Source: Hydrogenimonas sp. (GTDB lineage: Bacteria > Campylobacterota > Campylobacteria > Campylobacterales > Hydrogenimonadaceae). From it: a DNA stretch of 64,000 nt. Position 1 is the first letter of the stretch, and each line of letters starts with the position of its first letter. Of this stretch, positions 1 to 64,000 are shown piece by piece. The DNA lies in NCBI GenBank assembly GCA_015490295.1, contig WFYC01000066.1, positions 1 to 64,000 of the forward strand, in the 5' to 3' direction. Under the pieces are notes generated by a model. That model was given only the letters and a program-made list of their open reading frames with translations, made no database searches and was not told where the DNA came from. Both the position numbers and the translations under genes were made by a program.

Positions 1-513
1 GAGGAATCCCTCGTGAAAAACATAAAGGGACTCAAAAGAATCCGCTTCTTCATGACATTCTCGGAGAGCTACCTTACCCATCTGAAGGTTCTAGACAACA
101 TCGGGCTTACAAGAATAGACCCTATAGAGGTGGACGGCTGCAAGGTCGTTCCCCTTCATGTCGTAAAGGCCCTGCTTCCCGACCCCGCCTCTCTGGGCCC
201 GCGCACGAAAGGAAAGACCAACATAGGCGTGGTCTGCGAAGGGGTTAAGAACGGCGAGAGAAAAAAGGTATATATCTACAACATTTGCGACCATCAGGAG
301 GCCTACAAAGAGGTATGCGCGCAGTGTGTCAGCTACACCACGGGAGTCCCCGCCATGATAGGCGCCAAGCTGATCTGCGAAGGGAAGTGGATGCGGCACG
401 GAACGGTGAATATGGAGCAGATGGACCCAGACCCCTTCATGGAGGAGCTGAACACCCAGGGGCTTCCGTGGCATGTGATAGAGATGGATCCCGACGCGAC
501 GTTCGAAGTGTAG
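1..513 (+). CDS. Carboxynorspermidine dehydrogenase (saccharopine dehydrogenase family), C-terminal part
   Basis: The open frame runs in from the left edge, so the gene is 5'-truncated; the GTG at 13 is internal. About 170 C-terminal residues remain, with the substrate-domain features of the saccharopine dehydrogenase/LYS9-like family (TKGKTNIGV, GVPAMIGAKL, a C-x2-C pair in EVCAQC). The enzyme condenses aspartate semialdehyde with a diamine and reduces the product to carboxynorspermidine or carboxyspermidine. The assignment to this branch rests mainly on the next gene, nspC, 4 bases downstream, which decarboxylates the product. This is the usual polyamine operon of Campylobacterota, which lack the S-adenosylmethionine decarboxylase route. 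Confidence 0.85.
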   Translation, partial: EESLVKNIKGLKRIRFFMTFSESYLTHLKVLDNIGLTRIDPIEVDGCKVVPLHVVKALLPDPASLGPRTKGKTNIGVVCEGVKNGERKKVYIYNICDHQEAYKEVCAQCVSYTTGVPAMIGAKLICEGKWMRHGTVNMEQMDPDPFMEELNTQGLPWHVIEMDPDATFEV

Positions 514-517
514 CGGC

Positions 518-1654
518 ATGATAGACCCGTCGAAGATTCCCACTCCCTGCTACGTATGCGAAGAGGAGCTTCTGGAGCGCAACCTCAAGATTCTCGATCG
601 CGTCCAAAGAGAGAGCGGCGCGAAGATTCTGCTTGCCCTCAAAGGTTTCGCGATGTGGAGCACATTCGACCTTGTAGGCAGGTATCTGCACGGTACGAGT
701 GCCAGCGGCCTTCACGAAGCCATGCTCGGGCGCGAGACTATGAACAGGGAGGTTCACACCTACTCTCCCGCGTTCAAAGATGAAGAGATCGAGCAGATAG
801 CGAAGATCAGCGACCATCTGATCTTCAATTCGCCGCAGCAGGTGGAGCGCTTTTTGAAAAAGGCCAAAAAAGCCAATCCGAATCTGTCGTGCGGCCTGCG
901 CGTAAACCCGGAGGTATCCTCCGCGCCGGTGGACCTCTACAACCCGTGCGCTCCATACAGCCGCCTCGGCACCATCATATCGAACTTCGACCCCTCTATC
1001 GTTCCTATGCTCGACGGCCTACACTTTCACGCCCTCTGCGAGCAGAACGTCGATGCACTCGAAGAGGTTCTAAAGAGCTTCGAAGAGAAGTTCGCGCAGT
1101 TTCTACCCGATATGGAGTGGGTCAACTTCGGCGGCGGGCACCACATTACGAGAAAAGATTACGATGTAGATAGGCTCATAGAGGTTGTGGCGGCTTTCAG
1201 GAAGCGCCACGACAGCATAACCGTATACCTCGAACCCGGAGAGGCCGTAGGGTGGCAGACCGGTCCACTCGTGGCCTCCGTGCTCGACATAGTCCAAAAC
1301 GGTATCGACATAGCCATACTCGATGTATCGGCCGAGGCGCATATGCCAGACACCCTCGCCATGCCCTACCGGGCCGAAGTGCGCGGAGCCGGAAAGCCCG
1401 GAGAGAAGCGCTACACCTACCGCCTCGGAGGGAATACCTGTCTCGCGGGAGATATCATGGGGGATTACAGCTTCGACCGTCCACTCCAAATCGGCGACAA
1501 GATACTCTTCGAAGACCAGATACACTACACGATGGTCAAAAGTACCACATTCAACGGCGTCACTCACCCCTCTATCGCTATCTGGACGAAAGAGAACGAG
1601 TTGAAGATAGTCAGACGATTCGGCTACGAAGATTTCAAAACTCGTCTCTCTTAA
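518..1654 (+). CDS. nspC: Carboxynorspermidine/carboxyspermidine decarboxylase
   Basis: 378 residues, normal for this fold-III PLP decarboxylase. The PLP lysine is K42 in LALKGF. The C-terminal part has the phosphate-binding EPGEA (239-243) and the catalytic-cysteine loop GGNTCLAGD (C308). It decarboxylates carboxy(nor)spermidine, the last step of the alternative spermidine pathway in the cytosol. It starts 4 bases after the stop of the dehydrogenase, so the two are probably co-transcribed and translationally coupled. The stop overlaps the convergent small gene on the minus strand by 4 bases. Confidence 0.95.
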   Translation: MIDPSKIPTPCYVCEEELLERNLKILDRVQRESGAKILLALKGFAMWSTFDLVGRYLHGTSASGLHEAMLGRETMNREVHTYSPAFKDEEIEQIAKISDHLIFNSPQQVERFLKKAKKANPNLSCGLRVNPEVSSAPVDLYNPCAPYSRLGTIISNFDPSIVPMLDGLHFHALCEQNVDALEEVLKSFEEKFAQFLPDMEWVNFGGGHHITRKDYDVDRLIEVVAAFRKRHDSITVYLEPGEAVGWQTGPLVASVLDIVQNGIDIAILDVSAEAHMPDTLAMPYRAEVRGAGKPGEKRYTYRLGGNTCLAGDIMGDYSFDRPLQIGDKILFEDQIHYTMVKSTTFNGVTHPSIAIWTKENELKIVRRFGYEDFKTRLS

Positions 1655-1920
1655 CTATTCAACTGCATCGAGAGCGAGGCGATCGCCTCTTCGAGAGCAT
1701 CTTTTGTCTCGTAGGTGAATATATCGGGTTCGATCTTTTCGTCTTTGTAGTGAAAGCAGATTGCGTAGTGAAGCAGGTTCACATCGTCGTTGGCCATCTG
1801 TTCGAACCACTCCAGGGAAATCGGTGTCACCGTGCCGTCTGCGTACCTGATAATCGCTGCAGGATATAGCCTTGAAACTCTCTTCATCTCTATAGTGCTG
1901 TTTTGTATTGTTACAACCAC
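1651..1920 (-). CDS. Small hypothetical protein, 89 aa
   Basis: I do not recognise this protein. It is acidic, without a signal peptide or membrane segment, and centred on IRYADGTVTPISLEWFEQM and a C-terminal acidic helix. The GTG start at 1920 is preferred because an AGGA box (minus strand, 1927-1930) lies 6 bases upstream; the internal ATG at codon 12 has no ribosome binding site. It is transcribed toward nspC and ends inside its stop. The single compact domain and good ribosome site argue for a real gene. No function can be inferred from the neighbours. Confidence 0.6.
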   Translation of the reverse strand: MVVTIQNSTIEMKRVSRLYPAAIIRYADGTVTPISLEWFEQMANDDVNLLHYAICFHYKDEKIEPDIFTYETKDALEEAIASLSMQLNS

Positions 1921-2076
1921 TTTTTTTCCTGAAACTTTCTATATTTTACAAAATTATACTATAGTATCAAAAGAGTTCGTTTCTACCGACCGATGTCCCT
2001 CCTTTTCGTTTACATGCATTAAACAAAGCGGCTTAAAATGCCGATATTACGCAAAACGATTGCGCAGAAGGGTACT

Positions 2077-3633
2077 ATGCAGACATACAATATCTACTAT
2101 GAATCAGCATTGACTTTCCACCTTTTGCCAATGGATGAGATCAACAGTGCGAAATCGGTGCTGATTCAGATATTCTCCGGCAGCTCTTCACACACGATGC
2201 TTGAAAAACTGGTCAGGGAGATCAGGGTATTTTTCCCCGATGCCGTCATAGCGGGAGTCACTACCGGCGGAGAGATATCGGACCAAAAGCTCACTTCGCA
2301 TAAAACCCTTATCTCGATATCCACTTTCAAAAAGACGAAAGTCACCTCCCTCTCGATAGATGCAATAACACCGGACAGCAGTACGGAAGCAGGCAGAATT
2401 ATGGCCCAGAAGCTTGTAAAAAAGGATACGAAGCTTCTGATTCTCTATACCGAAGGTCTCTATGTCAACGCCGACGATTTTCTTGCCGGTGTAAACGAAA
2501 CAGCCCCGGGCCTGCCTGTATGCGGCGGGGTCGCCGCAGATAACGGGAAGTTTTTCGAAACATTCGTACTTCATGACGACAAAATCCTATCAAGAGGAGC
2601 GGTTGGCATAGCGCTGAGTGGAAAGCAGCTGAATATCCAAAACGAATCTATAGAGGGCTGGGAAGTGGTCGGTCCTGCCCTAAACATCTCGGAATCCGAA
2701 AAAAACATTGTATACGAGATAAACGGCCAAAAAGCGGCCGCAACTTTCAGGCACTACCTTGGAGATCACTTCGTCGACAATCTTCCAAAAAGCGGTTTCG
2801 AGATATCTTTGGTATTCGAGCAGGACGGGTGCCTGTTAAACCGGAACGTAGTCGCCATAACCAGTGACGGTGCTCTGGTCTTCACGGGCAACGTACCGAA
2901 AGGGAGTATATGCAGATTCGGATATCTCGACAGGAACAAGATAGTGTCAGAGTCGTTTTACGGCCTGAAAATACTTAACGACACACATATCGAGAGCTTC
3001 TTCATCTACTCCGGTATGGAGCGGAAGAGGTTTTTAAAAGAGATAAGTGCCAAACAGGTTGATCTCTTTGCAAATGCAGCTTCGGTTAGCGGTTACTTCG
3101 GATATGGTGAGTTTGTACACAAAGATGGCAAAAACTGCCTCCAAAACCGCTCATGCAGCGTAATAGGCCTTAGTGAAGGCCGCGGTTCTCCCGATACGGA
3201 AGCGGTTTGCATGCTCGTACACGATCGTGAAGAGTCTGAAATACAAAGAGCGCTTTCCCACCTCGTTACGGTCGCAAACAGGGAGCTTGATGAGAAAGCC
3301 AGGCAGTTGGAGATGCTTCTGTCATACCTTCCGGCCGGCGTAATCTACTACGACAACAACCTGCATATAACCCTCTACAACGACTTGGGCCTTACCTACC
3401 TGGGACTTAACCCGGATAATGAGAACTTCAGAGATTTGAACACCCTTGAAGACGGCTGGATCGTGACACTTTTCAAAGAGACGCTCGCTCAAAACGAGAG
3501 TATAGCCGGTGGTGCGGTCAAAGATAGTTCCGACGGAAAAAAATCATATATCAGAATAAAGACCGTACCGCTGGATCAGGATGGTAAAATTGCAGGGGCC
3601 ATGGCCCTGATTCAGACGGAAGGTAAATTGTGA
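2077..3633 (+). CDS. FIST sensor protein with C-terminal PAS domain
   Basis: 518 residues. The N-terminal half matches the FIST_N pattern (ARG/IQIFSGSS entry, GVTTGGEISD, then CGGVAADNGKFFETFV), followed by FIST_C (FGYGEFV near residue 345). The last 110 residues read as a PAS fold (LEMLLSYLPAGVIYYDNNLHI, then a conserved PAS core and a GAMALIQ strand). FIST domains are proposed to bind small molecules such as amino acids. No GGDEF, kinase, HAMP or methyl-accepting output domain follows the PAS. The start at 2077 is chosen over the ATG at 2038 because AGAAGGG sits 4 bases upstream. It overlaps the following methyltransferase by 4 bases (GTGA), suggesting a coupled pair. Confidence 0.85.
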   Translation: MQTYNIYYESALTFHLLPMDEINSAKSVLIQIFSGSSSHTMLEKLVREIRVFFPDAVIAGVTTGGEISDQKLTSHKTLISISTFKKTKVTSLSIDAITPDSSTEAGRIMAQKLVKKDTKLLILYTEGLYVNADDFLAGVNETAPGLPVCGGVAADNGKFFETFVLHDDKILSRGAVGIALSGKQLNIQNESIEGWEVVGPALNISESEKNIVYEINGQKAAATFRHYLGDHFVDNLPKSGFEISLVFEQDGCLLNRNVVAITSDGALVFTGNVPKGSICRFGYLDRNKIVSESFYGLKILNDTHIESFFIYSGMERKRFLKEISAKQVDLFANAASVSGYFGYGEFVHKDGKNCLQNRSCSVIGLSEGRGSPDTEAVCMLVHDREESEIQRALSHLVTVANRELDEKARQLEMLLSYLPAGVIYYDNNLHITLYNDLGLTYLGLNPDNENFRDLNTLEDGWIVTLFKETLAQNESIAGGAVKDSSDGKKSYIRIKTVPLDQDGKIAGAMALIQTEGKL

Positions 3634-4187
3634 TAGAAGACAAAAAGAGATGGAATGAAAAATATGCCACACTGCCCATATCCATGAAACCGAGCTCTCT
3701 GCTTACAGAGCATCTAGACGAGATAGGCGGCAAGAGTGTGCTCGATATTGCCGCGGGGATGGGAAGACATGCCGGATACCTCGCCAATCTCGGCTTTAAT
3801 GTCGATGCTATGGAGTTCAGCGACATGGCGATCTCTCGACTCTCATCGATCCCCGGAGTGAGGGTCATAGAGAGAGACCTTGACGAAATAGAGGATTTTC
3901 CGAAAAGCTACGATGCTATATTGTGTTTCAACTATCTGAACCGCAGACTATTCCCGATTATTCGAAAACGTCTGCTTCCGGGCGGAGTTTTGTTGTTTGA
4001 AACTTTCGTAGAAGATGAAAGGAACGAAGGAGCTCCCGGAAAAAAGGAGTATCTCCTGAGAAAAAACGAGCTGTTAAAGGTTTTCAATGAGCTATATATA
4101 TTCGACTACAAAGAGAGGTTCGTAGAGAGACAAAACGGCCGGCGAGCTCTGATGGCATCGCTTGCCGCAATCAAAAGGGCCATATAG
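3630..4187 (+). CDS. Class I SAM-dependent methyltransferase, TehB-like
   Basis: 185 residues, one Rossmann-type methyltransferase domain. Motif I is VLDIAAGMGRHA (37-48), motif II carries the acidic E of DAMEFSD, and LPGGVLLFETF is the post-motif region typical of TehB/SAM methyltransferase 25 families. The substrate is unknown. It starts with GTG inside the FIST-PAS stop codon, so its translation is probably coupled to the sensor. Its end overlaps convergent flgH by 17 bases. Small-molecule or oxyanion detoxification, as for TehB, is a guess from similarity only. Confidence 0.85.
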   Translation: MIEDKKRWNEKYATLPISMKPSSLLTEHLDEIGGKSVLDIAAGMGRHAGYLANLGFNVDAMEFSDMAISRLSSIPGVRVIERDLDEIEDFPKSYDAILCFNYLNRRLFPIIRKRLLPGGVLLFETFVEDERNEGAPGKKEYLLRKNELLKVFNELYIFDYKERFVERQNGRRALMASLAAIKRAI

Positions 4188-4887
4188 ACTCTACGATCTT
4201 GGTACCCCACCCCTGCTGAGTCGCCTCCTTCACATCTCCCTGGGATTCGTAAAGTATCTTCGCATCGGCGATATATTTTGAATCGATCTGGTTGGTCTGG
4301 GTTATATCTTCGGGACGTATCACACCGCATACATGAAGAATCTGCTTCTGACCGTCTATGAGCATCACCCGCCTACCGTCTATATAGTAGTTGCCGTTTT
4401 CAAGAATTTTGATGATTCTCGCCGATATGTTGGTAGTGAACTTTTCGCTTCTTTGGTGACTTCCTGATCCTTTGAAACTTACGGTGGAGTCTATGTTGAA
4501 TCCTATATTGGTCAGTTTGTTTGCCTGGTTCGCTATATTGTCCATCAATCCCCCTCCGCCCGATGAGCTCATAACGCCGCCACCGAGCTTGTCCGCCGTT
4601 GTTTTGGCTATACTCTTGGTCCCGCTCGAAGAGGAGAGGATGTTTTCGTTTATGATCACCGTTACGATGTCGTTCACATTCATGGCTTTCTTATCGGAAA
4701 ATACGGGGCTGTCACCGCGTCCAAACAGGCTGCCCGGATTGTAGATAGCGGTTTGTGGCTCTTTGGGAGGCATCTGTTCCACATACTTCGGCGGCTTGAA
4801 ATCGATTCTGGCCTCGGTATTGTGTGCACTGCACCCCCCAAGCAGAAGAAGAGAGGCCAAAAGTGCCGTCAGTTCCGTTTTTCTCAT
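4171..4887 (-). CDS. flgH: Flagellar L-ring protein FlgH
   Basis: 238 residues. It is a lipoprotein with signal LLASLLLLGGC ending in a lipobox, then the conserved FlgH body (NPGSLFGRGDSPVFSDKKAMNVNDIVTV, and the C-terminal ILHVCGVIRPEDI...SKYIADAKI). It forms the outer-membrane L ring of the flagellar basal body. The start at 4887 is the ATG before RKTELTALL, with GGAG upstream; the longer open frame to 4965 has no basis. It stands alone, away from the flgI block, under its own sigma-54-type promoter. Confidence 0.96.
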   Translation of the reverse strand: MRKTELTALLASLLLLGGCSAHNTEARIDFKPPKYVEQMPPKEPQTAIYNPGSLFGRGDSPVFSDKKAMNVNDIVTVIINENILSSSSGTKSIAKTTADKLGGGVMSSSGGGGLMDNIANQANKLTNIGFNIDSTVSFKGSGSHQRSEKFTTNISARIIKILENGNYYIDGRRVMLIDGQKQILHVCGVIRPEDITQTNQIDSKYIADAKILYESQGDVKEATQQGWGTKIVESIWPF

Positions 4888-4909
4888 TCTTACCACTCCA
4901 AGCTTTTGG

Positions 4910-4915
4910 TATAAT
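4910..4915 (+). promoter_or_regulatory. Sigma-70 -10 box for yqeY
   Basis: TTTTGGTATAATTGC gives a perfect TATAAT 64 bases upstream of the yqeY ATG, preceded by a T-rich stretch, as is common in epsilonproteobacterial promoters that lack a clear -35 box. It lies in the divergent flgH/yqeY spacer. Confidence 0.6.
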
Positions 4916-4949
4916 TGCAGAAATTTTTGGACTTCTTGCATATACACCA

Positions 4950-4963
4950 GCAAAAACTGTTCC
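4950..4963 (-). promoter_or_regulatory. Sigma-54 (RpoN) promoter for flgH
   Basis: Reading the minus strand, TTGGAACAGTTTTTGCTGG has GG (4963-4962) and GC (4951-4950) separated by exactly 10 bases, the -24/-12 pattern, close to the Campylobacter/Helicobacter flagellar consensus TTGGAAC-N5-TTGC. Predicted transcription start is near 4938, about 50 bases before the flgH ATG. FlgH is a known middle-class, RpoN-dependent flagellar gene in Campylobacterota. Confidence 0.85.
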
Positions 4964-4979
4964 AACTGAAAGGTATATA

Positions 4980-5429
4980 ATGAGCGATCTTAAAAAGAGG
5001 CTTCAAAATGATCTCAAAGATGCGATGAAGCAGAAAGATACATTCAAGCGTGACGTGATCAGGTATGTTATGAGCGCGATAAAACAGATAGAGGTCGACG
5101 AAAGAAAAGAGCTCAGCGACGCGGACATCGAAGCGATACTGGTAAAGCAGATAAAACAGCGTAACGACTCCATTCAGCAGTTCAGAGAGGGTGGACGCGA
5201 CGATCTGGTAGAGAAGAACGAAAAAGAGATCCAGATTCTCAAAAGCTACCTGCCTGAGCCCATGAGCGAAGATGAAGTTAGGGAGATTATCGCAAAGATC
5301 ATAGAAGAGACAGGTGCACAGGGGATGAAAGATATGGGCAAAGTGATGGGAGCCGCAAAAAGCAAAATCGGTAGCCGCGCCGAAGGGAGGGTTATCAACC
5401 AGATAGCAAAAGAGCTCCTGAACTCCTGA
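4980..5429 (+). CDS. yqeY: GatB/YqeY domain protein
   Basis: 149 residues, full length for the stand-alone YqeY family, which resembles the tail domain of the GatB amidotransferase subunit. Visible signatures are LKDAMKQKD near the N-terminus, LPEPMSEDEVREI in the middle and GKVMGAAKSKIGSRAEGRVINQIAKELL at the end. A role with tRNA-dependent amidation has been supposed for the family but is not established. The start is the ATG at 4980 after AAAGG. A longer upstream frame overlaps flgH and is spurious. Confidence 0.9.
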   Translation: MSDLKKRLQNDLKDAMKQKDTFKRDVIRYVMSAIKQIEVDERKELSDADIEAILVKQIKQRNDSIQQFREGGRDDLVEKNEKEIQILKSYLPEPMSEDEVREIIAKIIEETGAQGMKDMGKVMGAAKSKIGSRAEGRVINQIAKELLNS

Positions 5430-5440
5430 CTCTGCAACTC

Positions 5441-5458
5441 TGCACGCAGCCGCGTGCA
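5441..5458 (+). terminator. Hairpin after yqeY, possible terminator
   Basis: TGCACGC-AGCC-GCGTGCA is a perfect 7-bp stem with a 4-base loop, 12 bases after the yqeY stop. A T5 run follows only after about 15 further bases, so intrinsic termination is uncertain. Confidence 0.4.
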
Positions 5459-5512
5459 CTCCTGAACTTGAATTTTTCCTTAAATTGTGCTATACCTCAG
5501 TTAAATAGAGTA

Positions 5513-5537
5513 AGTTACCGCCTAAACGGGTAACTTC
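5513..5537. repeat. Inverted repeat upstream of the phosphoribosyltransferase
   Basis: AAGTTACC (5513-5520) and GGTAACTT (5530-5537) form a perfect 8-bp inverted repeat with a 9-base spacer, 50 bases before the phosphoribosyltransferase start. It could be an operator or a leader hairpin; nothing decides between these. Confidence 0.4.
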
Positions 5538-5586
5538 TCGGCAAAAAGAGCTATCATATAGAAATTTTGGTTTTAGAGGAGAAGCT

Positions 5587-6240
5587 ATGTTGAAAGACAG
5601 ATTCGAGGCGGGAGAGATTCTTGCCGACAAAATAGAAGAGATGGCCCCGTTTGAGAACCCCGTCGTTTTGGCACTTCCAAGAGGAGGGGTTCCTGTCGCA
5701 TTCCGAATCGCCGAGCGAATCGATGCACCGCTCGACGTTATAATCGTGCGTAAACTGGGCGCCCCTTTCAACGAAGAGTTTGCAATAGGGGCTCTAGTGG
5801 AGGGTGAACCGGAACGTGTGGTGCTGAATGAAGAGGCCGTATACAGGCTCGGCGTCTCGAAAGATTATCTCGACAGTGTCATCGCCAAAGAGCGTGAGGA
5901 GCTGCATAGGCGTCAGAAGATGTACAGGATGAGCGAGAATCCACTCGGCAATCTCGCTGGCAAAACGGTCATTCTGGTCGATGACGGAATAGCTACGGGC
6001 TACACTATGAAAGCGGCTCTTGCCGCCATAAGGGAACAGAGCCCCGCCAAAATCATTGTGGCCGTTCCTGTAGCTCCCGCAGATACTCTGGAAGAGATGG
6101 AGCGCCTTGCCGACAAAGTGGTGGTAATAGAGACTCCCGAACCCTTCTGGGCGGTTGGAGCCCACTATGAAAAGTTCGACCAGACAAGTGATGAAGAGGT
6201 GATAGAGCTGCTGAAGGAGACTAAAGAGAAGAGAAGCTAA
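5587..6240 (+). CDS. Phosphoribosyltransferase family protein
   Basis: 217 residues. The PRPP-binding loop VDDGIATG is at 131-138 and the N-terminal [10 protein letters not shown] (29-38) is the pyrophosphate loop of type I phosphoribosyltransferases. This long, stand-alone form ([17 protein letters not shown]) is widespread, and its substrate is unknown. A strong GAGGAG precedes the ATG. The gene ends 4 bases into the convergent trpC. It has its own intergenic region with an inverted repeat, so it is probably a single transcription unit. Confidence 0.88.
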
Positions 6241-7028
6241 GAGTCGCCCCGCTTCAGCCTCTTCAGCGCGCCGGCTATATCATCCTGGCGCATGAAGTGC
6301 TCACCTACCAAAAAGGCATCGGCACCGGCTTCATGCAGATGCTTTACCTGTTCATGCTCGTATATCCCGCTCTCGGCCACGATTATTTTACTGTTTGGAA
6401 TAAGGGGAATGAGTCTTTCGCTAAGGCTCATATCCATCTCGAAAGTCTCGAGGTTCCGGTGGTTGATACCTATGATGTTGGCCCCGGCGAAAATCGCTTT
6501 TATGAGATCTTTCTTATCGTGTATCTCGACAAGAGCCTCCATCCCGAGGTGCCATGTATATTCCAGAAGCTCTTTAAGCTGTTTGCGCGTCAATGCCTTC
6601 GCGATCAACAGCACGAAATCGGCCCCGTATACCAGGGCTTCCACCAGCTGGTACTTGTCTATAATGAAATCTTTGCGAAGAAGCGGCATGGGTACATATC
6701 TGCGAATCTGGGTAAGATACTCTATATTCCCCTGAAAATAGTGCGGCTCGGTCAATACCGACAGAGCGTCCGCACCCCCCTCTTCATAAGCCTTGGCGAT
6801 CGTCAACGGATCGAAATCCTCTCTTATCACCCCTTTTGAGGGGCTAGCCTTTTTAACCTCGGCGATTATCCTGTATGGGTTTTCCGAGGTGGATTTGAGC
6901 ACCTTGTGAACATCTCTTGGAGGAAAGGGGTTGTAAGCCAGCGAACGGCCGAGCCACTCGAGGGGATACTCCTTTTTTCTCTTCTCCAGATCCACTTTAG
7001 TGCGTGCGATTATCTCATCGAGTATCAC
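6237..7028 (-). CDS. trpC: Indole-3-glycerol phosphate synthase
   Basis: 263 residues, a monofunctional TrpC TIM barrel that closes the pyrrole ring in tryptophan synthesis. Catalytic and phosphate-binding segments are visible: [34 protein letters not shown] and [10 protein letters not shown] prefer the GTG at 7028 (protein MILDEII...), which overlaps the stop of the upstream TPR gene as GTGA and has AGGAG 9 bases before it. The ATG at 7046 adds six residues and has a poorly placed ribosome site. No other trp gene is nearby. Confidence 0.95.
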
Positions 7029-8329
7029 TTCTTTTTGCTCCTGCATCTATTGATTTTTTCCCAATGAAGCTTGATCTCTTTATCATCGAGCCCCATCTTC
7101 TCCACAACTTTTTTCATAATATTGAGTGCCTTGTCACATCTGCCGAGCTTGTAGTAGCCCCAGGCCAGCGAGTCGAGATAGAATGGAGAATCGGGATCGA
7201 TTTTCAACGCTTTTTCGACAAGCTTCATTCCTCTTGCGATATCTATGTCATGATCTATAAGCAGATACCCGAGATAGTTTAGATACAAAGCTTCGTTGAC
7301 TCCCTTTTTGAGTGAGGACGAGAGTACATTCTCCACCTTTTTTAAAAGTTTCGGATCACTCTTTTTATCCGCAGCTTCATAAAGAAGTACCCCGTACTCC
7401 GCCTGCCATACGGGATCCAAAGTTTCATCGTAGAGCTCTTTTGCAAGTTTCAGAGCCTTTTTGTACTCTTTCGACTGCTTCAAAACAGCAAGAAGAAGCC
7501 TTTTGTCCGCATTCGACGATTCCAAAATTTCGACAGCCTTCTTGTACCGTTTTTCATAGGTGAAAATCTCGGCTGCCCTTTGTGCATACTCACTCTTCCC
7601 TGTTGCACCGTAAAGTCTTTCATAGACCGAGGCGAGGTTGTCCAGACTGTTCTCCTGCCTGTAGATTTCCGCCAGAAACAGACATACCTTTTCGCTGCAT
7701 CCGACTATTTTACTGTGCGTCTCCAACATACTGAGACTCTTTTTACGATCGTGCATCTTATGGTATAGAATCGATACCATCCTGACAAGAGAGTCGTCAT
7801 CGTGATGTTTTTCGTAATATTTCTCATACGCTTCATAAGCTTTGCGGTTCTCACCGTTCGTCAGATGGATAGATACGATCATATCGACGTTTTTGATATT
7901 GTCAGGATCGAGCAGGAGAGCTCTTTGTGCACTTTTTAGCGCATCATCTTTTCTCCCCTTTTTTATATATGCGATGGTCATAAGCCTGTACAGCTCTGCA
8001 TTTCGGGGCTCTTTTTCTATCAGAATTTTCAGATCTTTCAGCGCTTCATCATACTCCTTCAAAGCGATCAGGAGGGTAGCGGCTTCACGCAGGTATTCGG
8101 GGTTGCCCGTCTTGTCGTAGAGCTCTTTGAAAATCGTGTAGGCTCTGGCAAAGGCTCTATGCTCTTTATAGTAGAGCGCATGTATTATATAGTCGTTTTC
8201 GAGTGCGAAAGTTCTGTATCGGCTCTTTTTCTCTTTACCTTCGATCCCATGCGAAAGAGGCGCATTTTTAGTGGAACATCCGGCTATAAAAAGCAAAAGC
8301 AGTATTGGTGTTACAAGATACCTGGACAT
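7025..8329 (-). CDS. TPR-repeat lipoprotein
   Basis: 434 residues. An N-terminal signal with lipobox FIAGC is followed by tandem tetratricopeptide repeats across most of the protein (for example [53 protein letters not shown], and [32 protein letters not shown] near the end). It is probably an outer-membrane-anchored scaffold facing the periplasm. It lies in a four-gene minus-strand run (TrmN6-like, YkgJ-like, this gene, trpC) with overlapping ends. Its client is unknown. Confidence 0.85.
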
Positions 8330-8691
8330 TCGTTTCTAAGTTCCTCTTCATTATCTTTATAGTAGTCCCAAAAGGGAAATGTTCTGCATTGCAAGGGACG
8401 TACAGGGTAGATTGTACATCTGTTTGCTTCCCGGTCGAAAAAGGTGCAATCGAACTCACCTTCTACGACAACCTTCTCTTTTATCGTATACCTATACCCC
8501 GATTTTTCCAGATATTTCTCTATAAACTCGTCACTTTCTATTCCCAAATAGGCAGCCATTTGCGGAATTTTTTGAACGGAGACCCAAATGTGTCCGCTCT
8601 CACCCGTGCAGCAGTTTCCCATGCACTCTTCACACGCTTTGGAATCAAAAGTGTAGCAAAACCCCTCTTTGGTTATTAATCGATCTGACAT
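8311..8691 (-). CDS. YkgJ-family cysteine cluster protein
   Basis: 126 residues with the UPF0153/YkgJ cysteine pattern: C20-x2-C23-x3-C27-C28 (CEECMGNCC), then C82, C92 and C102 (RPLQCRTFPFW) and C122. The family probably binds a metal, zinc or an iron-sulfur cluster; no reaction is established. It overlaps both neighbours by 16-19 bases, so it is translationally embedded in this operon. Confidence 0.88.
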   Translation of the reverse strand: MSDRLITKEGFCYTFDSKACEECMGNCCTGESGHIWVSVQKIPQMAAYLGIESDEFIEKYLEKSGYRYTIKEKVVVEGEFDCTFFDREANRCTIYPVRPLQCRTFPFWDYYKDNEEELRNECPGIL

Positions 8692-9371
8692 TTTATCGTA
8701 TGTGTCCTTGCATTTTTAAATATCTCCTTCGCAGCCTCTCCGTACCCCTCTGCTTCAAAGGGTATCAGCGGCGGTAAAACGATACACTTGGCTTTTGAGT
8801 CGCTTCTGGCATGGATCATGACCAGTTTGGCAGCCCTATCCTGCCTCGGGTGTACGAACCGCATATGTTCCACGGTCAGCGAAGCGTCGTTCAAGGCGAT
8901 CAAAATATCACCTATCTGCGAAGCGTCGTAACAGAAAAAGAGATGGCCCCTGGGCTTCAAAAGGCGCTTCGCCTTGGCGAAAAAAGGCTTTGGCGGCAGA
9001 TGTGAGTTGTATCTGCACGCATGCAGATGGGGATCTTCGCTCTTAATCACATCTTCGTGGTAAAACGGAGGATTGGATACGATACAATCAAACCTCTCCG
9101 GGCACTCGAACTCCAAAAAATCTGCAAGGTGTATATCTGCTTCTATTTTATTGATTTCAGCATTTTTTCTCGCATAAGAGACCATTACGGGCTGTTTTTC
9201 CACCAGTGTCGCCTTAAGGTCGAAATCACGCGCAAGCAGCAGGCCGATCACCCCTACCCCGCACCCGACATCGAGCATATCGCCTGATGGAGAGAAGGAG
9301 CCTATGAAGTCGTACAGAAAGATCGAATCGCTGTTGAAACGGTACCCGCTCAACGGTTGGTAAAATAGCAC
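8676..9371 (-). CDS. tRNA1(Val) adenine-37 N6-methyltransferase-like (TrmN6/YfiC)
   Basis: 231 residues. The N-terminal YQPLSGYRFNSDSIFL is the substrate-recognition segment of TrmN6-type enzymes. SAM motif I is DVGCGVGVIG (34-43), and the N6-adenine methyltransferase motif IV NPPF is at 100-103. Likely role: N6-methylation of an adenosine in tRNA. The exact target base is inferred from family resemblance. The start is GTG at 9371 with GGGGAT upstream. It is the first gene of the minus-strand operon ending in trpC and is divergent from kdsB. Confidence 0.85.
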   Translation of the reverse strand: MLFYQPLSGYRFNSDSIFLYDFIGSFSPSGDMLDVGCGVGVIGLLLARDFDLKATLVEKQPVMVSYARKNAEINKIEADIHLADFLEFECPERFDCIVSNPPFYHEDVIKSEDPHLHACRYNSHLPPKPFFAKAKRLLKPRGHLFFCYDASQIGDILIALNDASLTVEHMRFVHPRQDRAAKLVMIHARSDSKAKCIVLPPLIPFEAEGYGEAAKEIFKNARTHTIKCQID

Positions 9372-9419
9372 TCTATCCCCGTTTTTTTGGTAGAATTATA
9401 CCCAAAAAAAGGGTTTTTA

Positions 9420-10136
9420 ATGATATTGATCCCTGCCCGCCTGGGCTCTATGCGATTTCCCGAAAAGGTACTTACCGATATAGGGGGGTACCCCATGGTG
9501 ATAGCGACGGCCAAAGCGGTAGAAGGTGTCGACCGTGTCGCGGTAGCTACCGATTCTCACAAAGTTGTGGAGGTCTGCTCATCTTACGGCATCAAGGCTG
9601 TGATGACCAGCAGCGGGCATACAAGCGGTACCGACCGCATTAACGAAGCGGCTGCCAGGCTGGGGCTCGATGATAACGAAACTGTCATCAATGTACAGGC
9701 GGACGAGCCATTCATAGAGCCGGAAGCGATAGAGAGACTCAAGACTCTTGTACACAAGTACTCCAAAGACGATAGCGTAATGATATGTTCCCTCTACAAA
9801 AAGATCTCGCCGGCAGATGCCCAAAACCCGAATATCGTCAAAGTCGTAATCGACAGAAGCGGCTTTGCACTCTACTTTTCCAGAAGCCCGATACCCTACG
9901 ACAGGGAGGGCGGATACGAAAACTACAAGGGACATATCGGCATATACGGCTTCAGGCGCAAAATGCTGGAGCGCTTCTGCTCCCTGCCTCCGTCACTTCT
10001 TGAAAATACTGAAAAGCTTGAGCAGCTCAGGGCCCTTTCGCACGGATTCAAGATAGCTATGTGCGAAGTGGAGACCGAAAGTTTCGGCATAGATACTCCG
10101 GAGGATCTGCAAAAAGCGCTTCAGAGGCTAAAGTAG
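9420..10136 (+). CDS. kdsB: 3-deoxy-manno-octulosonate cytidylyltransferase
   Basis: 238 residues. It activates KDO as CMP-KDO for lipopolysaccharide core synthesis. Signatures: IPARLGSMRFPEK at the N-terminus (nucleotide loop), VQADEPFIEP, SRSPIPYDR, GIYGFRRKML and a C-terminal EVETESFGIDTPEDL. The ATG at 9420 begins MILIPARLG, the family start; the reading frame is open from 9387 but the added residues do not belong. A TATAAT-like GAATTATAC lies just upstream. Confidence 0.96.
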   Translation: MILIPARLGSMRFPEKVLTDIGGYPMVIATAKAVEGVDRVAVATDSHKVVEVCSSYGIKAVMTSSGHTSGTDRINEAAARLGLDDNETVINVQADEPFIEPEAIERLKTLVHKYSKDDSVMICSLYKKISPADAQNPNIVKVVIDRSGFALYFSRSPIPYDREGGYENYKGHIGIYGFRRKMLERFCSLPPSLLENTEKLEQLRALSHGFKIAMCEVETESFGIDTPEDLQKALQRLK

Positions 10137-10154
10137 GGTCCAGTGCCCCGGAAA

Positions 10155-10958
10155 TCAGGCCAAAACCTCTTTGCGGTTGGTCTTTGTCTGCAGGTAGTCG
10201 GATATCTGCATAAGCGAGAATGTAACCAGAAAGATCATCAGACCGGGGAAAAAGCTTATCCACCATGCGATCTGCATCACCTCTTTGCCCTCGCTTATCA
10301 GGCTCCCCCAACTCATTTGGGGCGGAGTGATTCCAAGCCCCAGAAAACTCAGAGCGCTTTCGCTCAAAATCGCCCCGCCGACCCCGAAAGTGAAGCTGAT
10401 AAAAAAGATGGGTGCCAATAGAGGCGCGAAATATTTCAGAATTATCTTCGGTGTCGGCACACCGCCGATTTTCAAAATCTTTATAAACGGCTTCTGCCCT
10501 ATCGAAAAGCTCTCGGCCCTTATCATGCGCCCCATCGTCATCCATCCCGTAACGGAGATGACAAATATAAGAACCCATACCGACGCCTCGATGTAGCTAA
10601 CGAGTGCGAGCAGGAGGAAGAATGTGGGGAATGTCAGGAAGAGATCCACGATCACGACGAAAACTTTATCCACCCTGCCCCGGAAGTAGCCGGCCGTAAC
10701 ACCGACCATCAGGCCTATCATGGAGGCGATCAGAGCGCTTCCGACCCCTATAATCAAAGAGACCTGCCCGCCCTGCATCAGCCTTGCGAGAATGTCGCGC
10801 CCGAGCCTGTCGGTGCCCAACGGGTGCTCAAACGAGGGGGGCATCAAAAGTGCATCCGGATTTAGATCGAAAGGGCTGGCACTATATATCATGGGGCCGC
10901 CGAAAGAGAATAGAAAAAGGGCAACAATCAGCGCGACGCTGATACATGGACATCTCAT
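10155..10958 (-). CDS. ABC transporter permease, DppC/OppC type
   Basis: 267 residues with an N-terminal membrane helix, the periplasmic HPLGTDRLGRDIL motif of DppC/OppC/NikC permeases, five further helices and the ATPase-coupling EAA-type loop (ESALSFLGLGITPP...WGSLI). It would form an inner-membrane peptide, nickel or similar importer with a DppB-type partner. No partner permease, binding protein or ATPase is in the window. It starts 3 bases after the flgK stop, so it is read from the flagellar operon unless it has a promoter inside flgK. Confidence 0.9.
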   Translation of the reverse strand: MRCPCISVALIVALFLFSFGGPMIYSASPFDLNPDALLMPPSFEHPLGTDRLGRDILARLMQGGQVSLIIGVGSALIASMIGLMVGVTAGYFRGRVDKVFVVIVDLFLTFPTFFLLLALVSYIEASVWVLIFVISVTGWMTMGRMIRAESFSIGQKPFIKILKIGGVPTPKIILKYFAPLLAPIFFISFTFGVGGAILSESALSFLGLGITPPQMSWGSLISEGKEVMQIAWWISFFPGLMIFLVTFSLMQISDYLQTKTNRKEVLA

Positions 10959-10961
10959 ATG

Positions 10962-12806
10962 CTATTGTTTGATATCTAGAAGTGTCTGTATCATCTGATC
11001 TATAGTAGATATCACTTTTGCACTCGCTCCGTAACCTGTCTGATATTTCATTAGATTTGTCAACTCTTCGTCAAGGTCGACCTTGCTGATACTGTCGAAC
11101 TCATCTACAACTGCATTTAGAAGCGACTGCGAAGTCTCTGCCGTAGTGTGTGCTGCTGTTGTCTTTTCGGCTACTTCCGTTGCGCTCATTCTGAAAAAAC
11201 CGCTGAGTGTATCTTGCGAATATGGCTCTTTTTTGCCGTCAATATAGAAATTTACCTTATCGAACTGCAGTTGAACCATCCTGTTTGCGATAGTGTTGTC
11301 TCCTGCAATCGGAGCCGCATTGCCCGCTATTCTTGTAGGGTTCTCATCCAGAGTTTTATTGAGCCTGATACTCTTTGCATCGTTTCCGTCGAAGAAGCGC
11401 TCCATTCCCATGGCACCGGCAAACAGAGAGGGGTTGTTCCAATCGCTCTCTTCTATCGAAAACCTGTAACCCTGCTCTTTGAGGCCGGCCTTCAAAGAGA
11501 TTGACATATAGCCTTCGGCATCAAACGATGCAGTGACAAAGTCATCTACATCGTTTGTAACGGTATTATCCCCATTGTCGTCTATGTCTGCCGCGTTGAT
11601 GTGGTCTGCGACATCCTGAAACGTCATCCCGTTCAAAGGCACACTGCGCTCAGCGACCACATTTCCATCTATATCGTAAATTTTCACCTTGAACTGCTGA
11701 GCTGTATCTATCTTAAGATCGGAGTTTTCGATAAGCCTGTTCGGATCTACCGCAACATCACTTAACATACTGTCGGTCGCATGTCCGGCATATATGTTGT
11801 TGACATTGTCTATAAGAGAAGAAGAGAAACTGTCGAGTTTGTCTATAATCTGTTGTATGTCGCCGTTCATGAATTTGCCGTACTCTTCACTGTAGTCGCT
11901 GCCGCGCAGTGATAGAATCGCACCCGTTTTTCCTCCGTGGATGTAGTTTGTTATATCGAAACTTACATGATCCTGCCGCTGGTAATAGATGTTTGAATAT
12001 TTCGTCCCATCTCCCGGACTCTCCAGTACAAGTGGATGAAATGTAGAACCATCAACGAAGGATGAGCCGCCGATACTGAGGTGGTACTGGTCTGTCGACT
12101 CTATCAAGTGCGAATCGACTGTAGTATCGGACTCCATTTCACCTTTGGTTACGGCTATATCTATCAGTTTGCTCAAGGCAAGTTCGAGCTTGTCCCGCTG
12201 GTCTCTAAGATCATTGGCGTTTGCCCCTCCGCTCTCGTTTGTGTTGATGCGGACATTTATCTCCGCTATCTCTTTTCCGAGGCGGTTTATCTCGTCAACC
12301 GCGGTGCGAAGCTGTTCATCCAACGAATCCTGTGTTTTCTGGAGCTGCTCTCTTGTATCGCGTAAAGTCGCCGCGAAACTCTTTGCCTGCTGAGCCAGGT
12401 CGATTTTCAACGAACTGTCGTCACTGTTTTTGGAAAAGTTGCTCCAGGAATCAAACAGTTTCGACAATCCGTTGTAGATTCCGTTTTTCTCAATCTCCGG
12501 GAAAAAGCTGGAGACTTCGTCCAGAGTCTCCTGCCTGAAATTCGCATATTCACTATTCGAAGAGGAGCTCTTCAGCCTTTTGTATACAAATTCGTCGTGA
12601 ACTCTTACGATCTCCGTTATCTTTGCACCCAGGCCGATATCTCCCGGCTCCGTGTTCAAGGGGGTATTCGGCGATATCACTACACGCTGGCGAGTATAGT
12701 CTGGATTTTGGGCATTGGCGATATTGTGGCCTGTAGTGTCTATAGCTACTTGTGAAGTCTTAAGGCCGCTGTAACCGATATTGAGTGCATTGAATATGGA
12801 TGCCAT
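10962..12806 (-). CDS. flgK: Flagellar hook-associated protein 1 (FlgK)
   Basis: 614 residues. The N-terminal GYSGLKTSQVAIDTTGHNIANAQNPDYTRQRV and C-terminal NLMKYQTGYGASAKVISTIDQMIQTLL are the two terminal coiled-coil regions shared by rod, hook and hook-associated proteins. The middle carries the variable surface domain. It makes the first hook-filament junction ring. It starts 1 base after flgN, its probable chaperone. Confidence 0.96.
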   Translation of the reverse strand: MASIFNALNIGYSGLKTSQVAIDTTGHNIANAQNPDYTRQRVVISPNTPLNTEPGDIGLGAKITEIVRVHDEFVYKRLKSSSSNSEYANFRQETLDEVSSFFPEIEKNGIYNGLSKLFDSWSNFSKNSDDSSLKIDLAQQAKSFAATLRDTREQLQKTQDSLDEQLRTAVDEINRLGKEIAEINVRINTNESGGANANDLRDQRDKLELALSKLIDIAVTKGEMESDTTVDSHLIESTDQYHLSIGGSSFVDGSTFHPLVLESPGDGTKYSNIYYQRQDHVSFDITNYIHGGKTGAILSLRGSDYSEEYGKFMNGDIQQIIDKLDSFSSSLIDNVNNIYAGHATDSMLSDVAVDPNRLIENSDLKIDTAQQFKVKIYDIDGNVVAERSVPLNGMTFQDVADHINAADIDDNGDNTVTNDVDDFVTASFDAEGYMSISLKAGLKEQGYRFSIEESDWNNPSLFAGAMGMERFFDGNDAKSIRLNKTLDENPTRIAGNAAPIAGDNTIANRMVQLQFDKVNFYIDGKKEPYSQDTLSGFFRMSATEVAEKTTAAHTTAETSQSLLNAVVDEFDSISKVDLDEELTNLMKYQTGYGASAKVISTIDQMIQTLLDIKQ

Positions 12807-12807
12807 C

Positions 12808-13236
12808 TCAGACCCTCAGCTCTATTAGAGAGGCTACTTTCGGACTTTTGCCTGTATATCCATCCTTCTCTATCGGAAATATCTCTTCGTATAGAGAGTT
12901 GTAAAATTCACCCACGGAAACTACAAAGCGGGCATAATATCTATTTACGGAGTGAAGTTTTTCCAGAGTTTCACGAAGCAGGCCAAGCCTTCTTTGTGTC
13001 TCTTCATCAAGAAGCTCGGAAAGTCCGCTTTCCGGATGATCTTTGAGCAAAACCACTATTTCGTTATCGATCAGAGCTTTATGTTTTTCAAATGACGCGA
13101 TCCTATCCTCTTTGGCCTTGACTCGGCCGAACATCGAATCGTGGCGTGCACTCTTTATATCATCGATGTCCAGTGACGTCAGCTCGATCAGTGCATCGAG
13201 GTCTTCAATAGCTTTAAGTAGGTAGTGCGTCAACAT
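12808..13236 (-). CDS. flgN: FlgN-like flagellar export chaperone
   Basis: 142 residues, almost entirely helical, with long heptad-like stretches (KAIEDLDALIELTSLDIDDIKSARHDSMF, RLGLLRETLEKLHSVNRYYARFV). Sequence conservation in FlgN is low; the call rests on the helical character and on the position directly upstream of flgK and downstream of flgM. It would hold FlgK and FlgL for export. A strong AGGAAGGA ribosome site precedes the ATG. Confidence 0.8.
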   Translation of the reverse strand: MLTHYLLKAIEDLDALIELTSLDIDDIKSARHDSMFGRVKAKEDRIASFEKHKALIDNEIVVLLKDHPESGLSELLDEETQRRLGLLRETLEKLHSVNRYYARFVVSVGEFYNSLYEEIFPIEKDGYTGKSPKVASLIELRV

Positions 13237-13248
13237 AAACTTTCCTTC

Positions 13249-13449
13249 CTATTCTGGTTTGAGCTCCTGCGCCATTTTGGTAGCTGTCGCCCGCAGATCG
13301 ATTTTATACTCATCGTTCTTGACCTGCTGTTTCAGCTCGTCAATGCGTGTCTGCTCTTTAATCTGTTGTTTTTCAACAGCCATATCTTCGTTCTTCTTCA
13401 TTTCGTTCATGATGTTCGAACTGTTGTTGGCACCTACATTTCTGATCAT
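13249..13449 (-). CDS. flgM: Anti-sigma-28 factor FlgM
   Basis: 66 residues, the short form usual in Campylobacterota. The hydrophilic N-terminal part (IRNVGANNSSNIMNEMKKNE) is followed by the amphipathic C-terminal region (RIDELKQQVKNDEYKIDLRATATKMAQEL) that matches the sigma-28-binding and rod-like segment of FlgM. It inhibits FliA until it is neutralised or exported. It has its own sigma-28-type promoter just upstream. AAGGA lies 7 bases before the ATG. Confidence 0.88.
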   Translation of the reverse strand: MIRNVGANNSSNIMNEMKKNEDMAVEKQQIKEQTRIDELKQQVKNDEYKIDLRATATKMAQELKPE

Positions 13450-13490
13450 TATGTATCCTTTTGCATTATTATAGTATCTGCTTAATTATA

Positions 13491-13498
13491 CTATCGGC
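13491..13498 (-). promoter_or_regulatory. Sigma-28 (FliA) -10 site for flgM
   Basis: On the minus strand GCCGATAG matches the sigma-28 -10 consensus GCCGATAA at 7 of 8 bases, about 42 bases before the flgM ATG, in the 75-base flgJ-flgM gap. The -35 region is AT-rich and weak. A TATAAT (13490-13485) overlaps downstream, so dual sigma-70/sigma-28 use is possible. Confidence 0.65.
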
Positions 13499-13524
13499 AA
13501 AATTGTACATTTATTAAGAGCCCT

Positions 13525-13800
13525 TTAGAGATTTTTTTCGGTCAAGAACTTATAGAGGAGTTCACTGTAACCGAATGCTCCGCTCAGCTCCCTGCTCATC
13601 TGGTCGTTCTGCATCGAACGGTAGATCTCCCTGCCCGGATCCTTCGGGAGTAAGGGATCTTCGACACTTATCGCTTTATCCAGAAGCATCTTTATGATGA
13701 TCGCTTCAAAAGCATCGGTCTGCTCTTTAAGTTTCACATCGTCAAGACCTGAAACCTGGGGTATCGATTGTTGATATTCATTAATATTCAGCGTCTCCAC
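13525..13800 (-). CDS. flgJ: FlgJ rod-binding protein (rod-scaffold domain only)
   Basis: 91 residues, equal to the N-terminal rod-binding domain of FlgJ, with no C-terminal peptidoglycan hydrolase domain. Typical pattern: LKEQTDAFEAIIIKMLLDKA, then YRSMQNDQMSRELSGAFGYSELLYKFL. It caps the growing rod in the periplasm. The single-domain form is usual in Campylobacterota, where another enzyme cuts the wall. It lies 10 bases after flgI. Confidence 0.9.
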   Translation of the reverse strand: METLNINEYQQSIPQVSGLDDVKLKEQTDAFEAIIIKMLLDKAISVEDPLLPKDPGREIYRSMQNDQMSRELSGAFGYSELLYKFLTEKNL

Positions 13801-13810
13801 ATCTCTCTCC

Positions 13811-14869
13811 TTATATTATCTGCAGATCCGCATGTATTGCGCCCGCGTTTTTCATCGCTTCAAGTATAGATATAACATCTTTCGGCGTTGCACCAAGCTT
13901 TTTCAGCGAACGGGCAAGATTTGCAACTGTTGCCGCTCCCGGTTTTACGACAAGCGCATGCTGATTGGGCTGCAGCTGCAGATTTGAACCCATATTGAGC
14001 GAAGCACTCCCTTTTTTCAGCGCAGGAAGAGCTTTCCTCTCTTCAATTTTTATCGTAATGTCACCGTGAGTTATCATTACAGGTTCCACTTCGACCTCTA
14101 CACCGGAGACTACCGTACCAGTTCTTTCGTCAATCACGATTCTCTGTTTCGCCTTGTAGTCTATAGAGAGCTCTCCAACGGCGGCAAGAAATTCGACCAT
14201 GCTCAAAGAGTCCGGTTTTTTCAACCTTATAGTTCTGGAATCCACTGCAACCGCCACCCGCTCTTTATAGTATCGGTTAAGAATATTCTGGATATTTATG
14301 GCGTTTTGAAAATTGGACTCTTTCAGACTCAGTGTCGCCTGTTTCTGGCCGTAGAGGTTGAAAGGGATCTCCTGCTCGACCAGCGCTCCTCCCGGAATCC
14401 TTCCGGCTGTCGCATGGTTCAAAGATCCGGCACCCCTGCCGTTACGGCCTCCTATGGTCACGGAACCCTGCGCAAGCGCGTATATCCTCCCGTCCACACC
14501 TTTGAGGGGTGTCATCAGAAGAGTGCCACCCTCTATCGACTTGGCATCACCTATCGAAGAGACTATAACATCTATCTTGTCGCCCTGCCTCGAAAACGGA
14601 GGCATGGTCGCCGTAACCATTACTGCCGCGACATTTTTGGACTTTATATCTTTCGGGTCGAGCTTCACGTTCATCGTCTGAAGCATGTTGGAGATTGTCT
14701 GCAAAGTAAACTTCGAAGTGGTGCCGTCACCGGTCTTGTTGAGTCCAACAATGAGACCGTAACCTATAAGCTGGTTGTCTCTGACCCCGATAATGTTGCT
14801 TATATCTTTTATTTTGACAGCATGAACCAACAGAGGTGCAAGCAGAAGAAGAAAAAGCGTTCGTTTCAA
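13811..14869 (-). CDS. flgI: Flagellar P-ring protein FlgI
   Basis: 352 residues. A signal peptide (LFLLLLAPLLVHA) is followed by the conserved FlgI body: IGVRDNQLIGYGLIVGLNKTGDG, the NVAAVMVTATMPPFSRQGDKIDV block, TLLMTPLKGVDG and the C-terminal LGATPKDVISILEAMKNAGAIHADLQII. It forms the periplasmic P ring around the rod. It is first in the flgI-flgJ-flgM-flgN-flgK run and has a sigma-54 promoter. Confidence 0.97.
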   Translation of the reverse strand: MKRTLFLLLLAPLLVHAVKIKDISNIIGVRDNQLIGYGLIVGLNKTGDGTTSKFTLQTISNMLQTMNVKLDPKDIKSKNVAAVMVTATMPPFSRQGDKIDVIVSSIGDAKSIEGGTLLMTPLKGVDGRIYALAQGSVTIGGRNGRGAGSLNHATAGRIPGGALVEQEIPFNLYGQKQATLSLKESNFQNAINIQNILNRYYKERVAVAVDSRTIRLKKPDSLSMVEFLAAVGELSIDYKAKQRIVIDERTGTVVSGVEVEVEPVMITHGDITIKIEERKALPALKKGSASLNMGSNLQLQPNQHALVVKPGAATVANLARSLKKLGATPKDVISILEAMKNAGAIHADLQII

Positions 14870-14920
14870 AGCCTACCTTTCATCTACCCGTCGAGAGCGG
14901 GTCTGTTTGCAGACCTCAAA

Positions 14921-14934
14921 GCAAAATTTGTTCC
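14921..14934 (-). promoter_or_regulatory. Sigma-54 (RpoN) promoter for flgI
   Basis: On the minus strand AAGGAACAAATTTTGCTT has GG (14934-14933) and GC (14922-14921) with 10 bases between them and the GGAAC-N5-TTGCTT form seen at Campylobacter flagellar promoters. It lies in the 69-base rsmD-flgI gap, with a predicted start near 14909, 40 bases before the flgI ATG. Confidence 0.85.
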
Positions 14935-14938
14935 TTTT

Positions 14939-15532
14939 TCAGGCTCTGTAATAGCTCAGAGAGCTTTTTCCGAATTTTTTCTCCTTTACCTTTTCGAACG
15001 GACCGATCTTTCGGGGCATGGGCTCTTTTGTCATATGCTCAACTATAATGGAGATAATCTGTTCAGGGTCGATGTCGGCTATGGTCTTTATGATCTTTTC
15101 ATATATATCACCCTCTCCTTCCCGTATCGAAAATGGAGGATCGATATAAAGATATGTCTTCTGTGCACCTTTTTTGAGCTCGCCAAGTATCTGCGGAAGA
15201 ATCTCAAAAGCGTCCCCCTCCCTTATGTCGCATCTGTATGGATCGATAGCTTCGCAGTTGGCGCGAAGAGTCCTGAAGGAGTCTCTGTTTCTCTCGATAA
15301 ACCACGCTTTTTTGGCGCCTCTGCTAACGGCCTCCAGACCTACGGAACCGCTGCCGCCGAACATCTCTACAAAGTTGCGGTCGACAATTTCGAACTGCAA
15401 CGTATTGAAAACAGACTCTCTCAGCCTGTTTTTCGAGCTTCTAGTGACCCTTTTTGACGGAAGCTCTATCTTTTTCCCGCGATACTTGCCGCCGATAATA
15501 TATGTATAAAGTCTCCTATCTTCTCTTTTCAT
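14939..15532 (-). CDS. rsmD: 16S rRNA (guanine-966 N2)-methyltransferase RsmD
   Basis: 197 residues. The N-terminal IIGGKYRGKKIELP is the RsmD signature. The SAM motif is EMFGGSGSVGLEA (56-68) and the catalytic motif IV is DPPF (131-134). It methylates G966 in the small-subunit rRNA. The start overlaps the end of the upstream 119-residue gene by 17 bases. Placement before flgI matches Campylobacter jejuni as I remember it. Confidence 0.93.
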   Translation of the reverse strand: MKREDRRLYTYIIGGKYRGKKIELPSKRVTRSSKNRLRESVFNTLQFEIVDRNFVEMFGGSGSVGLEAVSRGAKKAWFIERNRDSFRTLRANCEAIDPYRCDIREGDAFEILPQILGELKKGAQKTYLYIDPPFSIREGEGDIYEKIIKTIADIDPEQIISIIVEHMTKEPMPRKIGPFEKVKEKKFGKSSLSYYRA

Positions 15533-15875
15533 AATGCTCTTTGAATATTTTGATCAACTCCTGTGCAAACTCGTGCACCGCTCTCTCTATCTGCCCTTCC
15601 AGGGTCTCTTCCTCTATCGCGAAGTGTTTGAAGGCCTCTCTTGTCCGATCGGCCTGAAGCTTCTCCTCTATTTTAATCATGAGTCTCGATCTGGAGAACG
15701 GTTTGCCAAGATCCGCACCGCTGTCAGTCCCTATACGCAAAACCGGCTTTTCGCTCTGAACGGGATGATCCGTAACGAGAAGTTCCGCATCATGCTCCGG
15801 CACCAAATGGTCGTCAAGAAACTTTCTTAGACTCTTTTCAAGTAGTATCGATCGGCATGATAACGCTATTTTCAT
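15516..15875 (-). CDS. Hypothetical protein resembling a degenerate receiver domain, 119 aa
   Basis: I do not recognise a named family. The fold outline resembles a response-regulator receiver: a first strand MKIALSC, a helix, a strand ELLVTDHP ending in aspartate D36, a strand PVLRIGT, and LGKPF (56-60), which looks like the conserved lysine-proline of the beta-5 loop. The acidic pair after beta-1 and one middle element are missing, so phosphorylation is doubtful. A charged helical tail follows. It overlaps rsmD by 17 bases and lies beside flagellar genes. The ATG at 15875 is used because the 71 residues of open frame upstream are low-quality. Confidence 0.6.
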   Translation of the reverse strand: MKIALSCRSILLEKSLRKFLDDHLVPEHDAELLVTDHPVQSEKPVLRIGTDSGADLGKPFSRSRLMIKIEEKLQADRTREAFKHFAIEEETLEGQIERAVHEFAQELIKIFKEHYEKRR

Positions 15876-15940
15876 CAATATCCCGATATATTTTTTGCGT
15901 ATTATACCAAAGAAGCGAGAGCTTGATTTAACGCTGCCCT

Positions 15941-15966
15941 TAACAAATCTTTTCGGTGACCGATAT
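15941..15966 (+). promoter_or_regulatory. Sigma-28-type promoter for flaG-fliS-fliT
   Basis: TAACAAAT (15941-15948), 10 bases, then ACCGATAT (15959-15966). The -10 part fits the CGATAT form of Campylobacter sigma-28 promoters and the general GCCGATAA consensus. The predicted transcript starts about 25 bases before the flaG ATG. The -35 match is weak and the 10-base spacer is one short of the usual 11. Confidence 0.55.
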
Positions 15967-15995
15967 TCCTTTAAACGGAAATGGAGGTAACTGCC

Positions 15996-16379
15996 ATGGA
16001 GATATTCAACACAATACGTACACAGCAGGCACAACCCTCTTTGCCGCAGGGGCCGGAAGCCGGCGGCAGATCTGTTTCGCAACCGCACAAGAGTGCAAAC
16101 GATTCGATACGCGAAGAGACGAAACAGATTGGGGAGAAAGCCGATACACAGAAGCTTAAAAAACAGTTGCAGGAGATCACCGATCAGCTCAACAAAGAGA
16201 TGAATCCTCTAAACACATCTATCCGTTTCGGTTTCGATGACTCAATAGAGGAGCTTTACGTTTCGGTAATAGATACAAGCAACGACCAGGTGATTCGGAA
16301 AATTCCTTCCGAAGAGGCCATGAGATTGGCAGCAAAAATGCGAGAGATTGTCGGAATGATTTTCGATAAAAAAGGTTGA
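15996..16379 (+). CDS. flaG: FlaG family flagellar protein
   Basis: 127 residues. The N-terminal half is Gln/Ser-rich and disordered. The C-terminal half is the FlaG domain: LKKQLQEITDQLNKEMNPLNTSIRFGF, then ELYVSVIDTSNDQVIRKIPSEEAMRLAAKMREIVGMIFD. In Campylobacter FlaG influences filament length. GGAGGT 7 bases upstream fixes the ATG at 15996 rather than 15981, which overlaps that ribosome site. It heads a flaG-fliS-fliT run on the plus strand. Confidence 0.93.
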   Translation: MEIFNTIRTQQAQPSLPQGPEAGGRSVSQPHKSANDSIREETKQIGEKADTQKLKKQLQEITDQLNKEMNPLNTSIRFGFDDSIEELYVSVIDTSNDQVIRKIPSEEAMRLAAKMREIVGMIFDKKG

Positions 16380-16435
16380 CACCTACAAATTCCAAGTTGC
16401 AAGGATGCAAAAATTTCATTACTAAAGGATTAAAA

Positions 16436-16816
16436 ATGACTGCAGCAGCCGCTTACAACACTTACACACAAAACAATATACAGATCGAATCTCCGGAAAA
16501 ACTGATCGAAATGCTTTATGAAGGAATCATAAGATTCTGCTCCATGGCAAAAAAGTCTATCGAACAAGGAGACATAGAGAAGCGCGTCTACTGGACAAAC
16601 CGGGCAGTAGCAATATTCGTTGAACTGATAAACTCACTGGATGCTGAGCGGGGAGGAGAGGTTTCCCACTATCTAGGGGGCCTCTATAACCAGCAGATAA
16701 AATTTCTGAACGAGAGCAACGCCCAGAACAGCTGCGAATATCTGGATGTAGTAATAAATGTCACAAAAGAGCTGCTGGAAGCCTGGAGAGAGGTTACAGC
16801 CAATGAGTTGGCATAA
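16436..16816 (+). CDS. fliS: Flagellin export chaperone FliS
   Basis: 126 residues, typical length. The N-terminal AYNTYTQNNIQIESPEKLIEMLYEGIIRF is the conserved FliS signature, followed by helices with NRAVAIFVELINSLD and GGEVSHYLGGLYNQQI. It binds flagellin C-termini before export. The ATG at 16436 follows AAAGGA by 7 bases. The usual neighbour fliD is absent from the 56-base gap after flaG. Confidence 0.95.
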   Translation: MTAAAAYNTYTQNNIQIESPEKLIEMLYEGIIRFCSMAKKSIEQGDIEKRVYWTNRAVAIFVELINSLDAERGGEVSHYLGGLYNQQIKFLNESNAQNSCEYLDVVINVTKELLEAWREVTANELA

Positions 16817-17060
16817 CTCGTTTATAGCAGCTTTGGCAGATGAGGATGAGAAAAGATTGACAGACCTCCTCGACTCCATGCCTGCGTTCGAGAGTGTCGA
16901 ACAGATGCGCAGCGCACTCGAACTCATCTCTGAAGCGACAAATAGATTCGAAGCGAAAAAGTCTCAATTGAGGCATAGAATGGATGAGCTTGAAAAGGAG
17001 AAGAGGTTCCTCACATCGACCGGAGAGGATAACGATACAATACTCGATATACACTCATAA
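16803..17060 (+). CDS. fliT: FliT-like flagellar chaperone
   Basis: 85 residues, helical and charged ([43 protein letters not shown]). It overlaps the fliS end by 14 bases. Position and size match the small third gene of fliD-fliS-fliT operons, in which FliT binds the filament cap protein FliD. Sequence identity in this family is low, so the name is mainly contextual. Confidence 0.65.
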
Positions 17061-17118
17061 GATTTTCAACTCAATTACGATAAAATCCCGAAAATTTCTT
17101 TTACTTCGGGGTAACAGT

Positions 17119-18333
17119 ATGAAAAAAAAGGTAAACAAAGCGGTCCTGGCCTATTCTGGCGGACTAGATACCAGCATAATTTTGAAATGGCTTCAAGACG
17201 AGTACGACTGCGAAGTGGTGACTTTTACGGCAGATATAGGACAGGGTGAAGAGGTTGAACCGGCAAGAGAGAAGGCCCTCAAACTCGGGATAAAACCGGA
17301 GAATATCTTCATAGAGGATCTACGTGAGGAGTTCGTAAAAGAGTATGTCTTTCCGATGTTTCGCGCAAACGCCGTCTATGAGGGAGAGTATCTGCTTGGA
17401 ACCTCGATAGCGAGGCCCCTGATCGCCAAACGGCAGATAGAGATCGCGAAATTGACCGGAGCGGATGCCGTGAGCCACGGCGCCACCGGCAAAGGTAACG
17501 ATCAGGTGAGATTCGAACTCGGCTACCTTGCACTCAACCCCGACATAACCATCATCGCCCCTTGGCGCGAGTGGGACCTGAACAGCCGCGAGAAGCTCCT
17601 TAAATATGCCGAATCGCACGGCATCCCCATAGAGAAACATGGCAAGAAGTCTCCCTACTCCATGGATGCCAATCTTCTTCACATCTCATACGAAGGTGGA
17701 ATTCTCGAAGATCCGATGAACGAGCCGGAAGAGGATATGTGGCGCTGGACCGTAAGCCCGGAAAAGGCTCCGGACAGACCGGAATATATCACGATAACCT
17801 ACAAAAACGGCGATCCTGTAGCCATAGATGGGAAAGAGCTGACACCGGCCCAGATGCTTACCGCTCTGAACGAATACGGCAACAGAAACGGTATAGGGAG
17901 ACTCGATATAGTTGAAAACAGGTATGTCGGTATGAAGAGCCGCGGGTGCTACGAGACTCCGGGTGGAACGATCATGCTCAAAGCCCACCGCGCGATAGAG
18001 TCGATCACCCTTGATCGGGAAGAGGCGCATCTGAAAGACGAACTGATGCCCCGTTACGCGAAACTGATATACAACGGCTTCTGGTTCGCTCCCGAAAGAA
18101 AGATGCTCCAGGCAGCTATAGACAGAACGCAGGAAAACGTAAACGGCGACGTACGCCTTAAGCTCTACAAGGGGAGCGTGACGGTGGTGGGCCGACAATC
18201 TCCGAATTCACTCTTCAACCCTGAATTCAGCACTTTCGAAGAGGACAGCGTTTACAACCAAAAAGATGCGGAAGGTTTCATCCGCTTGAACGCTCTTAGG
18301 TTCATAATCGAAGGGCACGCGAGAAAAAAATAG
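17119..18333 (+). CDS. argG: Argininosuccinate synthase
   Basis: 404 residues, full length. The ATP-binding loop AYSGGLDTS lies at residues 11-19; [15 protein letters not shown] and the citrulline/aspartate loops are present. It ligates citrulline and aspartate with ATP in arginine synthesis. The ATG at 17119 follows GGGGTAA; the open frame upstream overlaps fliT and is not coding in this frame. No other arg gene is adjacent. Confidence 0.98.
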
Positions 18334-18336
18334 TTT

Positions 18337-18358
18337 TGAAGCGCCTTTAGGGCGTTTC
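18337..18358 (+). terminator. Weak hairpin after argG
   Basis: AAGCGCC-TTTAG-GGGCGTTT can fold into a 7-8 bp stem just after the argG stop, followed by only three T residues. It may attenuate rather than end transcription, because a small gene with a strong ribosome site follows at once. Confidence 0.35.
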
Positions 18359-18370
18359 AGGGGGAGTTAT

Positions 18371-18463
18371 ATGGGAACCCTTCTTTGGGAGATATTTTCT
18401 GTAGTTTTCGTGGTATCCGTAGTAGCTCTTCTTACTCTCTACTACCAGAAGAGGATGCGGTAG
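18371..18463 (+). CDS. 30-residue single-pass membrane peptide
   Basis: ATG at 18371 with the strong ribosome site GGGGGAG 5 bases upstream; stop TAG at 18461-18463. The peptide has a short polar start (MGTLLWEIF), one hydrophobic helix of about 16 residues rich in Val/Leu (SVVFVVSVVALLTLYY), then QKRMR, so an inward-facing basic tail is expected. It begins 37 bases after argG and is likely on the same transcript. It may be a subunit of, or regulator for, a membrane complex; no family is recognised. Confidence 0.6.
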   Translation: MGTLLWEIFSVVFVVSVVALLTLYYQKRMR

Positions 18464-18465
18464 CG

Positions 18466-18771
18466 CTACCTTAAAACCTCTTCGGCTCTCTGTCGCAGAT
18501 CCTCGGGCGAAAACTTTATTACCGCATCTTCCAGACCTATGAGACCCGGAATTATCTCCAAAAGAGTGTAAAAAAGATAGATCATCGGCATGAATGCCGT
18601 CATCTCGCGCCTGAAGCTTTTAAGGGTGTACCGGCTCTTCAGCCACTCCACCGCCTCCGGACGTCCATGCAAAAGAAGAAGCGCCTGTATAGCAAAGACG
18701 AAACCCCAACATATATATGTGAGAATGGATCCGATTACAAAAAAGTACTCCCAAAACGCAAGATCGCTCAC
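18466..18771 (-). CDS. Small membrane protein, 101 aa
   Basis: I do not recognise the family. Two hydrophobic segments are visible, about residues 8-34 (FFVIGSILTYICWGFVFAIQALLLL) and 58-78 (AFMPMIYLFYTLLEIIPGL), with a basic loop between them (EWLKSRYTLKSFRRE) and an acidic/basic C-terminal helix. It overlaps the end of the M3 peptidase by 4 bases (start codon at 18771 in the peptidase stop), so it is translationally coupled to it. Confidence 0.7.
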   Translation of the reverse strand: MSDLAFWEYFFVIGSILTYICWGFVFAIQALLLLHGRPEAVEWLKSRYTLKSFRREMTAFMPMIYLFYTLLEIIPGLIGLEDAVIKFSPEDLRQRAEEVLR

Positions 18772-20720
18772 AGTTCATCCGTAAGGTCGTAGAGTCTTAT
18801 CAGCGCTTCGGGGTCCGGATCTCTTCCGAGCCATCTACGATAGAGTTCATCCATCGGCCTGCTGCCGCCCATCTCCAAAATGTTGCGCCTGTATCCGTCT
18901 GTTATCTCCCTTTTTATCTCTCCGTTTTCGAAACATGCGAAAAAGGCATCCGCACTGAGAACCTCGGCCCACTTGTAGCTGAAGTATCCGGCGGCGTAAC
19001 CGCCGGCGAATATGTGGGCGAACCCCCACTGAAAGCGGTTGTAGGATGGCGGTTTGATAAGAGAGAGCCTCTCCCTGAGAGAGTCGAGCAGATTCTGAAC
19101 CTCATCACCCTGGTAAAGCCTCTGATGGAGCATAAAGTCGAAGAGTGCGAACTCTAGCTGCCTGAGCATACCTGTAGCCGCCATGAAATTTTTGCTTCTT
19201 CTAATCTTGCGCATCAACTCTTCCGGCATAGGCTCACCGCTTTCGTAGTGGAAAGCAAATCTCTTCAAAATACTCTTTTCATACGCGAAGTTCTCCAGAA
19301 ACTGCGAAGGAAACTCCACCACATCCCACGCCACGCCGTGGATGCCGCTGACGAAGCGCTCCTTTATGTGGCTGAAGAGGTGGTGGATGGCATGCCCCAT
19401 CTCGTGAAAGAGTGTCACCACATCGTCGTGTCTTAGCAGTGAAGGAGTCTGCTCCGTAGAGGGAGAGAAGTTGCAGACTACAAATGCCGAAGCAGGATAT
19501 TCTCTGCCTTCAGGATCTTCGTGGTGAGTCTGCCAGTCATTCATCCAGGCCCCTCCCCTCTTGCTCCTCCTTGCCTCGAGGTCGAAATATATTCGTGAGA
19601 AGGTTTTGGCATCTTTTTTTAGGTCATACACAATCACCTTTTCGTTCCAGACCGGAACTTCGACCTCTGCAAACACTATCTCAAACAGCTCCGAGACGAA
19701 ATCGAGCATCCCTTTCAGCACCCTCTTCTGTTCGAAATATGGGCGCGTCTTCTCGTCGTCGAAGTCCAGCTCCATCTTTTTCAGCTTCTCACTGTAGAAG
19801 GCGACATCATAGCTTTGAATATCCTCTACCCCATCCTCCTTCGCAAGCTCACTGAGCTTTTGCACCTCTTTTTCCGCATGCGGTAAAGATGCATCGGCGA
19901 GTCTGTTCAAAAAATTCAGCACAGCATCGTCCGACGGAGCCGTCTTCGTCTGCAAAGAGAGTTCGCTGTAGTGGTCGAATCCCAGAATCTTCGCCTTTTC
20001 ATCTCTAAGGCGCAAAATCTCGTCTATCACTTCAGAGTTCTGCGGAGCCCTTGTCACATAGGCTTTATACAGCTCTTCTCTCAGGCTTCTGTTGGGTCCG
20101 TATGTCATATAGGCCATGTAGCTTGGAATCTGGAGCGTAAAGCGCCAAACCTTTTTTCCATCTTTTTCGGTTTCCGCAAGTTCGAGATCGCTTCGCGGAA
20201 TCCCTTCTACATCCTCCTTGTTCTCGATGATCAACTCGTAGGCATTGGTCGCATCGAGAAGGTTTTGCGAAAAACGGTTGTTGAGTTCGCTGAGGCGAAG
20301 GTTTATCTCCTCCAGCCTCTTTTTACTATCGTCCGGCAGTTCGACACCGGAGAGCCTGAAGTCGCGGATCTCCTGCTTCAGAACCTCTTTTTGCGCATCG
20401 TCATCCGTTTCGACTTTCAGGAAGGCTTCATAAATCTCCCTGTTTTGCGAAAGTTTCGTATGGTAGTGCGAGAGAAGCGGCAGAGACTCTTCATACGCCT
20501 TTTGGGTCTGCTCCGAATTTTCCACGCTGTTGAGGTGTGAAAGCGGAGTAAAAAAGATATCGAGTTTCTCGAAAGTCTCCATATACGGCCGTACGAAAGC
20601 GGTGTAATCAAGGCCGCTCTTGCGCACGAGAGATTCGATATACTCCTCATTCCGATCGAGAGTCTGTTTCAGCCTCTTTGTAAAATTGTCATAGTCCGGT
20701 GTTTTGAAATCCGCAAACAT
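18768..20720 (-). CDS. M3-family oligopeptidase (oligopeptidase A-like)
   Basis: 650 residues. The zinc-metallopeptidase motif HEMGHAIHH is at 439-447 with the downstream acidic ligand region (FPSQFLENFAYE). Length and layout match cytosolic oligopeptidase A/PrlC enzymes, which cut short peptides, including cleaved signal peptides. No signal sequence is present. It is divergent from rplI across a 133-base spacer. Confidence 0.95.
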   Translation of the reverse strand: MFADFKTPDYDNFTKRLKQTLDRNEEYIESLVRKSGLDYTAFVRPYMETFEKLDIFFTPLSHLNSVENSEQTQKAYEESLPLLSHYHTKLSQNREIYEAFLKVETDDDAQKEVLKQEIRDFRLSGVELPDDSKKRLEEINLRLSELNNRFSQNLLDATNAYELIIENKEDVEGIPRSDLELAETEKDGKKVWRFTLQIPSYMAYMTYGPNRSLREELYKAYVTRAPQNSEVIDEILRLRDEKAKILGFDHYSELSLQTKTAPSDDAVLNFLNRLADASLPHAEKEVQKLSELAKEDGVEDIQSYDVAFYSEKLKKMELDFDDEKTRPYFEQKRVLKGMLDFVSELFEIVFAEVEVPVWNEKVIVYDLKKDAKTFSRIYFDLEARRSKRGGAWMNDWQTHHEDPEGREYPASAFVVCNFSPSTEQTPSLLRHDDVVTLFHEMGHAIHHLFSHIKERFVSGIHGVAWDVVEFPSQFLENFAYEKSILKRFAFHYESGEPMPEELMRKIRRSKNFMAATGMLRQLEFALFDFMLHQRLYQGDEVQNLLDSLRERLSLIKPPSYNRFQWGFAHIFAGGYAAGYFSYKWAEVLSADAFFACFENGEIKREITDGYRRNILEMGGSRPMDELYRRWLGRDPDPEALIRLYDLTDEL

Positions 20721-20782
20721 CTATATCCTTCTCTCCCGAAAACAAATTCTTGCAATTATATCCCAATTTACGCTATTTTCGA

Positions 20783-20788
20783 TATAAT
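20783..20788 (+). promoter_or_regulatory. Sigma-70 -10 box for rplI-hslV-hslU-era
   Basis: TTTTCGATATAATCAAC has a perfect TATAAT 65 bases before the rplI ATG, the first gene of a tightly packed four-gene operon. The leader holds CTAGGGTTCCGACGG (20801-20815), for which I see no paired element. Confidence 0.65.
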
Positions 20789-20853
20789 CAACAATACTAA
20801 CTAGGGTTCCGACGGAGCCTTGAAAACAAAAAGAGACCAAAAGGGAACGATCT

Positions 20854-21297
20854 ATGAAAGTACTGCTTGTAAAAGATGTAAAGAACCTCGGAAAAGCCGG
20901 AGAGATAAAAGAGGTAAAAGACGGCTACGGCAAAAATTTTCTGGTAGCGAAAGGTTTTGCCAAAGTGGCCACCGACGAAGTGATAAAAGAGTGGGAGAAC
21001 GAACAGGCCAAAAGAGCGGAGATGGAAGCGGCTGAGATGGCGCGCCTCGAGAAGCTGAAAAAAGAGCTCGAGAGTATGCGGCTCGTCATAAAGAAGAGAC
21101 TTGGAGCCAACGGCTCTCTGTTTGGAGCGATAACAAACCACGATCTGGCGGATGCCATCAAAGCCGAAGGTATCGAGATAGACAAAAAGCTCATTCACCT
21201 CGATGGGGCCATAAAAGCCACCGGCCTCTACGAAGCGGATGTGAAACTTGGCCACGGCATACATGCGAAGCTGAAGTTTGAAGTAGTCGGGGAGTAG
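20854..21297 (+). CDS. rplI: 50S ribosomal protein L9
   Basis: 147 residues. The N-terminal MKVLLVKDVKNLGKAGEIKEVKDGYGKNFLV is the diagnostic L9 signature; a long central helix (residues 40-75) connects to the C-terminal RNA-binding domain. It starts after AAGGGAACGATCT. It is followed after 3 bases by hslV, an arrangement common in Campylobacterota. Confidence 0.98.
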   Translation: MKVLLVKDVKNLGKAGEIKEVKDGYGKNFLVAKGFAKVATDEVIKEWENEQAKRAEMEAAEMARLEKLKKELESMRLVIKKRLGANGSLFGAITNHDLADAIKAEGIEIDKKLIHLDGAIKATGLYEADVKLGHGIHAKLKFEVVGE

Positions 21298-21300
21298 CGA

Positions 21301-21837
21301 ATGTTCGAAGCGACCACGATTCTGGCTTACAGATCGGACAGCTGCGCTGTCATAGGGGGTGACGGTCAGGTTACATTCGGCAATGCCGTTTTGAAAGGGA
21401 ACGCTACGAAAATCAGGACTCTATACAACGGTCAGGTACTTGCGGGGTTCGCCGGAAGCACGGCAGACGCTTTCAACCTGTTCGACATGTTCGAAGGATT
21501 CCTGCAGAGCCGCAAAGGCGACCTTTTGAAAGCGGTCATAGAGTTTTCGAAAGCGTGGCGCAAAGACAAAGTGCTGAGGCGTCTTGAGGCTATGATGATC
21601 GTTTTGAACAACGATCACATCTTCATTCTCAGCGGCAACGGAGACGTCGTCGAACCCGAAGACGGCGAGATCGCCGCCATAGGCAGCGGCGGCAATTTTG
21701 CCATTTCCGCAGCCAGGGCGCTTGCCAGGCACGCAAAGATGGAGCCGAAAACACTCGTAGAAGAGAGTCTGCACATAGCGGCGGATCTCTGTATATATAC
21801 CAATCACAATATCAAGACACTGGAACTGAAAAAATGA
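21301..21837 (+). CDS. hslV: ATP-dependent protease subunit HslV (ClpQ)
   Basis: 178 residues, an N-terminal nucleophile threonine protease of the proteasome-beta fold ([40 protein letters not shown]). By alignment with Escherichia coli HslV, whose second residue is the nucleophile, the catalytic threonine is T5, so a four-residue MFEA leader must be removed. The same leader is, from memory, present in Helicobacter pylori. It overlaps hslU by 4 bases (ATGA) and forms a complex with it. Confidence 0.97.
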
Positions 21838-23171
21838 GAAATGCAGAGAGTATGACACCGAAAGAGATCGTAGCCTATCTCGACAACTATGTGATAGGGC
21901 AGCGTAATGCGAAAAAGACAATCGCCGTGGCGCTTAGAAACAGATACAGAAGAATGCGTCTTCCGTCGGAGATACAGGATGAGATAATGCCGAAAAACAT
22001 CCTGATGATCGGCTCTACCGGTGTGGGAAAGACGGAGATCGCAAGACGACTCGCCAAAATGATGGGCTACCCGTTCGTCAAAGTGGAGGCGAGCAAATAT
22101 ACGGAAGTGGGATTTGTCGGGCGTGACGTCGAATCCATGATAAGAGATCTTGTCACTACATCCGTAAACCTGGTAACACAGGAGCAAAAAGAGCTAAAAA
22201 GCGCAGAGATAGACTCCCATGTCGAAAAGATGATCATAGAAAAACTTCTGCCACCCCTCCCCAAAGGTGCGACAGAGGCGAAACAGCGGGAGTATGAGAC
22301 CAGTTTCGAAAGGATGCGCGAAAAGCTTAGAAAAGGCGAACTCGACAACCTCACCATAGAGGTGGAGATGCCTACGCCGAAAATCGAAATGGCAGACAGC
22401 AACCTCCCACCGGAGATGAGCAAAGTACAGGAGTCCCTGGCGAAAGTTTTCGGCTCGATCGGTCGCGAAAGCAGAAAAGAGGTCTCGGTAAAGGAGGCAA
22501 AAAAGATTCTTCGTCAGGCTGCAAGCGAACGACTCCTGGATGAAGAGCAGATAAAGCAGGAGGCACTTCGCCGCGCAAGCGAAGGCGGAATCATCTTTCT
22601 CGACGAGATAGACAAGATAGCGGTTTCGAGCCAGAACAGCGGACGGCAGGACCCCAGCAAAGAGGGTGTTCAGCGCGATCTGCTGCCTATCGTGGAGGGC
22701 AGCAGCGTAAACACCAAATACGGAACGATCCAGACAGACCATATTCTCTTCATAGCCGCCGGCGCTTTCCATGTGAGCAAACCGAGCGACCTGATTCCCG
22801 AACTCCAGGGGCGCTTTCCGCTGCGTGTGGAGCTCGACTCTTTGACGGAAGAGGCGCTCTATGAGATTCTGACCAAACCGAAAAACTCACTGATCAAGCA
22901 GTATCAGGCCCTTCTGGGCGTCGAAGGGATGGAGCTTGTCTTCGAAGAGGAGGCGCTCAGAGCCATAGCCAGGGTAAGTTTTCAGGCCAACGAGCGTACC
23001 GAAGATATAGGAGCGAGGCGCCTTCATACCGTAATCGAAAAAGTGCTCGAAGAGATCAGCTTCGAAGCCGACGAACACAAGGGTAAAACTTTTACGATAA
23101 CGGCCGATTATGTACATGAGAAGCTCGATGCTATCGTAGAGGATGAAGATGTCGCAAGATACATCCTCTAA
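21834..23171 (+). CDS. hslU: HslU ATPase subunit (ClpY)
   Basis: 445 residues. Walker A GSTGVGKT (60-67), the HslU-specific insertion I-domain (about 110-240), Walker B IIFLDEID, and a sensor/C-terminal region ending VARYIL, the tail that inserts into HslV. It unfolds proteins for HslV. It is translationally coupled to hslV; its 3' end overlaps era. Confidence 0.98.
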
Positions 23172-24060
23172 AGTACAGACGAAGGCGGGCTTCGTAGCAG
23201 TCGTAGGACGCCCAAATGCCGGGAAAAGCACTCTGCTCAACTGGCTGGTTGGCGAAAAGCTGGCGATGGTAAGCAAAAAGGCCCAGGCGACCAGAAAACG
23301 TATGAATATTATCGTGATGTATAAAAAGAGTCAGATAATATTTGTCGATACGCCTGGAATTCATGAAAAAGAGCGCCTTCTGAACCGCTTTATGCTCCAG
23401 GAGGTGTTCAAAGCGATCGGCGACTGTGATCTGATTCTGTTTCTCGCAGCTGCGAAAGATAGGTTGGACCACTATGAGAATTTTTTGCAGATCAATGCAA
23501 AAAAGCGGCCTCACATCGTCGTTTTAACAAAAATAGACGAAGTGAGCAACGAAGATCTTTTAAAAAAAATCGGTGAATATCAAGCCTACGAGGAGCGTTT
23601 TTTGGCTCTCATTCCGGTCTCTGTAACCAAAAATATCGGAAAAGAGGAGCTCTTGAAACAGATTTCTGCGAATCTGCCGGCTTCGCCGTGGCTATATGAT
23701 CCGGAACTGCTGACAACTACCAGCATAAAAGAGATCTATAAAGAGATGATCAGAGAGTCGATTTTCGACAATCTGAGCGACGAGATCCCATACGAGACGG
23801 ACGTGATCGTAGAGAAGATCGACGAACGGCCCGATATCGACCGTGTACAGGCAACGATAATCGCGGAAAAGAGGAGTCAGAAGATGATTCTTGTCGGTCG
23901 AGGAGGATCTACGATAAAGCGGATAGGAAAAGATGCCAGAATGAAGATGGAGCACTTTTCCGGTAAAAAGATTTTTTTGGAGCTTTTCGTCAGCGTGAAG
24001 AGCGGCTGGTCGAAAACGAAAAAATCACTCAGCGAGGTAGGATACTACTTCGAACAGTAG
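23149..24060 (+). CDS. era: GTPase Era
   Basis: 303 residues. G1 is GRPNAGKST (20-28), G3 is DTPG, G4 is TKID. The C-terminal KH domain (LVGRGGSTIKRIGKDARMKME) binds the 3' end of 16S rRNA during 30S maturation. The ATG at 23149 is chosen because TAGAGG ends 6 bases upstream of it, whereas the ATG at 23143 directly abuts that site. The gene starts inside the last codons of hslU. Confidence 0.97.
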   Translation: MSQDTSSKVQTKAGFVAVVGRPNAGKSTLLNWLVGEKLAMVSKKAQATRKRMNIIVMYKKSQIIFVDTPGIHEKERLLNRFMLQEVFKAIGDCDLILFLAAAKDRLDHYENFLQINAKKRPHIVVLTKIDEVSNEDLLKKIGEYQAYEERFLALIPVSVTKNIGKEELLKQISANLPASPWLYDPELLTTTSIKEIYKEMIRESIFDNLSDEIPYETDVIVEKIDERPDIDRVQATIIAEKRSQKMILVGRGGSTIKRIGKDARMKMEHFSGKKIFLELFVSVKSGWSKTKKSLSEVGYYFEQ

Positions 24061-24155
24061 CTTTTCGACCCGAAAAACGGCGCTTTTTTGTTACTTTTAA
24101 ACTGCTCTTTAAGTTGTACTAGGTTAAAATCAGTAGAAGTAATAATTATAAATTA

Positions 24156-24290
24156 ATGTTACACACAATATACCATAGAGAGTATGATTGCCTGATTATT
24201 GGATGAAAGGAAGGTCTTGCCGCATTCCGAAACCACCTTCAAACATGCTGCCGGCTCCAAAGATCGATAGCGGTGTATAGTGTGTAACAT
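24156..24290. repeat. 135-base element with 19-base inverted terminal arms
   Basis: The left arm (24156-24174, ATGTTACACACAATATACC) and right arm (24272-24290, GGTGTATAGTGTGTAACAT) are inverted copies matching at 17 of 19 positions. The 97 bases inside hold a second pair, GAAGGT (24210-24215) and ACCTTC (24235-24240). It fills most of the 260-base gap between era and the pilus-type operon and ends 30 bases before the first gene. It could be a leader RNA with a long closing stem, or a miniature transposable element; the DNA does not decide. Confidence 0.55.
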
Positions 24291-24320
24291 CAGTTAAATT
24301 AACCATAACGAGGCTTTGTA

Positions 24321-25865
24321 ATGTTCAAGACATCACAGGAAAAAATGGAAAGAGAGAGTATAGGTTTCCATAAAATAGTTTCCATCAACGCTTATCAAAA
24401 TATCTCTTATCAGTTTCAGAACAATGCGCTGCAAAAAATCGAGAAACTTCAATACGACAAAAGAAACTTTGTAGTCTCCACCCTAAACTCGAAGGACTTC
24501 ATCTCATCCATAGTGGAAGTGAGCGTAAATATCCCGCCAGAAGATCTGCAGGATGCGATCGAGCTCAAAGCATACGACGACCTCGGTCTCGACCAGGCTG
24601 TCGAATACATTATAAGATATTTCGAAATACCGGGCCGCAAAACGGACAAATTGCGCTCGTTCCATGTATTTGTCGCAGAGCCCAATGTGATTCATGAGGT
24701 GTTCGACAATGTACGCCAGCAGGTCAAATATATAGACTACATATACCCAAAACCCTATCTTATACAGAACGTCTACGAAAAAGATATACTCGAAGCGTAC
24801 GGTGTACACGGCTATCTATACTTCCAGAAAGAGGATGCCTTTTTGGCACTCTTTAAAGATGGTGAGTACATCTACTCGAAATCGTTGAAATACTCTTTTG
24901 AAAATATTTACGAAAGGTTTTGTGAACTATACGGAGAGAGGGTGGATGAAGCCTCTTTTTACGAGATGCTGCAGAGCGAGGGGCTTAAAACTTCGAACTT
25001 CGACTACCAAGACCATTTGATGAAGCTTTTCAGCGAAATTTTTCTCTACGTAAACGACATTCTGATATATGCGAAGAGGGCCTTTGAGATAGAGAAGATC
25101 GACATGTTCTACACAGGCTCGGAAACAGGTCCCGTACTTGGTCTAAATGAATATGCCCATACTTATCTCGGAATCGAGGCAAGCGATTTCGATTTCGATT
25201 ATGAAATGGAAAAGGGGGACTGGTATGTCGATCAGTTCCATTTCCTATCTATCCTGGAGGCAATCAAGAACATAGAGGGTGAAGAGAGTCCCAACTTCAC
25301 GATTTTCTTCAGGCCGCCTCCATTCGTTGCAAGAAGAAGCGGACAGTTCATCATCACTACAGCCGCTACAATCGTGCTGGCTCTTTCACTTCCGGTCTAT
25401 AACTACACATACGACACATACGTAAAAATAAGTAACGACAGGTTGAAAAAAGAGGAGAAGCAGCTGAACGAACTTACAACCTCCATAAGAAACGAAATTG
25501 CATCGCTGGAGAAACAGAAAAACGATATCCTGGCAAGAATAAAAGCCGAAAACGATCTTTTCGAAACGAAAAAGAAGATTCTGGCTGCGATATATGACAA
25601 AAAAGTCAACTACCCCATGAAAGCCAAAACGATTGTCGGATTCGGAAACAATATGACTAAGTTCGATGTGCGAGTCACCAAAATAAGCGACGAAGACAAC
25701 CTTTTCACGCTCACACTCTACGCTCGAAGCGAGAAGAGAATCACTCAATTTATAAAATTTTTGACCGATACATACGAAAACAGGATTCATGCAGATATAG
25801 ATAAAATCTATAAAGATGAAGAGACCGGAATATATCATGGCGATCTAAAGGTGACTGTACTATGA
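24321..25865 (+). CDS. Fused PilM-PilN (GspL-like) inner-membrane platform protein
   Basis: 514 residues. Residues 1-330 form a soluble domain in the place of the actin-like PilM/GspL cytoplasmic region, though the classical ATP motifs are weak. One membrane helix lies at about 342-362, a coiled coil at 366-425, and a C-terminal ferredoxin-like domain of PilN type (RVTKISDEDNLFTLTLYARSEKRI). A single polypeptide doing the job of PilM plus PilN resembles GspL. It is first in a ten-gene operon and overlaps the PilO-like gene by 4 bases. CGAGG lies 8 bases before the ATG. Confidence 0.72.
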   Translation: MFKTSQEKMERESIGFHKIVSINAYQNISYQFQNNALQKIEKLQYDKRNFVVSTLNSKDFISSIVEVSVNIPPEDLQDAIELKAYDDLGLDQAVEYIIRYFEIPGRKTDKLRSFHVFVAEPNVIHEVFDNVRQQVKYIDYIYPKPYLIQNVYEKDILEAYGVHGYLYFQKEDAFLALFKDGEYIYSKSLKYSFENIYERFCELYGERVDEASFYEMLQSEGLKTSNFDYQDHLMKLFSEIFLYVNDILIYAKRAFEIEKIDMFYTGSETGPVLGLNEYAHTYLGIEASDFDFDYEMEKGDWYVDQFHFLSILEAIKNIEGEESPNFTIFFRPPPFVARRSGQFIITTAATIVLALSLPVYNYTYDTYVKISNDRLKKEEKQLNELTTSIRNEIASLEKQKNDILARIKAENDLFETKKKILAAIYDKKVNYPMKAKTIVGFGNNMTKFDVRVTKISDEDNLFTLTLYARSEKRITQFIKFLTDTYENRIHADIDKIYKDEETGIYHGDLKVTVL

Positions 25866-26506
25866 AAATTATTGAAGATATGCTGGAAAAGCTGGATATC
25901 TACTTCGAAGAGAAAAAAGAGAGTGAATTCTATCTTATGGTATTGGCAGTTGTCGCCGTTTTTGGACTGATATCATACTCATATCTTATTCCTATTACGG
26001 AAAAGGAGCTGAAAAAGGATCTGCAGATACAAAAGCAGCTCGAAAGCAAAATACATGCAGAAAAATCCTACCTGACCACTGTAACCGTCAACGGCGACCA
26101 GCGCTTCAAGATAAAGCAGCTCCAGAGTGAGATAGTCAGGCTGAAGACCAGGTATAGCGATCTGAAAGAGATCAACGAATATTCCGACTACCAGATTCAG
26201 ACCCTTTCGGAACTTCTGTTCAACGAGAAGAACTGGGCCAAGTTTCTTGACTCCATCGCCCTGAAAGCCAAGAAGAACAATATTAACATCTCTTTGATTT
26301 CAAACAAGTTCATAAACAACAAAGACAGTTTCGGTCACGTTCTTGAAATAGGAGTCGATTGTGAAGGAAGCTATAGGGACATGATCAAATTCATGAACGA
26401 GATTGAAGAGAGCGAGCTTGTTGTCGATATATACAGTATAAATCTGGAAAGTGACAAAAAAATAAATGCAAACTTTAAGGTATCGGTATGGGGAATAAAC
26501 TATTGA
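25862..26506 (+). CDS. PilO-like inner-membrane protein
   Basis: 214 residues: a short cytoplasmic start, one membrane helix at about 23-44, a coiled coil (about 50-110) and a C-terminal periplasmic ferredoxin-like domain (SLISNKFINNKDSFGHVLEIGVDCEGSYRDMIKFMNEIEE). That layout is PilO/GspM-type. It overlaps both neighbours, and with the preceding protein would form the alignment complex of a type IV pilus or type II secretion system. Confidence 0.75.
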   Translation: MKIIEDMLEKLDIYFEEKKESEFYLMVLAVVAVFGLISYSYLIPITEKELKKDLQIQKQLESKIHAEKSYLTTVTVNGDQRFKIKQLQSEIVRLKTRYSDLKEINEYSDYQIQTLSELLFNEKNWAKFLDSIALKAKKNNINISLISNKFINNKDSFGHVLEIGVDCEGSYRDMIKFMNEIEESELVVDIYSINLESDKKINANFKVSVWGINY

Positions 26507-26910
26507 TTAAAGCGTCTGTTATAATTTTTTCGACGGCGGCGTTGCTCAGTGCCGAAATAACGATCAACGATATCGACAAACTGGTTAACGACATAAAACA
26601 GGAACGCATAGGTCTCAAGGAGAAAGAGATCCGGAGTGCGAAAGATCCGTTTATATACCCCAACGGGAAACTCGGGCGGATCATCCGCTCTTCCAAAACC
26701 GTGAAGAAGCGTTACAGATTCGTTTTGAGTGCAGTTATAAACGACCGTGTCAAGATCAACGGCAGATGGTATAAACTCAACTCCAAAATCAACGGTTTCA
26801 GGCTTAGCCGCGTTAGTAAGGACCATGTTTTGCTTACACGTAAAAACGAGCGGATTCGCATCTTCTTGAAGCGTTCAAAGAGTAAAAAAATCAAACTTTT
26901 CGTTAAATAA
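26488..26910 (+). CDS. PilP/MshK-like periplasmic protein
   Basis: 140 residues with a signal peptide (IIFSTAALLSAE), a linker carrying RSAKDPFIY and a C-terminal small beta domain (YRFVLSAVINDRVKINGRWYKLNSKINGFRL) followed by a strongly basic tail. PilP/GspC-type proteins use a DPF-containing linker and a beta domain to contact the secretin. Overlaps the PilO-like gene by 19 bases and is followed by the secretin. Confidence 0.7.
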   Translation: MGNKLLIKASVIIFSTAALLSAEITINDIDKLVNDIKQERIGLKEKEIRSAKDPFIYPNGKLGRIIRSSKTVKKRYRFVLSAVINDRVKINGRWYKLNSKINGFRLSRVSKDHVLLTRKNERIRIFLKRSKSKKIKLFVK

Positions 26911-26919
26911 GGATTGGGA

Positions 26920-28470
26920 ATGAAATATATGAAAACTATCAGGCTGTCTCTTCTGGCGGCTGCCGTAACTGCATCGATAGGCTTTACGACAAATCTGCAG
27001 GCGGCATGTGAAGATAATCTTTTCAATATCAAGGCCAATCAGGGAACCAGGGCATCCGAAATCATAAATCAACTCGCTGACCAGTGCGACCTGACGCTGA
27101 TAATCAAAGATAAAGAAGCGGCAAAAAAGCTGAGAACACGCCTGAACCGCCTGTCGCTCAAAGACGCCACTCTGCCCGAAGTTCTCAACGTGGTACTCAA
27201 TGAACACAATCTCAACTACTCGCTGGAAGGGAACATATTGAAGATATCGTATCTTCTGACGAAAACTTTCCATGTCAACTACATCAGCACAGACAGAGAG
27301 AGTACAAGCAGCACCAAGGTGACGCTATCGAGCGGAGCTGCTAGACAGCAGGCAGCCACACAGAGCCGACAGGGTGTCACAACCAGCACCATGAGCGCCG
27401 GAGAGTCCGAAAGCGGTATAAATGTCACTTCGGACGATAAATTCATATTCTGGTCAGAGCTTCTGGAACAGATTAGAGATATTCTGAACAGGCCGGAAGA
27501 CACATACGAAGCGGGAGATCCAGTTGTAGACAAAGAGTCCGGTCTGGTGACAATCACAGGGACAAAGAAACAGCTCGACAGGGTGGAAGAGTACATAGAC
27601 AACCTGATGGATAGGCTTCATAAACAGGTGCTTATAGATGTTAAGATGTATACAGTCGTACTCAACAAAGGAAACGAGACGGGAATTGACTGGAGACAAT
27701 TATATAACCTGCAAAATTTCAAAATCAACGCAGAGAGCCTAACGACAAACGAAAATGTATATGAAATACAGTATCCCGGAACGATGGATGTTCCGTATAT
27801 AAAAACTTTTGGTCAGGGTACCGCTACATTTACGGACATAGCTATGACAGCACAGATCGGCACGATCGTCAAATTTCTGAAGTCACAGGGTGATGTCCAC
27901 TCCGTCTCCAATCCAAAAGTATTGACACTAAATAATCAGGCTGCAATGATAACGGTGGGCAAACAGTACTTCTATAAAATAAAAAACAGTACTACCACCA
28001 GTAATACTGGCGGAAGCACGGTTGCACAAAATGAGATCATAGATTCTGTATTTGCGGGGATCTTGCTAGATATCACCCCTGAAATCGCCGCTGACGGTAC
28101 AATAACCCTGAAAATCAATCCGTCGATAAGCGATACGATAACTCCTGTAACAAACGATAACCTGAACAGATCGATGCCGCCTGATCTCGAGCGCAGGCAG
28201 ATGGCTTCGGTCGTTACCGTAAAAGACGGTTCGCACGTAATACTCGGCGGCCTGATTACCGACAAAGTAAACAAATCGACCAACAAAGTACCTCTGCTCG
28301 GAAATATCCCTCTGCTCGGATACGCATTCAAATACGATGAGCTTACGGACGAGAAGGTGGAGCTTGTGATTATCGTAACACCGCATCTTGTTGCAGCGAA
28401 ATCATCTATGACTCTGAAGGATTTGGGATATGATCGGCTATCTGACAGCAATTTGACCAAGATGCGATGA
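26920..28470 (+). CDS. mshL: MSHA/type II-like secretin (MshL/PilQ)
   Basis: 516 residues. A signal peptide (residues 1-28) is followed by N0/N1-type domains (ASEIINQLADQCDLTLIIKDKEAAKKL) and the C-terminal secretin barrel with VSNPKVLTLNNQAAMITVG, then SDTITPV and the end motif VPLLGNIPLLGYAFKYDELTDEKVELVIIVTPHLV. It forms the gated outer-membrane pore. The start is the ATG at 26920, 6 bases after AAGGA. The MshL subtype is suggested by the neighbouring MshM-like ATPase. Confidence 0.93.
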   Translation: MKYMKTIRLSLLAAAVTASIGFTTNLQAACEDNLFNIKANQGTRASEIINQLADQCDLTLIIKDKEAAKKLRTRLNRLSLKDATLPEVLNVVLNEHNLNYSLEGNILKISYLLTKTFHVNYISTDRESTSSTKVTLSSGAARQQAATQSRQGVTTSTMSAGESESGINVTSDDKFIFWSELLEQIRDILNRPEDTYEAGDPVVDKESGLVTITGTKKQLDRVEEYIDNLMDRLHKQVLIDVKMYTVVLNKGNETGIDWRQLYNLQNFKINAESLTTNENVYEIQYPGTMDVPYIKTFGQGTATFTDIAMTAQIGTIVKFLKSQGDVHSVSNPKVLTLNNQAAMITVGKQYFYKIKNSTTTSNTGGSTVAQNEIIDSVFAGILLDITPEIAADGTITLKINPSISDTITPVTNDNLNRSMPPDLERRQMASVVTVKDGSHVILGGLITDKVNKSTNKVPLLGNIPLLGYAFKYDELTDEKVELVIIVTPHLVAAKSSMTLKDLGYDRLSDSNLTKMR

Positions 28471-29273
28471 GTAAATACAGACAGCTGCAGAATATTTTTA
28501 TAGACAGAATCGAAGTAAATCAGTATATCGGTCTCGATACCTCTATACTTTTTTACAACAAACTTCAAGAGAGCATACAAAAACCTCTCAAGATGATTCT
28601 GCTCTATGGAAAACCGGGGACAGGCAAAAGTGTCCTGATCAATAAAATATACCACGATACAAAAGATAAAAGAAACGTTTTTCTAATATCTACACCTATA
28701 CAGCAGGAAGAGGAGTTCATAAAAAAGCTTTACACCTTTCTGCTTCCCGAATCCACGTTGCCGGAAGACCTTACCTACAATAAATTCATCGATATATGTA
28801 ATGCACTCAAAGAGAAAAAACATATTACCGTTTTACTTGATGAAGCTCAGCTCTATTCATCATCAATGATGGAAAAAATAAGGCTGATATCAGACACCAG
28901 AACCATCAAATTTGTTGTTTCTCTCCATAAAACGGAAAAAGAGGACCTTATTGCAAAAGAGCATTTCCAATCGAGGATCTGGGAGACCATAGAGTTGAAA
29001 AACGGAACGATTCACGATACCAACATGTATGTACAGAAAAAACTGATTCAGCAGAACTATTTCGAGATCGCAAATATGTTTCGTAAAAACAATATCAGAT
29101 TGATCCATAAATTTACAAAAGGAAACTACAGAGAGATAAACAAACTCATGTTTACACTATTTGAGATCTACGACTACTACGAGACCAACAAACCCTCCAA
29201 AATAGCCGGCTCCAATATAAAGAACAAATATCTTGAGATGTCGGCACTGAAGTTGGGATATATCAATGCTTGA
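28467..29273 (+). CDS. mshM: MshM/ExeA-like AAA ATPase
   Basis: 268 residues. Walker A GKPGTGKS is at 48-55 and Walker B is VLLDEAQL, then a sensor region (KFVVSLHKTEKEDL, FQSRIWE). In this family the ATPase works with a membrane partner to place the secretin in or through the peptidoglycan. It starts in the secretin stop (ATGA overlap) and overlaps the TPR protein by 8 bases. No peptidoglycan-binding domain is seen here. Confidence 0.85.
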   Translation: MSKYRQLQNIFIDRIEVNQYIGLDTSILFYNKLQESIQKPLKMILLYGKPGTGKSVLINKIYHDTKDKRNVFLISTPIQQEEEFIKKLYTFLLPESTLPEDLTYNKFIDICNALKEKKHITVLLDEAQLYSSSMMEKIRLISDTRTIKFVVSLHKTEKEDLIAKEHFQSRIWETIELKNGTIHDTNMYVQKKLIQQNYFEIANMFRKNNIRLIHKFTKGNYREINKLMFTLFEIYDYYETNKPSKIAGSNIKNKYLEMSALKLGYINA

Positions 29274-30171
29274 GATAGACAAACTCGAAAGAGAGTGGCT
29301 CAGATACAGGCTAAAACGTATTAAACCGTGGATTTTTTTGTCGATTACGCTTCTTCTAACAGTGGCAACCGCCGTATGGGTAACTAAAAGCGGTTACAAT
29401 TCGACTCTCAAAGGCGGCGGCAACGAAAAGGTGAAGATAGCGGTTCAAACTGCCGCTACGGCAACGGACGCCTCTTCAAACGTCGAATCGGTCTCTGCCA
29501 CCGTTGAAAAAGAGAGTGTAACGAAGAGTGAAAAGGTAGTTGAAAGAAAACCGAAAGAGGCGGTTTCGCAAACAGCACCTCAGGAAAAAGAGACAACAAA
29601 AGAGCAAATGCGCTCCGCCGAAGCCGGGGAGCCAGGCGTGATTCTTAACCCAGATACCGGTTTCATGGAGTCTCTTTCGGCTCCTAAAAAAGAGAGACGT
29701 CCCCAAAAAGTGTATAGAGCCGTAGAGACTGCAAGAGAGGAAACCGTCTCCTCTTCGACGATAGATAGACCGAAGAGCTCCACTGTTGAAAAAAGCGCCG
29801 ATACCGAAACGGAAGTTAAGAAGAAGAACTCTGAAAATACCGGTGGTTCAGGTTTGCAAATTCTCTCTACCAAAACGAACAATACTCTTCAACTTCTGAT
29901 CAAACGATTCAACCGGAACAATGATCCGAAGCTTGCTTCCTATATCGCGCAGAGCTACTACAAAAAAGGTGATTACAAAGAGGCTGTAAAATGGAGCGTG
30001 GCAGCAAATTCACTCGATCCGTCCGGCGAAGAGAGCTGGCTCATATTCGCCCGTGCAAAAGTGAAACTGGGAAAGAGGGATGAGGCCGTCAAAGCCTTGA
30101 GAGTCTATCTGAATCAGTATAGCTCCAGAAAAGTGAGATCATACCTAAGAAGGTTGGAGTCAAAAGAATGA
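29266..30171 (+). CDS. MshN-like membrane-anchored TPR protein
   Basis: 301 residues. The cytoplasmic start is followed by a membrane helix at about 22-40 (PWIFLSITLLLTVATAVWV), a long low-complexity Ser/Thr/Glu/Lys linker (60-200) and C-terminal TPR repeats (NDPKLASYIAQSYYKKGDYKEAVKWSVAANSLDP, then AKVKLGKRDEAVKALRVYL). This is the MshN arrangement. The likely job is scaffolding between the ATPase and the secretin. Confidence 0.75.
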   Translation: MLEIDKLEREWLRYRLKRIKPWIFLSITLLLTVATAVWVTKSGYNSTLKGGGNEKVKIAVQTAATATDASSNVESVSATVEKESVTKSEKVVERKPKEAVSQTAPQEKETTKEQMRSAEAGEPGVILNPDTGFMESLSAPKKERRPQKVYRAVETAREETVSSSTIDRPKSSTVEKSADTETEVKKKNSENTGGSGLQILSTKTNNTLQLLIKRFNRNNDPKLASYIAQSYYKKGDYKEAVKWSVAANSLDPSGEESWLIFARAKVKLGKRDEAVKALRVYLNQYSSRKVRSYLRRLESKE

Positions 30172-30716
30172 AAAAAGCTCTTCTTGTGAGTGCGCTCCTG
30201 CTCTCGTCACTCACCTCTGCGGATATAGAGAGCCTCTATAAGTTGTACCAGAGCAAGAAGTATAAGCAGGCATGTCAGCTCGGTCTGAGAATGTTCAAGG
30301 AGCAAAAAAAGGATTCCAGGTTCCTGATGCTCTATGGGCTTTCATGTCTCAACGCCGACTATATTGACCGTCTGGCCGTTCCCATGACCGCTCTTCGATA
30401 CTCGAAGACCGAACGTGCAAATGCGAGCTATTTCGCTACGATACTTCTGCAAAAGAAGCTTCTGTACCACTCTCTTTTGGATGGTATCGATATATCTAAC
30501 CTAAAACTTCCAAAAACCGATTATATACTCTCTAAGGTTTTCGATCTCTATACAAAAAAAGAGTATAAGAAGGTCGATGACAAATACTATTTCATACCGA
30601 AAAAGGGTGCCGGTTTGATGTATGTTCTTTATCTGGAAGGAACAGGGAGAGTCACCAAGATGACTATTGAAGAGAGACTGGATGACCATATTATCAAGAT
30701 ACACAGGTATTGGTAG
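30168..30716 (+). CDS. Exported TPR-like hypothetical protein of the pilus-type operon
   Basis: 182 residues with an N-terminal signal peptide (LLVSALLLSSLTSA) and a TPR-like stretch (ESLYKLYQSKKYKQACQLGLRMFKEQKKDSRFLMLYGLSCLNADY). I recognise no family for the C-terminal half. It starts in the stop of the MshN-like gene (ATGA) and ends directly before gspE, so it belongs to the operon and probably to the apparatus. Confidence 0.7.
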   Translation: MKKALLVSALLLSSLTSADIESLYKLYQSKKYKQACQLGLRMFKEQKKDSRFLMLYGLSCLNADYIDRLAVPMTALRYSKTERANASYFATILLQKKLLYHSLLDGIDISNLKLPKTDYILSKVFDLYTKKEYKKVDDKYYFIPKKGAGLMYVLYLEGTGRVTKMTIEERLDDHIIKIHRYW

Positions 30717-32459
30717 ATGAGCAGAATCATTGAGCTTTTGATGCATAGCGGACTTGTAACGAAAGAGCAGATAGCCGACCTGCTCAAAAACAAGAAAGAG
30801 AAAAAGATAACGATCAAGACCCTGTTGGAGCATCAGGTCGTAAAGCCTGAGCAAGTTTACAAACTCATAGCCGACGAAGTGAGAAAAGGGAACCTCTCTC
30901 TTGAGATGCTCGAAAAAGAGAGCGGTTCGATAAATATAAACAAAGTTCTGATGCATCTGGCAAAACTGATGAATATGGATTACGTCAACCTTGACGAGGT
31001 AGATATAGATCTGCGCCTTGTCGGCAAGCTGCCTATGCAGAAACTGGAGAAGATAGGCGTTCTACCTATCAGGGAGAGCGATCTAAGCGTCACTGTCGCA
31101 TTCAAAGATCCGTTCGATTTCAGTGCCCAGGAAGCCATACAGCGTCTCTTCCCGAAAAAACCGGTCAATCCCGCCATCGCCAGGCCTTCACAGATAGATT
31201 ATCACTTAAACCGCCTTGAGATGTCGGAGAGTATCAAAGGGCTCATAAACGAGATAAGACAGGAGATCTCCGAGAGCGCTTCCGCAACCGAAGCGAGTGA
31301 ATCATCCGCAATCTTGAAGCTTATCGAAGTGATCCTGAAATCGGCTATCATAGCGAGAGCCAGCGATATTCATATCGAGCCCACAGAGAACAGCTGTATT
31401 GTCAGAAGCCGTATAGACGGTATGCTTGCCGAGAGTTTCCGCTTCGACAAAGACATATATCCGCCGCTCTCTTCCAGGCTGAAACTTCTGTCTAATCTGG
31501 ATATCGCCGAGCGCAGAAAACCGCAGGACGGTCGCTTCTCCGCCACTATCGTAAATCGTGAGTTCGACTTCAGGGTATCTACCCTTCCGATCATGAACGG
31601 CGAATCGATCGTAATGAGGATTCTCGACAAATCGAAAGTGATGATCCGTCTTGAAGATGCCGGAATGAGCCAGCACAACTTCAACATATTCAATGAAGCG
31701 CTCAAGGTTCCCTACGGCATAGTTCTGGTCACAGGACCAACGGGAAGCGGTAAGACAACTACGCTCTACGGAGCACTCAACAACCTAAAAAGTGTGGACA
31801 GAAAGCTCATAACGGTCGAAGACCCTGTGGAGTACCAGATGAACCTGGTTCAGCAGGTGCAGGTGAATTCGAAAGTCGGACTAACTTTCGCCAGTGCGCT
31901 GCGCTCGATTTTGAGGCAGGACCCCGATATCATCATGATCGGTGAGATCAGAGACCAGGAGACTCTGAGAATCGCCATTCAAGCTGCACTGACCGGTCAC
32001 CTGGTTCTCTCCACCCTACACACAAACGACTCGATAAGTGCGATCAACAGAATGGCGGACATGGGGATAGAGCCCTATCTGATAAGCGGCTCTCTAATAG
32101 CAATCGAGGCACAGCGTCTCGTTAGAAAGATATGTCCGAACTGTAAAAAAAGCGTAGAAATTCCCGATCATGTTATCAATGAACTCCAGGAGTTCCTACC
32201 TGAGAAGTACCAGTTTTTCAAAGGAAGCGGCTGCAAGGAGTGTCAGGGGACCGGATATATAGGGCGGGAGATGATCAGTGAGGTTCTACGGGTGGACGAT
32301 ACACTGACCAGCATGATCGCACGTGAAGCATCTAAAGCCGAATTGACGCAGGAGGCGTTGAAACAGGGATTCGTCTCTATGATTCAAGACGGTGTGAACA
32401 AGGCGGTCGAAGGTAAAACGACAATAGATGAAGTACTAAGAGTTGCGAGGTTATCATGA
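30717..32459 (+). CDS. GspE/PilB/MshE-type assembly ATPase
   Basis: 580 residues. An N-terminal MshEN/GspE N-domain precedes the motor: Walker A GPTGSGKT (340-347), Asp box, Walker B (DPDIIMIGEIRD) and His box (TGHLVLSTLHTNDS). A tetracysteine zinc motif is present at C473, C476, C506 and C509. It powers pilin or pseudopilin extrusion from the cytosolic face. It overlaps gspF by 4 bases. Confidence 0.95.
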   Translation: MSRIIELLMHSGLVTKEQIADLLKNKKEKKITIKTLLEHQVVKPEQVYKLIADEVRKGNLSLEMLEKESGSININKVLMHLAKLMNMDYVNLDEVDIDLRLVGKLPMQKLEKIGVLPIRESDLSVTVAFKDPFDFSAQEAIQRLFPKKPVNPAIARPSQIDYHLNRLEMSESIKGLINEIRQEISESASATEASESSAILKLIEVILKSAIIARASDIHIEPTENSCIVRSRIDGMLAESFRFDKDIYPPLSSRLKLLSNLDIAERRKPQDGRFSATIVNREFDFRVSTLPIMNGESIVMRILDKSKVMIRLEDAGMSQHNFNIFNEALKVPYGIVLVTGPTGSGKTTTLYGALNNLKSVDRKLITVEDPVEYQMNLVQQVQVNSKVGLTFASALRSILRQDPDIIMIGEIRDQETLRIAIQAALTGHLVLSTLHTNDSISAINRMADMGIEPYLISGSLIAIEAQRLVRKICPNCKKSVEIPDHVINELQEFLPEKYQFFKGSGCKECQGTGYIGREMISEVLRVDDTLTSMIAREASKAELTQEALKQGFVSMIQDGVNKAVEGKTTIDEVLRVARLS

Positions 32460-33700
32460 AATATTATCAAGTCACTATGCTGGTCCGCGGAAACCGCCGA
32501 AACATTGTGCTCAAAGCAAAAGACAGAGCGGACGCCATCAACAAAATCAAGAAGGATTACCAGGGTACGATGCTCAGGATCAAGGAGGTTTCGGCCCCTA
32601 TCGATGCAACGATCAAAGAGTTCTTTTCGCAGTTCAGCTCTACTGTCGCCAACAAAAAAGTGCAACCCAAAAACCTCATCGCGGCCATAAGACAGCTCGC
32701 GGTAATGACAAACGCCGGAATCTCGGTGCACGATGCACTCAACGAGATTGCAAATGCGACCAACGACGCCAAGCTTAAAACGATATTGACGCAGGCATCT
32801 GAGAGCATAAACTCCGGATTGAGTCTTTCGGACACCTTCAAGCGCTACAGATACGATGTCGGCGGAATCACCCTCGCCATGATAGAGCTTGGCGAACAGA
32901 CAGGAAACATGGCCGACGCTCTCTCCGCCCTGGCCGATATCCTCGAAGAGATTCAGGAGAACGTCCAGAAGTTTAAAAAAGCGATGCGCTACCCGATGAT
33001 CACACTGGGAGCCATGGCGATAGCATTTACCATTCTGATTATGGTGGTCGTACCGAAATTCAAAGCAATTTTCGAAAAGTTCAATGCAGACCTCCCGCTT
33101 CCAACAAAGATACTACTCGGTATAGAGAGTGTACTGAGCAACTACGGCCTGCTTGTACTCGGCGGTCTTATCCTCATAATCGTTCTGGTTCTCTACCTAT
33201 ACAGGAACAACGAAGAGTTCAAATACAAGGCCGACAAACTGATGTTAAAGACCTACCTGATCAAAGATATCATATTTTTCGCCACGCTCAACCGCTTCTC
33301 CATCGTCTTTACCGAGCTTGTCCATGCGGGTATTCCTATCGCCGATGCACTCGACACCGCCACGGGTATGATCGACAATGCGGTGATGAAAGAGAAACTC
33401 GAATCGGTAAAAGTCGCAGTATCCAGGGGTGTGACCCTGACGGAGGCCTTCAGGGATACCGGAGTTTTCGAAAATATGATCATCCAGATGATCGCCGCCG
33501 GAGAAAGCAGCGGTCAGCTCGACAATATGATGCGGAAAGTTACCGATTACTACAGAATGCGGTTCAACTATATTCTCGACAATATGTCATCCTACATAGA
33601 GCCTATAATGCTCGCGATAATCGCGGGACTGGTGCTTCTGCTCGCCCTTGGAATCTTCCTTCCGATGTGGGATATGGCCCGCGCCGTCAAGGGGCACTAA
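32456..33700 (+). CDS. GspF/PilC/MshG-type platform protein
   Basis: 414 residues with two repeats of the T2SSF domain, each a cytoplasmic four-helix bundle (AIRQLAVMTNAGISVHDALNEI and NRFSIVFTELVHAGIPIADALD) and membrane helices at about 185-205, 235-255 and a C-terminal one (PIMLAIIAGLVLLLALGIFLPMW). It is the polytopic inner-membrane platform on which GspE turns. It is last in the operon, and its end overlaps the convergent helicase by 14 bases. Confidence 0.95.
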   Translation: MKYYQVTMLVRGNRRNIVLKAKDRADAINKIKKDYQGTMLRIKEVSAPIDATIKEFFSQFSSTVANKKVQPKNLIAAIRQLAVMTNAGISVHDALNEIANATNDAKLKTILTQASESINSGLSLSDTFKRYRYDVGGITLAMIELGEQTGNMADALSALADILEEIQENVQKFKKAMRYPMITLGAMAIAFTILIMVVVPKFKAIFEKFNADLPLPTKILLGIESVLSNYGLLVLGGLILIIVLVLYLYRNNEEFKYKADKLMLKTYLIKDIIFFATLNRFSIVFTELVHAGIPIADALDTATGMIDNAVMKEKLESVKVAVSRGVTLTEAFRDTGVFENMIIQMIAAGESSGQLDNMMRKVTDYYRMRFNYILDNMSSYIEPIMLAIIAGLVLLLALGIFLPMWDMARAVKGH

Positions 33701-35750
33701 GAGCTTTGAGCTTCTCGTAGGTCCGGTCCTTTTTCAAGAGACCGGCCTCGTAGAGAAATTGTGACGGGAAAAAAGTGATATCCTTGAAGCTGTCATATTT
33801 GGCGAACGAGAGGTAGAGCAGATCACGTGCACGTGTAAGTGCGACGTAAAACAGCCTGCGCTCTTCTTCTATGCTCCCCCCCTGCCCCGCAAGCTTTCTG
33901 TTCGGAAATCTGCCGTCCATAAGGTCTATTACGTAGACCTCGTCGAATTCGAGCCCTTTACTCGCATGTACCGTCAGCAGATTGACCCCTTCGCCTTCGT
34001 TCAACTCCCTGCCGCCCAGAACCATAGCGTTTATGAACTTTTCGTTACTACCGTATGTCTGTGCAAGGCGCACCAGCAAAAGACCTTTGCGCTTTATCCT
34101 TTCAATGGCATCGGCTTTTTTCGCTCCGTCGACCTCACCGTTTTTCAAAGTGGCACGGCGTTCGGCAAGCTGGTTTATTATAGAGCCGTAAACATCGGAA
34201 GATAGTATATGGCGCATAATCGATTGAGGCTGTTTCAGACTCTTTAGTCTCTTCATCAACCTGTAGAAGTCGTAAAGGAACCTTACACCGTCACTGTTTA
34301 GAGCCGGGTGCTTCAATATCGGATGTGCCATAAAGTTTTCATCCAGTCCCAGGTGCGAAAATCTCGAGACCGATCCTATCTGCATAGGGTGGTCGAAAAG
34401 ACCGAGCTGGTAGTTTGTATTTCGGGCTTTGAAAGGATTGGTCATCGGTTTCGGGTTGAAAAGCCCGGCCGTCATGCACCCCTCGCCAAGAGTCGTCAGC
34501 CCCTCGAAAAGCTCCTTGGCGGTAGCGCTTCCAACCCCTCTGGCATACTCGAAAATATGTATGAACGCCATCATATCCTTAGGATTCAGAACGAGCGTTG
34601 CGAAGTCGAGCGCCGCTTTGACCTCTTTGGCATCGAAAAAACTGCGTCCTCCTTTACGGCGGCAGGCTATCCCCTCCTCTTTCAGCATAGCCTCTATGCC
34701 ATCGGCCGAGGCGTTGTTTCTGAATATTACGGCTATCTCATGGTGCGGTGTCGTGGAGCGCCTGATAGATTGGGCTATCGTCTCGTACTGTTGCATGAGA
34801 TTGTCGAATATCAAAAGCTTCGGCATTGTCGCCGAAGCCCCTTTGCGGACCACCTCGAGCTGTTTAGGATATATCCGCTCGTTGTACTCTATCACCCTGT
34901 TGGCCAGCTCCAGTATCGGTGCCGTGGAGCGGTAGTTTTTTGTAAGCGTAAAGACCCTCGCATCGTCGAACTTCTTGGTGAAAGAGCCTATGATATGTAT
35001 ATTGGCACCGTTGAAAGCATAGATACTCTGGTCATAGTCCCCGACACAAAAGAGCGACGGTGCGTCCATCGCATCGATCAAAGAGCCCTGAAGTTCATTG
35101 GTATCCTGATATTCGTCTATCAATATCTCTTTGAAAGCAAGCGGTTTCCGCTTTACCGATTCGCGCATCATTATCAGAAGATCGTTGAAGTCTACGAAGC
35201 CGAACTCCTCCTTGCTTCTTTTGAACTCATCTATTATGTCGAGATATATATCTATTAAAGGCTCGTGGCCCTGATGTCTTTGCAGAAGCCACTCTCCAAA
35301 CGGCTCTTTGGAGGCATTTTGGTACAGCGAATATAGATCATATAGAAAGTTCGGCGCAAAAGGCTCTGTTTCGGTGCTTATATGGTGAAAACGGCGTTTT
35401 TCATAGATGCTTCGAAAGAGTGTTTTGAGCTCGAATGGCTGCTTCAGGTTTATATCTCTTTCTCTTTTTAGATGACGGTAGCTTACCGCATGAAAAGTCC
35501 CGGCCTCGATTTTGGCGGCCACTTCACGGCTGAAATAACCAGCCACCCTATCCACCATCTCCGCCGCCGCTTTATTCGTGAACGTCAAAAGCAGAATATC
35601 CTGAGGCTCGACTCCCCTTGAGATCAGATAGCCGATACGGCCGACGATGGTAGAGGTTTTTCCCGTTCCGGCAGAGGCTATGACAAGGTTGTGGCCGAAT
35701 GGGGCCGTTGCGGCTTCGAGCTGCTCTTCGTTCAGGCGTGATAGAGGCAT
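33687..35750 (-). CDS. UvrD/Rep-family superfamily 1 DNA helicase
   Basis: 687 residues. Motif I is ASAGTGKT (25-32) after the Q-motif (LNEEQLEAA); motif II is IDEYQDTN, motif III is GDYDQSIYAFNGA, motif IV contains LTKNYRS, motif V is LLTVHASKGLEFDEVYVI and motif VI is ALTRARDLLYLS. It is a 3'-5' DNA translocase for repair or replication restart. Whether it is the UvrD or Rep orthologue is not settled by sequence alone. Confidence 0.93.
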   Translation of the reverse strand: MPLSRLNEEQLEAATAPFGHNLVIASAGTGKTSTIVGRIGYLISRGVEPQDILLLTFTNKAAAEMVDRVAGYFSREVAAKIEAGTFHAVSYRHLKRERDINLKQPFELKTLFRSIYEKRRFHHISTETEPFAPNFLYDLYSLYQNASKEPFGEWLLQRHQGHEPLIDIYLDIIDEFKRSKEEFGFVDFNDLLIMMRESVKRKPLAFKEILIDEYQDTNELQGSLIDAMDAPSLFCVGDYDQSIYAFNGANIHIIGSFTKKFDDARVFTLTKNYRSTAPILELANRVIEYNERIYPKQLEVVRKGASATMPKLLIFDNLMQQYETIAQSIRRSTTPHHEIAVIFRNNASADGIEAMLKEEGIACRRKGGRSFFDAKEVKAALDFATLVLNPKDMMAFIHIFEYARGVGSATAKELFEGLTTLGEGCMTAGLFNPKPMTNPFKARNTNYQLGLFDHPMQIGSVSRFSHLGLDENFMAHPILKHPALNSDGVRFLYDFYRLMKRLKSLKQPQSIMRHILSSDVYGSIINQLAERRATLKNGEVDGAKKADAIERIKRKGLLLVRLAQTYGSNEKFINAMVLGGRELNEGEGVNLLTVHASKGLEFDEVYVIDLMDGRFPNRKLAGQGGSIEEERRLFYVALTRARDLLYLSFAKYDSFKDITFFPSQFLYEAGLLKKDRTYEKLKALSAP

Positions 35751-35834
35751 ATGTCGGGGTTTGACTCCATTTTATCGCAGAGCTTACGGAGCTGTAGTTT
35801 CCACAAGCCTTTTGCAGGTTTTGAATCGGGCGAA

Positions 35835-35840
35835 ATTATA
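35835..35840 (-). promoter_or_regulatory. Sigma-70 -10 box for the UvrD-like helicase
   Basis: On the minus strand CATGGTATAATTTCG has a perfect TATAAT 85 bases before the helicase start, in the 103-base gap after the Suv3-like gene. Confidence 0.5.
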
Positions 35841-35853
35841 CCATGTATGAGTA

Positions 35854-38646
35854 TCACCTGCCCGGATGCCTTCGTATCCTGCGCCCTCCCCTGTAGCACT
35901 CCTGGCATATACCGAACCGAAAGTTGGGCGGCAGTGGTTTTGCGCACCTTTTGCAAGCTCTGGCGAATACACCTTTGCGCAAAGAGCGTTCGATAAACGA
36001 GTTGAGTATCTCCCGCGATCTCAATGCGTTCTGCGTATCCACGAAAGCTTCAGGAAAGCGATACGACAGCCACAGATAGAGCGAAACCTCCTTGACTCTC
36101 TCTTCGGCATCGAAAAGCATATCGGAAGTCTGCGCAACCGACGGCAGATCTTCGGGAATCGCAAAAGGTATGGGCTCATCGCGCTCTAGCGATATCAGGT
36201 ATCTGTGAAAAACGCTCTCCAGATAGGCTGATCCCAGACTCAAAGGGGCGCATGAAAGGTGGTATTTGGCTTTCAGCTCGAGCCTGTAGAGATCTACCAT
36301 TTTAGCGATTTCGAGCATGTTTTCGATGTTGGCGGCTACAAACGGACCGTCGAAACGCATATTTTTGACGAAAAAGCCGAGAATCTCGGAAAGGCTCTGC
36401 GTCTCTACTATTTTGGCGACCAGCTCTATATGCTCGAAGTTGGCCATAACACGGTACGGTCCGTGTATCGGAACCGACTCTTCGTCTATCAGCTCGGTTA
36501 CCGTATTCAGAACCGGGCCGCTCAAAGCTCCGACATACCCCTCCTCGTGAAGCCCGTAACGGCCCGCTCGTCCCGCTATCTGGCGTATTTCGGAGGGTGT
36601 AAGCAGGCGGCGGCTCTGCCCGTCGAATTTCGAATCCCTGGCAAAGAGAATCGTCTTTATAGGAAGATTCAGCCCCATGGCGATCGCATCCGTGGCCACA
36701 AGTATCTGCGACTCCCCTTCCCTGAATCTTCTCGCTTCTTCGCGGCGCACTTCGGGGCTCAGGTTTCCGTAGACCACCGAGACATCGTATCTGCCGCCAA
36801 GCTGCTCTTTAAGCGCCAGAACATCCCTTCTGGAGAATGCTACGATGGCGGTTGAGGGTTCGAGTCTTTTCAAAGATGTCGGACGGTGGTTGAGTATAAG
36901 AGGCGCCTTTCTCTCGAAACGTACCACCTCCAGCTCCTCATCGAGCCACTCGGCAAGCTCTTTTACGGCCTCCAGTGCATCTTCGCTTCCGGTCATTACG
37001 ACGGTACATGCGGGTATGCCTATTATGGCGTTCGCCCACGCCCACCCCCTGTCGGGATCGTCTATCATCTGTACCTCGTCTATTACGCAGACATCGACTT
37101 CGATTTGAAAGTTTGCCATCTCGATCGTCGAACTGACATGCGCGGCCTCTTCATCTATAAGCTGCTCCTCTCCCGTTACCAAAGAGGCCTGAAGCCCCCA
37201 TTTCAAAAGAGTCTCGTAACCTTCGAGAGCCAGCAGGCGAAGCGGTGCCAGGTAGTATCCTGTATCGGCATCTTTGAGCATCTTCATGGCGCTGTAGGTC
37301 TTTCCACTGTTTGTCGGGCCGACATGGAATATGAGCTTTCTGCCCATCTCTCTGGCAAGCGGAAAGAGATTTTTGAAGTCTCTTATCGTTCTGGCAAGCA
37401 GCTCCTCTCTCTGCTTTTTCAGCTTGAGGCTCTCTATTTTGCGTGCGAAGTGCCTGTTTATGTTTTTGAGCGTCTTGTAGGGAACCTCCAGAACTCCGTT
37501 TTGCTCTATCACACCGATAACAGCTTCGGCGATTATGGACTCCACCTGCGACGGCTCCATATCCAGACCATCCGCCTCGTTCAAAAGGGCATCTCTCAAA
37601 GCGTATAGCTCCCCATCGAACTGCGCCTCCACCTCCCTTTTGCGTATTTCGAAATCCTCATCTATACCAAGAGGCTCGGAGGCCCAAATAGCCTGGTATA
37701 GCCACCGCTTCTCAACCCCGAGCATAAGACGGTAGCCGGCTCTCCACTTCTCATTCGAAAAGAGCACTTTCGTCTCGCTGCGAAACAGTCTGATGGTATC
37801 GCCGGTAAACTCCGGATGCGAAATATCGAAATTTTCGAGCAAAATATCGCACAAAAAACTCTCAGGAATCGGAACGGAGATTAAGTCGCAGCTCTCGGGC
37901 AGCCGTTTTAGAGCCTGAACGACCTGCTCCCTCGTCAAGTATCGGTTCGGCCGGCCGGCCATATCCAAAAACGCCTCTATCTGCTTCTCTTTCTTGGATA
38001 CGGCCTCCGCTTTGCACTCATCGAGTTTCGAGACGAGCAGACTCTCCTGCAGCTGCACTATTTCACCATCTTCGAACGGCGGACACTCCAACTCCACTAT
38101 CTTGTGGAACTTTTCGTCAAATATCGAAAACTCGAAAGAGTGGAAAAAACAGAACCTTCCATCTTCGTCGAATATGCCGTCGCAAGCCTCTTCGAGTCTG
38201 TTTCGTTTCTGTACGCTTCTCAGTTTTGCAAGCGCCCCGGCAATCCGCCGTGGGGTGATCTTTTTGAGTTTAGATTCACCAAACTGCTCTCTTATAGCCA
38301 CAGCCTCGGCCGGCGTATGCTCGATTTGGGCCAGTATCTCATCTATTTTTCGCTCTCTAACCTCCGAATTGGGAACACTCTTTTGCGGTCCGAAAGTGGT
38401 ATCGAGAGACCTTAGATACTCTGTAATCAGAGCTCTGTCCGCGGCATCCCCGGACGACCACAAACGCCTGAACGCACGCACAAGATCGGCTTTGCTCAGA
38501 TGCTGCTCTTTTAGAGATAGTATCATCGCCATCTCTATCAGATTGTCCAGAGGCAGACGCTCTATCCCCTCGTCAAAACCTTCCCCTCCGAAGATCTTTC
38601 GGATAGTCTGATTGTACTTTATAAGTTTTTTCTTCTTTTTTGCCAT
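35854..38646 (-). CDS. Suv3-like RNA helicase with C-terminal zinc-ribbon-like motif
   Basis: 930 residues. The helicase core has Walker A HVGPTNSGKT (441-450), motif II DEVQ (523-526), ATDAIAMGLNLPI (motif V) and QIAGRAGRYG (689-698), which is the mitochondrial Suv3 pattern rather than DEAD-box. About 430 residues precede the core with no recognised domain, and the C-terminus holds four cysteines (C898, C901, C914, C917). Eukaryotic Suv3 acts with an exoribonuclease in RNA decay; a similar RNA-surveillance role here is inference. Confidence 0.85.
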   Translation of the reverse strand: MAKKKKKLIKYNQTIRKIFGGEGFDEGIERLPLDNLIEMAMILSLKEQHLSKADLVRAFRRLWSSGDAADRALITEYLRSLDTTFGPQKSVPNSEVRERKIDEILAQIEHTPAEAVAIREQFGESKLKKITPRRIAGALAKLRSVQKRNRLEEACDGIFDEDGRFCFFHSFEFSIFDEKFHKIVELECPPFEDGEIVQLQESLLVSKLDECKAEAVSKKEKQIEAFLDMAGRPNRYLTREQVVQALKRLPESCDLISVPIPESFLCDILLENFDISHPEFTGDTIRLFRSETKVLFSNEKWRAGYRLMLGVEKRWLYQAIWASEPLGIDEDFEIRKREVEAQFDGELYALRDALLNEADGLDMEPSQVESIIAEAVIGVIEQNGVLEVPYKTLKNINRHFARKIESLKLKKQREELLARTIRDFKNLFPLAREMGRKLIFHVGPTNSGKTYSAMKMLKDADTGYYLAPLRLLALEGYETLLKWGLQASLVTGEEQLIDEEAAHVSSTIEMANFQIEVDVCVIDEVQMIDDPDRGWAWANAIIGIPACTVVMTGSEDALEAVKELAEWLDEELEVVRFERKAPLILNHRPTSLKRLEPSTAIVAFSRRDVLALKEQLGGRYDVSVVYGNLSPEVRREEARRFREGESQILVATDAIAMGLNLPIKTILFARDSKFDGQSRRLLTPSEIRQIAGRAGRYGLHEEGYVGALSGPVLNTVTELIDEESVPIHGPYRVMANFEHIELVAKIVETQSLSEILGFFVKNMRFDGPFVAANIENMLEIAKMVDLYRLELKAKYHLSCAPLSLGSAYLESVFHRYLISLERDEPIPFAIPEDLPSVAQTSDMLFDAEERVKEVSLYLWLSYRFPEAFVDTQNALRSREILNSFIERSLRKGVFARACKRCAKPLPPNFRFGICQECYRGGRRIRRHPGR

Positions 38647-38663
38647 TTCGATGATCCGACAAA

Positions 38664-38669
38664 GTTATA
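38664..38669 (-). promoter_or_regulatory. -10 box for the Suv3-like helicase
   Basis: On the minus strand TTTGGTATAACTTTG supplies TATAAC 18 bases before the ATG, giving a very short leader. It lies immediately beside the palindromic element at 38691-38956. Confidence 0.4.
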
Positions 38670-38690
38670 CCAAACCAAAATAAAAAGAGA

Positions 38691-38956
38691 ACGAAGCAGT
38701 TGGTCGTCACCGCAGCGAGACTTGCGGAAGCGAGTCAAACGAAAGCCGACCGAAAATCGTGCTTTAGCCTGTAAGGCAGCGAAGCTGGGAGAAGTGTATA
38801 GCGAAAGTAAACTGCTTTACCTTCGCAGCTTTGCACGACGCTGCGTATATGCCGAAGGCATAGCTGACGTCTGCTGTTCACGATTTTCAGGCTTTCGTCG
38901 ACGTCCCGAAGGGCGCGAAGCACCCCTCAAGTGAGAATGACGGCCAACTGTTTCGT
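38691..38956. repeat. 266-base nested palindromic noncoding element
   Basis: It fills most of the 365-base gene-free stretch 38647-39011. The ends ACGAAGCAGTTGG (38691-38703) and CCAACTGTTTCGT (38944-38956) are inverted copies with one mismatch. An inner pair, 38740-38761 and 38879-38897, shares CGAAAGCC and GAAAATCGTG in inverted order. Small perfect hairpins with GAA loops lie inside (TATGCCGAAGGCATA, CCCGAAGGG). No reading frame is convincing. It could be a miniature inverted-repeat transposable element or a dispersed structured repeat. Confidence 0.6.
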
Positions 38957-39011
38957 TTTCAATTGGGTCTGGTATTATTATCTCTTTGCGCGAACCATTC
39001 CTTTCATAAGA

Positions 39012-39542
39012 TTATTTGGATTTTGGCCTGAACACCTCTATCACCTCTTCATTCGCCACCATGTAGCGCCCGCCTATCAGATCTATGCAGTAGGGCACCG
39101 CAGGAAAGACTGCATCCAGGCACTCCCTTATCGATTTCGGCTTGCCGGGAAGGTTGATTATGAGGCTCTTTCCGCATATACCGGCACTCTGGCGGCTCAA
39201 AATTGCGGTCGGAACATATTTGAGACTTACCTGCCGCATCAACTCCCCGAATCCCGGAAGCATCTTGTCGCAAACCGCTTCCGTAGCCTCCGGAGTGACG
39301 TCTCTGGGTGCCGGTCCGGTACCGCCTGTGGTGACGATAAGATCACACCCCTCCTCCGAGAGCTCTTTTAGTGCAGCCTCTATTTGCGACTGCTCATCCG
39401 GTATACAGCGGTAGAGAAACTCCAGTTCGTTCAAAAGGTACTCTTTCAGCGTATCCATTATAGCGACACCGGATATATCTTCGTATATGCCCGCACTCGC
39501 CCTGTCGCTTGCCGTAACCACTCCCACTCTTATCTTATCCAC
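39012..39542 (-). CDS. mog: Molybdopterin adenylyltransferase-like protein (Mog/MoaB)
   Basis: 176 residues, a single MoCF-binding domain: VGVVTASDRASAGIYEDISG at the N-terminus, TTGGTG (71-76) and PRDVTPEAT form the molybdopterin-binding loops, and LPGKPKSIRECLDAVFPAVPYCIDLIGG completes the domain. It adenylylates molybdopterin before metal insertion. The C-terminal half resembles MogA more than MoaB. No other molybdenum-cofactor gene is in the window. Confidence 0.9.
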   Translation of the reverse strand: MDKIRVGVVTASDRASAGIYEDISGVAIMDTLKEYLLNELEFLYRCIPDEQSQIEAALKELSEEGCDLIVTTGGTGPAPRDVTPEATEAVCDKMLPGFGELMRQVSLKYVPTAILSRQSAGICGKSLIINLPGKPKSIRECLDAVFPAVPYCIDLIGGRYMVANEEVIEVFRPKSK

Positions 39543-39552
39543 TCTTCTCTCC

Positions 39553-40074
39553 TCATCTCAAAATATGTCCATACTCTTTGAAAAGATAGCTTTCACCGAA
39601 ATTTTTGAAAAAGTCGTGTGCCGCTTTCGCATCCACAATCCTGTCTTCTGCGCCGAAGTATGTCTCTATCAGGGTACCTCTGCGTTCAATCTCGCGCAGT
39701 TTTTCATCAGCCCATGGGTAGGTGAGAAGCTCTTCAAGATCCTTATCCGTCGCATCGGCACAAAATCGGCTGAGCAGACTCTTATCTGCAGGATAGGCGG
39801 CGTTTTCGATAAACTTTTCTAGATAGGCCGACGGATCTTTTCTGAAATAGAGCATCTGCGTCTTTACGAATGCCCTTCCGCGCCCTATGAAATAGGAAGG
39901 TGAGAGAAGGATCAGCCTGTCGACTCTCCCGCTGCTGCCGTAAACGTATTCGACTGCCTTTATGGCGCCGTAGCTGAAGCCCGTTACAACATAGGGGCTC
40001 TCTTCGTAAGGTGCGATTATCTCATCGAAAAGCTTAGCCTCTCCACTGAGGCCAAAACCGCTAAAATATCTCAT
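39553..40074 (-). CDS. bioV: BioV-type pimeloyl-ACP methyl ester esterase
   Basis: 173 residues, a small alpha/beta hydrolase. The N-terminal [16 protein letters not shown] and nucleophile elbow TGFSYGAIKAVEY (Ser34) match the Helicobacter BioV family as I remember it. D144 (GAEDRIVD) and H170 (EYGHILR) complete a triad. BioV removes the methyl ester that BioC adds, releasing pimeloyl-ACP for biotin synthesis. It overlaps the FtsH-like gene upstream by 14 bases. No other bio gene is nearby. Confidence 0.85.
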   Translation of the reverse strand: MRYFSGFGLSGEAKLFDEIIAPYEESPYVVTGFSYGAIKAVEYVYGSSGRVDRLILLSPSYFIGRGRAFVKTQMLYFRKDPSAYLEKFIENAAYPADKSLLSRFCADATDKDLEELLTYPWADEKLREIERRGTLIETYFGAEDRIVDAKAAHDFFKNFGESYLFKEYGHILR

Positions 40075-41725
40075 TCAGCAGCTCTTTCACATCCTCCCTG
40101 GAGACCGTTTCACGTCTTATTATCTCGTCTGCCAGACGCATTATGCCCTCTTCCGCCCTGGCCACGAAACTCTCTACATCCGATTTCGCCTCCATTAATA
40201 TCTTCTCCTCTTCCGCCGCAGCCGCACCGAACCTATCCACCATTGAGTAGTGTTCCACCATGTCGCGGGCAATCAGCCTTGCCTCTTTGAGATCGTTGGC
40301 CGCGTTGGTATAGTGTTCATTGAAGTGCAGGTGCATCATAGCATCGCCTGCAAGATAGACCTTTATTCTGTTCATCATGTCGGTTTTCGAAACTATCTCT
40401 TTTTCCGATCTCTGGAAGTTGTCGCCCAAAAGCCCGATTTTGTCGAAGTCGACATCCAGCCAGTAAGCCGTAACCGCTTTGGCTGCCTGATAGGCCGACT
40501 GAATCCTCTTCTCCTCCTCGGAGTATGTGAGAATTTTTCGTTTCCCGAGAAGAACTTTGTCTTTTACGGCAAGAAAATCCTCCCCCTCAATTACCTTTTT
40601 CCCGCTTTTGAGAGCGTGAATAGCAGCCTCGTTCACCAGCGAAGAGAGTGCAGCACCGCTGAATCCAACCGTCATCTGCGCTATCTCGTCCAGATCCAGA
40701 TGGTACGGTTTGTTGGCCAGGTAGATTTTTAGTATCGATTTGCGCTCCTCTTTGTTCGGCAGTGAGACATATACCCGTCTGTCGAACCGTCCGGGCCTAA
40801 GCAGCGCATCATCGAGCATCTCTATCTTGTTTGTGGCGGCTATCACTATTACCCCGCTGCTGTCTTCGAAACCGTCCATCTCCGTCAGGAGCTGGTTCAG
40901 CGTAGCTTCACGCTCGTCGTTGCGCATTCCTCCGCGGGCTTTTCCCACGGCATCTATCTCGTCTATGAAGACTATCGCCGGTGCGGCGGCTTTGGCCCTT
41001 TTGAAAAGCTCTCTTACCCGTTTGGCTCCCATACCTACATATATCTGAACGAACGATGCGCCGCTCTGATAGAAAAACGGGACACCGGCCTCACCGGCAA
41101 CCGCTTTCGCTATGAGCGTCTTTCCGACCCCCGGAGGCCCTACCAGAAGTACACCACGCGGCATACGGATACCGAAATTCAGATATTTGCCCGGATGCCT
41201 GAGAAAATCTATGATCTCCTCGAGCTCCTCTTTGACATCGTTTATTCCAGCGACATCCTTGAAGGTGATGTTGGATACCATCGGTTTAATGTCGCTTGGT
41301 CTTTGAAGCTCACTGGCAAACTGGATCTGCTCGTTCAGCTGCTGCTCTTTGAGTTCGCGGTTCTTTCTGGCCCACCTTAGAAGATAGATTACCAAAAGAG
41401 CCAGAAAACCTATAGTGATCAGATCGGCAAGGTATGGATTCGGCTCTTTGACCGCTACAGCCGTAGTTTTGTATAGCTCTTTGAGATCTATCGCATCTTT
41501 CGGTACTCTGTACCGCTCTGTGCCGCTCCTGAAATAGAGGTAGGCACCATCGATCTTCGCATCTTCTACCAGTGAGTTCTCTATCAAGTTCTGCGCGGTC
41601 CGGGCATCTATCAGATGCGACCTGTCTCTAAGGAAAGCGAAAAGCAGAAGCAGAACCACAAGAAGAGCCGAAAAGGCTATTATGTATCTGTTTTTCTTAG
41701 ATACTTCCACGGTTTCCTCCCTCAA
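40061..41725 (-). CDS. FtsH-like membrane AAA+ protein lacking the protease active site
   Basis: 554 residues with FtsH architecture: membrane helices at about 13-33 and 101-117 flanking a small periplasmic domain, then Walker A GPPGVGKT (196-203), Walker B IVFIDEID (251-258) and the second region of homology (297-316). The M41 zinc motif HEAGH, expected near 413, reads QAAKA (413-417), so both histidines and the glutamate are gone, though NDLKEA near residue 480 is kept. It should still hexamerise and use ATP but not cleave proteins. It overlaps mtaB upstream by 29 bases and bioV downstream by 14. Confidence 0.9.
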
Positions 41726-42944
41726 GGGCTTCGAATTTTTCCAGCACCACCCACTCGCCGGTTATATCCCGGTCGCACTCTATCTCTATTCTGTTATAAT
41801 ATTGATCCAGGCCGATATAACGGCCCTCTTTACTACTCTCCACAAGAACCTCCAGAGGCGTTTTCAAAGAGCTTCTGAAAGCGTGGTTTTTGCTCTTTAC
41901 CAAGGAGGTCAGCTCTTTATGTCTCTCTTTGGCGATATTTCCAGGCACCGCAGGTTTCATGACGGCACTGGGAGTACCGTCTCTGCGTGAGTAGGTGAAG
42001 GCGTGTATATGCGTCAGCGGAAGAAGCTCCACCCGCTTTATCGCTTCTCTCCACTCCTCCTCTCCTTCACCGGGATGGCCTACGATAAAATCGGTTCCGA
42101 GTGCGTATCCTCGTGCGGAGATCTCTTCGAAAAGCTCCAGGTCGCTACCGAAGCTGTTTCTTCGGTTCATAAGATCCAGCATCCTGTCGGAAGTGTGTTG
42201 AAGCGCTATATGCAGATGCCGCGACATCCACGGCTCACCCAATAGCTCCTTGAACTCCGATGTTATCTGTATCGGCTCCAGCGAACCAATCCTGATACGC
42301 CTTACGCCCCGTATGCAGCTCATCCGTTTTAGAAGTCCGGCCAGAGTGCCGCCTCTATCCTTTCCGTAACTTCCCACATTGGTACCGGTCAGGATGAACT
42401 CTCCAAAGCCGTTGGCGGCCAGCCGACCCACCTGTTCTAGTATGAGCTCTTCGTCAAGGCTCCTTGCGTTTCCACGGACATAGGGTATTATGCAGTAGCT
42501 GCATCGGAAATCGCACCCCTCCTGTATCTTGATGAAAGCGCGCGACTTTCCTACGAACTGCTCTACGACCGTGGTGTCTGTATGCTCCAGGTCGCCGATT
42601 TCGTAGAAGCGTTCGTCGCTATCGATGAAACGGCGTATCTTCTCTTTTTCGCTGTGGCCGAAGACTCCGTCGACCTTGCCGCTTTCGAAAAGCGACTCCC
42701 CCTTCGTATGCGCTCCGCACCCGGTAAGAATGACTCTGGCGTTTTCGTTTATACGCCTCGCCTGGTTTATGTAGCCTCTAACGCCGCTGTCGGCACCGTT
42801 TGTAACGGTGCAGGAGTTTACCACAATTACATCGGCCTCCTCCTCGTTTTGTGCGACTCTGTAACTGCCCAGCCTCGAGATCATCACCTGGGTATCGAAC
42901 TGATTCGTCCTGCAGCCGAACGTTTTGAAAAAGACCTTTTTCAT
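41697..42944 (-). CDS. mtaB: tRNA (t6A37) methylthiotransferase MtaB
   Basis: 415 residues. The N-terminal UPF0004 cluster ligands are C11, C45 and C76; the radical-SAM CxxxCxxC is C144, C148, C151 (EGCDFRCSYC). A C-terminal TRAM domain follows. It converts t6A to ms2t6A at position 37 of ANN-reading tRNAs. FKTFGCRTNQFDTQ is more like MtaB than MiaB. The ATG at 42944 overlaps the mscS stop (ATGA); the open frame upstream of it lies within mscS. Confidence 0.92.
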   Translation of the reverse strand: MKKVFFKTFGCRTNQFDTQVMISRLGSYRVAQNEEEADVIVVNSCTVTNGADSGVRGYINQARRINENARVILTGCGAHTKGESLFESGKVDGVFGHSEKEKIRRFIDSDERFYEIGDLEHTDTTVVEQFVGKSRAFIKIQEGCDFRCSYCIIPYVRGNARSLDEELILEQVGRLAANGFGEFILTGTNVGSYGKDRGGTLAGLLKRMSCIRGVRRIRIGSLEPIQITSEFKELLGEPWMSRHLHIALQHTSDRMLDLMNRRNSFGSDLELFEEISARGYALGTDFIVGHPGEGEEEWREAIKRVELLPLTHIHAFTYSRRDGTPSAVMKPAVPGNIAKERHKELTSLVKSKNHAFRSSLKTPLEVLVESSKEGRYIGLDQYYNRIEIECDRDITGEWVVLEKFEALEGGNRGSI

Positions 42945-44581
42945 ACCGAAATCGTACTCTCTGTAAGATCCGGAAGGGTCGGTTTCTTTCTTGCGCGCTC
43001 CAGGTAGAGCTGCTGTGACGGATAAGCTATTACTATATCGTCCTCCTCTTTTATCTGGTCGAGAATATCGGCCGAAATCGTGCTTCTTAGTGTCAGTGTA
43101 GCGTATGCGTTGGTCATATACCATACACTTATTCGTATACCGTTCTCCTCTATGAACGAGTATACCCTAGGTTCTACGTTCGTATTTTTAAGACTATATT
43201 TCGACCTTAGCTTGTTGAGCTGCTTGCGGGTTATGTCGGTATACCCTTTAGCATACTTTTTCGCCGTCTCCCTCGCTATGTGCTGCGCCTTCTTATGGTT
43301 CGAGTTGAAGGTGATCGTGAAATCTATCCCATCCCAGACGGTCTTTAGCGTAGCATGCGTATAGTTGGCTATCATATCGGTGAAGATATAGTTGTTGGGT
43401 ATGAATATGATCCGCCCGGCACGACGGTTGTGCTTGTAGGTCGTCAAGGTTATATCTTCGAGCATGGTGATACGCAAAAGCGAGATGTCGAGGACATCGC
43501 CTACATACATCTTGCCGTCTTTGTCAACCCGTATACGATCACCGACATGTATCGATCCTCCAAGCACAATGACCAGCCAGCCAAGCATACTCATAAACCA
43601 GTCTTTCATGGCTATCGCGATACCGGCGGAAGCGAAACCTAGTACCGTTACGAGATATGAAACGTTCTCTATATAGGCGAAAAGAAGAATGATTATAGCG
43701 AGGAAAAAAAATGTGAAGTTTATGATCTTGTTCGCCATATAGAAGCGCTCGTTGTCGGTGATGGTGCGTTTGACGAGCCATTTGAAAAGAAGGACGAAAA
43801 GAAGTATTATCAGCAGCGTAGCACCGATCGTTCCGGCCTTTTTCGCTTGCTGCATGATCTGATCGGTCAGACGAAGCCTGATCTCGTCGACCTTCTTTTT
43901 ATAGACTATAAGAGCGGTCTGGTGAAGGCTGAGAGCATCTTCCGCCTCATCCACCTCTTTTACGGTACGCGCCAGCTCCTGAGATGCCTCTTTATCTTCC
44001 GGATCGAGCTCCAAAATATCTTTGAGCAGTATGACTTTACGGTTCAGCAGATCGATAAAGTTTTTAAGAGACTCCACCTCGTATTCGAACCTGTTCTGCT
44101 GTTCGTCGAGCTGCTTCAAAAACGAGAAGGCACTTATGATAGCTACCGGGTTCGTAACCGAGGGGACCTCTTTGACCTCTTTGGGGCGGATCAGGGTCTT
44201 GAAAGGATTCGAACTGTAATCTTTAAGCAGGTCCAGCTGTTCACGCAGCTTGAGCTTCTGCGCCTCGAGATTGCGTATTGCGGTACGGTAGCGCGATGGA
44301 CCTTTGCGCTTGTAAGCCTTGATCTGGCGCTCGATCTTTTTTATCTTCTCTTCCATGTCGACATAGGCGAGATGGTTGGCATAGACCTTCTGCCACACAC
44401 TCTCCTGTTCGAGTTTCTGATCGATCTGCTTCAGCGACTCTTTGAGTCTCTGAATCTCTATATCTTTCTGAACAACACTCGAGTTTTGTTCCGCCGCGGT
44501 CGCCGAGATATTCGCTTCACCCTCCGCAAACGAAAATGTTATAAAAGCTGCAAGAAGAAAGAGTAGAGTTTTGGTTTTCAA
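42941..44581 (-). CDS. MscS-family mechanosensitive channel with long coiled-coil periplasmic domain
   Basis: 546 residues. A signal peptide (1-19), then about 220 residues of charged coiled coil (IQRLKESLKQIDQKLEQE, IKKIERQIKAYKRKG) and membrane helices at about 258-280, 292-312 and a pore helix (VTVLGFASAGIAIAMKDWFMSMLGWLVIVLGG). The MscS beta domain follows (IHVGDRIRVDKDGKMYVGDVLDISLLRITMLED). It is a tension-gated release channel. It overlaps aroB upstream and mtaB downstream by 4 bases each. Confidence 0.92.
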   Translation of the reverse strand: MKTKTLLFLLAAFITFSFAEGEANISATAAEQNSSVVQKDIEIQRLKESLKQIDQKLEQESVWQKVYANHLAYVDMEEKIKKIERQIKAYKRKGPSRYRTAIRNLEAQKLKLREQLDLLKDYSSNPFKTLIRPKEVKEVPSVTNPVAIISAFSFLKQLDEQQNRFEYEVESLKNFIDLLNRKVILLKDILELDPEDKEASQELARTVKEVDEAEDALSLHQTALIVYKKKVDEIRLRLTDQIMQQAKKAGTIGATLLIILLFVLLFKWLVKRTITDNERFYMANKIINFTFFFLAIIILLFAYIENVSYLVTVLGFASAGIAIAMKDWFMSMLGWLVIVLGGSIHVGDRIRVDKDGKMYVGDVLDISLLRITMLEDITLTTYKHNRRAGRIIFIPNNYIFTDMIANYTHATLKTVWDGIDFTITFNSNHKKAQHIARETAKKYAKGYTDITRKQLNKLRSKYSLKNTNVEPRVYSFIEENGIRISVWYMTNAYATLTLRSTISADILDQIKEEDDIVIAYPSQQLYLERARKKPTLPDLTESTISV

Positions 44582-45636
44582 TCTTCTTTACCTCTTTCAA
44601 ATCTCTTGAGCACCGAAAGTACCAGTTCTCTATCGGGGTTTTCCAGCATCCTGTAACGCCCTATCTCTTCCGGTACGATGAAAGTTATGGTGTTGTCATG
44701 GCTTTTTTTGTCGAGGAAGAACTGTTCATAAAAGCGCTCGGCAGACTCTACAGGGTAATCTACCGGAAGTCCGTAGCGCTTCAAAAGCCCTTTTACACGC
44801 TTCGCCTCTTCTATGCTGAAGATGCCCGAGGATATTGCCAGCTCATTCGCCATCACCATTCCTATCGCAACCGCCTCTCCATGCAGGAGATTTCCGTAAC
44901 CGCTGAAGTTCTCTATTACATGGGCGAAGGTGTGGCCGTAGTTCAAAACGGCGCGTACGCCCTTCTCCTTCTCATCCTCTGCCACCACCTTCGCCTTCAG
45001 TTCGACCGATCTCCTGATCGCCTCCATCAGATTGGTTCTATCGCTCAGATCGTGCTTTTCGAGCCAGAGGAAAAACTCTCTGTCGAACATAACAGCCATC
45101 TTGATTATCTCAGCTACACCGGCGGCGAACTCCCTTTCTGGAAGGGTTTCAAGCCAGTATGTGTCTATATAGACTGCTCGGGGCTGATGAAATGCTCCTA
45201 CGAGATTTTTCCCGAAACGGTTGTTTATACCGGTCTTTCCTCCGACACTCGCATCGACCTGTGAAAGGAGAGTAGTCGGTATCTGTATGAAGTCGATCCC
45301 GCGCTGAAATATGCTTGCCGCAAATCCGGTCATATCGCCTATGACACCTCCGCCAAAAGCTACAAGAACCGACTTTCTGTCGAGTCGGTGGTCGAAGAGC
45401 CTCTCAAGAACTAACTCTACGCTTTGCATCGTCTTATACTCTTCGCCGTCCGGTATAACGACAATATAAAGCTCTTTCGCATCTATCCGCTCAAGAAGCC
45501 TCTTCAGGTGCAGGCCGGCTACCTTCGGATTTGTAACGATCGCCGCCTTCGAGTCTATCTTTATATGTGGCATATCGTCTATGGTGATGGTGTAATCCCT
45601 GTCTGCCGACTTCGGTAAAGAGATGGGAATTTTCAT
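44578..45636 (-). CDS. aroB: 3-dehydroquinate synthase
   Basis: 352 residues. NAD-binding and metal-ligand regions are present: VPTTLLSQVDASVGGKTGIN as IQIPTTLLSQVDASVGGKT, then LNYGHTFAHVIE (metal-binding His) and LLHGEAVAIGMVMA. It catalyses the second step of the shikimate pathway. It is first in the minus-strand run aroB-mscS-mtaB-ftsH-like-bioV-mog, all closely packed. Confidence 0.97.
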   Translation of the reverse strand: MKIPISLPKSADRDYTITIDDMPHIKIDSKAAIVTNPKVAGLHLKRLLERIDAKELYIVVIPDGEEYKTMQSVELVLERLFDHRLDRKSVLVAFGGGVIGDMTGFAASIFQRGIDFIQIPTTLLSQVDASVGGKTGINNRFGKNLVGAFHQPRAVYIDTYWLETLPEREFAAGVAEIIKMAVMFDREFFLWLEKHDLSDRTNLMEAIRRSVELKAKVVAEDEKEKGVRAVLNYGHTFAHVIENFSGYGNLLHGEAVAIGMVMANELAISSGIFSIEEAKRVKGLLKRYGLPVDYPVESAERFYEQFFLDKKSHDNTITFIVPEEIGRYRMLENPDRELVLSVLKRFERGKED

Positions 45637-45694
45637 GATTTCAATACCTGTAAAAAATTTCTTATATTTTACTTAATACCTACTTTGAAACTGC

Positions 45695-47116
45695 TTACTC
45701 AATGTCGACCGGAACGAAAAGCTGAGGGTTTTTCGAGAGTTTGAAGTAGAGCTTTTCGGCATCTGCACTGAAATAGGAGAGAAGCGGACTTTGTAAAATC
45801 TTCTTTGTAAAAGGCAGAACCTGCAAAAAGCTCTCTTCATGCGAAAGCTCCCTGATCGGATTTCTCTTCTCCTGCCTCACTTCGAGATTTTTGGAGAAAA
45901 TGTGCGAAAGGTTTTCGTAATGGTTCAGGATGAAACTCTTCTTCTCGAATTCACCATCAGGATCGTAATCGAGAAGCTCTATATTGAGGTCGAGCTGTGA
46001 GGCCACGTCGAAAACCGTCGCTGAAATAAACTCCATACTCTTCTCTTCCGAAAGTACCACTACAACTTTTTTCAGGCCGGTAAGAGGATAGCTGCTCATC
46101 TGAAGAACAGGCTTTCTGAGCGAATAGAAAATGGTGCGGAACTCCTTCTCTATGAAAAGGTCCCTGCCGCAGATGAGCAGCCCGACATTATGCTGTTTCA
46201 TATCGTCACCAATCAGATCCGAAGCCGTCCGCTGCCGATAGTCGATGAAACAGTTTACGAGCTCGTTCTCTCTCTCCATCGACTTGATCTCTTCGAGCAA
46301 CCCTATATCGGTCGGGTTTGCGACCCTTATTATAAGCCTTCTGCCTTTGAATCTTTTATGCAGGTACTTCACCTGTTCGAGGCAGGCGGTTATACATTCG
46401 CGCCCCTCTTTGATCATATCCAGATAGAGATAGAGATTCTCTCCAAAAGGTGCCGGAAACTGACCGAGCTCCTGCTTTATGGCTTTGAAAACGGACTCCA
46501 GAACCGAAGGCTTTCCTACAAGCAGCAGCAGGTCGTTCGGCTTTATCATCAGCGAGGGCTTGGGAAGAACGAGTTTGTTGGAGCGATAGAGCGCCACAAT
46601 ACGCCACTGGTTCTGCTCTATCGTACCGATATGCCGATAGACATATGCACTTCCGAAAGGGACCAGTACCTCCATGATTTCGCCCTGTCCGAGACCCACA
46701 TTCTGGGCGATGACCGGCACGTTGGGCAAAAAGTCGTACATTCGGCTTGCGAGAATCTCGTTGGCATTGATGTTTATCAGGTTTTCATCTTCGAACTCTA
46801 TGTCCCACCTGTTGAAGAAGGTAATACGTGTATAGGGCTTGTCTCTGCGTATATTCTGATAGGCCCCTTCGGCGTCCACCCTGTTCTTCATAATGATGAA
46901 GATGTCGTCGAACTCCCTTTTAATCAGCATGGAGAGCTTTATATAGCTTGTCGGATCGAACTGATAGCTGATGATATTGGAAGGGAGCTGCCTGGGCAGT
47001 ATGGACCTCTCGAGCGTGACAACCGTATATTCGTTGGTGCTTATAAAGGTTTCGCTGATACGGTTCAAAAAATGTTTTGCTACAATTCCATCAGCAAGAA
47101 TCAAAATCTGTTTCAT
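45695..47116 (-). CDS. TrkA-like/RCK domain protein (COG3400 type)
   Basis: 473 residues. The start (MKQILILADGIVAKHFLNRI) resembles a Rossmann nucleotide-binding strand, and residues of about 130-210 resemble a TrkA-C ligand-binding domain (IMEVLVPFGSAYVYRHIGTI, RIVALYRSNKLVLPKPSLMIKPNDLLLLVGK). The C-terminal half is unassigned. Potassium-channel regulation is possible, but no transporter is adjacent. The ATG at 47116 follows GGAGAACGG; the upstream open frame runs antisense into tgt. Confidence 0.8.
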   Translation of the reverse strand: MKQILILADGIVAKHFLNRISETFISTNEYTVVTLERSILPRQLPSNIISYQFDPTSYIKLSMLIKREFDDIFIIMKNRVDAEGAYQNIRRDKPYTRITFFNRWDIEFEDENLININANEILASRMYDFLPNVPVIAQNVGLGQGEIMEVLVPFGSAYVYRHIGTIEQNQWRIVALYRSNKLVLPKPSLMIKPNDLLLLVGKPSVLESVFKAIKQELGQFPAPFGENLYLYLDMIKEGRECITACLEQVKYLHKRFKGRRLIIRVANPTDIGLLEEIKSMERENELVNCFIDYRQRTASDLIGDDMKQHNVGLLICGRDLFIEKEFRTIFYSLRKPVLQMSSYPLTGLKKVVVVLSEEKSMEFISATVFDVASQLDLNIELLDYDPDGEFEKKSFILNHYENLSHIFSKNLEVRQEKRNPIRELSHEESFLQVLPFTKKILQSPLLSYFSADAEKLYFKLSKNPQLFVPVDIE

Positions 47117-47196
47117 CCGTTCTCCACGCTCTGACGCCTGCTTGGGGACCACGCCGCATAACCTGCCGCAGCGGTAGCTTGCGCCGGTTTTAAAAA

Positions 47197-47226
47197 ATAT
47201 TATACTGAGTAAGGTCAGTATTATAT
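47197..47226. promoter_or_regulatory. Palindromic AT-rich site between the TrkA-like gene and tgt
   Basis: ATATTATACTGA (47197-47208) and TCAGTATTATAT (47215-47226) are inverted copies with one mismatch around a 6-base spacer, ending 19 bases before the tgt ATG in the divergent spacer. The arms contain -10-like sequences on both strands. It may be an operator or overlapping promoters. Confidence 0.45.
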
Positions 47227-47236
47227 CCAAATTTAG

Positions 47237-48364
<1,128 letters not shown>

Positions 48365-48452
48365 ATTACATTCTGAAGTTTCTATTAACTATAACTGTTT
48401 TAGAATAGTCTGTGTATGGGGTTTGACACCGTTGTTACAAAAGGCGGAACTC

Positions 48453-49148
48453 ATGAAAAAACGGCAGATAGAGGATGCGGGAATCATTGTGACGTTTGTC
48501 ACACTTACCGATATGGTAGCACTGATTCAATTTTTTGTCATTGAGGTCGACTCTATACGGTTCTATTATTTTATACTTCCGAGCGCCGTGGGAGCTCTAT
48601 TTGGTGTAATTTTGATCTATACACGCCACTATTACCGAAAATCGAAACAGGCTGAACATTTCGAAAAGGTCGCCAAGACCGATTTTCTTACAGGTACACT
48701 CAACAGATATGCATTTTATGCACTAATAAAGAGTGAGATAGAGAGATCGAAAAGAAAAGATATAGCCTTCTCTCTGGCGATGCTGGACATCGACGATTTC
48801 AAAAAGATCAATGATAAATACGGGCACCAAACCGGTGATGAAGTACTTGTAGGTTTTTGTGAACTGGTGGAGTCCGGATTGCGTGCCACCGACCATCTGA
48901 ACCGATGGGGTGGAGAGGAGTTTATGGCTCTTCTGCCCGAAACGACTCTGGAGGAAGCGATCTTTATTACAGAGCGTATTCGCAAAAAGGTGAGTGAAAA
49001 CGCTTTTGGGCTCAAAGAGCCCATTACTGTCAGTATCGGAATTACCCAGTACAGCGCAAACGACACGATCGAAGCCCTCATAGAGCGTGTGGACGGTGCA
49101 GTGTACGATGCAAAAAGACTCGGTAAAAACAGGATAGAGAGACGGTGA
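48453..49148 (+). CDS. Membrane diguanylate cyclase (GGDEF)
   Basis: 231 residues. Two membrane helices (about 10-30 and 38-58) replace a sensor domain; the GGDEF domain follows with DFLTGTLNR (77-85), GGEEF at 153-157 and an intact inhibitory RxxD site (RATD, 144-147) five residues before it. It should make cyclic di-GMP with product feedback. The ATG at 48453 follows AAGGCGGAA; the TTG at 48423 is less likely. Confidence 0.92.
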   Translation: MKKRQIEDAGIIVTFVTLTDMVALIQFFVIEVDSIRFYYFILPSAVGALFGVILIYTRHYYRKSKQAEHFEKVAKTDFLTGTLNRYAFYALIKSEIERSKRKDIAFSLAMLDIDDFKKINDKYGHQTGDEVLVGFCELVESGLRATDHLNRWGGEEFMALLPETTLEEAIFITERIRKKVSENAFGLKEPITVSIGITQYSANDTIEALIERVDGAVYDAKRLGKNRIERR

Positions 49149-49152
49149 ATAG

Positions 49153-49816
49153 ATGAAGATAAGCAAGCTGGAATTTATAGTACTGTTCATAGCTCTCTTT
49201 GCAGGATTTCACTTTTACAATCAGCACAAGATGAAAGATATAGCAAATAGTGAAGAGCACTTTTCCGAAATTTTTTACGATGAGCAGACCCCCCCGGTAA
49301 TAGTGGCTTTCGGGGACAGTCTGACCTATGGAACCGGTGCCCGATCCGCAGGAAAAGATATGAGCTACCCGGCACAACTATCGAAGATGCTGGGTCTAAA
49401 TATGATCAACGAAGGTATTCCGGGGGAGACGGCCGAAAGAGGATACGGCCGCCTCGTAAATGTTTTGAAAAGATACAAGCCCGACATCCTCATTCTTTGT
49501 GAGGGGGGGGAACGACATGCTGCGCGCAAGAAAACCGGCCCTGATAAAAAACGATCTCAAAAAGATGATCGATGCTGCCATTCACAGCGATACCAAAGTC
49601 ATTTTGATGGGAGTTCCGGAACCGCAACAGCTTTTATTGCGCGATGCCGAACTCTACAGTGAGCTTGCCGATGAAACCGGAGTGCTCTATCTGCCAGATA
49701 CCTTTTCCGATGTGCTCTCAGACGATTCGCTCACCAATGATCATCTTCACCCAAATGCAAACGGTTACGCTATAATCGCAAAAAAAATCTATGGAGCGAT
49801 AAAGGAGACTCTATGA
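49153..49816 (+). pseudogene. TesA-like GDSL esterase/lipase, frameshifted at a G8 tract
   Basis: The gene is read in two frames that join at the G run 49503-49510. Frame one (from 49153) has a membrane/signal anchor, then FGDSLTYGTGA (Ser56) and NEGIPGETAERG, and would read through into unrelated sequence to 49662. Frame two resumes with GGNDML, the GxND block, and ends with DHLHPNANGY, the Asp-His block. With seven G residues the frame would be continuous (EGGNDM) at 220 residues. It is an off-state phase-variable gene, a true pseudogene, or a sequencing error. It overlaps pdxJ by 4 bases. Confidence 0.88.
49503..49510 (+). repeat. Homopolymeric G8 tract within the GDSL esterase gene
   Basis: Eight consecutive G residues lie exactly where the conserved reading frame breaks. 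Poly-G tracts of 8 or more are the classical slipped-strand contingency tracts of Campylobacter and Helicobacter. Confidence 0.9.
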
Positions 49817-50592
49817 AGCTGGGAGTCAACATCGATCATATTGCGGTACTAAGAGAGGCGAGGAGAATAAACGATCCGGATCCTCTTGAGGCTCTCGGTA
49901 TACTCAGATCAGCCGGTGCGGACCAGGTTACTATACACCTGAGAGAAGATAGAAGGCACATAAACGACGAAGATGCGAAAAGGATCGTCCAAATAAGCCG
50001 GCTACCGGTCAACCTTGAATGTTCGACCGATAGCCGGATAATCGATATCGTATGCGCTCTAAAACCCCACAGAGCGACCCTGGTTCCGGAAAAACGGGAA
50101 GAGGTTACAACCGAAGGCGGCCTTGATATTTTTACATATGAAGAGAGGATCGCCGCCGCTATAGAGAATCTGCATGCCCACGAGATCGAAGTTTCGCTCT
50201 TTATAGACCCCGATCTGGAGACGATCTCCAGATCGGATGCGCTCGGTGTAGAGTGGATAGAGCTCCATACAGGTAGGTATGCCAATATATTCGCAATGCT
50301 CTACTCCGGGCTGCAAAACACTCCCCACTCCATAAAAGAGTTTGAACTCCCCAGACATACACTCGTAACCGAGCTCAACGATAGTTTATCTACCCTGTCG
50401 GTCGCGGCAGAACATGCCGCGTCGATGGGTCTGAAGGTTGCGGCGGGACACGGTCTGAACTACCAAAACGTAAAAGAGGTGGCCAAAATCGAGGCGATAG
50501 AAGAGCTAAACATCGGTCAGAGTATTATAGCCAGGAGTATATTCACCGGTCTGGAAAAAGCCATCGTCCAGATGAAAGAACTGCTTCGATGA
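49813..50592 (+). CDS. pdxJ: Pyridoxine 5'-phosphate synthase
   Basis: 259 residues. The N-terminal LGVNIDHIAVLREAR, QVTIHLREDRRHI, VNLECS and C-terminal VAAGHGLNYQNV are PdxJ signatures. It condenses aminoacetone phosphate with deoxyxylulose 5-phosphate to give pyridoxine phosphate. It overlaps the GDSL gene by 4 bases upstream and pdxA by 4 bases downstream. Confidence 0.97.
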   Translation: MKLGVNIDHIAVLREARRINDPDPLEALGILRSAGADQVTIHLREDRRHINDEDAKRIVQISRLPVNLECSTDSRIIDIVCALKPHRATLVPEKREEVTTEGGLDIFTYEERIAAAIENLHAHEIEVSLFIDPDLETISRSDALGVEWIELHTGRYANIFAMLYSGLQNTPHSIKEFELPRHTLVTELNDSLSTLSVAAEHAASMGLKVAAGHGLNYQNVKEVAKIEAIEELNIGQSIIARSIFTGLEKAIVQMKELLR

Positions 50593-51539
50593 AACTGAAA
50601 ATCGCCGTCAGCATAGGCGATCCGAACGGTATAGGCCCTGAGATTGCACTGAGAGCTCATGATAGGATAAACTCTTTTTGCACGCCCGTATATTTTGCCG
50701 GATTCGATCTGCTTGAAGATGTGGCACAGAAGCTGAATATACAAATACCTGAAAAATTGATCCACTACGCTCCCGCAACCACACCTGAAATCAGGCCCGG
50801 GATAGCCACTGCCGAAAGCGGAGCATACAGCTTTTCATCTTTTAAAAAAGGTGTAGAAAGCGTAAACTCCGGAGAGTGTGATGCGATAGTCACCCTTCCC
50901 ATAAACAAGGAGGCTTGGATGCGGGCCGGCGTACCGTATAAAGGGCATACCGATTTTCTAAGAGACTTCTTCAAAAAAGATGCGATCATGATGCTGGGTT
51001 GCAAAAAACTCTATGTGGCACTCTTTACGGAACATATTCCTCTTAAAGATGTTCAAAAAAAGATAGAAAAAGGATCTCTTGTACGTTTTTTAACGGATCT
51101 GCAAAAAGAGATCGGTGCCGAAAAGATTGGAGTTCTGGGTTTGAATCCGCATGCGGGAGACCATGGTGTTTTGGGTGGTGAAGAGACTATTATAGAAGAG
51201 GCCGTAGAAGAGGCGAACTCCTATTTCGCAGAAGATGGGAACTCCCCGGTTTTCGAAGGGCCGCTGGTACCGGACACCGCGTTCACACCAGCTTCGCGCA
51301 AACGCTACTCATACCTTGTAGCCATGTACCACGACCAGGGCCTGGCCCCCCTCAAAGCGTTATACTTCGAAGAGAGCATCAACGTAAGCCTGAATCTTCC
51401 TATTGTCCGAACTTCCGTCGACCACGGGACAGCTTTCGACATAGCGTACCTGCCGAACCGTTCTCTTTCACTGAAAAGCTACATCGAAGCGGCTGCCGCA
51501 GCTGTAGATCTCGCCGCAAAAAAGTCTCAGCGCTCGTAG
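50589..51539 (+). CDS. pdxA: 4-hydroxythreonine-4-phosphate dehydrogenase
   Basis: 316 residues. SIGDPNGIGPEIALRA at the N-terminus, metal-binding histidines in YKGHTDFL, NPHAGDHG and YHDQGLAPLKAL, and DHGTAFDIA. It supplies the substrate that becomes aminoacetone phosphate for PdxJ, so the pair forms the core of vitamin B6 synthesis. Its end overlaps the convergent PEBP pseudogene by 13 bases. Confidence 0.97.
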   Translation: MKLKIAVSIGDPNGIGPEIALRAHDRINSFCTPVYFAGFDLLEDVAQKLNIQIPEKLIHYAPATTPEIRPGIATAESGAYSFSSFKKGVESVNSGECDAIVTLPINKEAWMRAGVPYKGHTDFLRDFFKKDAIMMLGCKKLYVALFTEHIPLKDVQKKIEKGSLVRFLTDLQKEIGAEKIGVLGLNPHAGDHGVLGGEETIIEEAVEEANSYFAEDGNSPVFEGPLVPDTAFTPASRKRYSYLVAMYHDQGLAPLKALYFEESINVSLNLPIVRTSVDHGTAFDIAYLPNRSLSLKSYIEAAAAAVDLAAKKSQRS

Positions 51540-51978
51540 ATTCCCATCAGCCCGGCGCCTGAAATCATATGTCCGCCCATTGCACTCAAGAGTTCATGCT
51601 TGTTCAAGCCGGCTTCCAGATCAAGAGGTGTATCGGTTGCATAGAGTTTGAACATATAGCGGTGCGCACCTCCCGGCGGGTAGGGACCGCCGTAACCTAT
51701 ATTGCCGAAACTGTTGACTCCCTGCCTTATCCCTTCCGAAAGATAGGGTTCGCTAGGAATAACTTCGGGCAACCCTCCCAGTTTCGAGGGTATGTTATAA
51801 ACGATCCAGTGTACGAAAGTTCCACTCGGTGCATCCGGATCATCCATAATCAGTGCAAGGGTTTGCGCTTCTGCGGTACATCGTCAAATTCAAGGGGAAT
51901 TGATATATCCTCCCCTTCACATGTATACTTCGCGGGAATATATCCGCCGTCTTCGAATACAGGACTTGAAAGTTTCAT
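51527..51978 (-). pseudogene. YbhB/YbcL-type PEBP (Raf kinase inhibitor-like) gene with a frameshift
   Basis: An ATG at 51978, 7 bases after AAGG, opens a PEBP N-terminus (KLSSPVFEDGGYIPAKYTCEG, then SIPLEFDDVPQ) that ends at a TGA near 51852. The rest of the protein continues in another frame from MDDPDAPSGTFVHWIVYNI to the stop at 51527. One missing base in CCCTTGCACTG (about 51851-51861) accounts for the break; a restored frame would read KPLALIMDDPDAP. The full protein would be about 150 residues, the family size. Sequencing error or recent inactivation are both possible. Confidence 0.85.
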
Positions 51979-52004
51979 CTCTCACCTTCTTAGCACAATG
52001 ACCT

Positions 52005-52325
52005 CTACAGGCTCCTCGCCGCCGGGTTCGCCAGCAGACGGTTAAGAGGAATTGTCTTTCCGCTCTTCTCATCCAGCCCGTATTTTCCCGTTTCAATTCT
52101 CCTTAATGCATCATTCACATCTTTCAACTCAAGCATCAGAATTCGCAAAATCTCCTTATCGCGATCGTTCTCGATCTTTAGCTCTGCAAGATCTTCGATA
52201 TCGTCTATCTCGTCCTCCGCCGCTATAGCGGCCAGCTCATCGTTGATCTCACCGATATTTTGCAAAATCATCTCTTTATCATCTTCGAGTCTCTTTTTGA
52301 AATAGTCAAGATTCAGATATGCCAT
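52005..52325 (-). CDS. DksA/TraR-like protein lacking the zinc cysteines
   Basis: 106 residues: a long acidic coiled coil (DYFKKRLEDDKEMILQNIGEINDELAAIAAEDEIDDIED) and a C-terminal DksA-type segment, DVNDALRRIETGKYGLDEKSGKTIPLNRLLANPAARSL. In the DksA pattern the positions of the zinc cysteines here hold D, S and L, so no cysteine remains. It may still enter the RNA polymerase secondary channel. AAAAAGGATGGGAA precedes the ATG, and TATAAT lies at 52366-52361. Confidence 0.8.
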   Translation of the reverse strand: MAYLNLDYFKKRLEDDKEMILQNIGEINDELAAIAAEDEIDDIEDLAELKIENDRDKEILRILMLELKDVNDALRRIETGKYGLDEKSGKTIPLNRLLANPAARSL

Positions 52326-52360
52326 TTCCCATCCTTTTTCGATTTTTCACCATGTTGAAA

Positions 52361-52366
52361 ATTATA
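52361..52366 (-). promoter_or_regulatory. Sigma-70 -10 box for the DksA-like gene
   Basis: On the minus strand GGTGATATAATTTTC supplies a perfect TATAAT about 36 bases before the ATG. Confidence 0.55.
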
Positions 52367-52446
52367 TCACCTTCTTATTGCTTACAAAGAGCTCTTATTA
52401 AGACTGAAAGAAGACTACACCAGTTAGACGGTTCAGGAAAAGGTCT

Positions 52447-52929
52447 CTATTTTTTTGAAAAAAGTCGCATCAAGCACTCTTTTTTGAAACAGATCGGAGG
52501 TACTTTTTTCGCATACTCATCATAAGAGGGTCCGAATTTACTCCTGCACTCACGCTCCTCGATCGTCAGCACCATAACGATTATAAATATCATCTCAAGA
52601 GGCGCCAAAACGAGTATGAAAAAGGGTGAGCCTACTATCAGAGCCAGAGCCATAGGAACGAGTGTGAGCCCAAACAGCATAGGATGACGCATATGTGCGT
52701 AGATTCCTGTAGTCACTAGAGTGTCGGTTTCGAGTCTCGGCGTAGAAGGCTCCACCCTTCCCGCTTTTGCAAGCTCTCTGCCTCCTGCCGCAGCGGCACG
52801 AAAAGCCATAACCATCAAAAAAGAGCCGACAGGCAGCGTAAGAAGGTGATATATGGGATTCAAAAAGAGATCTCTGAAATATAGAAGATCAAAATAGACG
52901 CTTACAGTTGAACCGCCAAGAAGCAGCAC
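52447..52929 (-). CDS. Isoprenylcysteine carboxyl methyltransferase-family membrane protein
   Basis: 160 residues shown from the first usable start codon. It has several membrane helices and the ICMT/PEMT signature TDTLVTTGIYAHMRHPMLFGL, then EERECRSKFGPSYDEYAKKVPP. These small enzymes methylate membrane-associated or lipid substrates with SAM; the bacterial substrate is unknown. GTG at 52929 cuts into a hydrophobic helix that continues upstream without a start codon to the glmS stop (VVVRILIWC), so the true start is uncertain. Confidence 0.75.
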   Translation of the reverse strand: MLLLGGSTVSVYFDLLYFRDLFLNPIYHLLTLPVGSFLMVMAFRAAAAGGRELAKAGRVEPSTPRLETDTLVTTGIYAHMRHPMLFGLTLVPMALALIVGSPFFILVLAPLEMIFIIVMVLTIEERECRSKFGPSYDEYAKKVPPICFKKECLMRLFSKK

Positions 52930-52977
52930 ACACCAGATGAGAATGCGGACGACGACCGAGGCGGAGGTAGCGATACC

Positions 52978-54777
52978 CTACTCCACCGTCACGCTTTTGG
53001 CAAGGTTTCTCGGCATATCCACATCGTTTCCGAGGCGTATTGCGATCTCCATCGAAAGGAGCTGTTCGACGATCATCATTTCGAAAAATTCGAGCATCGG
53101 ATGGTTGTGCGGATGTGTAAGAATAAAGTCGTCCGCCAGATCGAACATCTCCGGCGATATCGAAAGGATCGTGGAGTCTCTGGCGCTGAGCTCCTCTACA
53201 TTGCTTTTTGTCTTTTCGTAAAGCAGGGTTTTGGGCATGAGTGCTATCGTAAAAAGTTCGGCATCGGCAAGTGCAATTGGGCCGTGCTTCATCTCTCCCG
53301 CCGGATACCCTTCAGCATGAAGATAGCTGATTTCTTTCAGTTTCAAGGCCCCCTCCAGTGCAAGCGGATAGAAAATATCCCGCCCTATGAAGAAGAATCC
53401 GTGACCATGCAGGTAGCGCTTGGAGAGACGCTTGCACTTTTCATGCACCTCAAGAGACTTCTGCAGCACTTTTGGAACGTAGCTCATGAATCTCAACTCA
53501 TCTTTTATAGCGTCATGCTCCATGCTTCGGCGCCTCTTAGCAAAATAGAGCGAAAGCATCCATAAGACCATAACCTGTGTAGCGAAAGCTTTGGTACTCG
53601 CAACACCCTTTTCTATGCCTGCGCGTGTAAGTATGGTCGCATCCGCCATCCTTACGATCGAAGAGTTGTCGACATTGCATACTGCGAGGGTTTTGAGCCC
53701 CGCCTCTTTCGCCATCCTGAGCGCTTCGAGCGTATCCGCCGTCTCTCCGCTCTGGCTTATCACTATAAAGAGTGTATCGTCGGTCAGAAGAGGCTCTTTG
53801 TACCTGAATTCGCTCGCTATCTCCACATTCACCGGAATCTTGGAGAGCCTCTCGAAAAGGTAGCTCGATGTCAGGGCCGCATGGTAGCTCGTCCCGCATG
53901 CACATATCTTTATTCGCGTGATACCATCCACAAATGCGTCGTCTATCTCTTCGAAAGCGATATCCTCATCGAGCACCCTGCCGATCATCGTATCGCTCAT
54001 AACTTCATACTGTTCGTATATCTCCTTCTCCATAAAGAAGCGGTAACCGCCCTTTTGTGCTGTCATCTTGTCGCCCTGAAGCGGAACGAAACAGAGAGAA
54101 TCGGGCTCCGCATGCAGCGTCTCGGACGTTACGAACCCTACGGTGCCGTCATCCATATATGCCACCTCGTCGGCTTCACCTATCAAAGGGGCGTCCGAAG
54201 AGGCGAAAAATATCTCTCCGCTGCCACTTCTGCCTATTATCATCGGAGAGCCCTTTCTGGCAAAGAAGATCGTATCGGGAGCCTTCTGGGTTATCAGCAA
54301 TACGGCATATGCGCCGTCGAGCTGCTCTATAGTCGCCTTGAACGCCAAAAAGAGATCTTCGTACCGCTCGGCTTCAAGCTCGAAGAGGTGCACGATCACT
54401 TCGGTATCAGTCTGACTCAAAAACGTTATACCCCTCTTTTCGAGCATCTCCTTGATCTCACGGTAGTTCTCTATTATTCCGTTGTGTACGACGTAGCTGT
54501 ACTCGCCCATATGGGGATGGGCGTTCAACTCCGTGGGTTTGCCGTGAGTTGCCCAGCGTGTATGGCCTATACCGAGACCGGGCCCCTTCGTGGAGAAATC
54601 TTTCGTCTTCTCTTCGAGATTGGAGAGCTTGCCGACCGCTTTGAAAGATTCGATACGCCCCTCCCGCATTACAGCGATACCGGCTGAGTCGTAACCTCTG
54701 TATTCCAGCTCACGCAGCCCTTCGATCAGCCTGCTCTTGATCTCTCTGTTTCCGATATATCCGACAATCCCACACAT
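52978..54777 (-). CDS. glmS: Glutamine-fructose-6-phosphate aminotransferase
   Basis: 599 residues. The N-terminal Cys2 of MCGIVGYIG is the amidase nucleophile, TRWATHG and DGAYA follow, then two SIS isomerase domains (ISQSGETADTLEALRMAKE in the first) and the terminal LAKSVTVE. It makes glucosamine-6-phosphate for cell-wall and LPS synthesis. The ATG at 54777 follows AGGAG; the earlier start at 54801 would bury the catalytic cysteine. Confidence 0.98.
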   Translation of the reverse strand: MCGIVGYIGNREIKSRLIEGLRELEYRGYDSAGIAVMREGRIESFKAVGKLSNLEEKTKDFSTKGPGLGIGHTRWATHGKPTELNAHPHMGEYSYVVHNGIIENYREIKEMLEKRGITFLSQTDTEVIVHLFELEAERYEDLFLAFKATIEQLDGAYAVLLITQKAPDTIFFARKGSPMIIGRSGSGEIFFASSDAPLIGEADEVAYMDDGTVGFVTSETLHAEPDSLCFVPLQGDKMTAQKGGYRFFMEKEIYEQYEVMSDTMIGRVLDEDIAFEEIDDAFVDGITRIKICACGTSYHAALTSSYLFERLSKIPVNVEIASEFRYKEPLLTDDTLFIVISQSGETADTLEALRMAKEAGLKTLAVCNVDNSSIVRMADATILTRAGIEKGVASTKAFATQVMVLWMLSLYFAKRRRSMEHDAIKDELRFMSYVPKVLQKSLEVHEKCKRLSKRYLHGHGFFFIGRDIFYPLALEGALKLKEISYLHAEGYPAGEMKHGPIALADAELFTIALMPKTLLYEKTKSNVEELSARDSTILSISPEMFDLADDFILTHPHNHPMLEFFEMMIVEQLLSMEIAIRLGNDVDMPRNLAKSVTVE

Positions 54778-54785
54778 AAAATCTC

Positions 54786-56129
54786 CTATTTTCCCAGACA
54801 AAATTCACCGAACATTTTATCCATAATATCATTAAAATCCACTGGTTTGGATATCGAACTGATGGCGGTTATCGCTTCGGTAAGGTAAAAAGTGAATATC
54901 TCGAGCTCTCCGTTTAATAGAGGCTCTTTCGCGCTTTTTACGGCATCTTTTGTACGCTTGAGCGCCTCTATCTGACGTGCCGAAACCAGCAGCAGTTCAT
55001 CGCCCTGAGCCATTTTCGAGAGTCTCTCTTCAAGAGCTCCTAAAATCTGCTGCGCCCTGTTCTCTTTATTCAGTCGAAGCGGAGAGAGTCTCTTCAACTT
55101 CGAAATATCGAGCTTTTGAGGCAGGTCGGTTTTACTTAGAGCCGCGATAATCTCCTTTTCATGTTCGTACTGCTCAAGCAGGGAGAGCATCCGGTCATCC
55201 TCCTCATCCCATTGTGAGCTCGAGTCAAAAAGCGCAATGACTATGTCGCTCTGCCTTATCGCCGCCACGGAGCGCTCTATACCGATCTTTTCGATAGTAT
55301 CTGCAGAGTGGCGGATGCCGGCGGTATCGACAATGCGCACCAGATGGCTGCCGACCCGGATCTGCTCTTCGATCGTATCTCTCGTAGTACCCGCTATGGA
55401 GCTTACGATCGCCCGCTCGTAGTTGAGTATGGCATTGAGCAGAGAACTCTTTCCCACATTCGGCTTTCCTACGATGGCGACCTTGAACCCCTCTATCAAC
55501 CCTCTGCGTCTTTCGCTCGAAGATACAATCCTCTCCATTGTCCTTTCGAGCTCATCCAACTGGTGCGAAATGTTCTCTACCAGATCTTCGGGAAGATCCT
55601 CTTCGGCATAGTCTATGGTGACTTCGGCAAAAGCGACTGCACGCAGAAGCCTTTCTCGTGCATCTTCTACAAAATCTCTTAGTTCGCCCTTCATCTGCCG
55701 TGCAAGAATTTTGGCAGCATCCTCGCTTTTGGCCTCTATCAGTTTGGCTATCGCCTCAGCTTCGGTCAGATCGATTCTGCCACCGATGAATGCACGCTTC
55801 GTAAACTCTCCGGGTTCCGCCGGTCGTGCACCCGTATCAAATATGGTATCGAGTATCTTTTCGGCCACCACGGTACCGCCATGACACTGAAACTCTACGA
55901 CATCTTCCGTAGTAAAACTGTGGGGAGCTTTGAAATATATGACTATCGCTTCGTCTATGATTTCGCCCTCTTTGTCGTAAAGATCGGCAAGTGTGGCGTA
56001 TCGGGGGGTGAAGGAGGATCTTTTCGTTATTTTTTTGGCAATATCGAGAGCTCTCTCTCCGCTAACTCGTACAATCGCTACCGAACCGATTCCGCCGGCG
56101 GTAGCTACCGCAGCTATGGTATCATTCAC
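54786..56129 (-). CDS. mnmE: tRNA modification GTPase MnmE
   Basis: 447 residues. N-terminal folate-binding domain (TIAAVATAGGIGSVAIVRVSG), helical domain, an inserted GTPase with GKPNVGKSS (221-229), DTAGIR and SKTD, and the C-terminal CLGK (CxGK) with the conserved cysteine. With MnmG it adds carboxymethylaminomethyl groups to wobble uridine. It overlaps jag by 4 bases. Confidence 0.97.
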   Translation of the reverse strand: MNDTIAAVATAGGIGSVAIVRVSGERALDIAKKITKRSSFTPRYATLADLYDKEGEIIDEAIVIYFKAPHSFTTEDVVEFQCHGGTVVAEKILDTIFDTGARPAEPGEFTKRAFIGGRIDLTEAEAIAKLIEAKSEDAAKILARQMKGELRDFVEDARERLLRAVAFAEVTIDYAEEDLPEDLVENISHQLDELERTMERIVSSSERRRGLIEGFKVAIVGKPNVGKSSLLNAILNYERAIVSSIAGTTRDTIEEQIRVGSHLVRIVDTAGIRHSADTIEKIGIERSVAAIRQSDIVIALFDSSSQWDEEDDRMLSLLEQYEHEKEIIAALSKTDLPQKLDISKLKRLSPLRLNKENRAQQILGALEERLSKMAQGDELLLVSARQIEALKRTKDAVKSAKEPLLNGELEIFTFYLTEAITAISSISKPVDFNDIMDKMFGEFCLGK

Positions 56130-57037
56130 CTTCTCTCCATGAATTCGTTGACGATCACGTACCGTCCCCCCTCTTTGTTGGTACGGACTGCGACATACTT
56201 TTGCGGATATCTCTCTCTCAGTTTCTGAAGCGCGATCTGCACAAGAATACCGTCGAGAACTTTGGTCTGTGCGCGCCCTTCCGACTCTATTCGCTCGATA
56301 ACGGGCTGGAGGTAGCTCTCCATCATAGCCTCCTGGTTTTGCAGAAACTCTGCGATTTCGAGCCTTATTTTGTATCCGTACTTACCGTGTATCCAGTTGT
56401 AGAGAAGATAAGCCATCGCTTTGTAGCGGTACCCCTCTTTCCCTATTAGAAGAGCTGCATCCTCTCCTTTGAATTCAATCTGCAGCGTCTCATCGTCGAG
56501 AGCGAAAACCCGTACCGGCTCTATTCTAAAACAGGCAGAAGCGAAGAGTCCGTTTATCTCTTTCTCGACTTCGGAAACCACCGAATGTATATCGATGGTC
56601 TCATCATAAAAGTTACCGAAAATATCTTCGTTACCGTAACTTTTCCGCTCCTCTCTCACCTCTTTCATAGCACTCTTGGAGAATCCGGACTCCGATTGCG
56701 CCTCCTCTTTTTTGTTTTCGCTCTTCGAGACTTCGGCTTTTGGAAGCTCTACCTCATTCTCCCTCTCTCTTTTCTCTTCCTGCTCTATTTTGGCAGCTTT
56801 TCGTTTTTTCGCCTCTCTGCCCTCTTTGATATTCGCCCTGGTATCTACCTTTTTCTGCCGCGGTGCACTCTTTTTGCACATTGCGACTATAACGGCATTT
56901 TTGCGTCCGAAACCCAAAAATCCCCTGGAAGGGTTCTGGACAACCTGAATATCCAGTTCGGTCACGGAGCATGAAAACTCTTTGGCCGCGGCCGCATAGG
57001 CCTCTTCCAGTGTCCGGGCTTCGAACTTTTTCATCAT
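56126..57037 (-). CDS. jag: Jag/KhpB RNA-binding protein
   Basis: 303 residues. The Jag_N domain (FEARTLEEAYAAAAKEFSCSVTEL...GFLGFGRKNAVI) occupies 4-52, a Lys/Glu-rich linker about 60-140, a KH domain 150-225 with LLIGKEGYRYKAM (196-208), and a C-terminal R3H-like domain with a weak signature. It binds RNA and lies downstream of yidC, as in many bacteria. Its ATG overlaps the yidC stop (ATGA). Confidence 0.93.
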   Translation of the reverse strand: MMKKFEARTLEEAYAAAAKEFSCSVTELDIQVVQNPSRGFLGFGRKNAVIVAMCKKSAPRQKKVDTRANIKEGREAKKRKAAKIEQEEKRERENEVELPKAEVSKSENKKEEAQSESGFSKSAMKEVREERKSYGNEDIFGNFYDETIDIHSVVSEVEKEINGLFASACFRIEPVRVFALDDETLQIEFKGEDAALLIGKEGYRYKAMAYLLYNWIHGKYGYKIRLEIAEFLQNQEAMMESYLQPVIERIESEGRAQTKVLDGILVQIALQKLRERYPQKYVAVRTNKEGGRYVIVNEFMERR

Positions 57038-58641
57038 TCGGCCTTTTTGTTCTTTTCGAGCATCTTGTTTATCAGCAGCTGCTGAGCGATCGAGAAGATA
57101 TTGTTGGTAAGCCAGTAAAGGACCAGTCCGGCCGGGAAGGTGACGAAGAAGAATGTAAAGATCACAGGCAGCCATTTGAATATCTTCTCCTGCATCGGGT
57201 CCGTAAAGTTGCTTGGAGTCACCATCTGATGAGCCCACATGGAGGCACCCATCAGTATAGGAAGAACATAGTATGGGTCCATAACCGAAAGATCGTCGAT
57301 CCACAATATCCATTCGGCACCTTTGAGCTCTATGGCATTCAGCAGAACCCGGTATATGGCGAAAAATACCGGTATCTGCAGAAGCATCGGCAGACATCCG
57401 CCCAGTGGATTTGCCTTGTGTTTCTTATAGAGCTCCATCATGTGGGCATTCATCTTCTGCGGATCACCCTTGTATTTGGCCTGAATCTCCTTGATTTTGG
57501 GGGCAAGCTCCTTGAGCTTGTGCATAGATACCATACCCTTGTAAGTCAACGGGTATAGAATGATACGAATGAGGAAGGTAAGAGCAACGATCGTCCAGCC
57601 CCAGTTGGGAATATAGCTGTGAAGCCATAACAACACTTTGAACATAGGTGCGGCTATGAATGTGAACCATCCAAACTCTATAATCTTTGTCAGTTCCGGA
57701 TGGATTACCTGCAGAATCTTGTGCTCTTTCGGTCCAATGTAACCGTGTATCACCCTGCCGCTCTCACCGTTTACGAAAAGAACAGGATTCTCTTCCGCAT
57801 CTTTGTTTACGACTACACTCAGACCCCTGTCGAAGTCGTAAAAAGCCGTAGCGTAGTAGCGATCGAAAGCAACCGCTATTCGAGCCTTCCTGAACGACTC
57901 GGTCCCTTTTGCGTCCCCATCTTCGATTATCGTGAGTGTTCCGTCTGCCTCTTCAACCATGGCACCGTGAACGGTATAGTTGTCTACTCTGAGGTCCGGC
58001 CTCACACCGGGGGAGATATAGAAAGGCCTGGGTTCACTGAGCCTGACTGTAATCTCATAGTGGTGATCTGGAAATATCTTGACCTCTTTTTCAACAATCA
58101 AGCCGTCGAGATCCTGCCTGAATGTGACCGTTTTGGGAGTACCGTCCAGCTCGACAGAAGAGACCGATGCAGTATATGGCGTTTTGAAGGCCAGCTCATT
58201 GAGTGACTGATCGCTGAAACGTATCTCGAGAGGCTTCGGTATTTTCGGAGTGTTAAATAGCTTGAGCTCCTCACCCTCCTCATCTCTGTACTGCCGGTCT
58301 TTTAGATATACCTGGCTTATACGTCCGAGAGCATCAAACTCCATTGTCATGTTGGTCGTCTCGACAGTTGCTATCACTCTCTCCAGACCCCCTTTTTGCA
58401 CAGGGGCCGCTTTCGTTTTTGCGCTCTGCTGCGAAATCTCGGCTGCAGGCGCGGCCGGTGCTGCAGAAGATGCCGCACTCTTTACGGCATCACCTTGGCT
58501 TATGTTCTGCACGCTGTTATTGGAATCAAAAGCGTTGGGAACCGCCTTCGGCATAAATAGGTAGTCATAACCGATGAAGACGATCAGGGAAAGCACAGTC
58601 GCTATAACGACCCTCATCTGAGTACTCATATTGTCTATCAC
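57034..58641 (-). CDS. yidC: Membrane protein insertase YidC
   Basis: 535 residues. An N-terminal membrane helix (about 8-26), the large periplasmic beta domain (about 60-330), and a C-terminal core of five helices starting at WGWTIVALTFLIRIILYPLTYKG, then KANPLGGCLPMLLQIPVFFAIYRVL, and LPVIFTFFFVTFPAGLVLYWLTNNIFSIAQQ. The conserved arginine (LIRIILYP) is present. The GTG at 58641 follows AAAGG by 7 bases; an in-frame ATG four codons on has no ribosome site. Confidence 0.97.
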   Translation of the reverse strand: MIDNMSTQMRVVIATVLSLIVFIGYDYLFMPKAVPNAFDSNNSVQNISQGDAVKSAASSAAPAAPAAEISQQSAKTKAAPVQKGGLERVIATVETTNMTMEFDALGRISQVYLKDRQYRDEEGEELKLFNTPKIPKPLEIRFSDQSLNELAFKTPYTASVSSVELDGTPKTVTFRQDLDGLIVEKEVKIFPDHHYEITVRLSEPRPFYISPGVRPDLRVDNYTVHGAMVEEADGTLTIIEDGDAKGTESFRKARIAVAFDRYYATAFYDFDRGLSVVVNKDAEENPVLFVNGESGRVIHGYIGPKEHKILQVIHPELTKIIEFGWFTFIAAPMFKVLLWLHSYIPNWGWTIVALTFLIRIILYPLTYKGMVSMHKLKELAPKIKEIQAKYKGDPQKMNAHMMELYKKHKANPLGGCLPMLLQIPVFFAIYRVLLNAIELKGAEWILWIDDLSVMDPYYVLPILMGASMWAHQMVTPSNFTDPMQEKIFKWLPVIFTFFFVTFPAGLVLYWLTNNIFSIAQQLLINKMLEKNKKAE

Positions 58642-58651
58642 GAACGGCCTT

Positions 58652-58981
58652 TCAAAAAATATTTTTTATTACGTTCCATCTCTTTTTGTGATCATCTGGG
58701 ACATACCAGTATTTTACACTGCATACATAGTCACAGAACCTTGCATCTTTGGATGGATTGACTGATATCTTGGGATAATCGATCCCGCCGACGAAGAGCT
58801 GGTTGCAGCGAAGTATCCTGACCATCGATAAGAAGAGTGCTTTGAAAAGATTGGGGTTTGTCTCGAGCTGCCATTTGGCATACTCTGAACAGGTCGGGTA
58901 GTAACGGCAGCTTCCATAACCCAAAAGTGTAAAGAATCTCTGATAGATTTTCAAAAAGCCCGATAATACGCTTCTGATCAT
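58652..58981 (-). CDS. yidD: Membrane protein insertion efficiency factor YidD
   Basis: 109 residues with the YidD signature (FLKIYQRFFTLLG...SCRYYPTCSEYAKWQLE, then LRCNQLFVGGIDYPK). It helps YidC place membrane proteins. The C-terminal 35 residues beyond GGIDYPK are longer than the minimal family. It starts in the rnpA stop and precedes yidC by 10 bases. Confidence 0.95.
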   Translation of the reverse strand: MIRSVLSGFLKIYQRFFTLLGYGSCRYYPTCSEYAKWQLETNPNLFKALFLSMVRILRCNQLFVGGIDYPKISVNPSKDARFCDYVCSVKYWYVPDDHKKRWNVIKNIF

Positions 58982-59313
58982 TTCGTTTGCCCAATTTTCA
59001 ATCGTTTTACAGCCCGCCTGAAGGCCTTTTCGAGTTCACCGAACGGAACTTCGAGAACCGGCTGTTTAGCAACCAGCACATAGTCACCGTCGGCCAGTAT
59101 AGGAGCCATCTTGATAAAAAGTGCCCTTAGCCTTCTTTTGGCTCTGGCTCTTTTAACGGCATTGCCGATCTTTTTGCTGGCCACGAAACCGACCCTGCAG
59201 CCACCCCTGCCCGGTACCGCAAAAAGCACAAAAGAGGGGTCATGCCAGCGTTTGCCGGCCTTGTAGACCCTGTCGAAATCGGCGGTACGCTTGAGGGATT
59301 CGAAGTGGATCAG
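58978..59313 (-). CDS. rnpA: Ribonuclease P protein component, non-standard start
   Basis: About 111 residues from a CTG at 59313. The body is clear: [31 protein letters not shown], then [25 protein letters not shown]. In this frame a TAA lies just upstream (near 59326-59328), and no ATG, GTG or TTG occurs before FESLKR; the GTG at 59229 would cut off essential helix-strand elements. Candidate starts are CTG at 59313, which overlaps the rpmH stop as CTGA, or ATT at 59322. RnpA joins the RNase P RNA to mature tRNA 5' ends. Confidence 0.85.
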
Positions 59314-59444
59314 ACCGCCAATCGCTTACGGCCTTTTGCACGGCGTGCATTGATTATTTTACGTCCGTTTTTAGTCTTCATGCGGGTACGGAAACCGTGT
59401 GTTCTCTTACGCGGAGTGTTATGTGGTTGATAGGTTCGTTTCAT
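59310..59444 (-). CDS. rpmH: 50S ribosomal protein L34
   Basis: 44 residues ([18 protein letters not shown], then [24 protein letters not shown]), identical in style to all L34. AAGGACAGATAG precedes the ATG. It is the first gene of rpmH-rnpA-yidD-yidC-jag-mnmE, a gene order found across bacteria. The stop overlaps the rnpA start region by 4 bases. Confidence 0.98.
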
Positions 59445-59551
59445 CTATCTGTCCTTATGGTTTTGGATTTAAGCCTGATATTTTAATTAAATTTCGCTTA
59501 ACGGCAGTTTAGGGTTTTGTCGTACGCAAACTCGACCTGGTCGAAATCCTT

Positions 59552-59968
59552 CTATCTAAGGGTGCTACAGTCGCTCTCCTTGATGTCATATCTGAAAAGC
59601 TGCCTCTTGGTCGCCGCGGAGATGTACCTGTATGAGATTGTTATGCCGCTTTGCAAAAAGCGCCGCGAAGTTGCACACACTCCGGCAGTGACGTTTCTTT
59701 TCATACGCTCGGCACCCTCTTTTATGACAGTTTCATCACTCTTTGGGGCCGCATTGATCTCGAAAGTGTATGCCAGCATCTGACCGTCGGCAGAGATCCC
59801 GATTAGCTGTGTAAACTCATCCACTCTTTTGGGAAGCTCTTTGGAGAGCTCTTCGGCTGCCGCTTTCACGACATTTCGGTTCTGTATCTTTATCTTTTCG
59901 GCCATATCGTTACCGCCGAAAGCGGCCGTAAGCAAAAAGGTCAGCATCAGAAGGTAAAATTTTCTCAT
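59552..59968 (-). CDS. Exported hypothetical protein, 138 aa
   Basis: No family is recognised. The ATG at 59968 follows GAGGATT. A hydrophobic signal segment (FYLLMLTFLLTAAFG) is followed by a mixed domain with VVKAAAEELSKELPKRVDEFTQLIGISADGQMLAYTFEI and a C-terminal GVCATSRRFLQSGITISYRYISA...KESDC. The two cysteines in the last third could pair in the periplasm. It lies between rpmH and nosD with its own gaps on both sides. Confidence 0.75.
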   Translation of the reverse strand: MRKFYLLMLTFLLTAAFGGNDMAEKIKIQNRNVVKAAAEELSKELPKRVDEFTQLIGISADGQMLAYTFEINAAPKSDETVIKEGAERMKRNVTAGVCATSRRFLQSGITISYRYISAATKRQLFRYDIKESDCSTLR

Positions 59969-60113
59969 AATCCTCTTCCAAAAAAATTTCAACGATTATA
60001 TCATACCCACTCCGATTTGGCGTTGCAACACTCCTCTCTTCGCCTCTCACCCGTTCCGACAGATGTAAATGCAGCGTTCAGTGCGGTAGAGTCATACGCC
60101 ACCGCCCTTTGTA

Positions 60114-60153
60114 TAAAAAAGAAAACTGGAAAGTTGTAACGACTCTGCAACTT
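60114..60153 (-). terminator. Possible terminator after nosD
   Basis: On the minus strand a hairpin (CAACTT complement at 60148-60153, AAGTTG at 60131-60136, 11-base loop) is followed by CCAGTTTTCTTTTTT, a T-rich tail. It is placed 23 bases past the nosD stop. Confidence 0.4.
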
Positions 60154-60175
60154 CAGGAGCATACAAGAGTCACAT

Positions 60176-61471
60176 TCACTCTCCGGAAGCTCCCGCATTT
60201 TTAACGGGAGAGATCCGGGGACTTGCATCTCTCATAAGCAGAACAGGTTCGCTAAAAGGTGCCAGCCGTTCGATAAAGTCGATTATCGAAAGCAGCGGAG
60301 TGGCATAGAAAAATTTCAAGTGATGGTCGAACTGCCACAACTTGTCCGCGTAGACCAGAACGTTGTGCGGAGTGTCCCCGATACCGTCACCGTCCATATC
60401 GAAACCACGGTAATTGTCCCAGTAGTTTAGCGATATATCGTTGTCGTAACTCTTCGTATGCCGAATATTTTTTACCACATCCGTAAGATTGTCGGTAATG
60501 TCGTTGTTTCTGATCGTGTTGTTCTTTATTATCGCATGGAAATGGAAAGCTTCGTTGTTCAAAGAGATTCTGTTGTACTCTATATATCGCTTCATGCCCC
60601 GTTCAGCCGCGGAAGTGTCGATGTAGAACGCTTGGGCGTGTCTCATGATCGTATTATGAAAAATCTCGTGTTTGCCCCCGCCCCTGATCACGATTCCGAC
60701 ACCGGTAGCGAGATGGGTCTTAATGATCGAGTTGCCGGCAATTTTCGCATCTTTCGAACCGCTGCTCAAAATGCCGACATAGTTAGAAACTATTTCGTTG
60801 CCGTTTACAGAAGCATCTTCGCACATCTGCAGATAGATGCCGTAACGGCCCTGTACTATCGTGTTGGATTCGATTACGTTGTGGTTCGAACGCATCAAGG
60901 AGATATCTCTGCTTTCAGAGATTCTGTTCCCCTCTATTATATTAGCGTCCGATAGCCAGAGTCTGATGCCGTCACCCCTGTTGTCCACGACATCCTCTTT
61001 ATATGAGGAGATATTGTTGTCCCTGATTGCACAACCGTCGCTTCGCGAGAGAATGACTCCAAAGAGTGCATTCTCTATCGAGCAGCCATGAATCCTTACA
61101 CGCTTCGCGCCGCCTACGAAAATTGCGGCATCAAGAGAGTAGCGCTGTTTACCGCTGTTTCGTATGGCCAGATCCTCTATGGTCACATCGGACGAGAGAA
61201 CTGTTATTATGGTACCGCTTCCGTTTCCGTCGATTACGCTCGTAGAGCCTCTACCCTTTAGAACCAGCGGCTTTCTGATCGTTACAGGACCATAAAATCT
61301 TCCGGCGGGAAGTTCTACCGAAGATCCGGCGGGCGCTTTGTCTATAACATCCTGCAGGCTCCGTGCACCCATAGCCGCCTGCGGCAAAACGGCCAGAAGT
61401 ATACAGAGCCCAAAAAAGAGTCCTGCAGTTATATTTTCAAAATTTCCCGGTCTGTTCGAAATGGAAAGCAT
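60176..61471 (-). CDS. nosD: NosD-like periplasmic beta-helix protein
   Basis: 431 residues. A signal peptide near residues 15-36 is followed by a right-handed parallel beta-helix with repeated N-x-I/V turns (for example GCAIRDNNISSY, NIIEGNRISES, NVIESNTIVQGRYGIYLQM), and the NosD-type ending SLNYWDNYRGFDMDGDGIGDTPH. NosD helps insert copper into nitrous oxide reductase NosZ. No nosZ or other nos gene is in the window, so its client here is uncertain. Confidence 0.85.
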   Translation of the reverse strand: MLSISNRPGNFENITAGLFFGLCILLAVLPQAAMGARSLQDVIDKAPAGSSVELPAGRFYGPVTIRKPLVLKGRGSTSVIDGNGSGTIITVLSSDVTIEDLAIRNSGKQRYSLDAAIFVGGAKRVRIHGCSIENALFGVILSRSDGCAIRDNNISSYKEDVVDNRGDGIRLWLSDANIIEGNRISESRDISLMRSNHNVIESNTIVQGRYGIYLQMCEDASVNGNEIVSNYVGILSSGSKDAKIAGNSIIKTHLATGVGIVIRGGGKHEIFHNTIMRHAQAFYIDTSAAERGMKRYIEYNRISLNNEAFHFHAIIKNNTIRNNDITDNLTDVVKNIRHTKSYDNDISLNYWDNYRGFDMDGDGIGDTPHNVLVYADKLWQFDHHLKFFYATPLLSIIDFIERLAPFSEPVLLMRDASPRISPVKNAGASGE

Positions 61472-61558
61472 AACAGTATGATACTCGATTCACCCTCAAA
61501 ATTTCCAGCCCTTATCGAAAGTATTCGTTTTTCCTTCGATTCCTCTCTTGTTAAATAT

Positions 61559-61807
61559 CTACCGAGCCATATTCATCTGCACAAGAAACCTTGAGTCGAA
61601 CTCCTTCTCCTGCATAATTGCAAACTCTGTTCCGACATCGATAAAAAATTCAGGTTTCAGCTTGAACTTGAGAGAGGGAAAGAGATAGAACATGCTCTTG
61701 CACTCCATCACCTTCCCCTCTATTTCAACAACTCAGAAAGAGTTTCCGGCAGCTTTGAAGACTCCCGGTTTGGGTTGAAACAACTTTTTAATCTCCCCAT
61801 GCAGAGA
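61559..61807 (-). pseudogene. Decayed gene remnant, beta-barrel-like C-terminus
   Basis: It lies in the gene-free stretch 61472-61903. One minus-strand frame reads SLHGEIKKLFQPKPGVFKA, AGNSF, a TGA (61733-61735), then VVEIEGKVMECKSM and FYLFPSLKFKLKPEFFIDVG to a TAG at 61559. The last part could be translated alone as 49 residues from the ATG at 61708 after GGGGAAGG. Alternating polar/hydrophobic strands suggest the end of an outer-membrane protein. Other stop codons interrupt the frame upstream. Confidence 0.4.
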
Positions 61808-61871
61808 CTATCTAAAAATGTGTAATAAGTATGCAGGTTTTGAAAAGGTGGATATCGGGGTCAGAGGTAGA

Positions 61872-61889
61872 GGCCGCCAAAAGGCGGCC
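61872..61889 (-). terminator. GC-rich hairpin after clpB
   Basis: GGCCGCC-AAAA-GGCGGCC is a perfect 7-bp stem 15 bases past the clpB stop. There is no T run, so it may act as a 3'-end stabiliser or a weak terminator. Confidence 0.5.
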
Positions 61890-61903
61890 GCGGAGAGATC
61901 GGT

Positions 61904-64000
61904 TTATCTGTTTACAAGGGCTACGATTTCGCCGTTTTGGGCATCGAAAACGACACTATCGCCCTCTTTAACCTTCTCTTCGAGAATCAGCTCCGCGAGC
62001 TTGTCCTCTACAAGCTCGTAAAGAGCCCTTTTGAGCGGTCTCGCACCGTAGACCGGGTCGAAGCCGGCTTCGGCTATCCGCTCTTTTGCAGCTTCCGTAA
62101 GCGAAGCTTTGATATCCCTCTCTTCGAGTTTGGCCTCTATGTTTTTGAAGAGGATATCCACGATCTTCGTTATCGCCGTCTTGTCGAGCGGATTGAAGAT
62201 TATGATGTCGTCCAGCCTATTCAAAAATTCGGGCTTGAAGTACATTTTCAGTTCGTCCCTGACCGCCTTTTCACGATCTTCTGGATCTCTGAACTCCATA
62301 ATCTTGTCGCTCGCGATATTCGACGTCAATATTATGATCGTATTTCTAAAGTCGACCGTCACTCCCTTGTTGTCGGTAAGCCTTCCGTCATCCAGCACCT
62401 GCAGAAGCACGTTGAAGACATCCGGATGCGCCTTTTCGATCTCGTCGAACAGGATTACGCTGTAGGGCTTTCTGCGCACAGCTTCGGTGAGCTGTCCGCC
62501 CTCTTCATACCCAACATATCCCGGAGGCGCACCTACAAGTCTGCTGACTGCGTGCTTCTCCATATATTCGCTCATATCGATTCGGATAAGCGACTTTTCC
62601 GTATCGAACAGGAACTTCGCCAGCGTTTTGGCGGTCTGGGTCTTTCCAACCCCTGTGGGGCCGAGGAAGAGAAAGCTTCCTATCGGCCTGTTCTGTTCGC
62701 TCAATCCCGCCTTGTTTCGCTTGATGGCACGGGCGACGGCCTTTATAGCCTGCTCCTGGCCCACTACATCTTCCGCCAGAACATCTTCGACATGCAGGAT
62801 CTTCTCCTTCTCGCTCTGGAGCATCTTCGTAACCGGAATCTGTGTCCAGCGGCTGACTATCTTGGCGATCATCTCTTCGTCTACGGCATTTTTAAGAAGA
62901 GTTCCCTCTTTCTGCATTCTCTCCCACTGTCCGTTGAGCTGCTTTAGCTGCTCTTCGAGCTGAGGAATCTTGCCGTACTCGATTTCGGCGGCCCTGTTGT
63001 AGTCGCCATTGCGTTTGGCCGCTTCCGCTTCGCTTCTTAGCTTGTCGATCTCGACCTTTATATGAGCGATATCGTTGAAAACCTTCTTCTCGGTCTCGAA
63101 CTGGGCCTCGAGCTTTCGCTTCTTCTCTTCCAGATCCGCCAGCTCCTTCTCTATCTCTGCAAGCCTCGCTTCACTCTTTTTCGACTCCTCCATCATTAGG
63201 GCCTCTTTTTCAACCTGCAGCTGGCTGATCTCGCGTTTGACACGTGCAAGCTCGCTCGGTTCGCTCTCTATCTGCATCTTCAGCTCCGCGGCCGCCTCGT
63301 CGATAAGGTCTATCGCCTTATCGGGCAGGTACCTGTCGGTAATATAACGCGCAGAGAGTTTGGCCGCTGCGACCAGCGCACTGTCGAGAATCGTGACGTT
63401 GTGAAACGCTTCTAGGCGCTCACGCAGTCCGCGCAGGATCTGCAGGGCCTGGTTGATGGTCGGTTCATTTACATGCACAGGCTGGAAGCGGCGCTGCAGA
63501 GCCGCATCTTTTTCAAAATATTTCCTATACTCTTTCAGGGTAGTGGCTCCAATCGTATGCAGCTCGCCTCTTGCAAGAGCAGGTTTGAGCATGTTTGCGG
63601 CATCCATGCTCCCTTCGCTGGCTCCTGCACCGACGATAGTGTGTATCTCGTCGATGAAGAGTATTATGTCGCCACTGCTTTTTACCTCTTCGATTACGGC
63701 TTTGAGTCGGTCTTCAAACTCCCCTCTATATTTTGCGCCCGCAATTAGTGCGCTCATATCGAGAGCTACGACACGCTTGTTCTGCAGGCTGAGCGGAACA
63801 TCTTTATTGACTATTCTCTGCGCAAGCCCCTCTACAATCGCCGTCTTACCGACACCCGGTTCACCCAGCAAGATAGGGTTGTTCTTGGTCTTGCGGATCA
63901 AAATCTGCATGACCCGCTCGATCTCCTCGTCTCGGCCTATCACCGGGTCGAGCTCACCGTCTATCGCCTTTTTGTTCAGGTCGATACCATACTTTTCGAG
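61904..64000 (-). CDS. clpB: ClpB disaggregase, 5' end outside window
   Basis: About 699 C-terminal residues; the frame is open to the right edge ([26 protein letters not shown]) and the ATG is beyond it, so only the N-domain and entry are missing. First Walker A GEPGVGKT, the coiled-coil middle domain ([29 protein letters not shown]), second Walker A GPTGVGKT and Walker [16 protein letters not shown] are present. It disaggregates heat-damaged proteins with DnaK. A hairpin follows the stop. Confidence 0.97.

Follow-up and report, generated by a model that had tools for sequence, protein, structure and literature searches.

An MSHA-related type IV pilus assembly operon with unlinked pilins in Hydrogenimonas and its relationship to the Campylobacter Cts system

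The genes of the msh locus run in the order secretin, AAA ATPase, TPR protein, assembly ATPase, and platform protein, which is also the order in the operon described here. MSH systems are reported from Epsilonproteobacteria and are described as having no linked peptidase and as almost always forming one locus, with mshA allowed as a loner (PMC6668835). DNA uptake in Campylobacter jejuni is reported to involve the secretin, the ATPase, and Cj0683 (PMC8308473, PMC10046745), and Table 3 of the former paper gives lengths of 472 aa for CtsD, 202 aa for CtsP, 195 aa for CtsX, and 519 aa for CtsE. According to the latter, Cj0683 precedes priA, carries a pilin motif, and interacts with CtsE in a two-hybrid system; its loss nearly abolishes DNA uptake, and no homologue outside Campylobacter is reported (PMC10046745). 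None of the titles and abstract beginnings listed in the literature searches states a link between Cts and MSHA.

The operon lies in a window of 64,000 nucleotides, which is the whole stretch of DNA analyzed (C66:1-64000), from a 1.77-Mb draft genome that is 82% complete. It probably encodes the envelope machine of an MSHA-lineage type IV pilus whose other genes are dispersed and which is orthologous to Cts, with a role in DNA uptake that we infer from this relationship.

The assembly operon and the rest of the pilus inventory

Nine collinear genes occupy positions 24321 to 33700 of the forward strand, between the presumed era gene and a gene encoding a UvrD/Rep-family helicase, and all nine frames are open. 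An earlier note, made from the window alone, had described an operon for the assembly of an MSHA-related type IV filament, without a pilin gene linked to it; this description is upheld, as are the coordinates, the strand, and, through Pfam and NCBIfam matches, most of the gene identities. It had counted ten genes, the tenth of which was not found. The genes are as follows.

24321..25865, +, PilM-PilN-type fusion (GspL-like), 514 aa; one hydrophobic helix at about residues 341-359; fold likeness at the C terminus and a profile match to the fusion of the second operon
25862..26506, +, PilO, 214 aa; Pfam PF04350, 27.3 bits (cutoff, 22)
26488..26910, +, PilP-like protein, 140 aa; weak T2SSB/T2SSC matches below the cutoffs; position; 33% over 60 aa to the copy in the second operon
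26914..28470, +, secretin (MshL/CtsD type), 518 aa; Pfam Secretin, 157.6 bits; NCBIfam MshL, 261.8 bits (cutoff, 250.2)
28467..29273, +, AAA ATPase (MshM/CtsP type), 268 aa; AAA_22, 39.7 bits; aligned with CtsP (202 aa) from a C. jejuni-like genome
29266..30171, +, TPR protein (MshN/CtsX type), 301 aa; N-terminal hydrophobic helix at about residues 22-40; TPR matches; 33% over 137 aa to a protein of 195 aa that occupies the CtsX position in the C. jejuni-like genome
30168..30716, +, small protein of no named family, 182 aa; hydrophobic start; two invariant cysteines in an alignment of 9
30717..32459, +, assembly ATPase (MshE/CtsE type), 580 aa; T2SSE, 446.1 bits; degenerate N-terminal c-di-GMP motif (18.7 bits; cutoff, 38)
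32456..33700, +, inner-membrane platform protein (MshG/CtsF type), 414 aa; T2SSF, 171.4 bits

Among the other genes used as landmarks, comEC was identified by Pfam; era, hslU, hslV, rplI, uvrB, priA, ispG, dnaB, lon, proC, tsaD, and zapA are names that we assume by recognition, not by database match.

For the fusion at the head of the operon, searches of Pfam, NCBIfam, and PDB sequences gave no significant match, and its PilM half is putative. A single-sequence structure model has a mean pLDDT of 41 and is usable only near the C terminus (about residues 439-514), and with this poor model the four best rows of a structure search were XcpY twice, PilN, and EpsL (Z of 8.8, 8.5, 8.1, and 7.6), with unrelated proteins close behind from Z 7.5; the modeled domain resembles the periplasmic domains of these proteins. 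The fusion profile found nothing in E. coli HofM and HofN, a weak test with one sequence of each, and it matched the fusion of the second operon at a probability of 100. Because this genome's second operon also encodes a homologous fusion, the fusion is not the sign of a distinct subtype that it had been taken for.

The operon had also been credited with two TPR-type proteins, and there is one, at 29266-30171. The 182-aa protein encoded at 30168-30716 drew no significant hit in searches of Pfam, NCBIfam, and PDB sequences, and AlphaFold run on it without an alignment gave a mean pLDDT of 44. It was matched in 88 of 249 Campylobacterota genomes and is found in both operon types of one of them (G215). 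Its start looks signal-like by eye, and its gene lies between those for the TPR protein and the ATPase. Our guess is that it is probably a periplasmic accessory factor.

The pilin motif is absent from the whole of the window's contig (C66; 136,531 bases), including the sequence just outside the window, where a linked pilin operon had been considered. A search of the remaining genome, as proposed in the earlier note, recovered 13 pilin-motif matches, 12 of them above the cutoff (five on C74, four on C19, two on C76, and one each on C75 and C28), together with a single prepilin peptidase on C71; C22 and C19 each encode one PilT-family ATPase above the pilT_fam cutoff. The reported absence of pilin, peptidase, and retraction ATPase is therefore true of the window only and not of the genome. 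Three assembly-type ATPases are encoded, on C66, C74, and C19. The second of these belongs to another MSHA-type operon, which has the same gene order minus the 182-aa gene and is flanked by pilin genes on both sides; C19 carries a type II secretion system (T2SS) with pilin-motif genes after the platform gene and a GspD match of 373 bits (cutoff, 351).

Relationship to cts and to the second operon

The order in C. jejuni GP013 is secretin, AAA ATPase, TPR protein, ATPase, and platform protein (470, 202, 195, 519, and 393 aa), identical to that in the window except for one extra gene in the latter between the counterparts of ctsX and ctsE. The C. jejuni-like genome used for comparison (G125), which belongs to the same order as the window genome, encodes a CtsP 97% identical to that of GP013. 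In a tree of the ATPases alone (27 rows), window-type (11 rows), second-type (5 rows), and Cts (4 rows) sequences form three supported groups within one clade. This clade stands apart (100/99) from seven PilB/GspE-type rows, two of which carry a PilB label that we assigned. The ATPase phylogeny suggested in the earlier note thus sets this motor off from PilB and GspE and leaves the order of the three groups unresolved; in this tree, two of the Cts rows are C. jejuni-like and the other two come from fast-evolving relatives, and the Cts branches are long.

A concatenated tree of secretin, ATPase, and platform protein (41 rows), to which intermediate Campylobacteraceae were added, places Cts among the 34 window-type rows (98/98), with six second-type rows in a clade of their own (100/99). 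Within the former, a 27-row clade holds both the window and the C. jejuni cts operon (84/98). C. jejuni falls among its own family, f10, which joins f9 and f18 in a group of 19 rows (100/100), and the 27-row clade unites this group with that of the window. Members of the window-type clade come from across the phylum, with a branching that agrees for the most part with the families, and FastTree recovered the same 34/6 split. This tree was built under plain LG+G4 and rooted on one distant T2SS row, and it is to be read with the unlike letter makeup of the Campylobacter rows and the meeting of long branches in f13 in mind. Plasmid records yielded outgroup ATPases and no secretin match at E ≤ 1e-30. 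A match in a Clostridiales MAG (L080; 35% over residues 9-76) was dropped as a probable chance match. Overall, the window operon is very probably a member of the Cts lineage.

The two MSHA-type operons also differ in the N-terminal motif of the ATPase. A strict MshE-type pattern occurs in all six second-type ATPases versus 4 of 34 window-type ones (L073, L116, L117, and L122); these four lie outside the 27-row clade, in which the count is 0 of 27. Four second-type ATPases (L052, L064, L091, and L133, of which L133 was assigned its type from BLAST alone) reach 55 to 70 bits against the NCBIfam motif model, including 70 bits for the second operon of this genome, versus the subthreshold score of the window ATPase. 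The model has no match to window-type L066 and L060 in the full lists and none to L075 and L058 among the best 25 of 27. These patterns suggest that the c-di-GMP motif was lost in the branch that includes the window and C. jejuni.

Across the phylum, 224 of 249 genomes have an MshL-type secretin match (E ≤ 1e-10), which in 187 is above the family cutoff, a count that covers all MshL-type secretins and not the window-type operon alone. The nine-gene order is found in families f9, f10, f16, f17, and f18 besides f1. The earlier suggestion of a distinct subtype that might make a pilus or secrete a protein does not survive this distribution, the clade common with C. jejuni cts, and the separate T2SS. 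In the fetched stretches, presumed era lies upstream in 19 of 33 window-type loci of relatives versus none of six second-type loci. Seven of the nine proteins are 74 to 94% identical to those of G002, in which the PilM-PilN gene is split between two frames; the TPR protein is 45% and the 182-aa protein 73% identical. A genome of the same genus, G009, a draft rated 100% complete, has the operon without the AAA, TPR, and 182-aa genes.

Exactly one assembly-type ATPase (E < 1e-90) was found in 20 of 45 sampled genomes. Eighteen of these have an MshL-type secretin match and 1 to 13 pilin matches each (counts from two sets that differ in their E limits); G091 has a single pilin match, as does G106, where it is below the cutoff. 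The concatenated tree contains 13 of the 18 ATPases, all in the window-type clade; those of G228, G107, G029, G110, and G106 are outside the tree. The other two genomes, G090 (with an internal stop) and G112, have no MshL-type match and have 3 and 4 pilin matches. A search of 17 g23 genomes returned no MshL-type secretin, no assembly-type ATPase, and 0 pilin matches; five further genomes with no MshL-type match lie outside this sample of 17. One exception, G165, has five pilin matches yet no assembly-type ATPase. Since related genomes are not independent, we attach no probability to this co-occurrence of ATPase and pilins.

Candidate pilins at the priA and proC loci

Pilin genes recur at two places. 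In 10 of 11 picked genomes, including G125, a pilin gene ends between -18 and +21 bp from the called start of the presumed priA; in the 11th (G082), the motif lies 1,464 bp from the priA start, in a frame that was not resolved. In the window genome, pilin1 lies at one end of C75, after the presumed uvrB and a small gene, and one end of C28 carries pilin2 ahead of priA, with comEC downstream, an arrangement that fits a single locus split by assembly. The pre-priA pilin of G125 is like pilin2 of G228 (32% over 154 aa; E of 3e-13, to which the common pilin N terminus contributes), and we take its gene to be that of Cj0683 on the basis of its position and its length of 145 aa. Similarly, a 171-aa pilin of G125, putatively CtsG by its length, is like pilin1 of G228 (48% over 75 aa). 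Homologues of both are present in the window genome, the reference genes having been named by length and position in the C. jejuni-like genome. If these assignments hold, the published statement that homologues of Cj0683 are confined to Campylobacter (PMC10046745) is not borne out.

Pilin-like genes also follow the presumed lon and proC in both G125, where we take this place to be the CtsT locus, and the window genome, where they are the two minor pilins of C76. The two G125 genes score poorly against the pilin motif (20.8 and 14.1 bits; cutoff, 21.2) and have no match to the C76 pilins among the matches listed, so this link is mainly positional. Genome G108 may serve as a bridge: its genes near lon are like the C76 pilins, and one of them (148 aa) is weakly like a 150-aa protein of G125 (E of 4e-6). 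A 1,534-aa protein with Ig/cadherin-like domains precedes the minor pilins in the window genome.

Linked arrangements occur as well. In G187, a PilT-family gene, a pilin2-like gene, a pilin1-like gene, a second PilT-family gene, a 145-aa frame, and two minor pilin genes are followed by the operon in divergent orientation, which has neither the AAA gene nor the 182-aa gene. Its PilT-family proteins share 63% and 65% identity with the pair encoded in the window genome, and the minor pilins are 30% and 29% identical to those of C76. As G187 has a single assembly-type ATPase, there is no other machine of that type for its pilins. The two minor pilin genes of G110 adjoin its operon and its pilin pair lies elsewhere; in neither G110 nor G029 is there a priA beside the pair.

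Function, alternatives, and comparison with known systems

We propose that the assembly ATPase and the platform protein polymerize the pilins of the uvrB-priA pair and the two minor pilins after proC, which would be cut by the C71 prepilin peptidase. PilM-PilN, PilO, and PilP would align the machine, and the filament would exit via the secretin. The two PilT-family motors probably retract the filament, and bound DNA would be handed to ComEC. As a guess, the AAA and TPR proteins may assist the ATPase or help the secretin to assemble. ComEC was present in all 15 genomes tested, two g23 genomes included, and is therefore not discriminating.

DNA uptake is the likely main function here. The two PilT-family ATPases of this genome, versus one ATPase of the whole family in G125 (E ≤ 1e-20), and the large Ig/cadherin-like protein would also suit a general-purpose type IV pilus for attachment and surface movement that was narrowed to DNA uptake only in Campylobacter, as would the linkage of pilin and PilT genes to the operon in G187; all of these are compatible with DNA uptake as one of several functions. 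We consider such a pilus unlikely, as a natural candidate for attachment is present in the second MSHA-type operon, with its pilins and intact c-di-GMP motif. The best score of the window ATPase is to the GspE model (550.9 bits), as might be expected of a type II-like protein secretion machine, but it is under the cutoff of 630; the genome has its own T2SS, the ATPase lies apart from the PilB/GspE-type rows, and the secretin meets the MshL model and not that of GspD, which makes secretion very improbable. Even less credible is a redundant copy of the second operon in the course of decay. Two paralogous operons in one genome, the loss of three of the nine genes in G009, and the split gene of G002 could be read in this way, but the nine open frames, the identities to G002, and the phylum-wide clade speak against it.

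The reading of a DNA uptake pilus explains an operon that looks incomplete, and it nominates pilins, retraction motors, and perhaps a tip protein as candidates for a part in DNA uptake in Campylobacterota outside Campylobacter. The Campylobacter transformation machine would also be tied to MSHA pili, for which more of the mechanism is known. We see about even chances for a broader scenario drawn from these sequence comparisons, in which the DNA uptake machine of most Campylobacterota would be an MSHA-lineage pilus whose motor dropped the c-di-GMP-binding motif and whose pilins were scattered to uvrB-priA and proC; Cj0683 and CtsG would both derive from a single tandem pair of pilin genes that occurs phylum-wide, and G187, with its linked locus and intact motif, would retain the ancestral state. 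The kind of machine is ordinary; what stands out is the dispersal of its pilin set.

Among known systems, the type IVa pilus (PilMNOPQ, PilB, and PilC) has homologous parts, whereas in the window PilM and PilN are fused and the ATPase is apart from the PilB-labeled rows. Compared with the T2SS, the window proteins are below the cutoffs for both GspD (172 versus 351 bits) and GspE. The secretin meets the MshL model of MSHA, which the C. jejuni-like CtsD also passes, at 334 bits; unlike MSH, the window has no linked pilins on its contig, its ATPase fails the c-di-GMP motif, and its operon falls in another clade than the second operon, the one with linked pilins. With Cts, the window operon has in common the gene order, the clade, and unlinked pilins at corresponding places. 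It differs in that the C. jejuni operon is without the PilM-PilN, PilO, and 182-aa genes, whereas the window's AAA, TPR, and ATPase proteins are longer and its genome encodes PilT-family ATPases.

Genes of the window operon and their variants

Within the nine-gene type IV pilus assembly operon, one gene encodes a small protein for which no known family was found; of the 249 Campylobacterota genomes, 88 have a match to it:

window 30168-30716: protein of 182 aa in which two cysteines are invariant

Its gene is missing, together with the AAA and TPR genes, from the window-type operon (L090) on contig C7 of G009, a 100%-complete draft from the same genus. In G002, a relative whose genome is a single contig, two frames share a split gene for the PilM-PilN-type fusion (L063, 13174-14717), which may reflect either a frameshift or a sequencing error.

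Other genes in the window

Two further observations concern the reverse strand. A Suv3-type RNA helicase, of a family best known from mitochondria, is encoded at 35854-38646 (DEXQc_Suv3, 182.9 bits; SUV3_C, 48 bits). A weak T2SSE match (about 62453-62698; 18.7 bits, under the cut-off) lies inside an 870-aa open frame.

Pilus loci beyond the window

Pilus genes on other contigs of the window genome include:

C74 (L052), 3559-15766: second MSHA-type operon, flanked on both sides by pilins
C76 (L093), 3484-8088: 1534-aa protein with Ig/cadherin-like domains, preceding two minor pilins

The ATPase of the C74 operon has an intact c-di-GMP motif. Elsewhere, in G096, eight pilin-motif matches are dispersed across the genome (contigs C1 to C3) and fall into two sets, one of five and one of three, whose members score identically; these are repeated pilin copies, which may serve variation. 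The large C76 protein is a possible pilus-tip adhesin, and proteins of 1412 and 1404 aa that precede minor pilins at two other loci (L131 and L133) show weak similarity to it.
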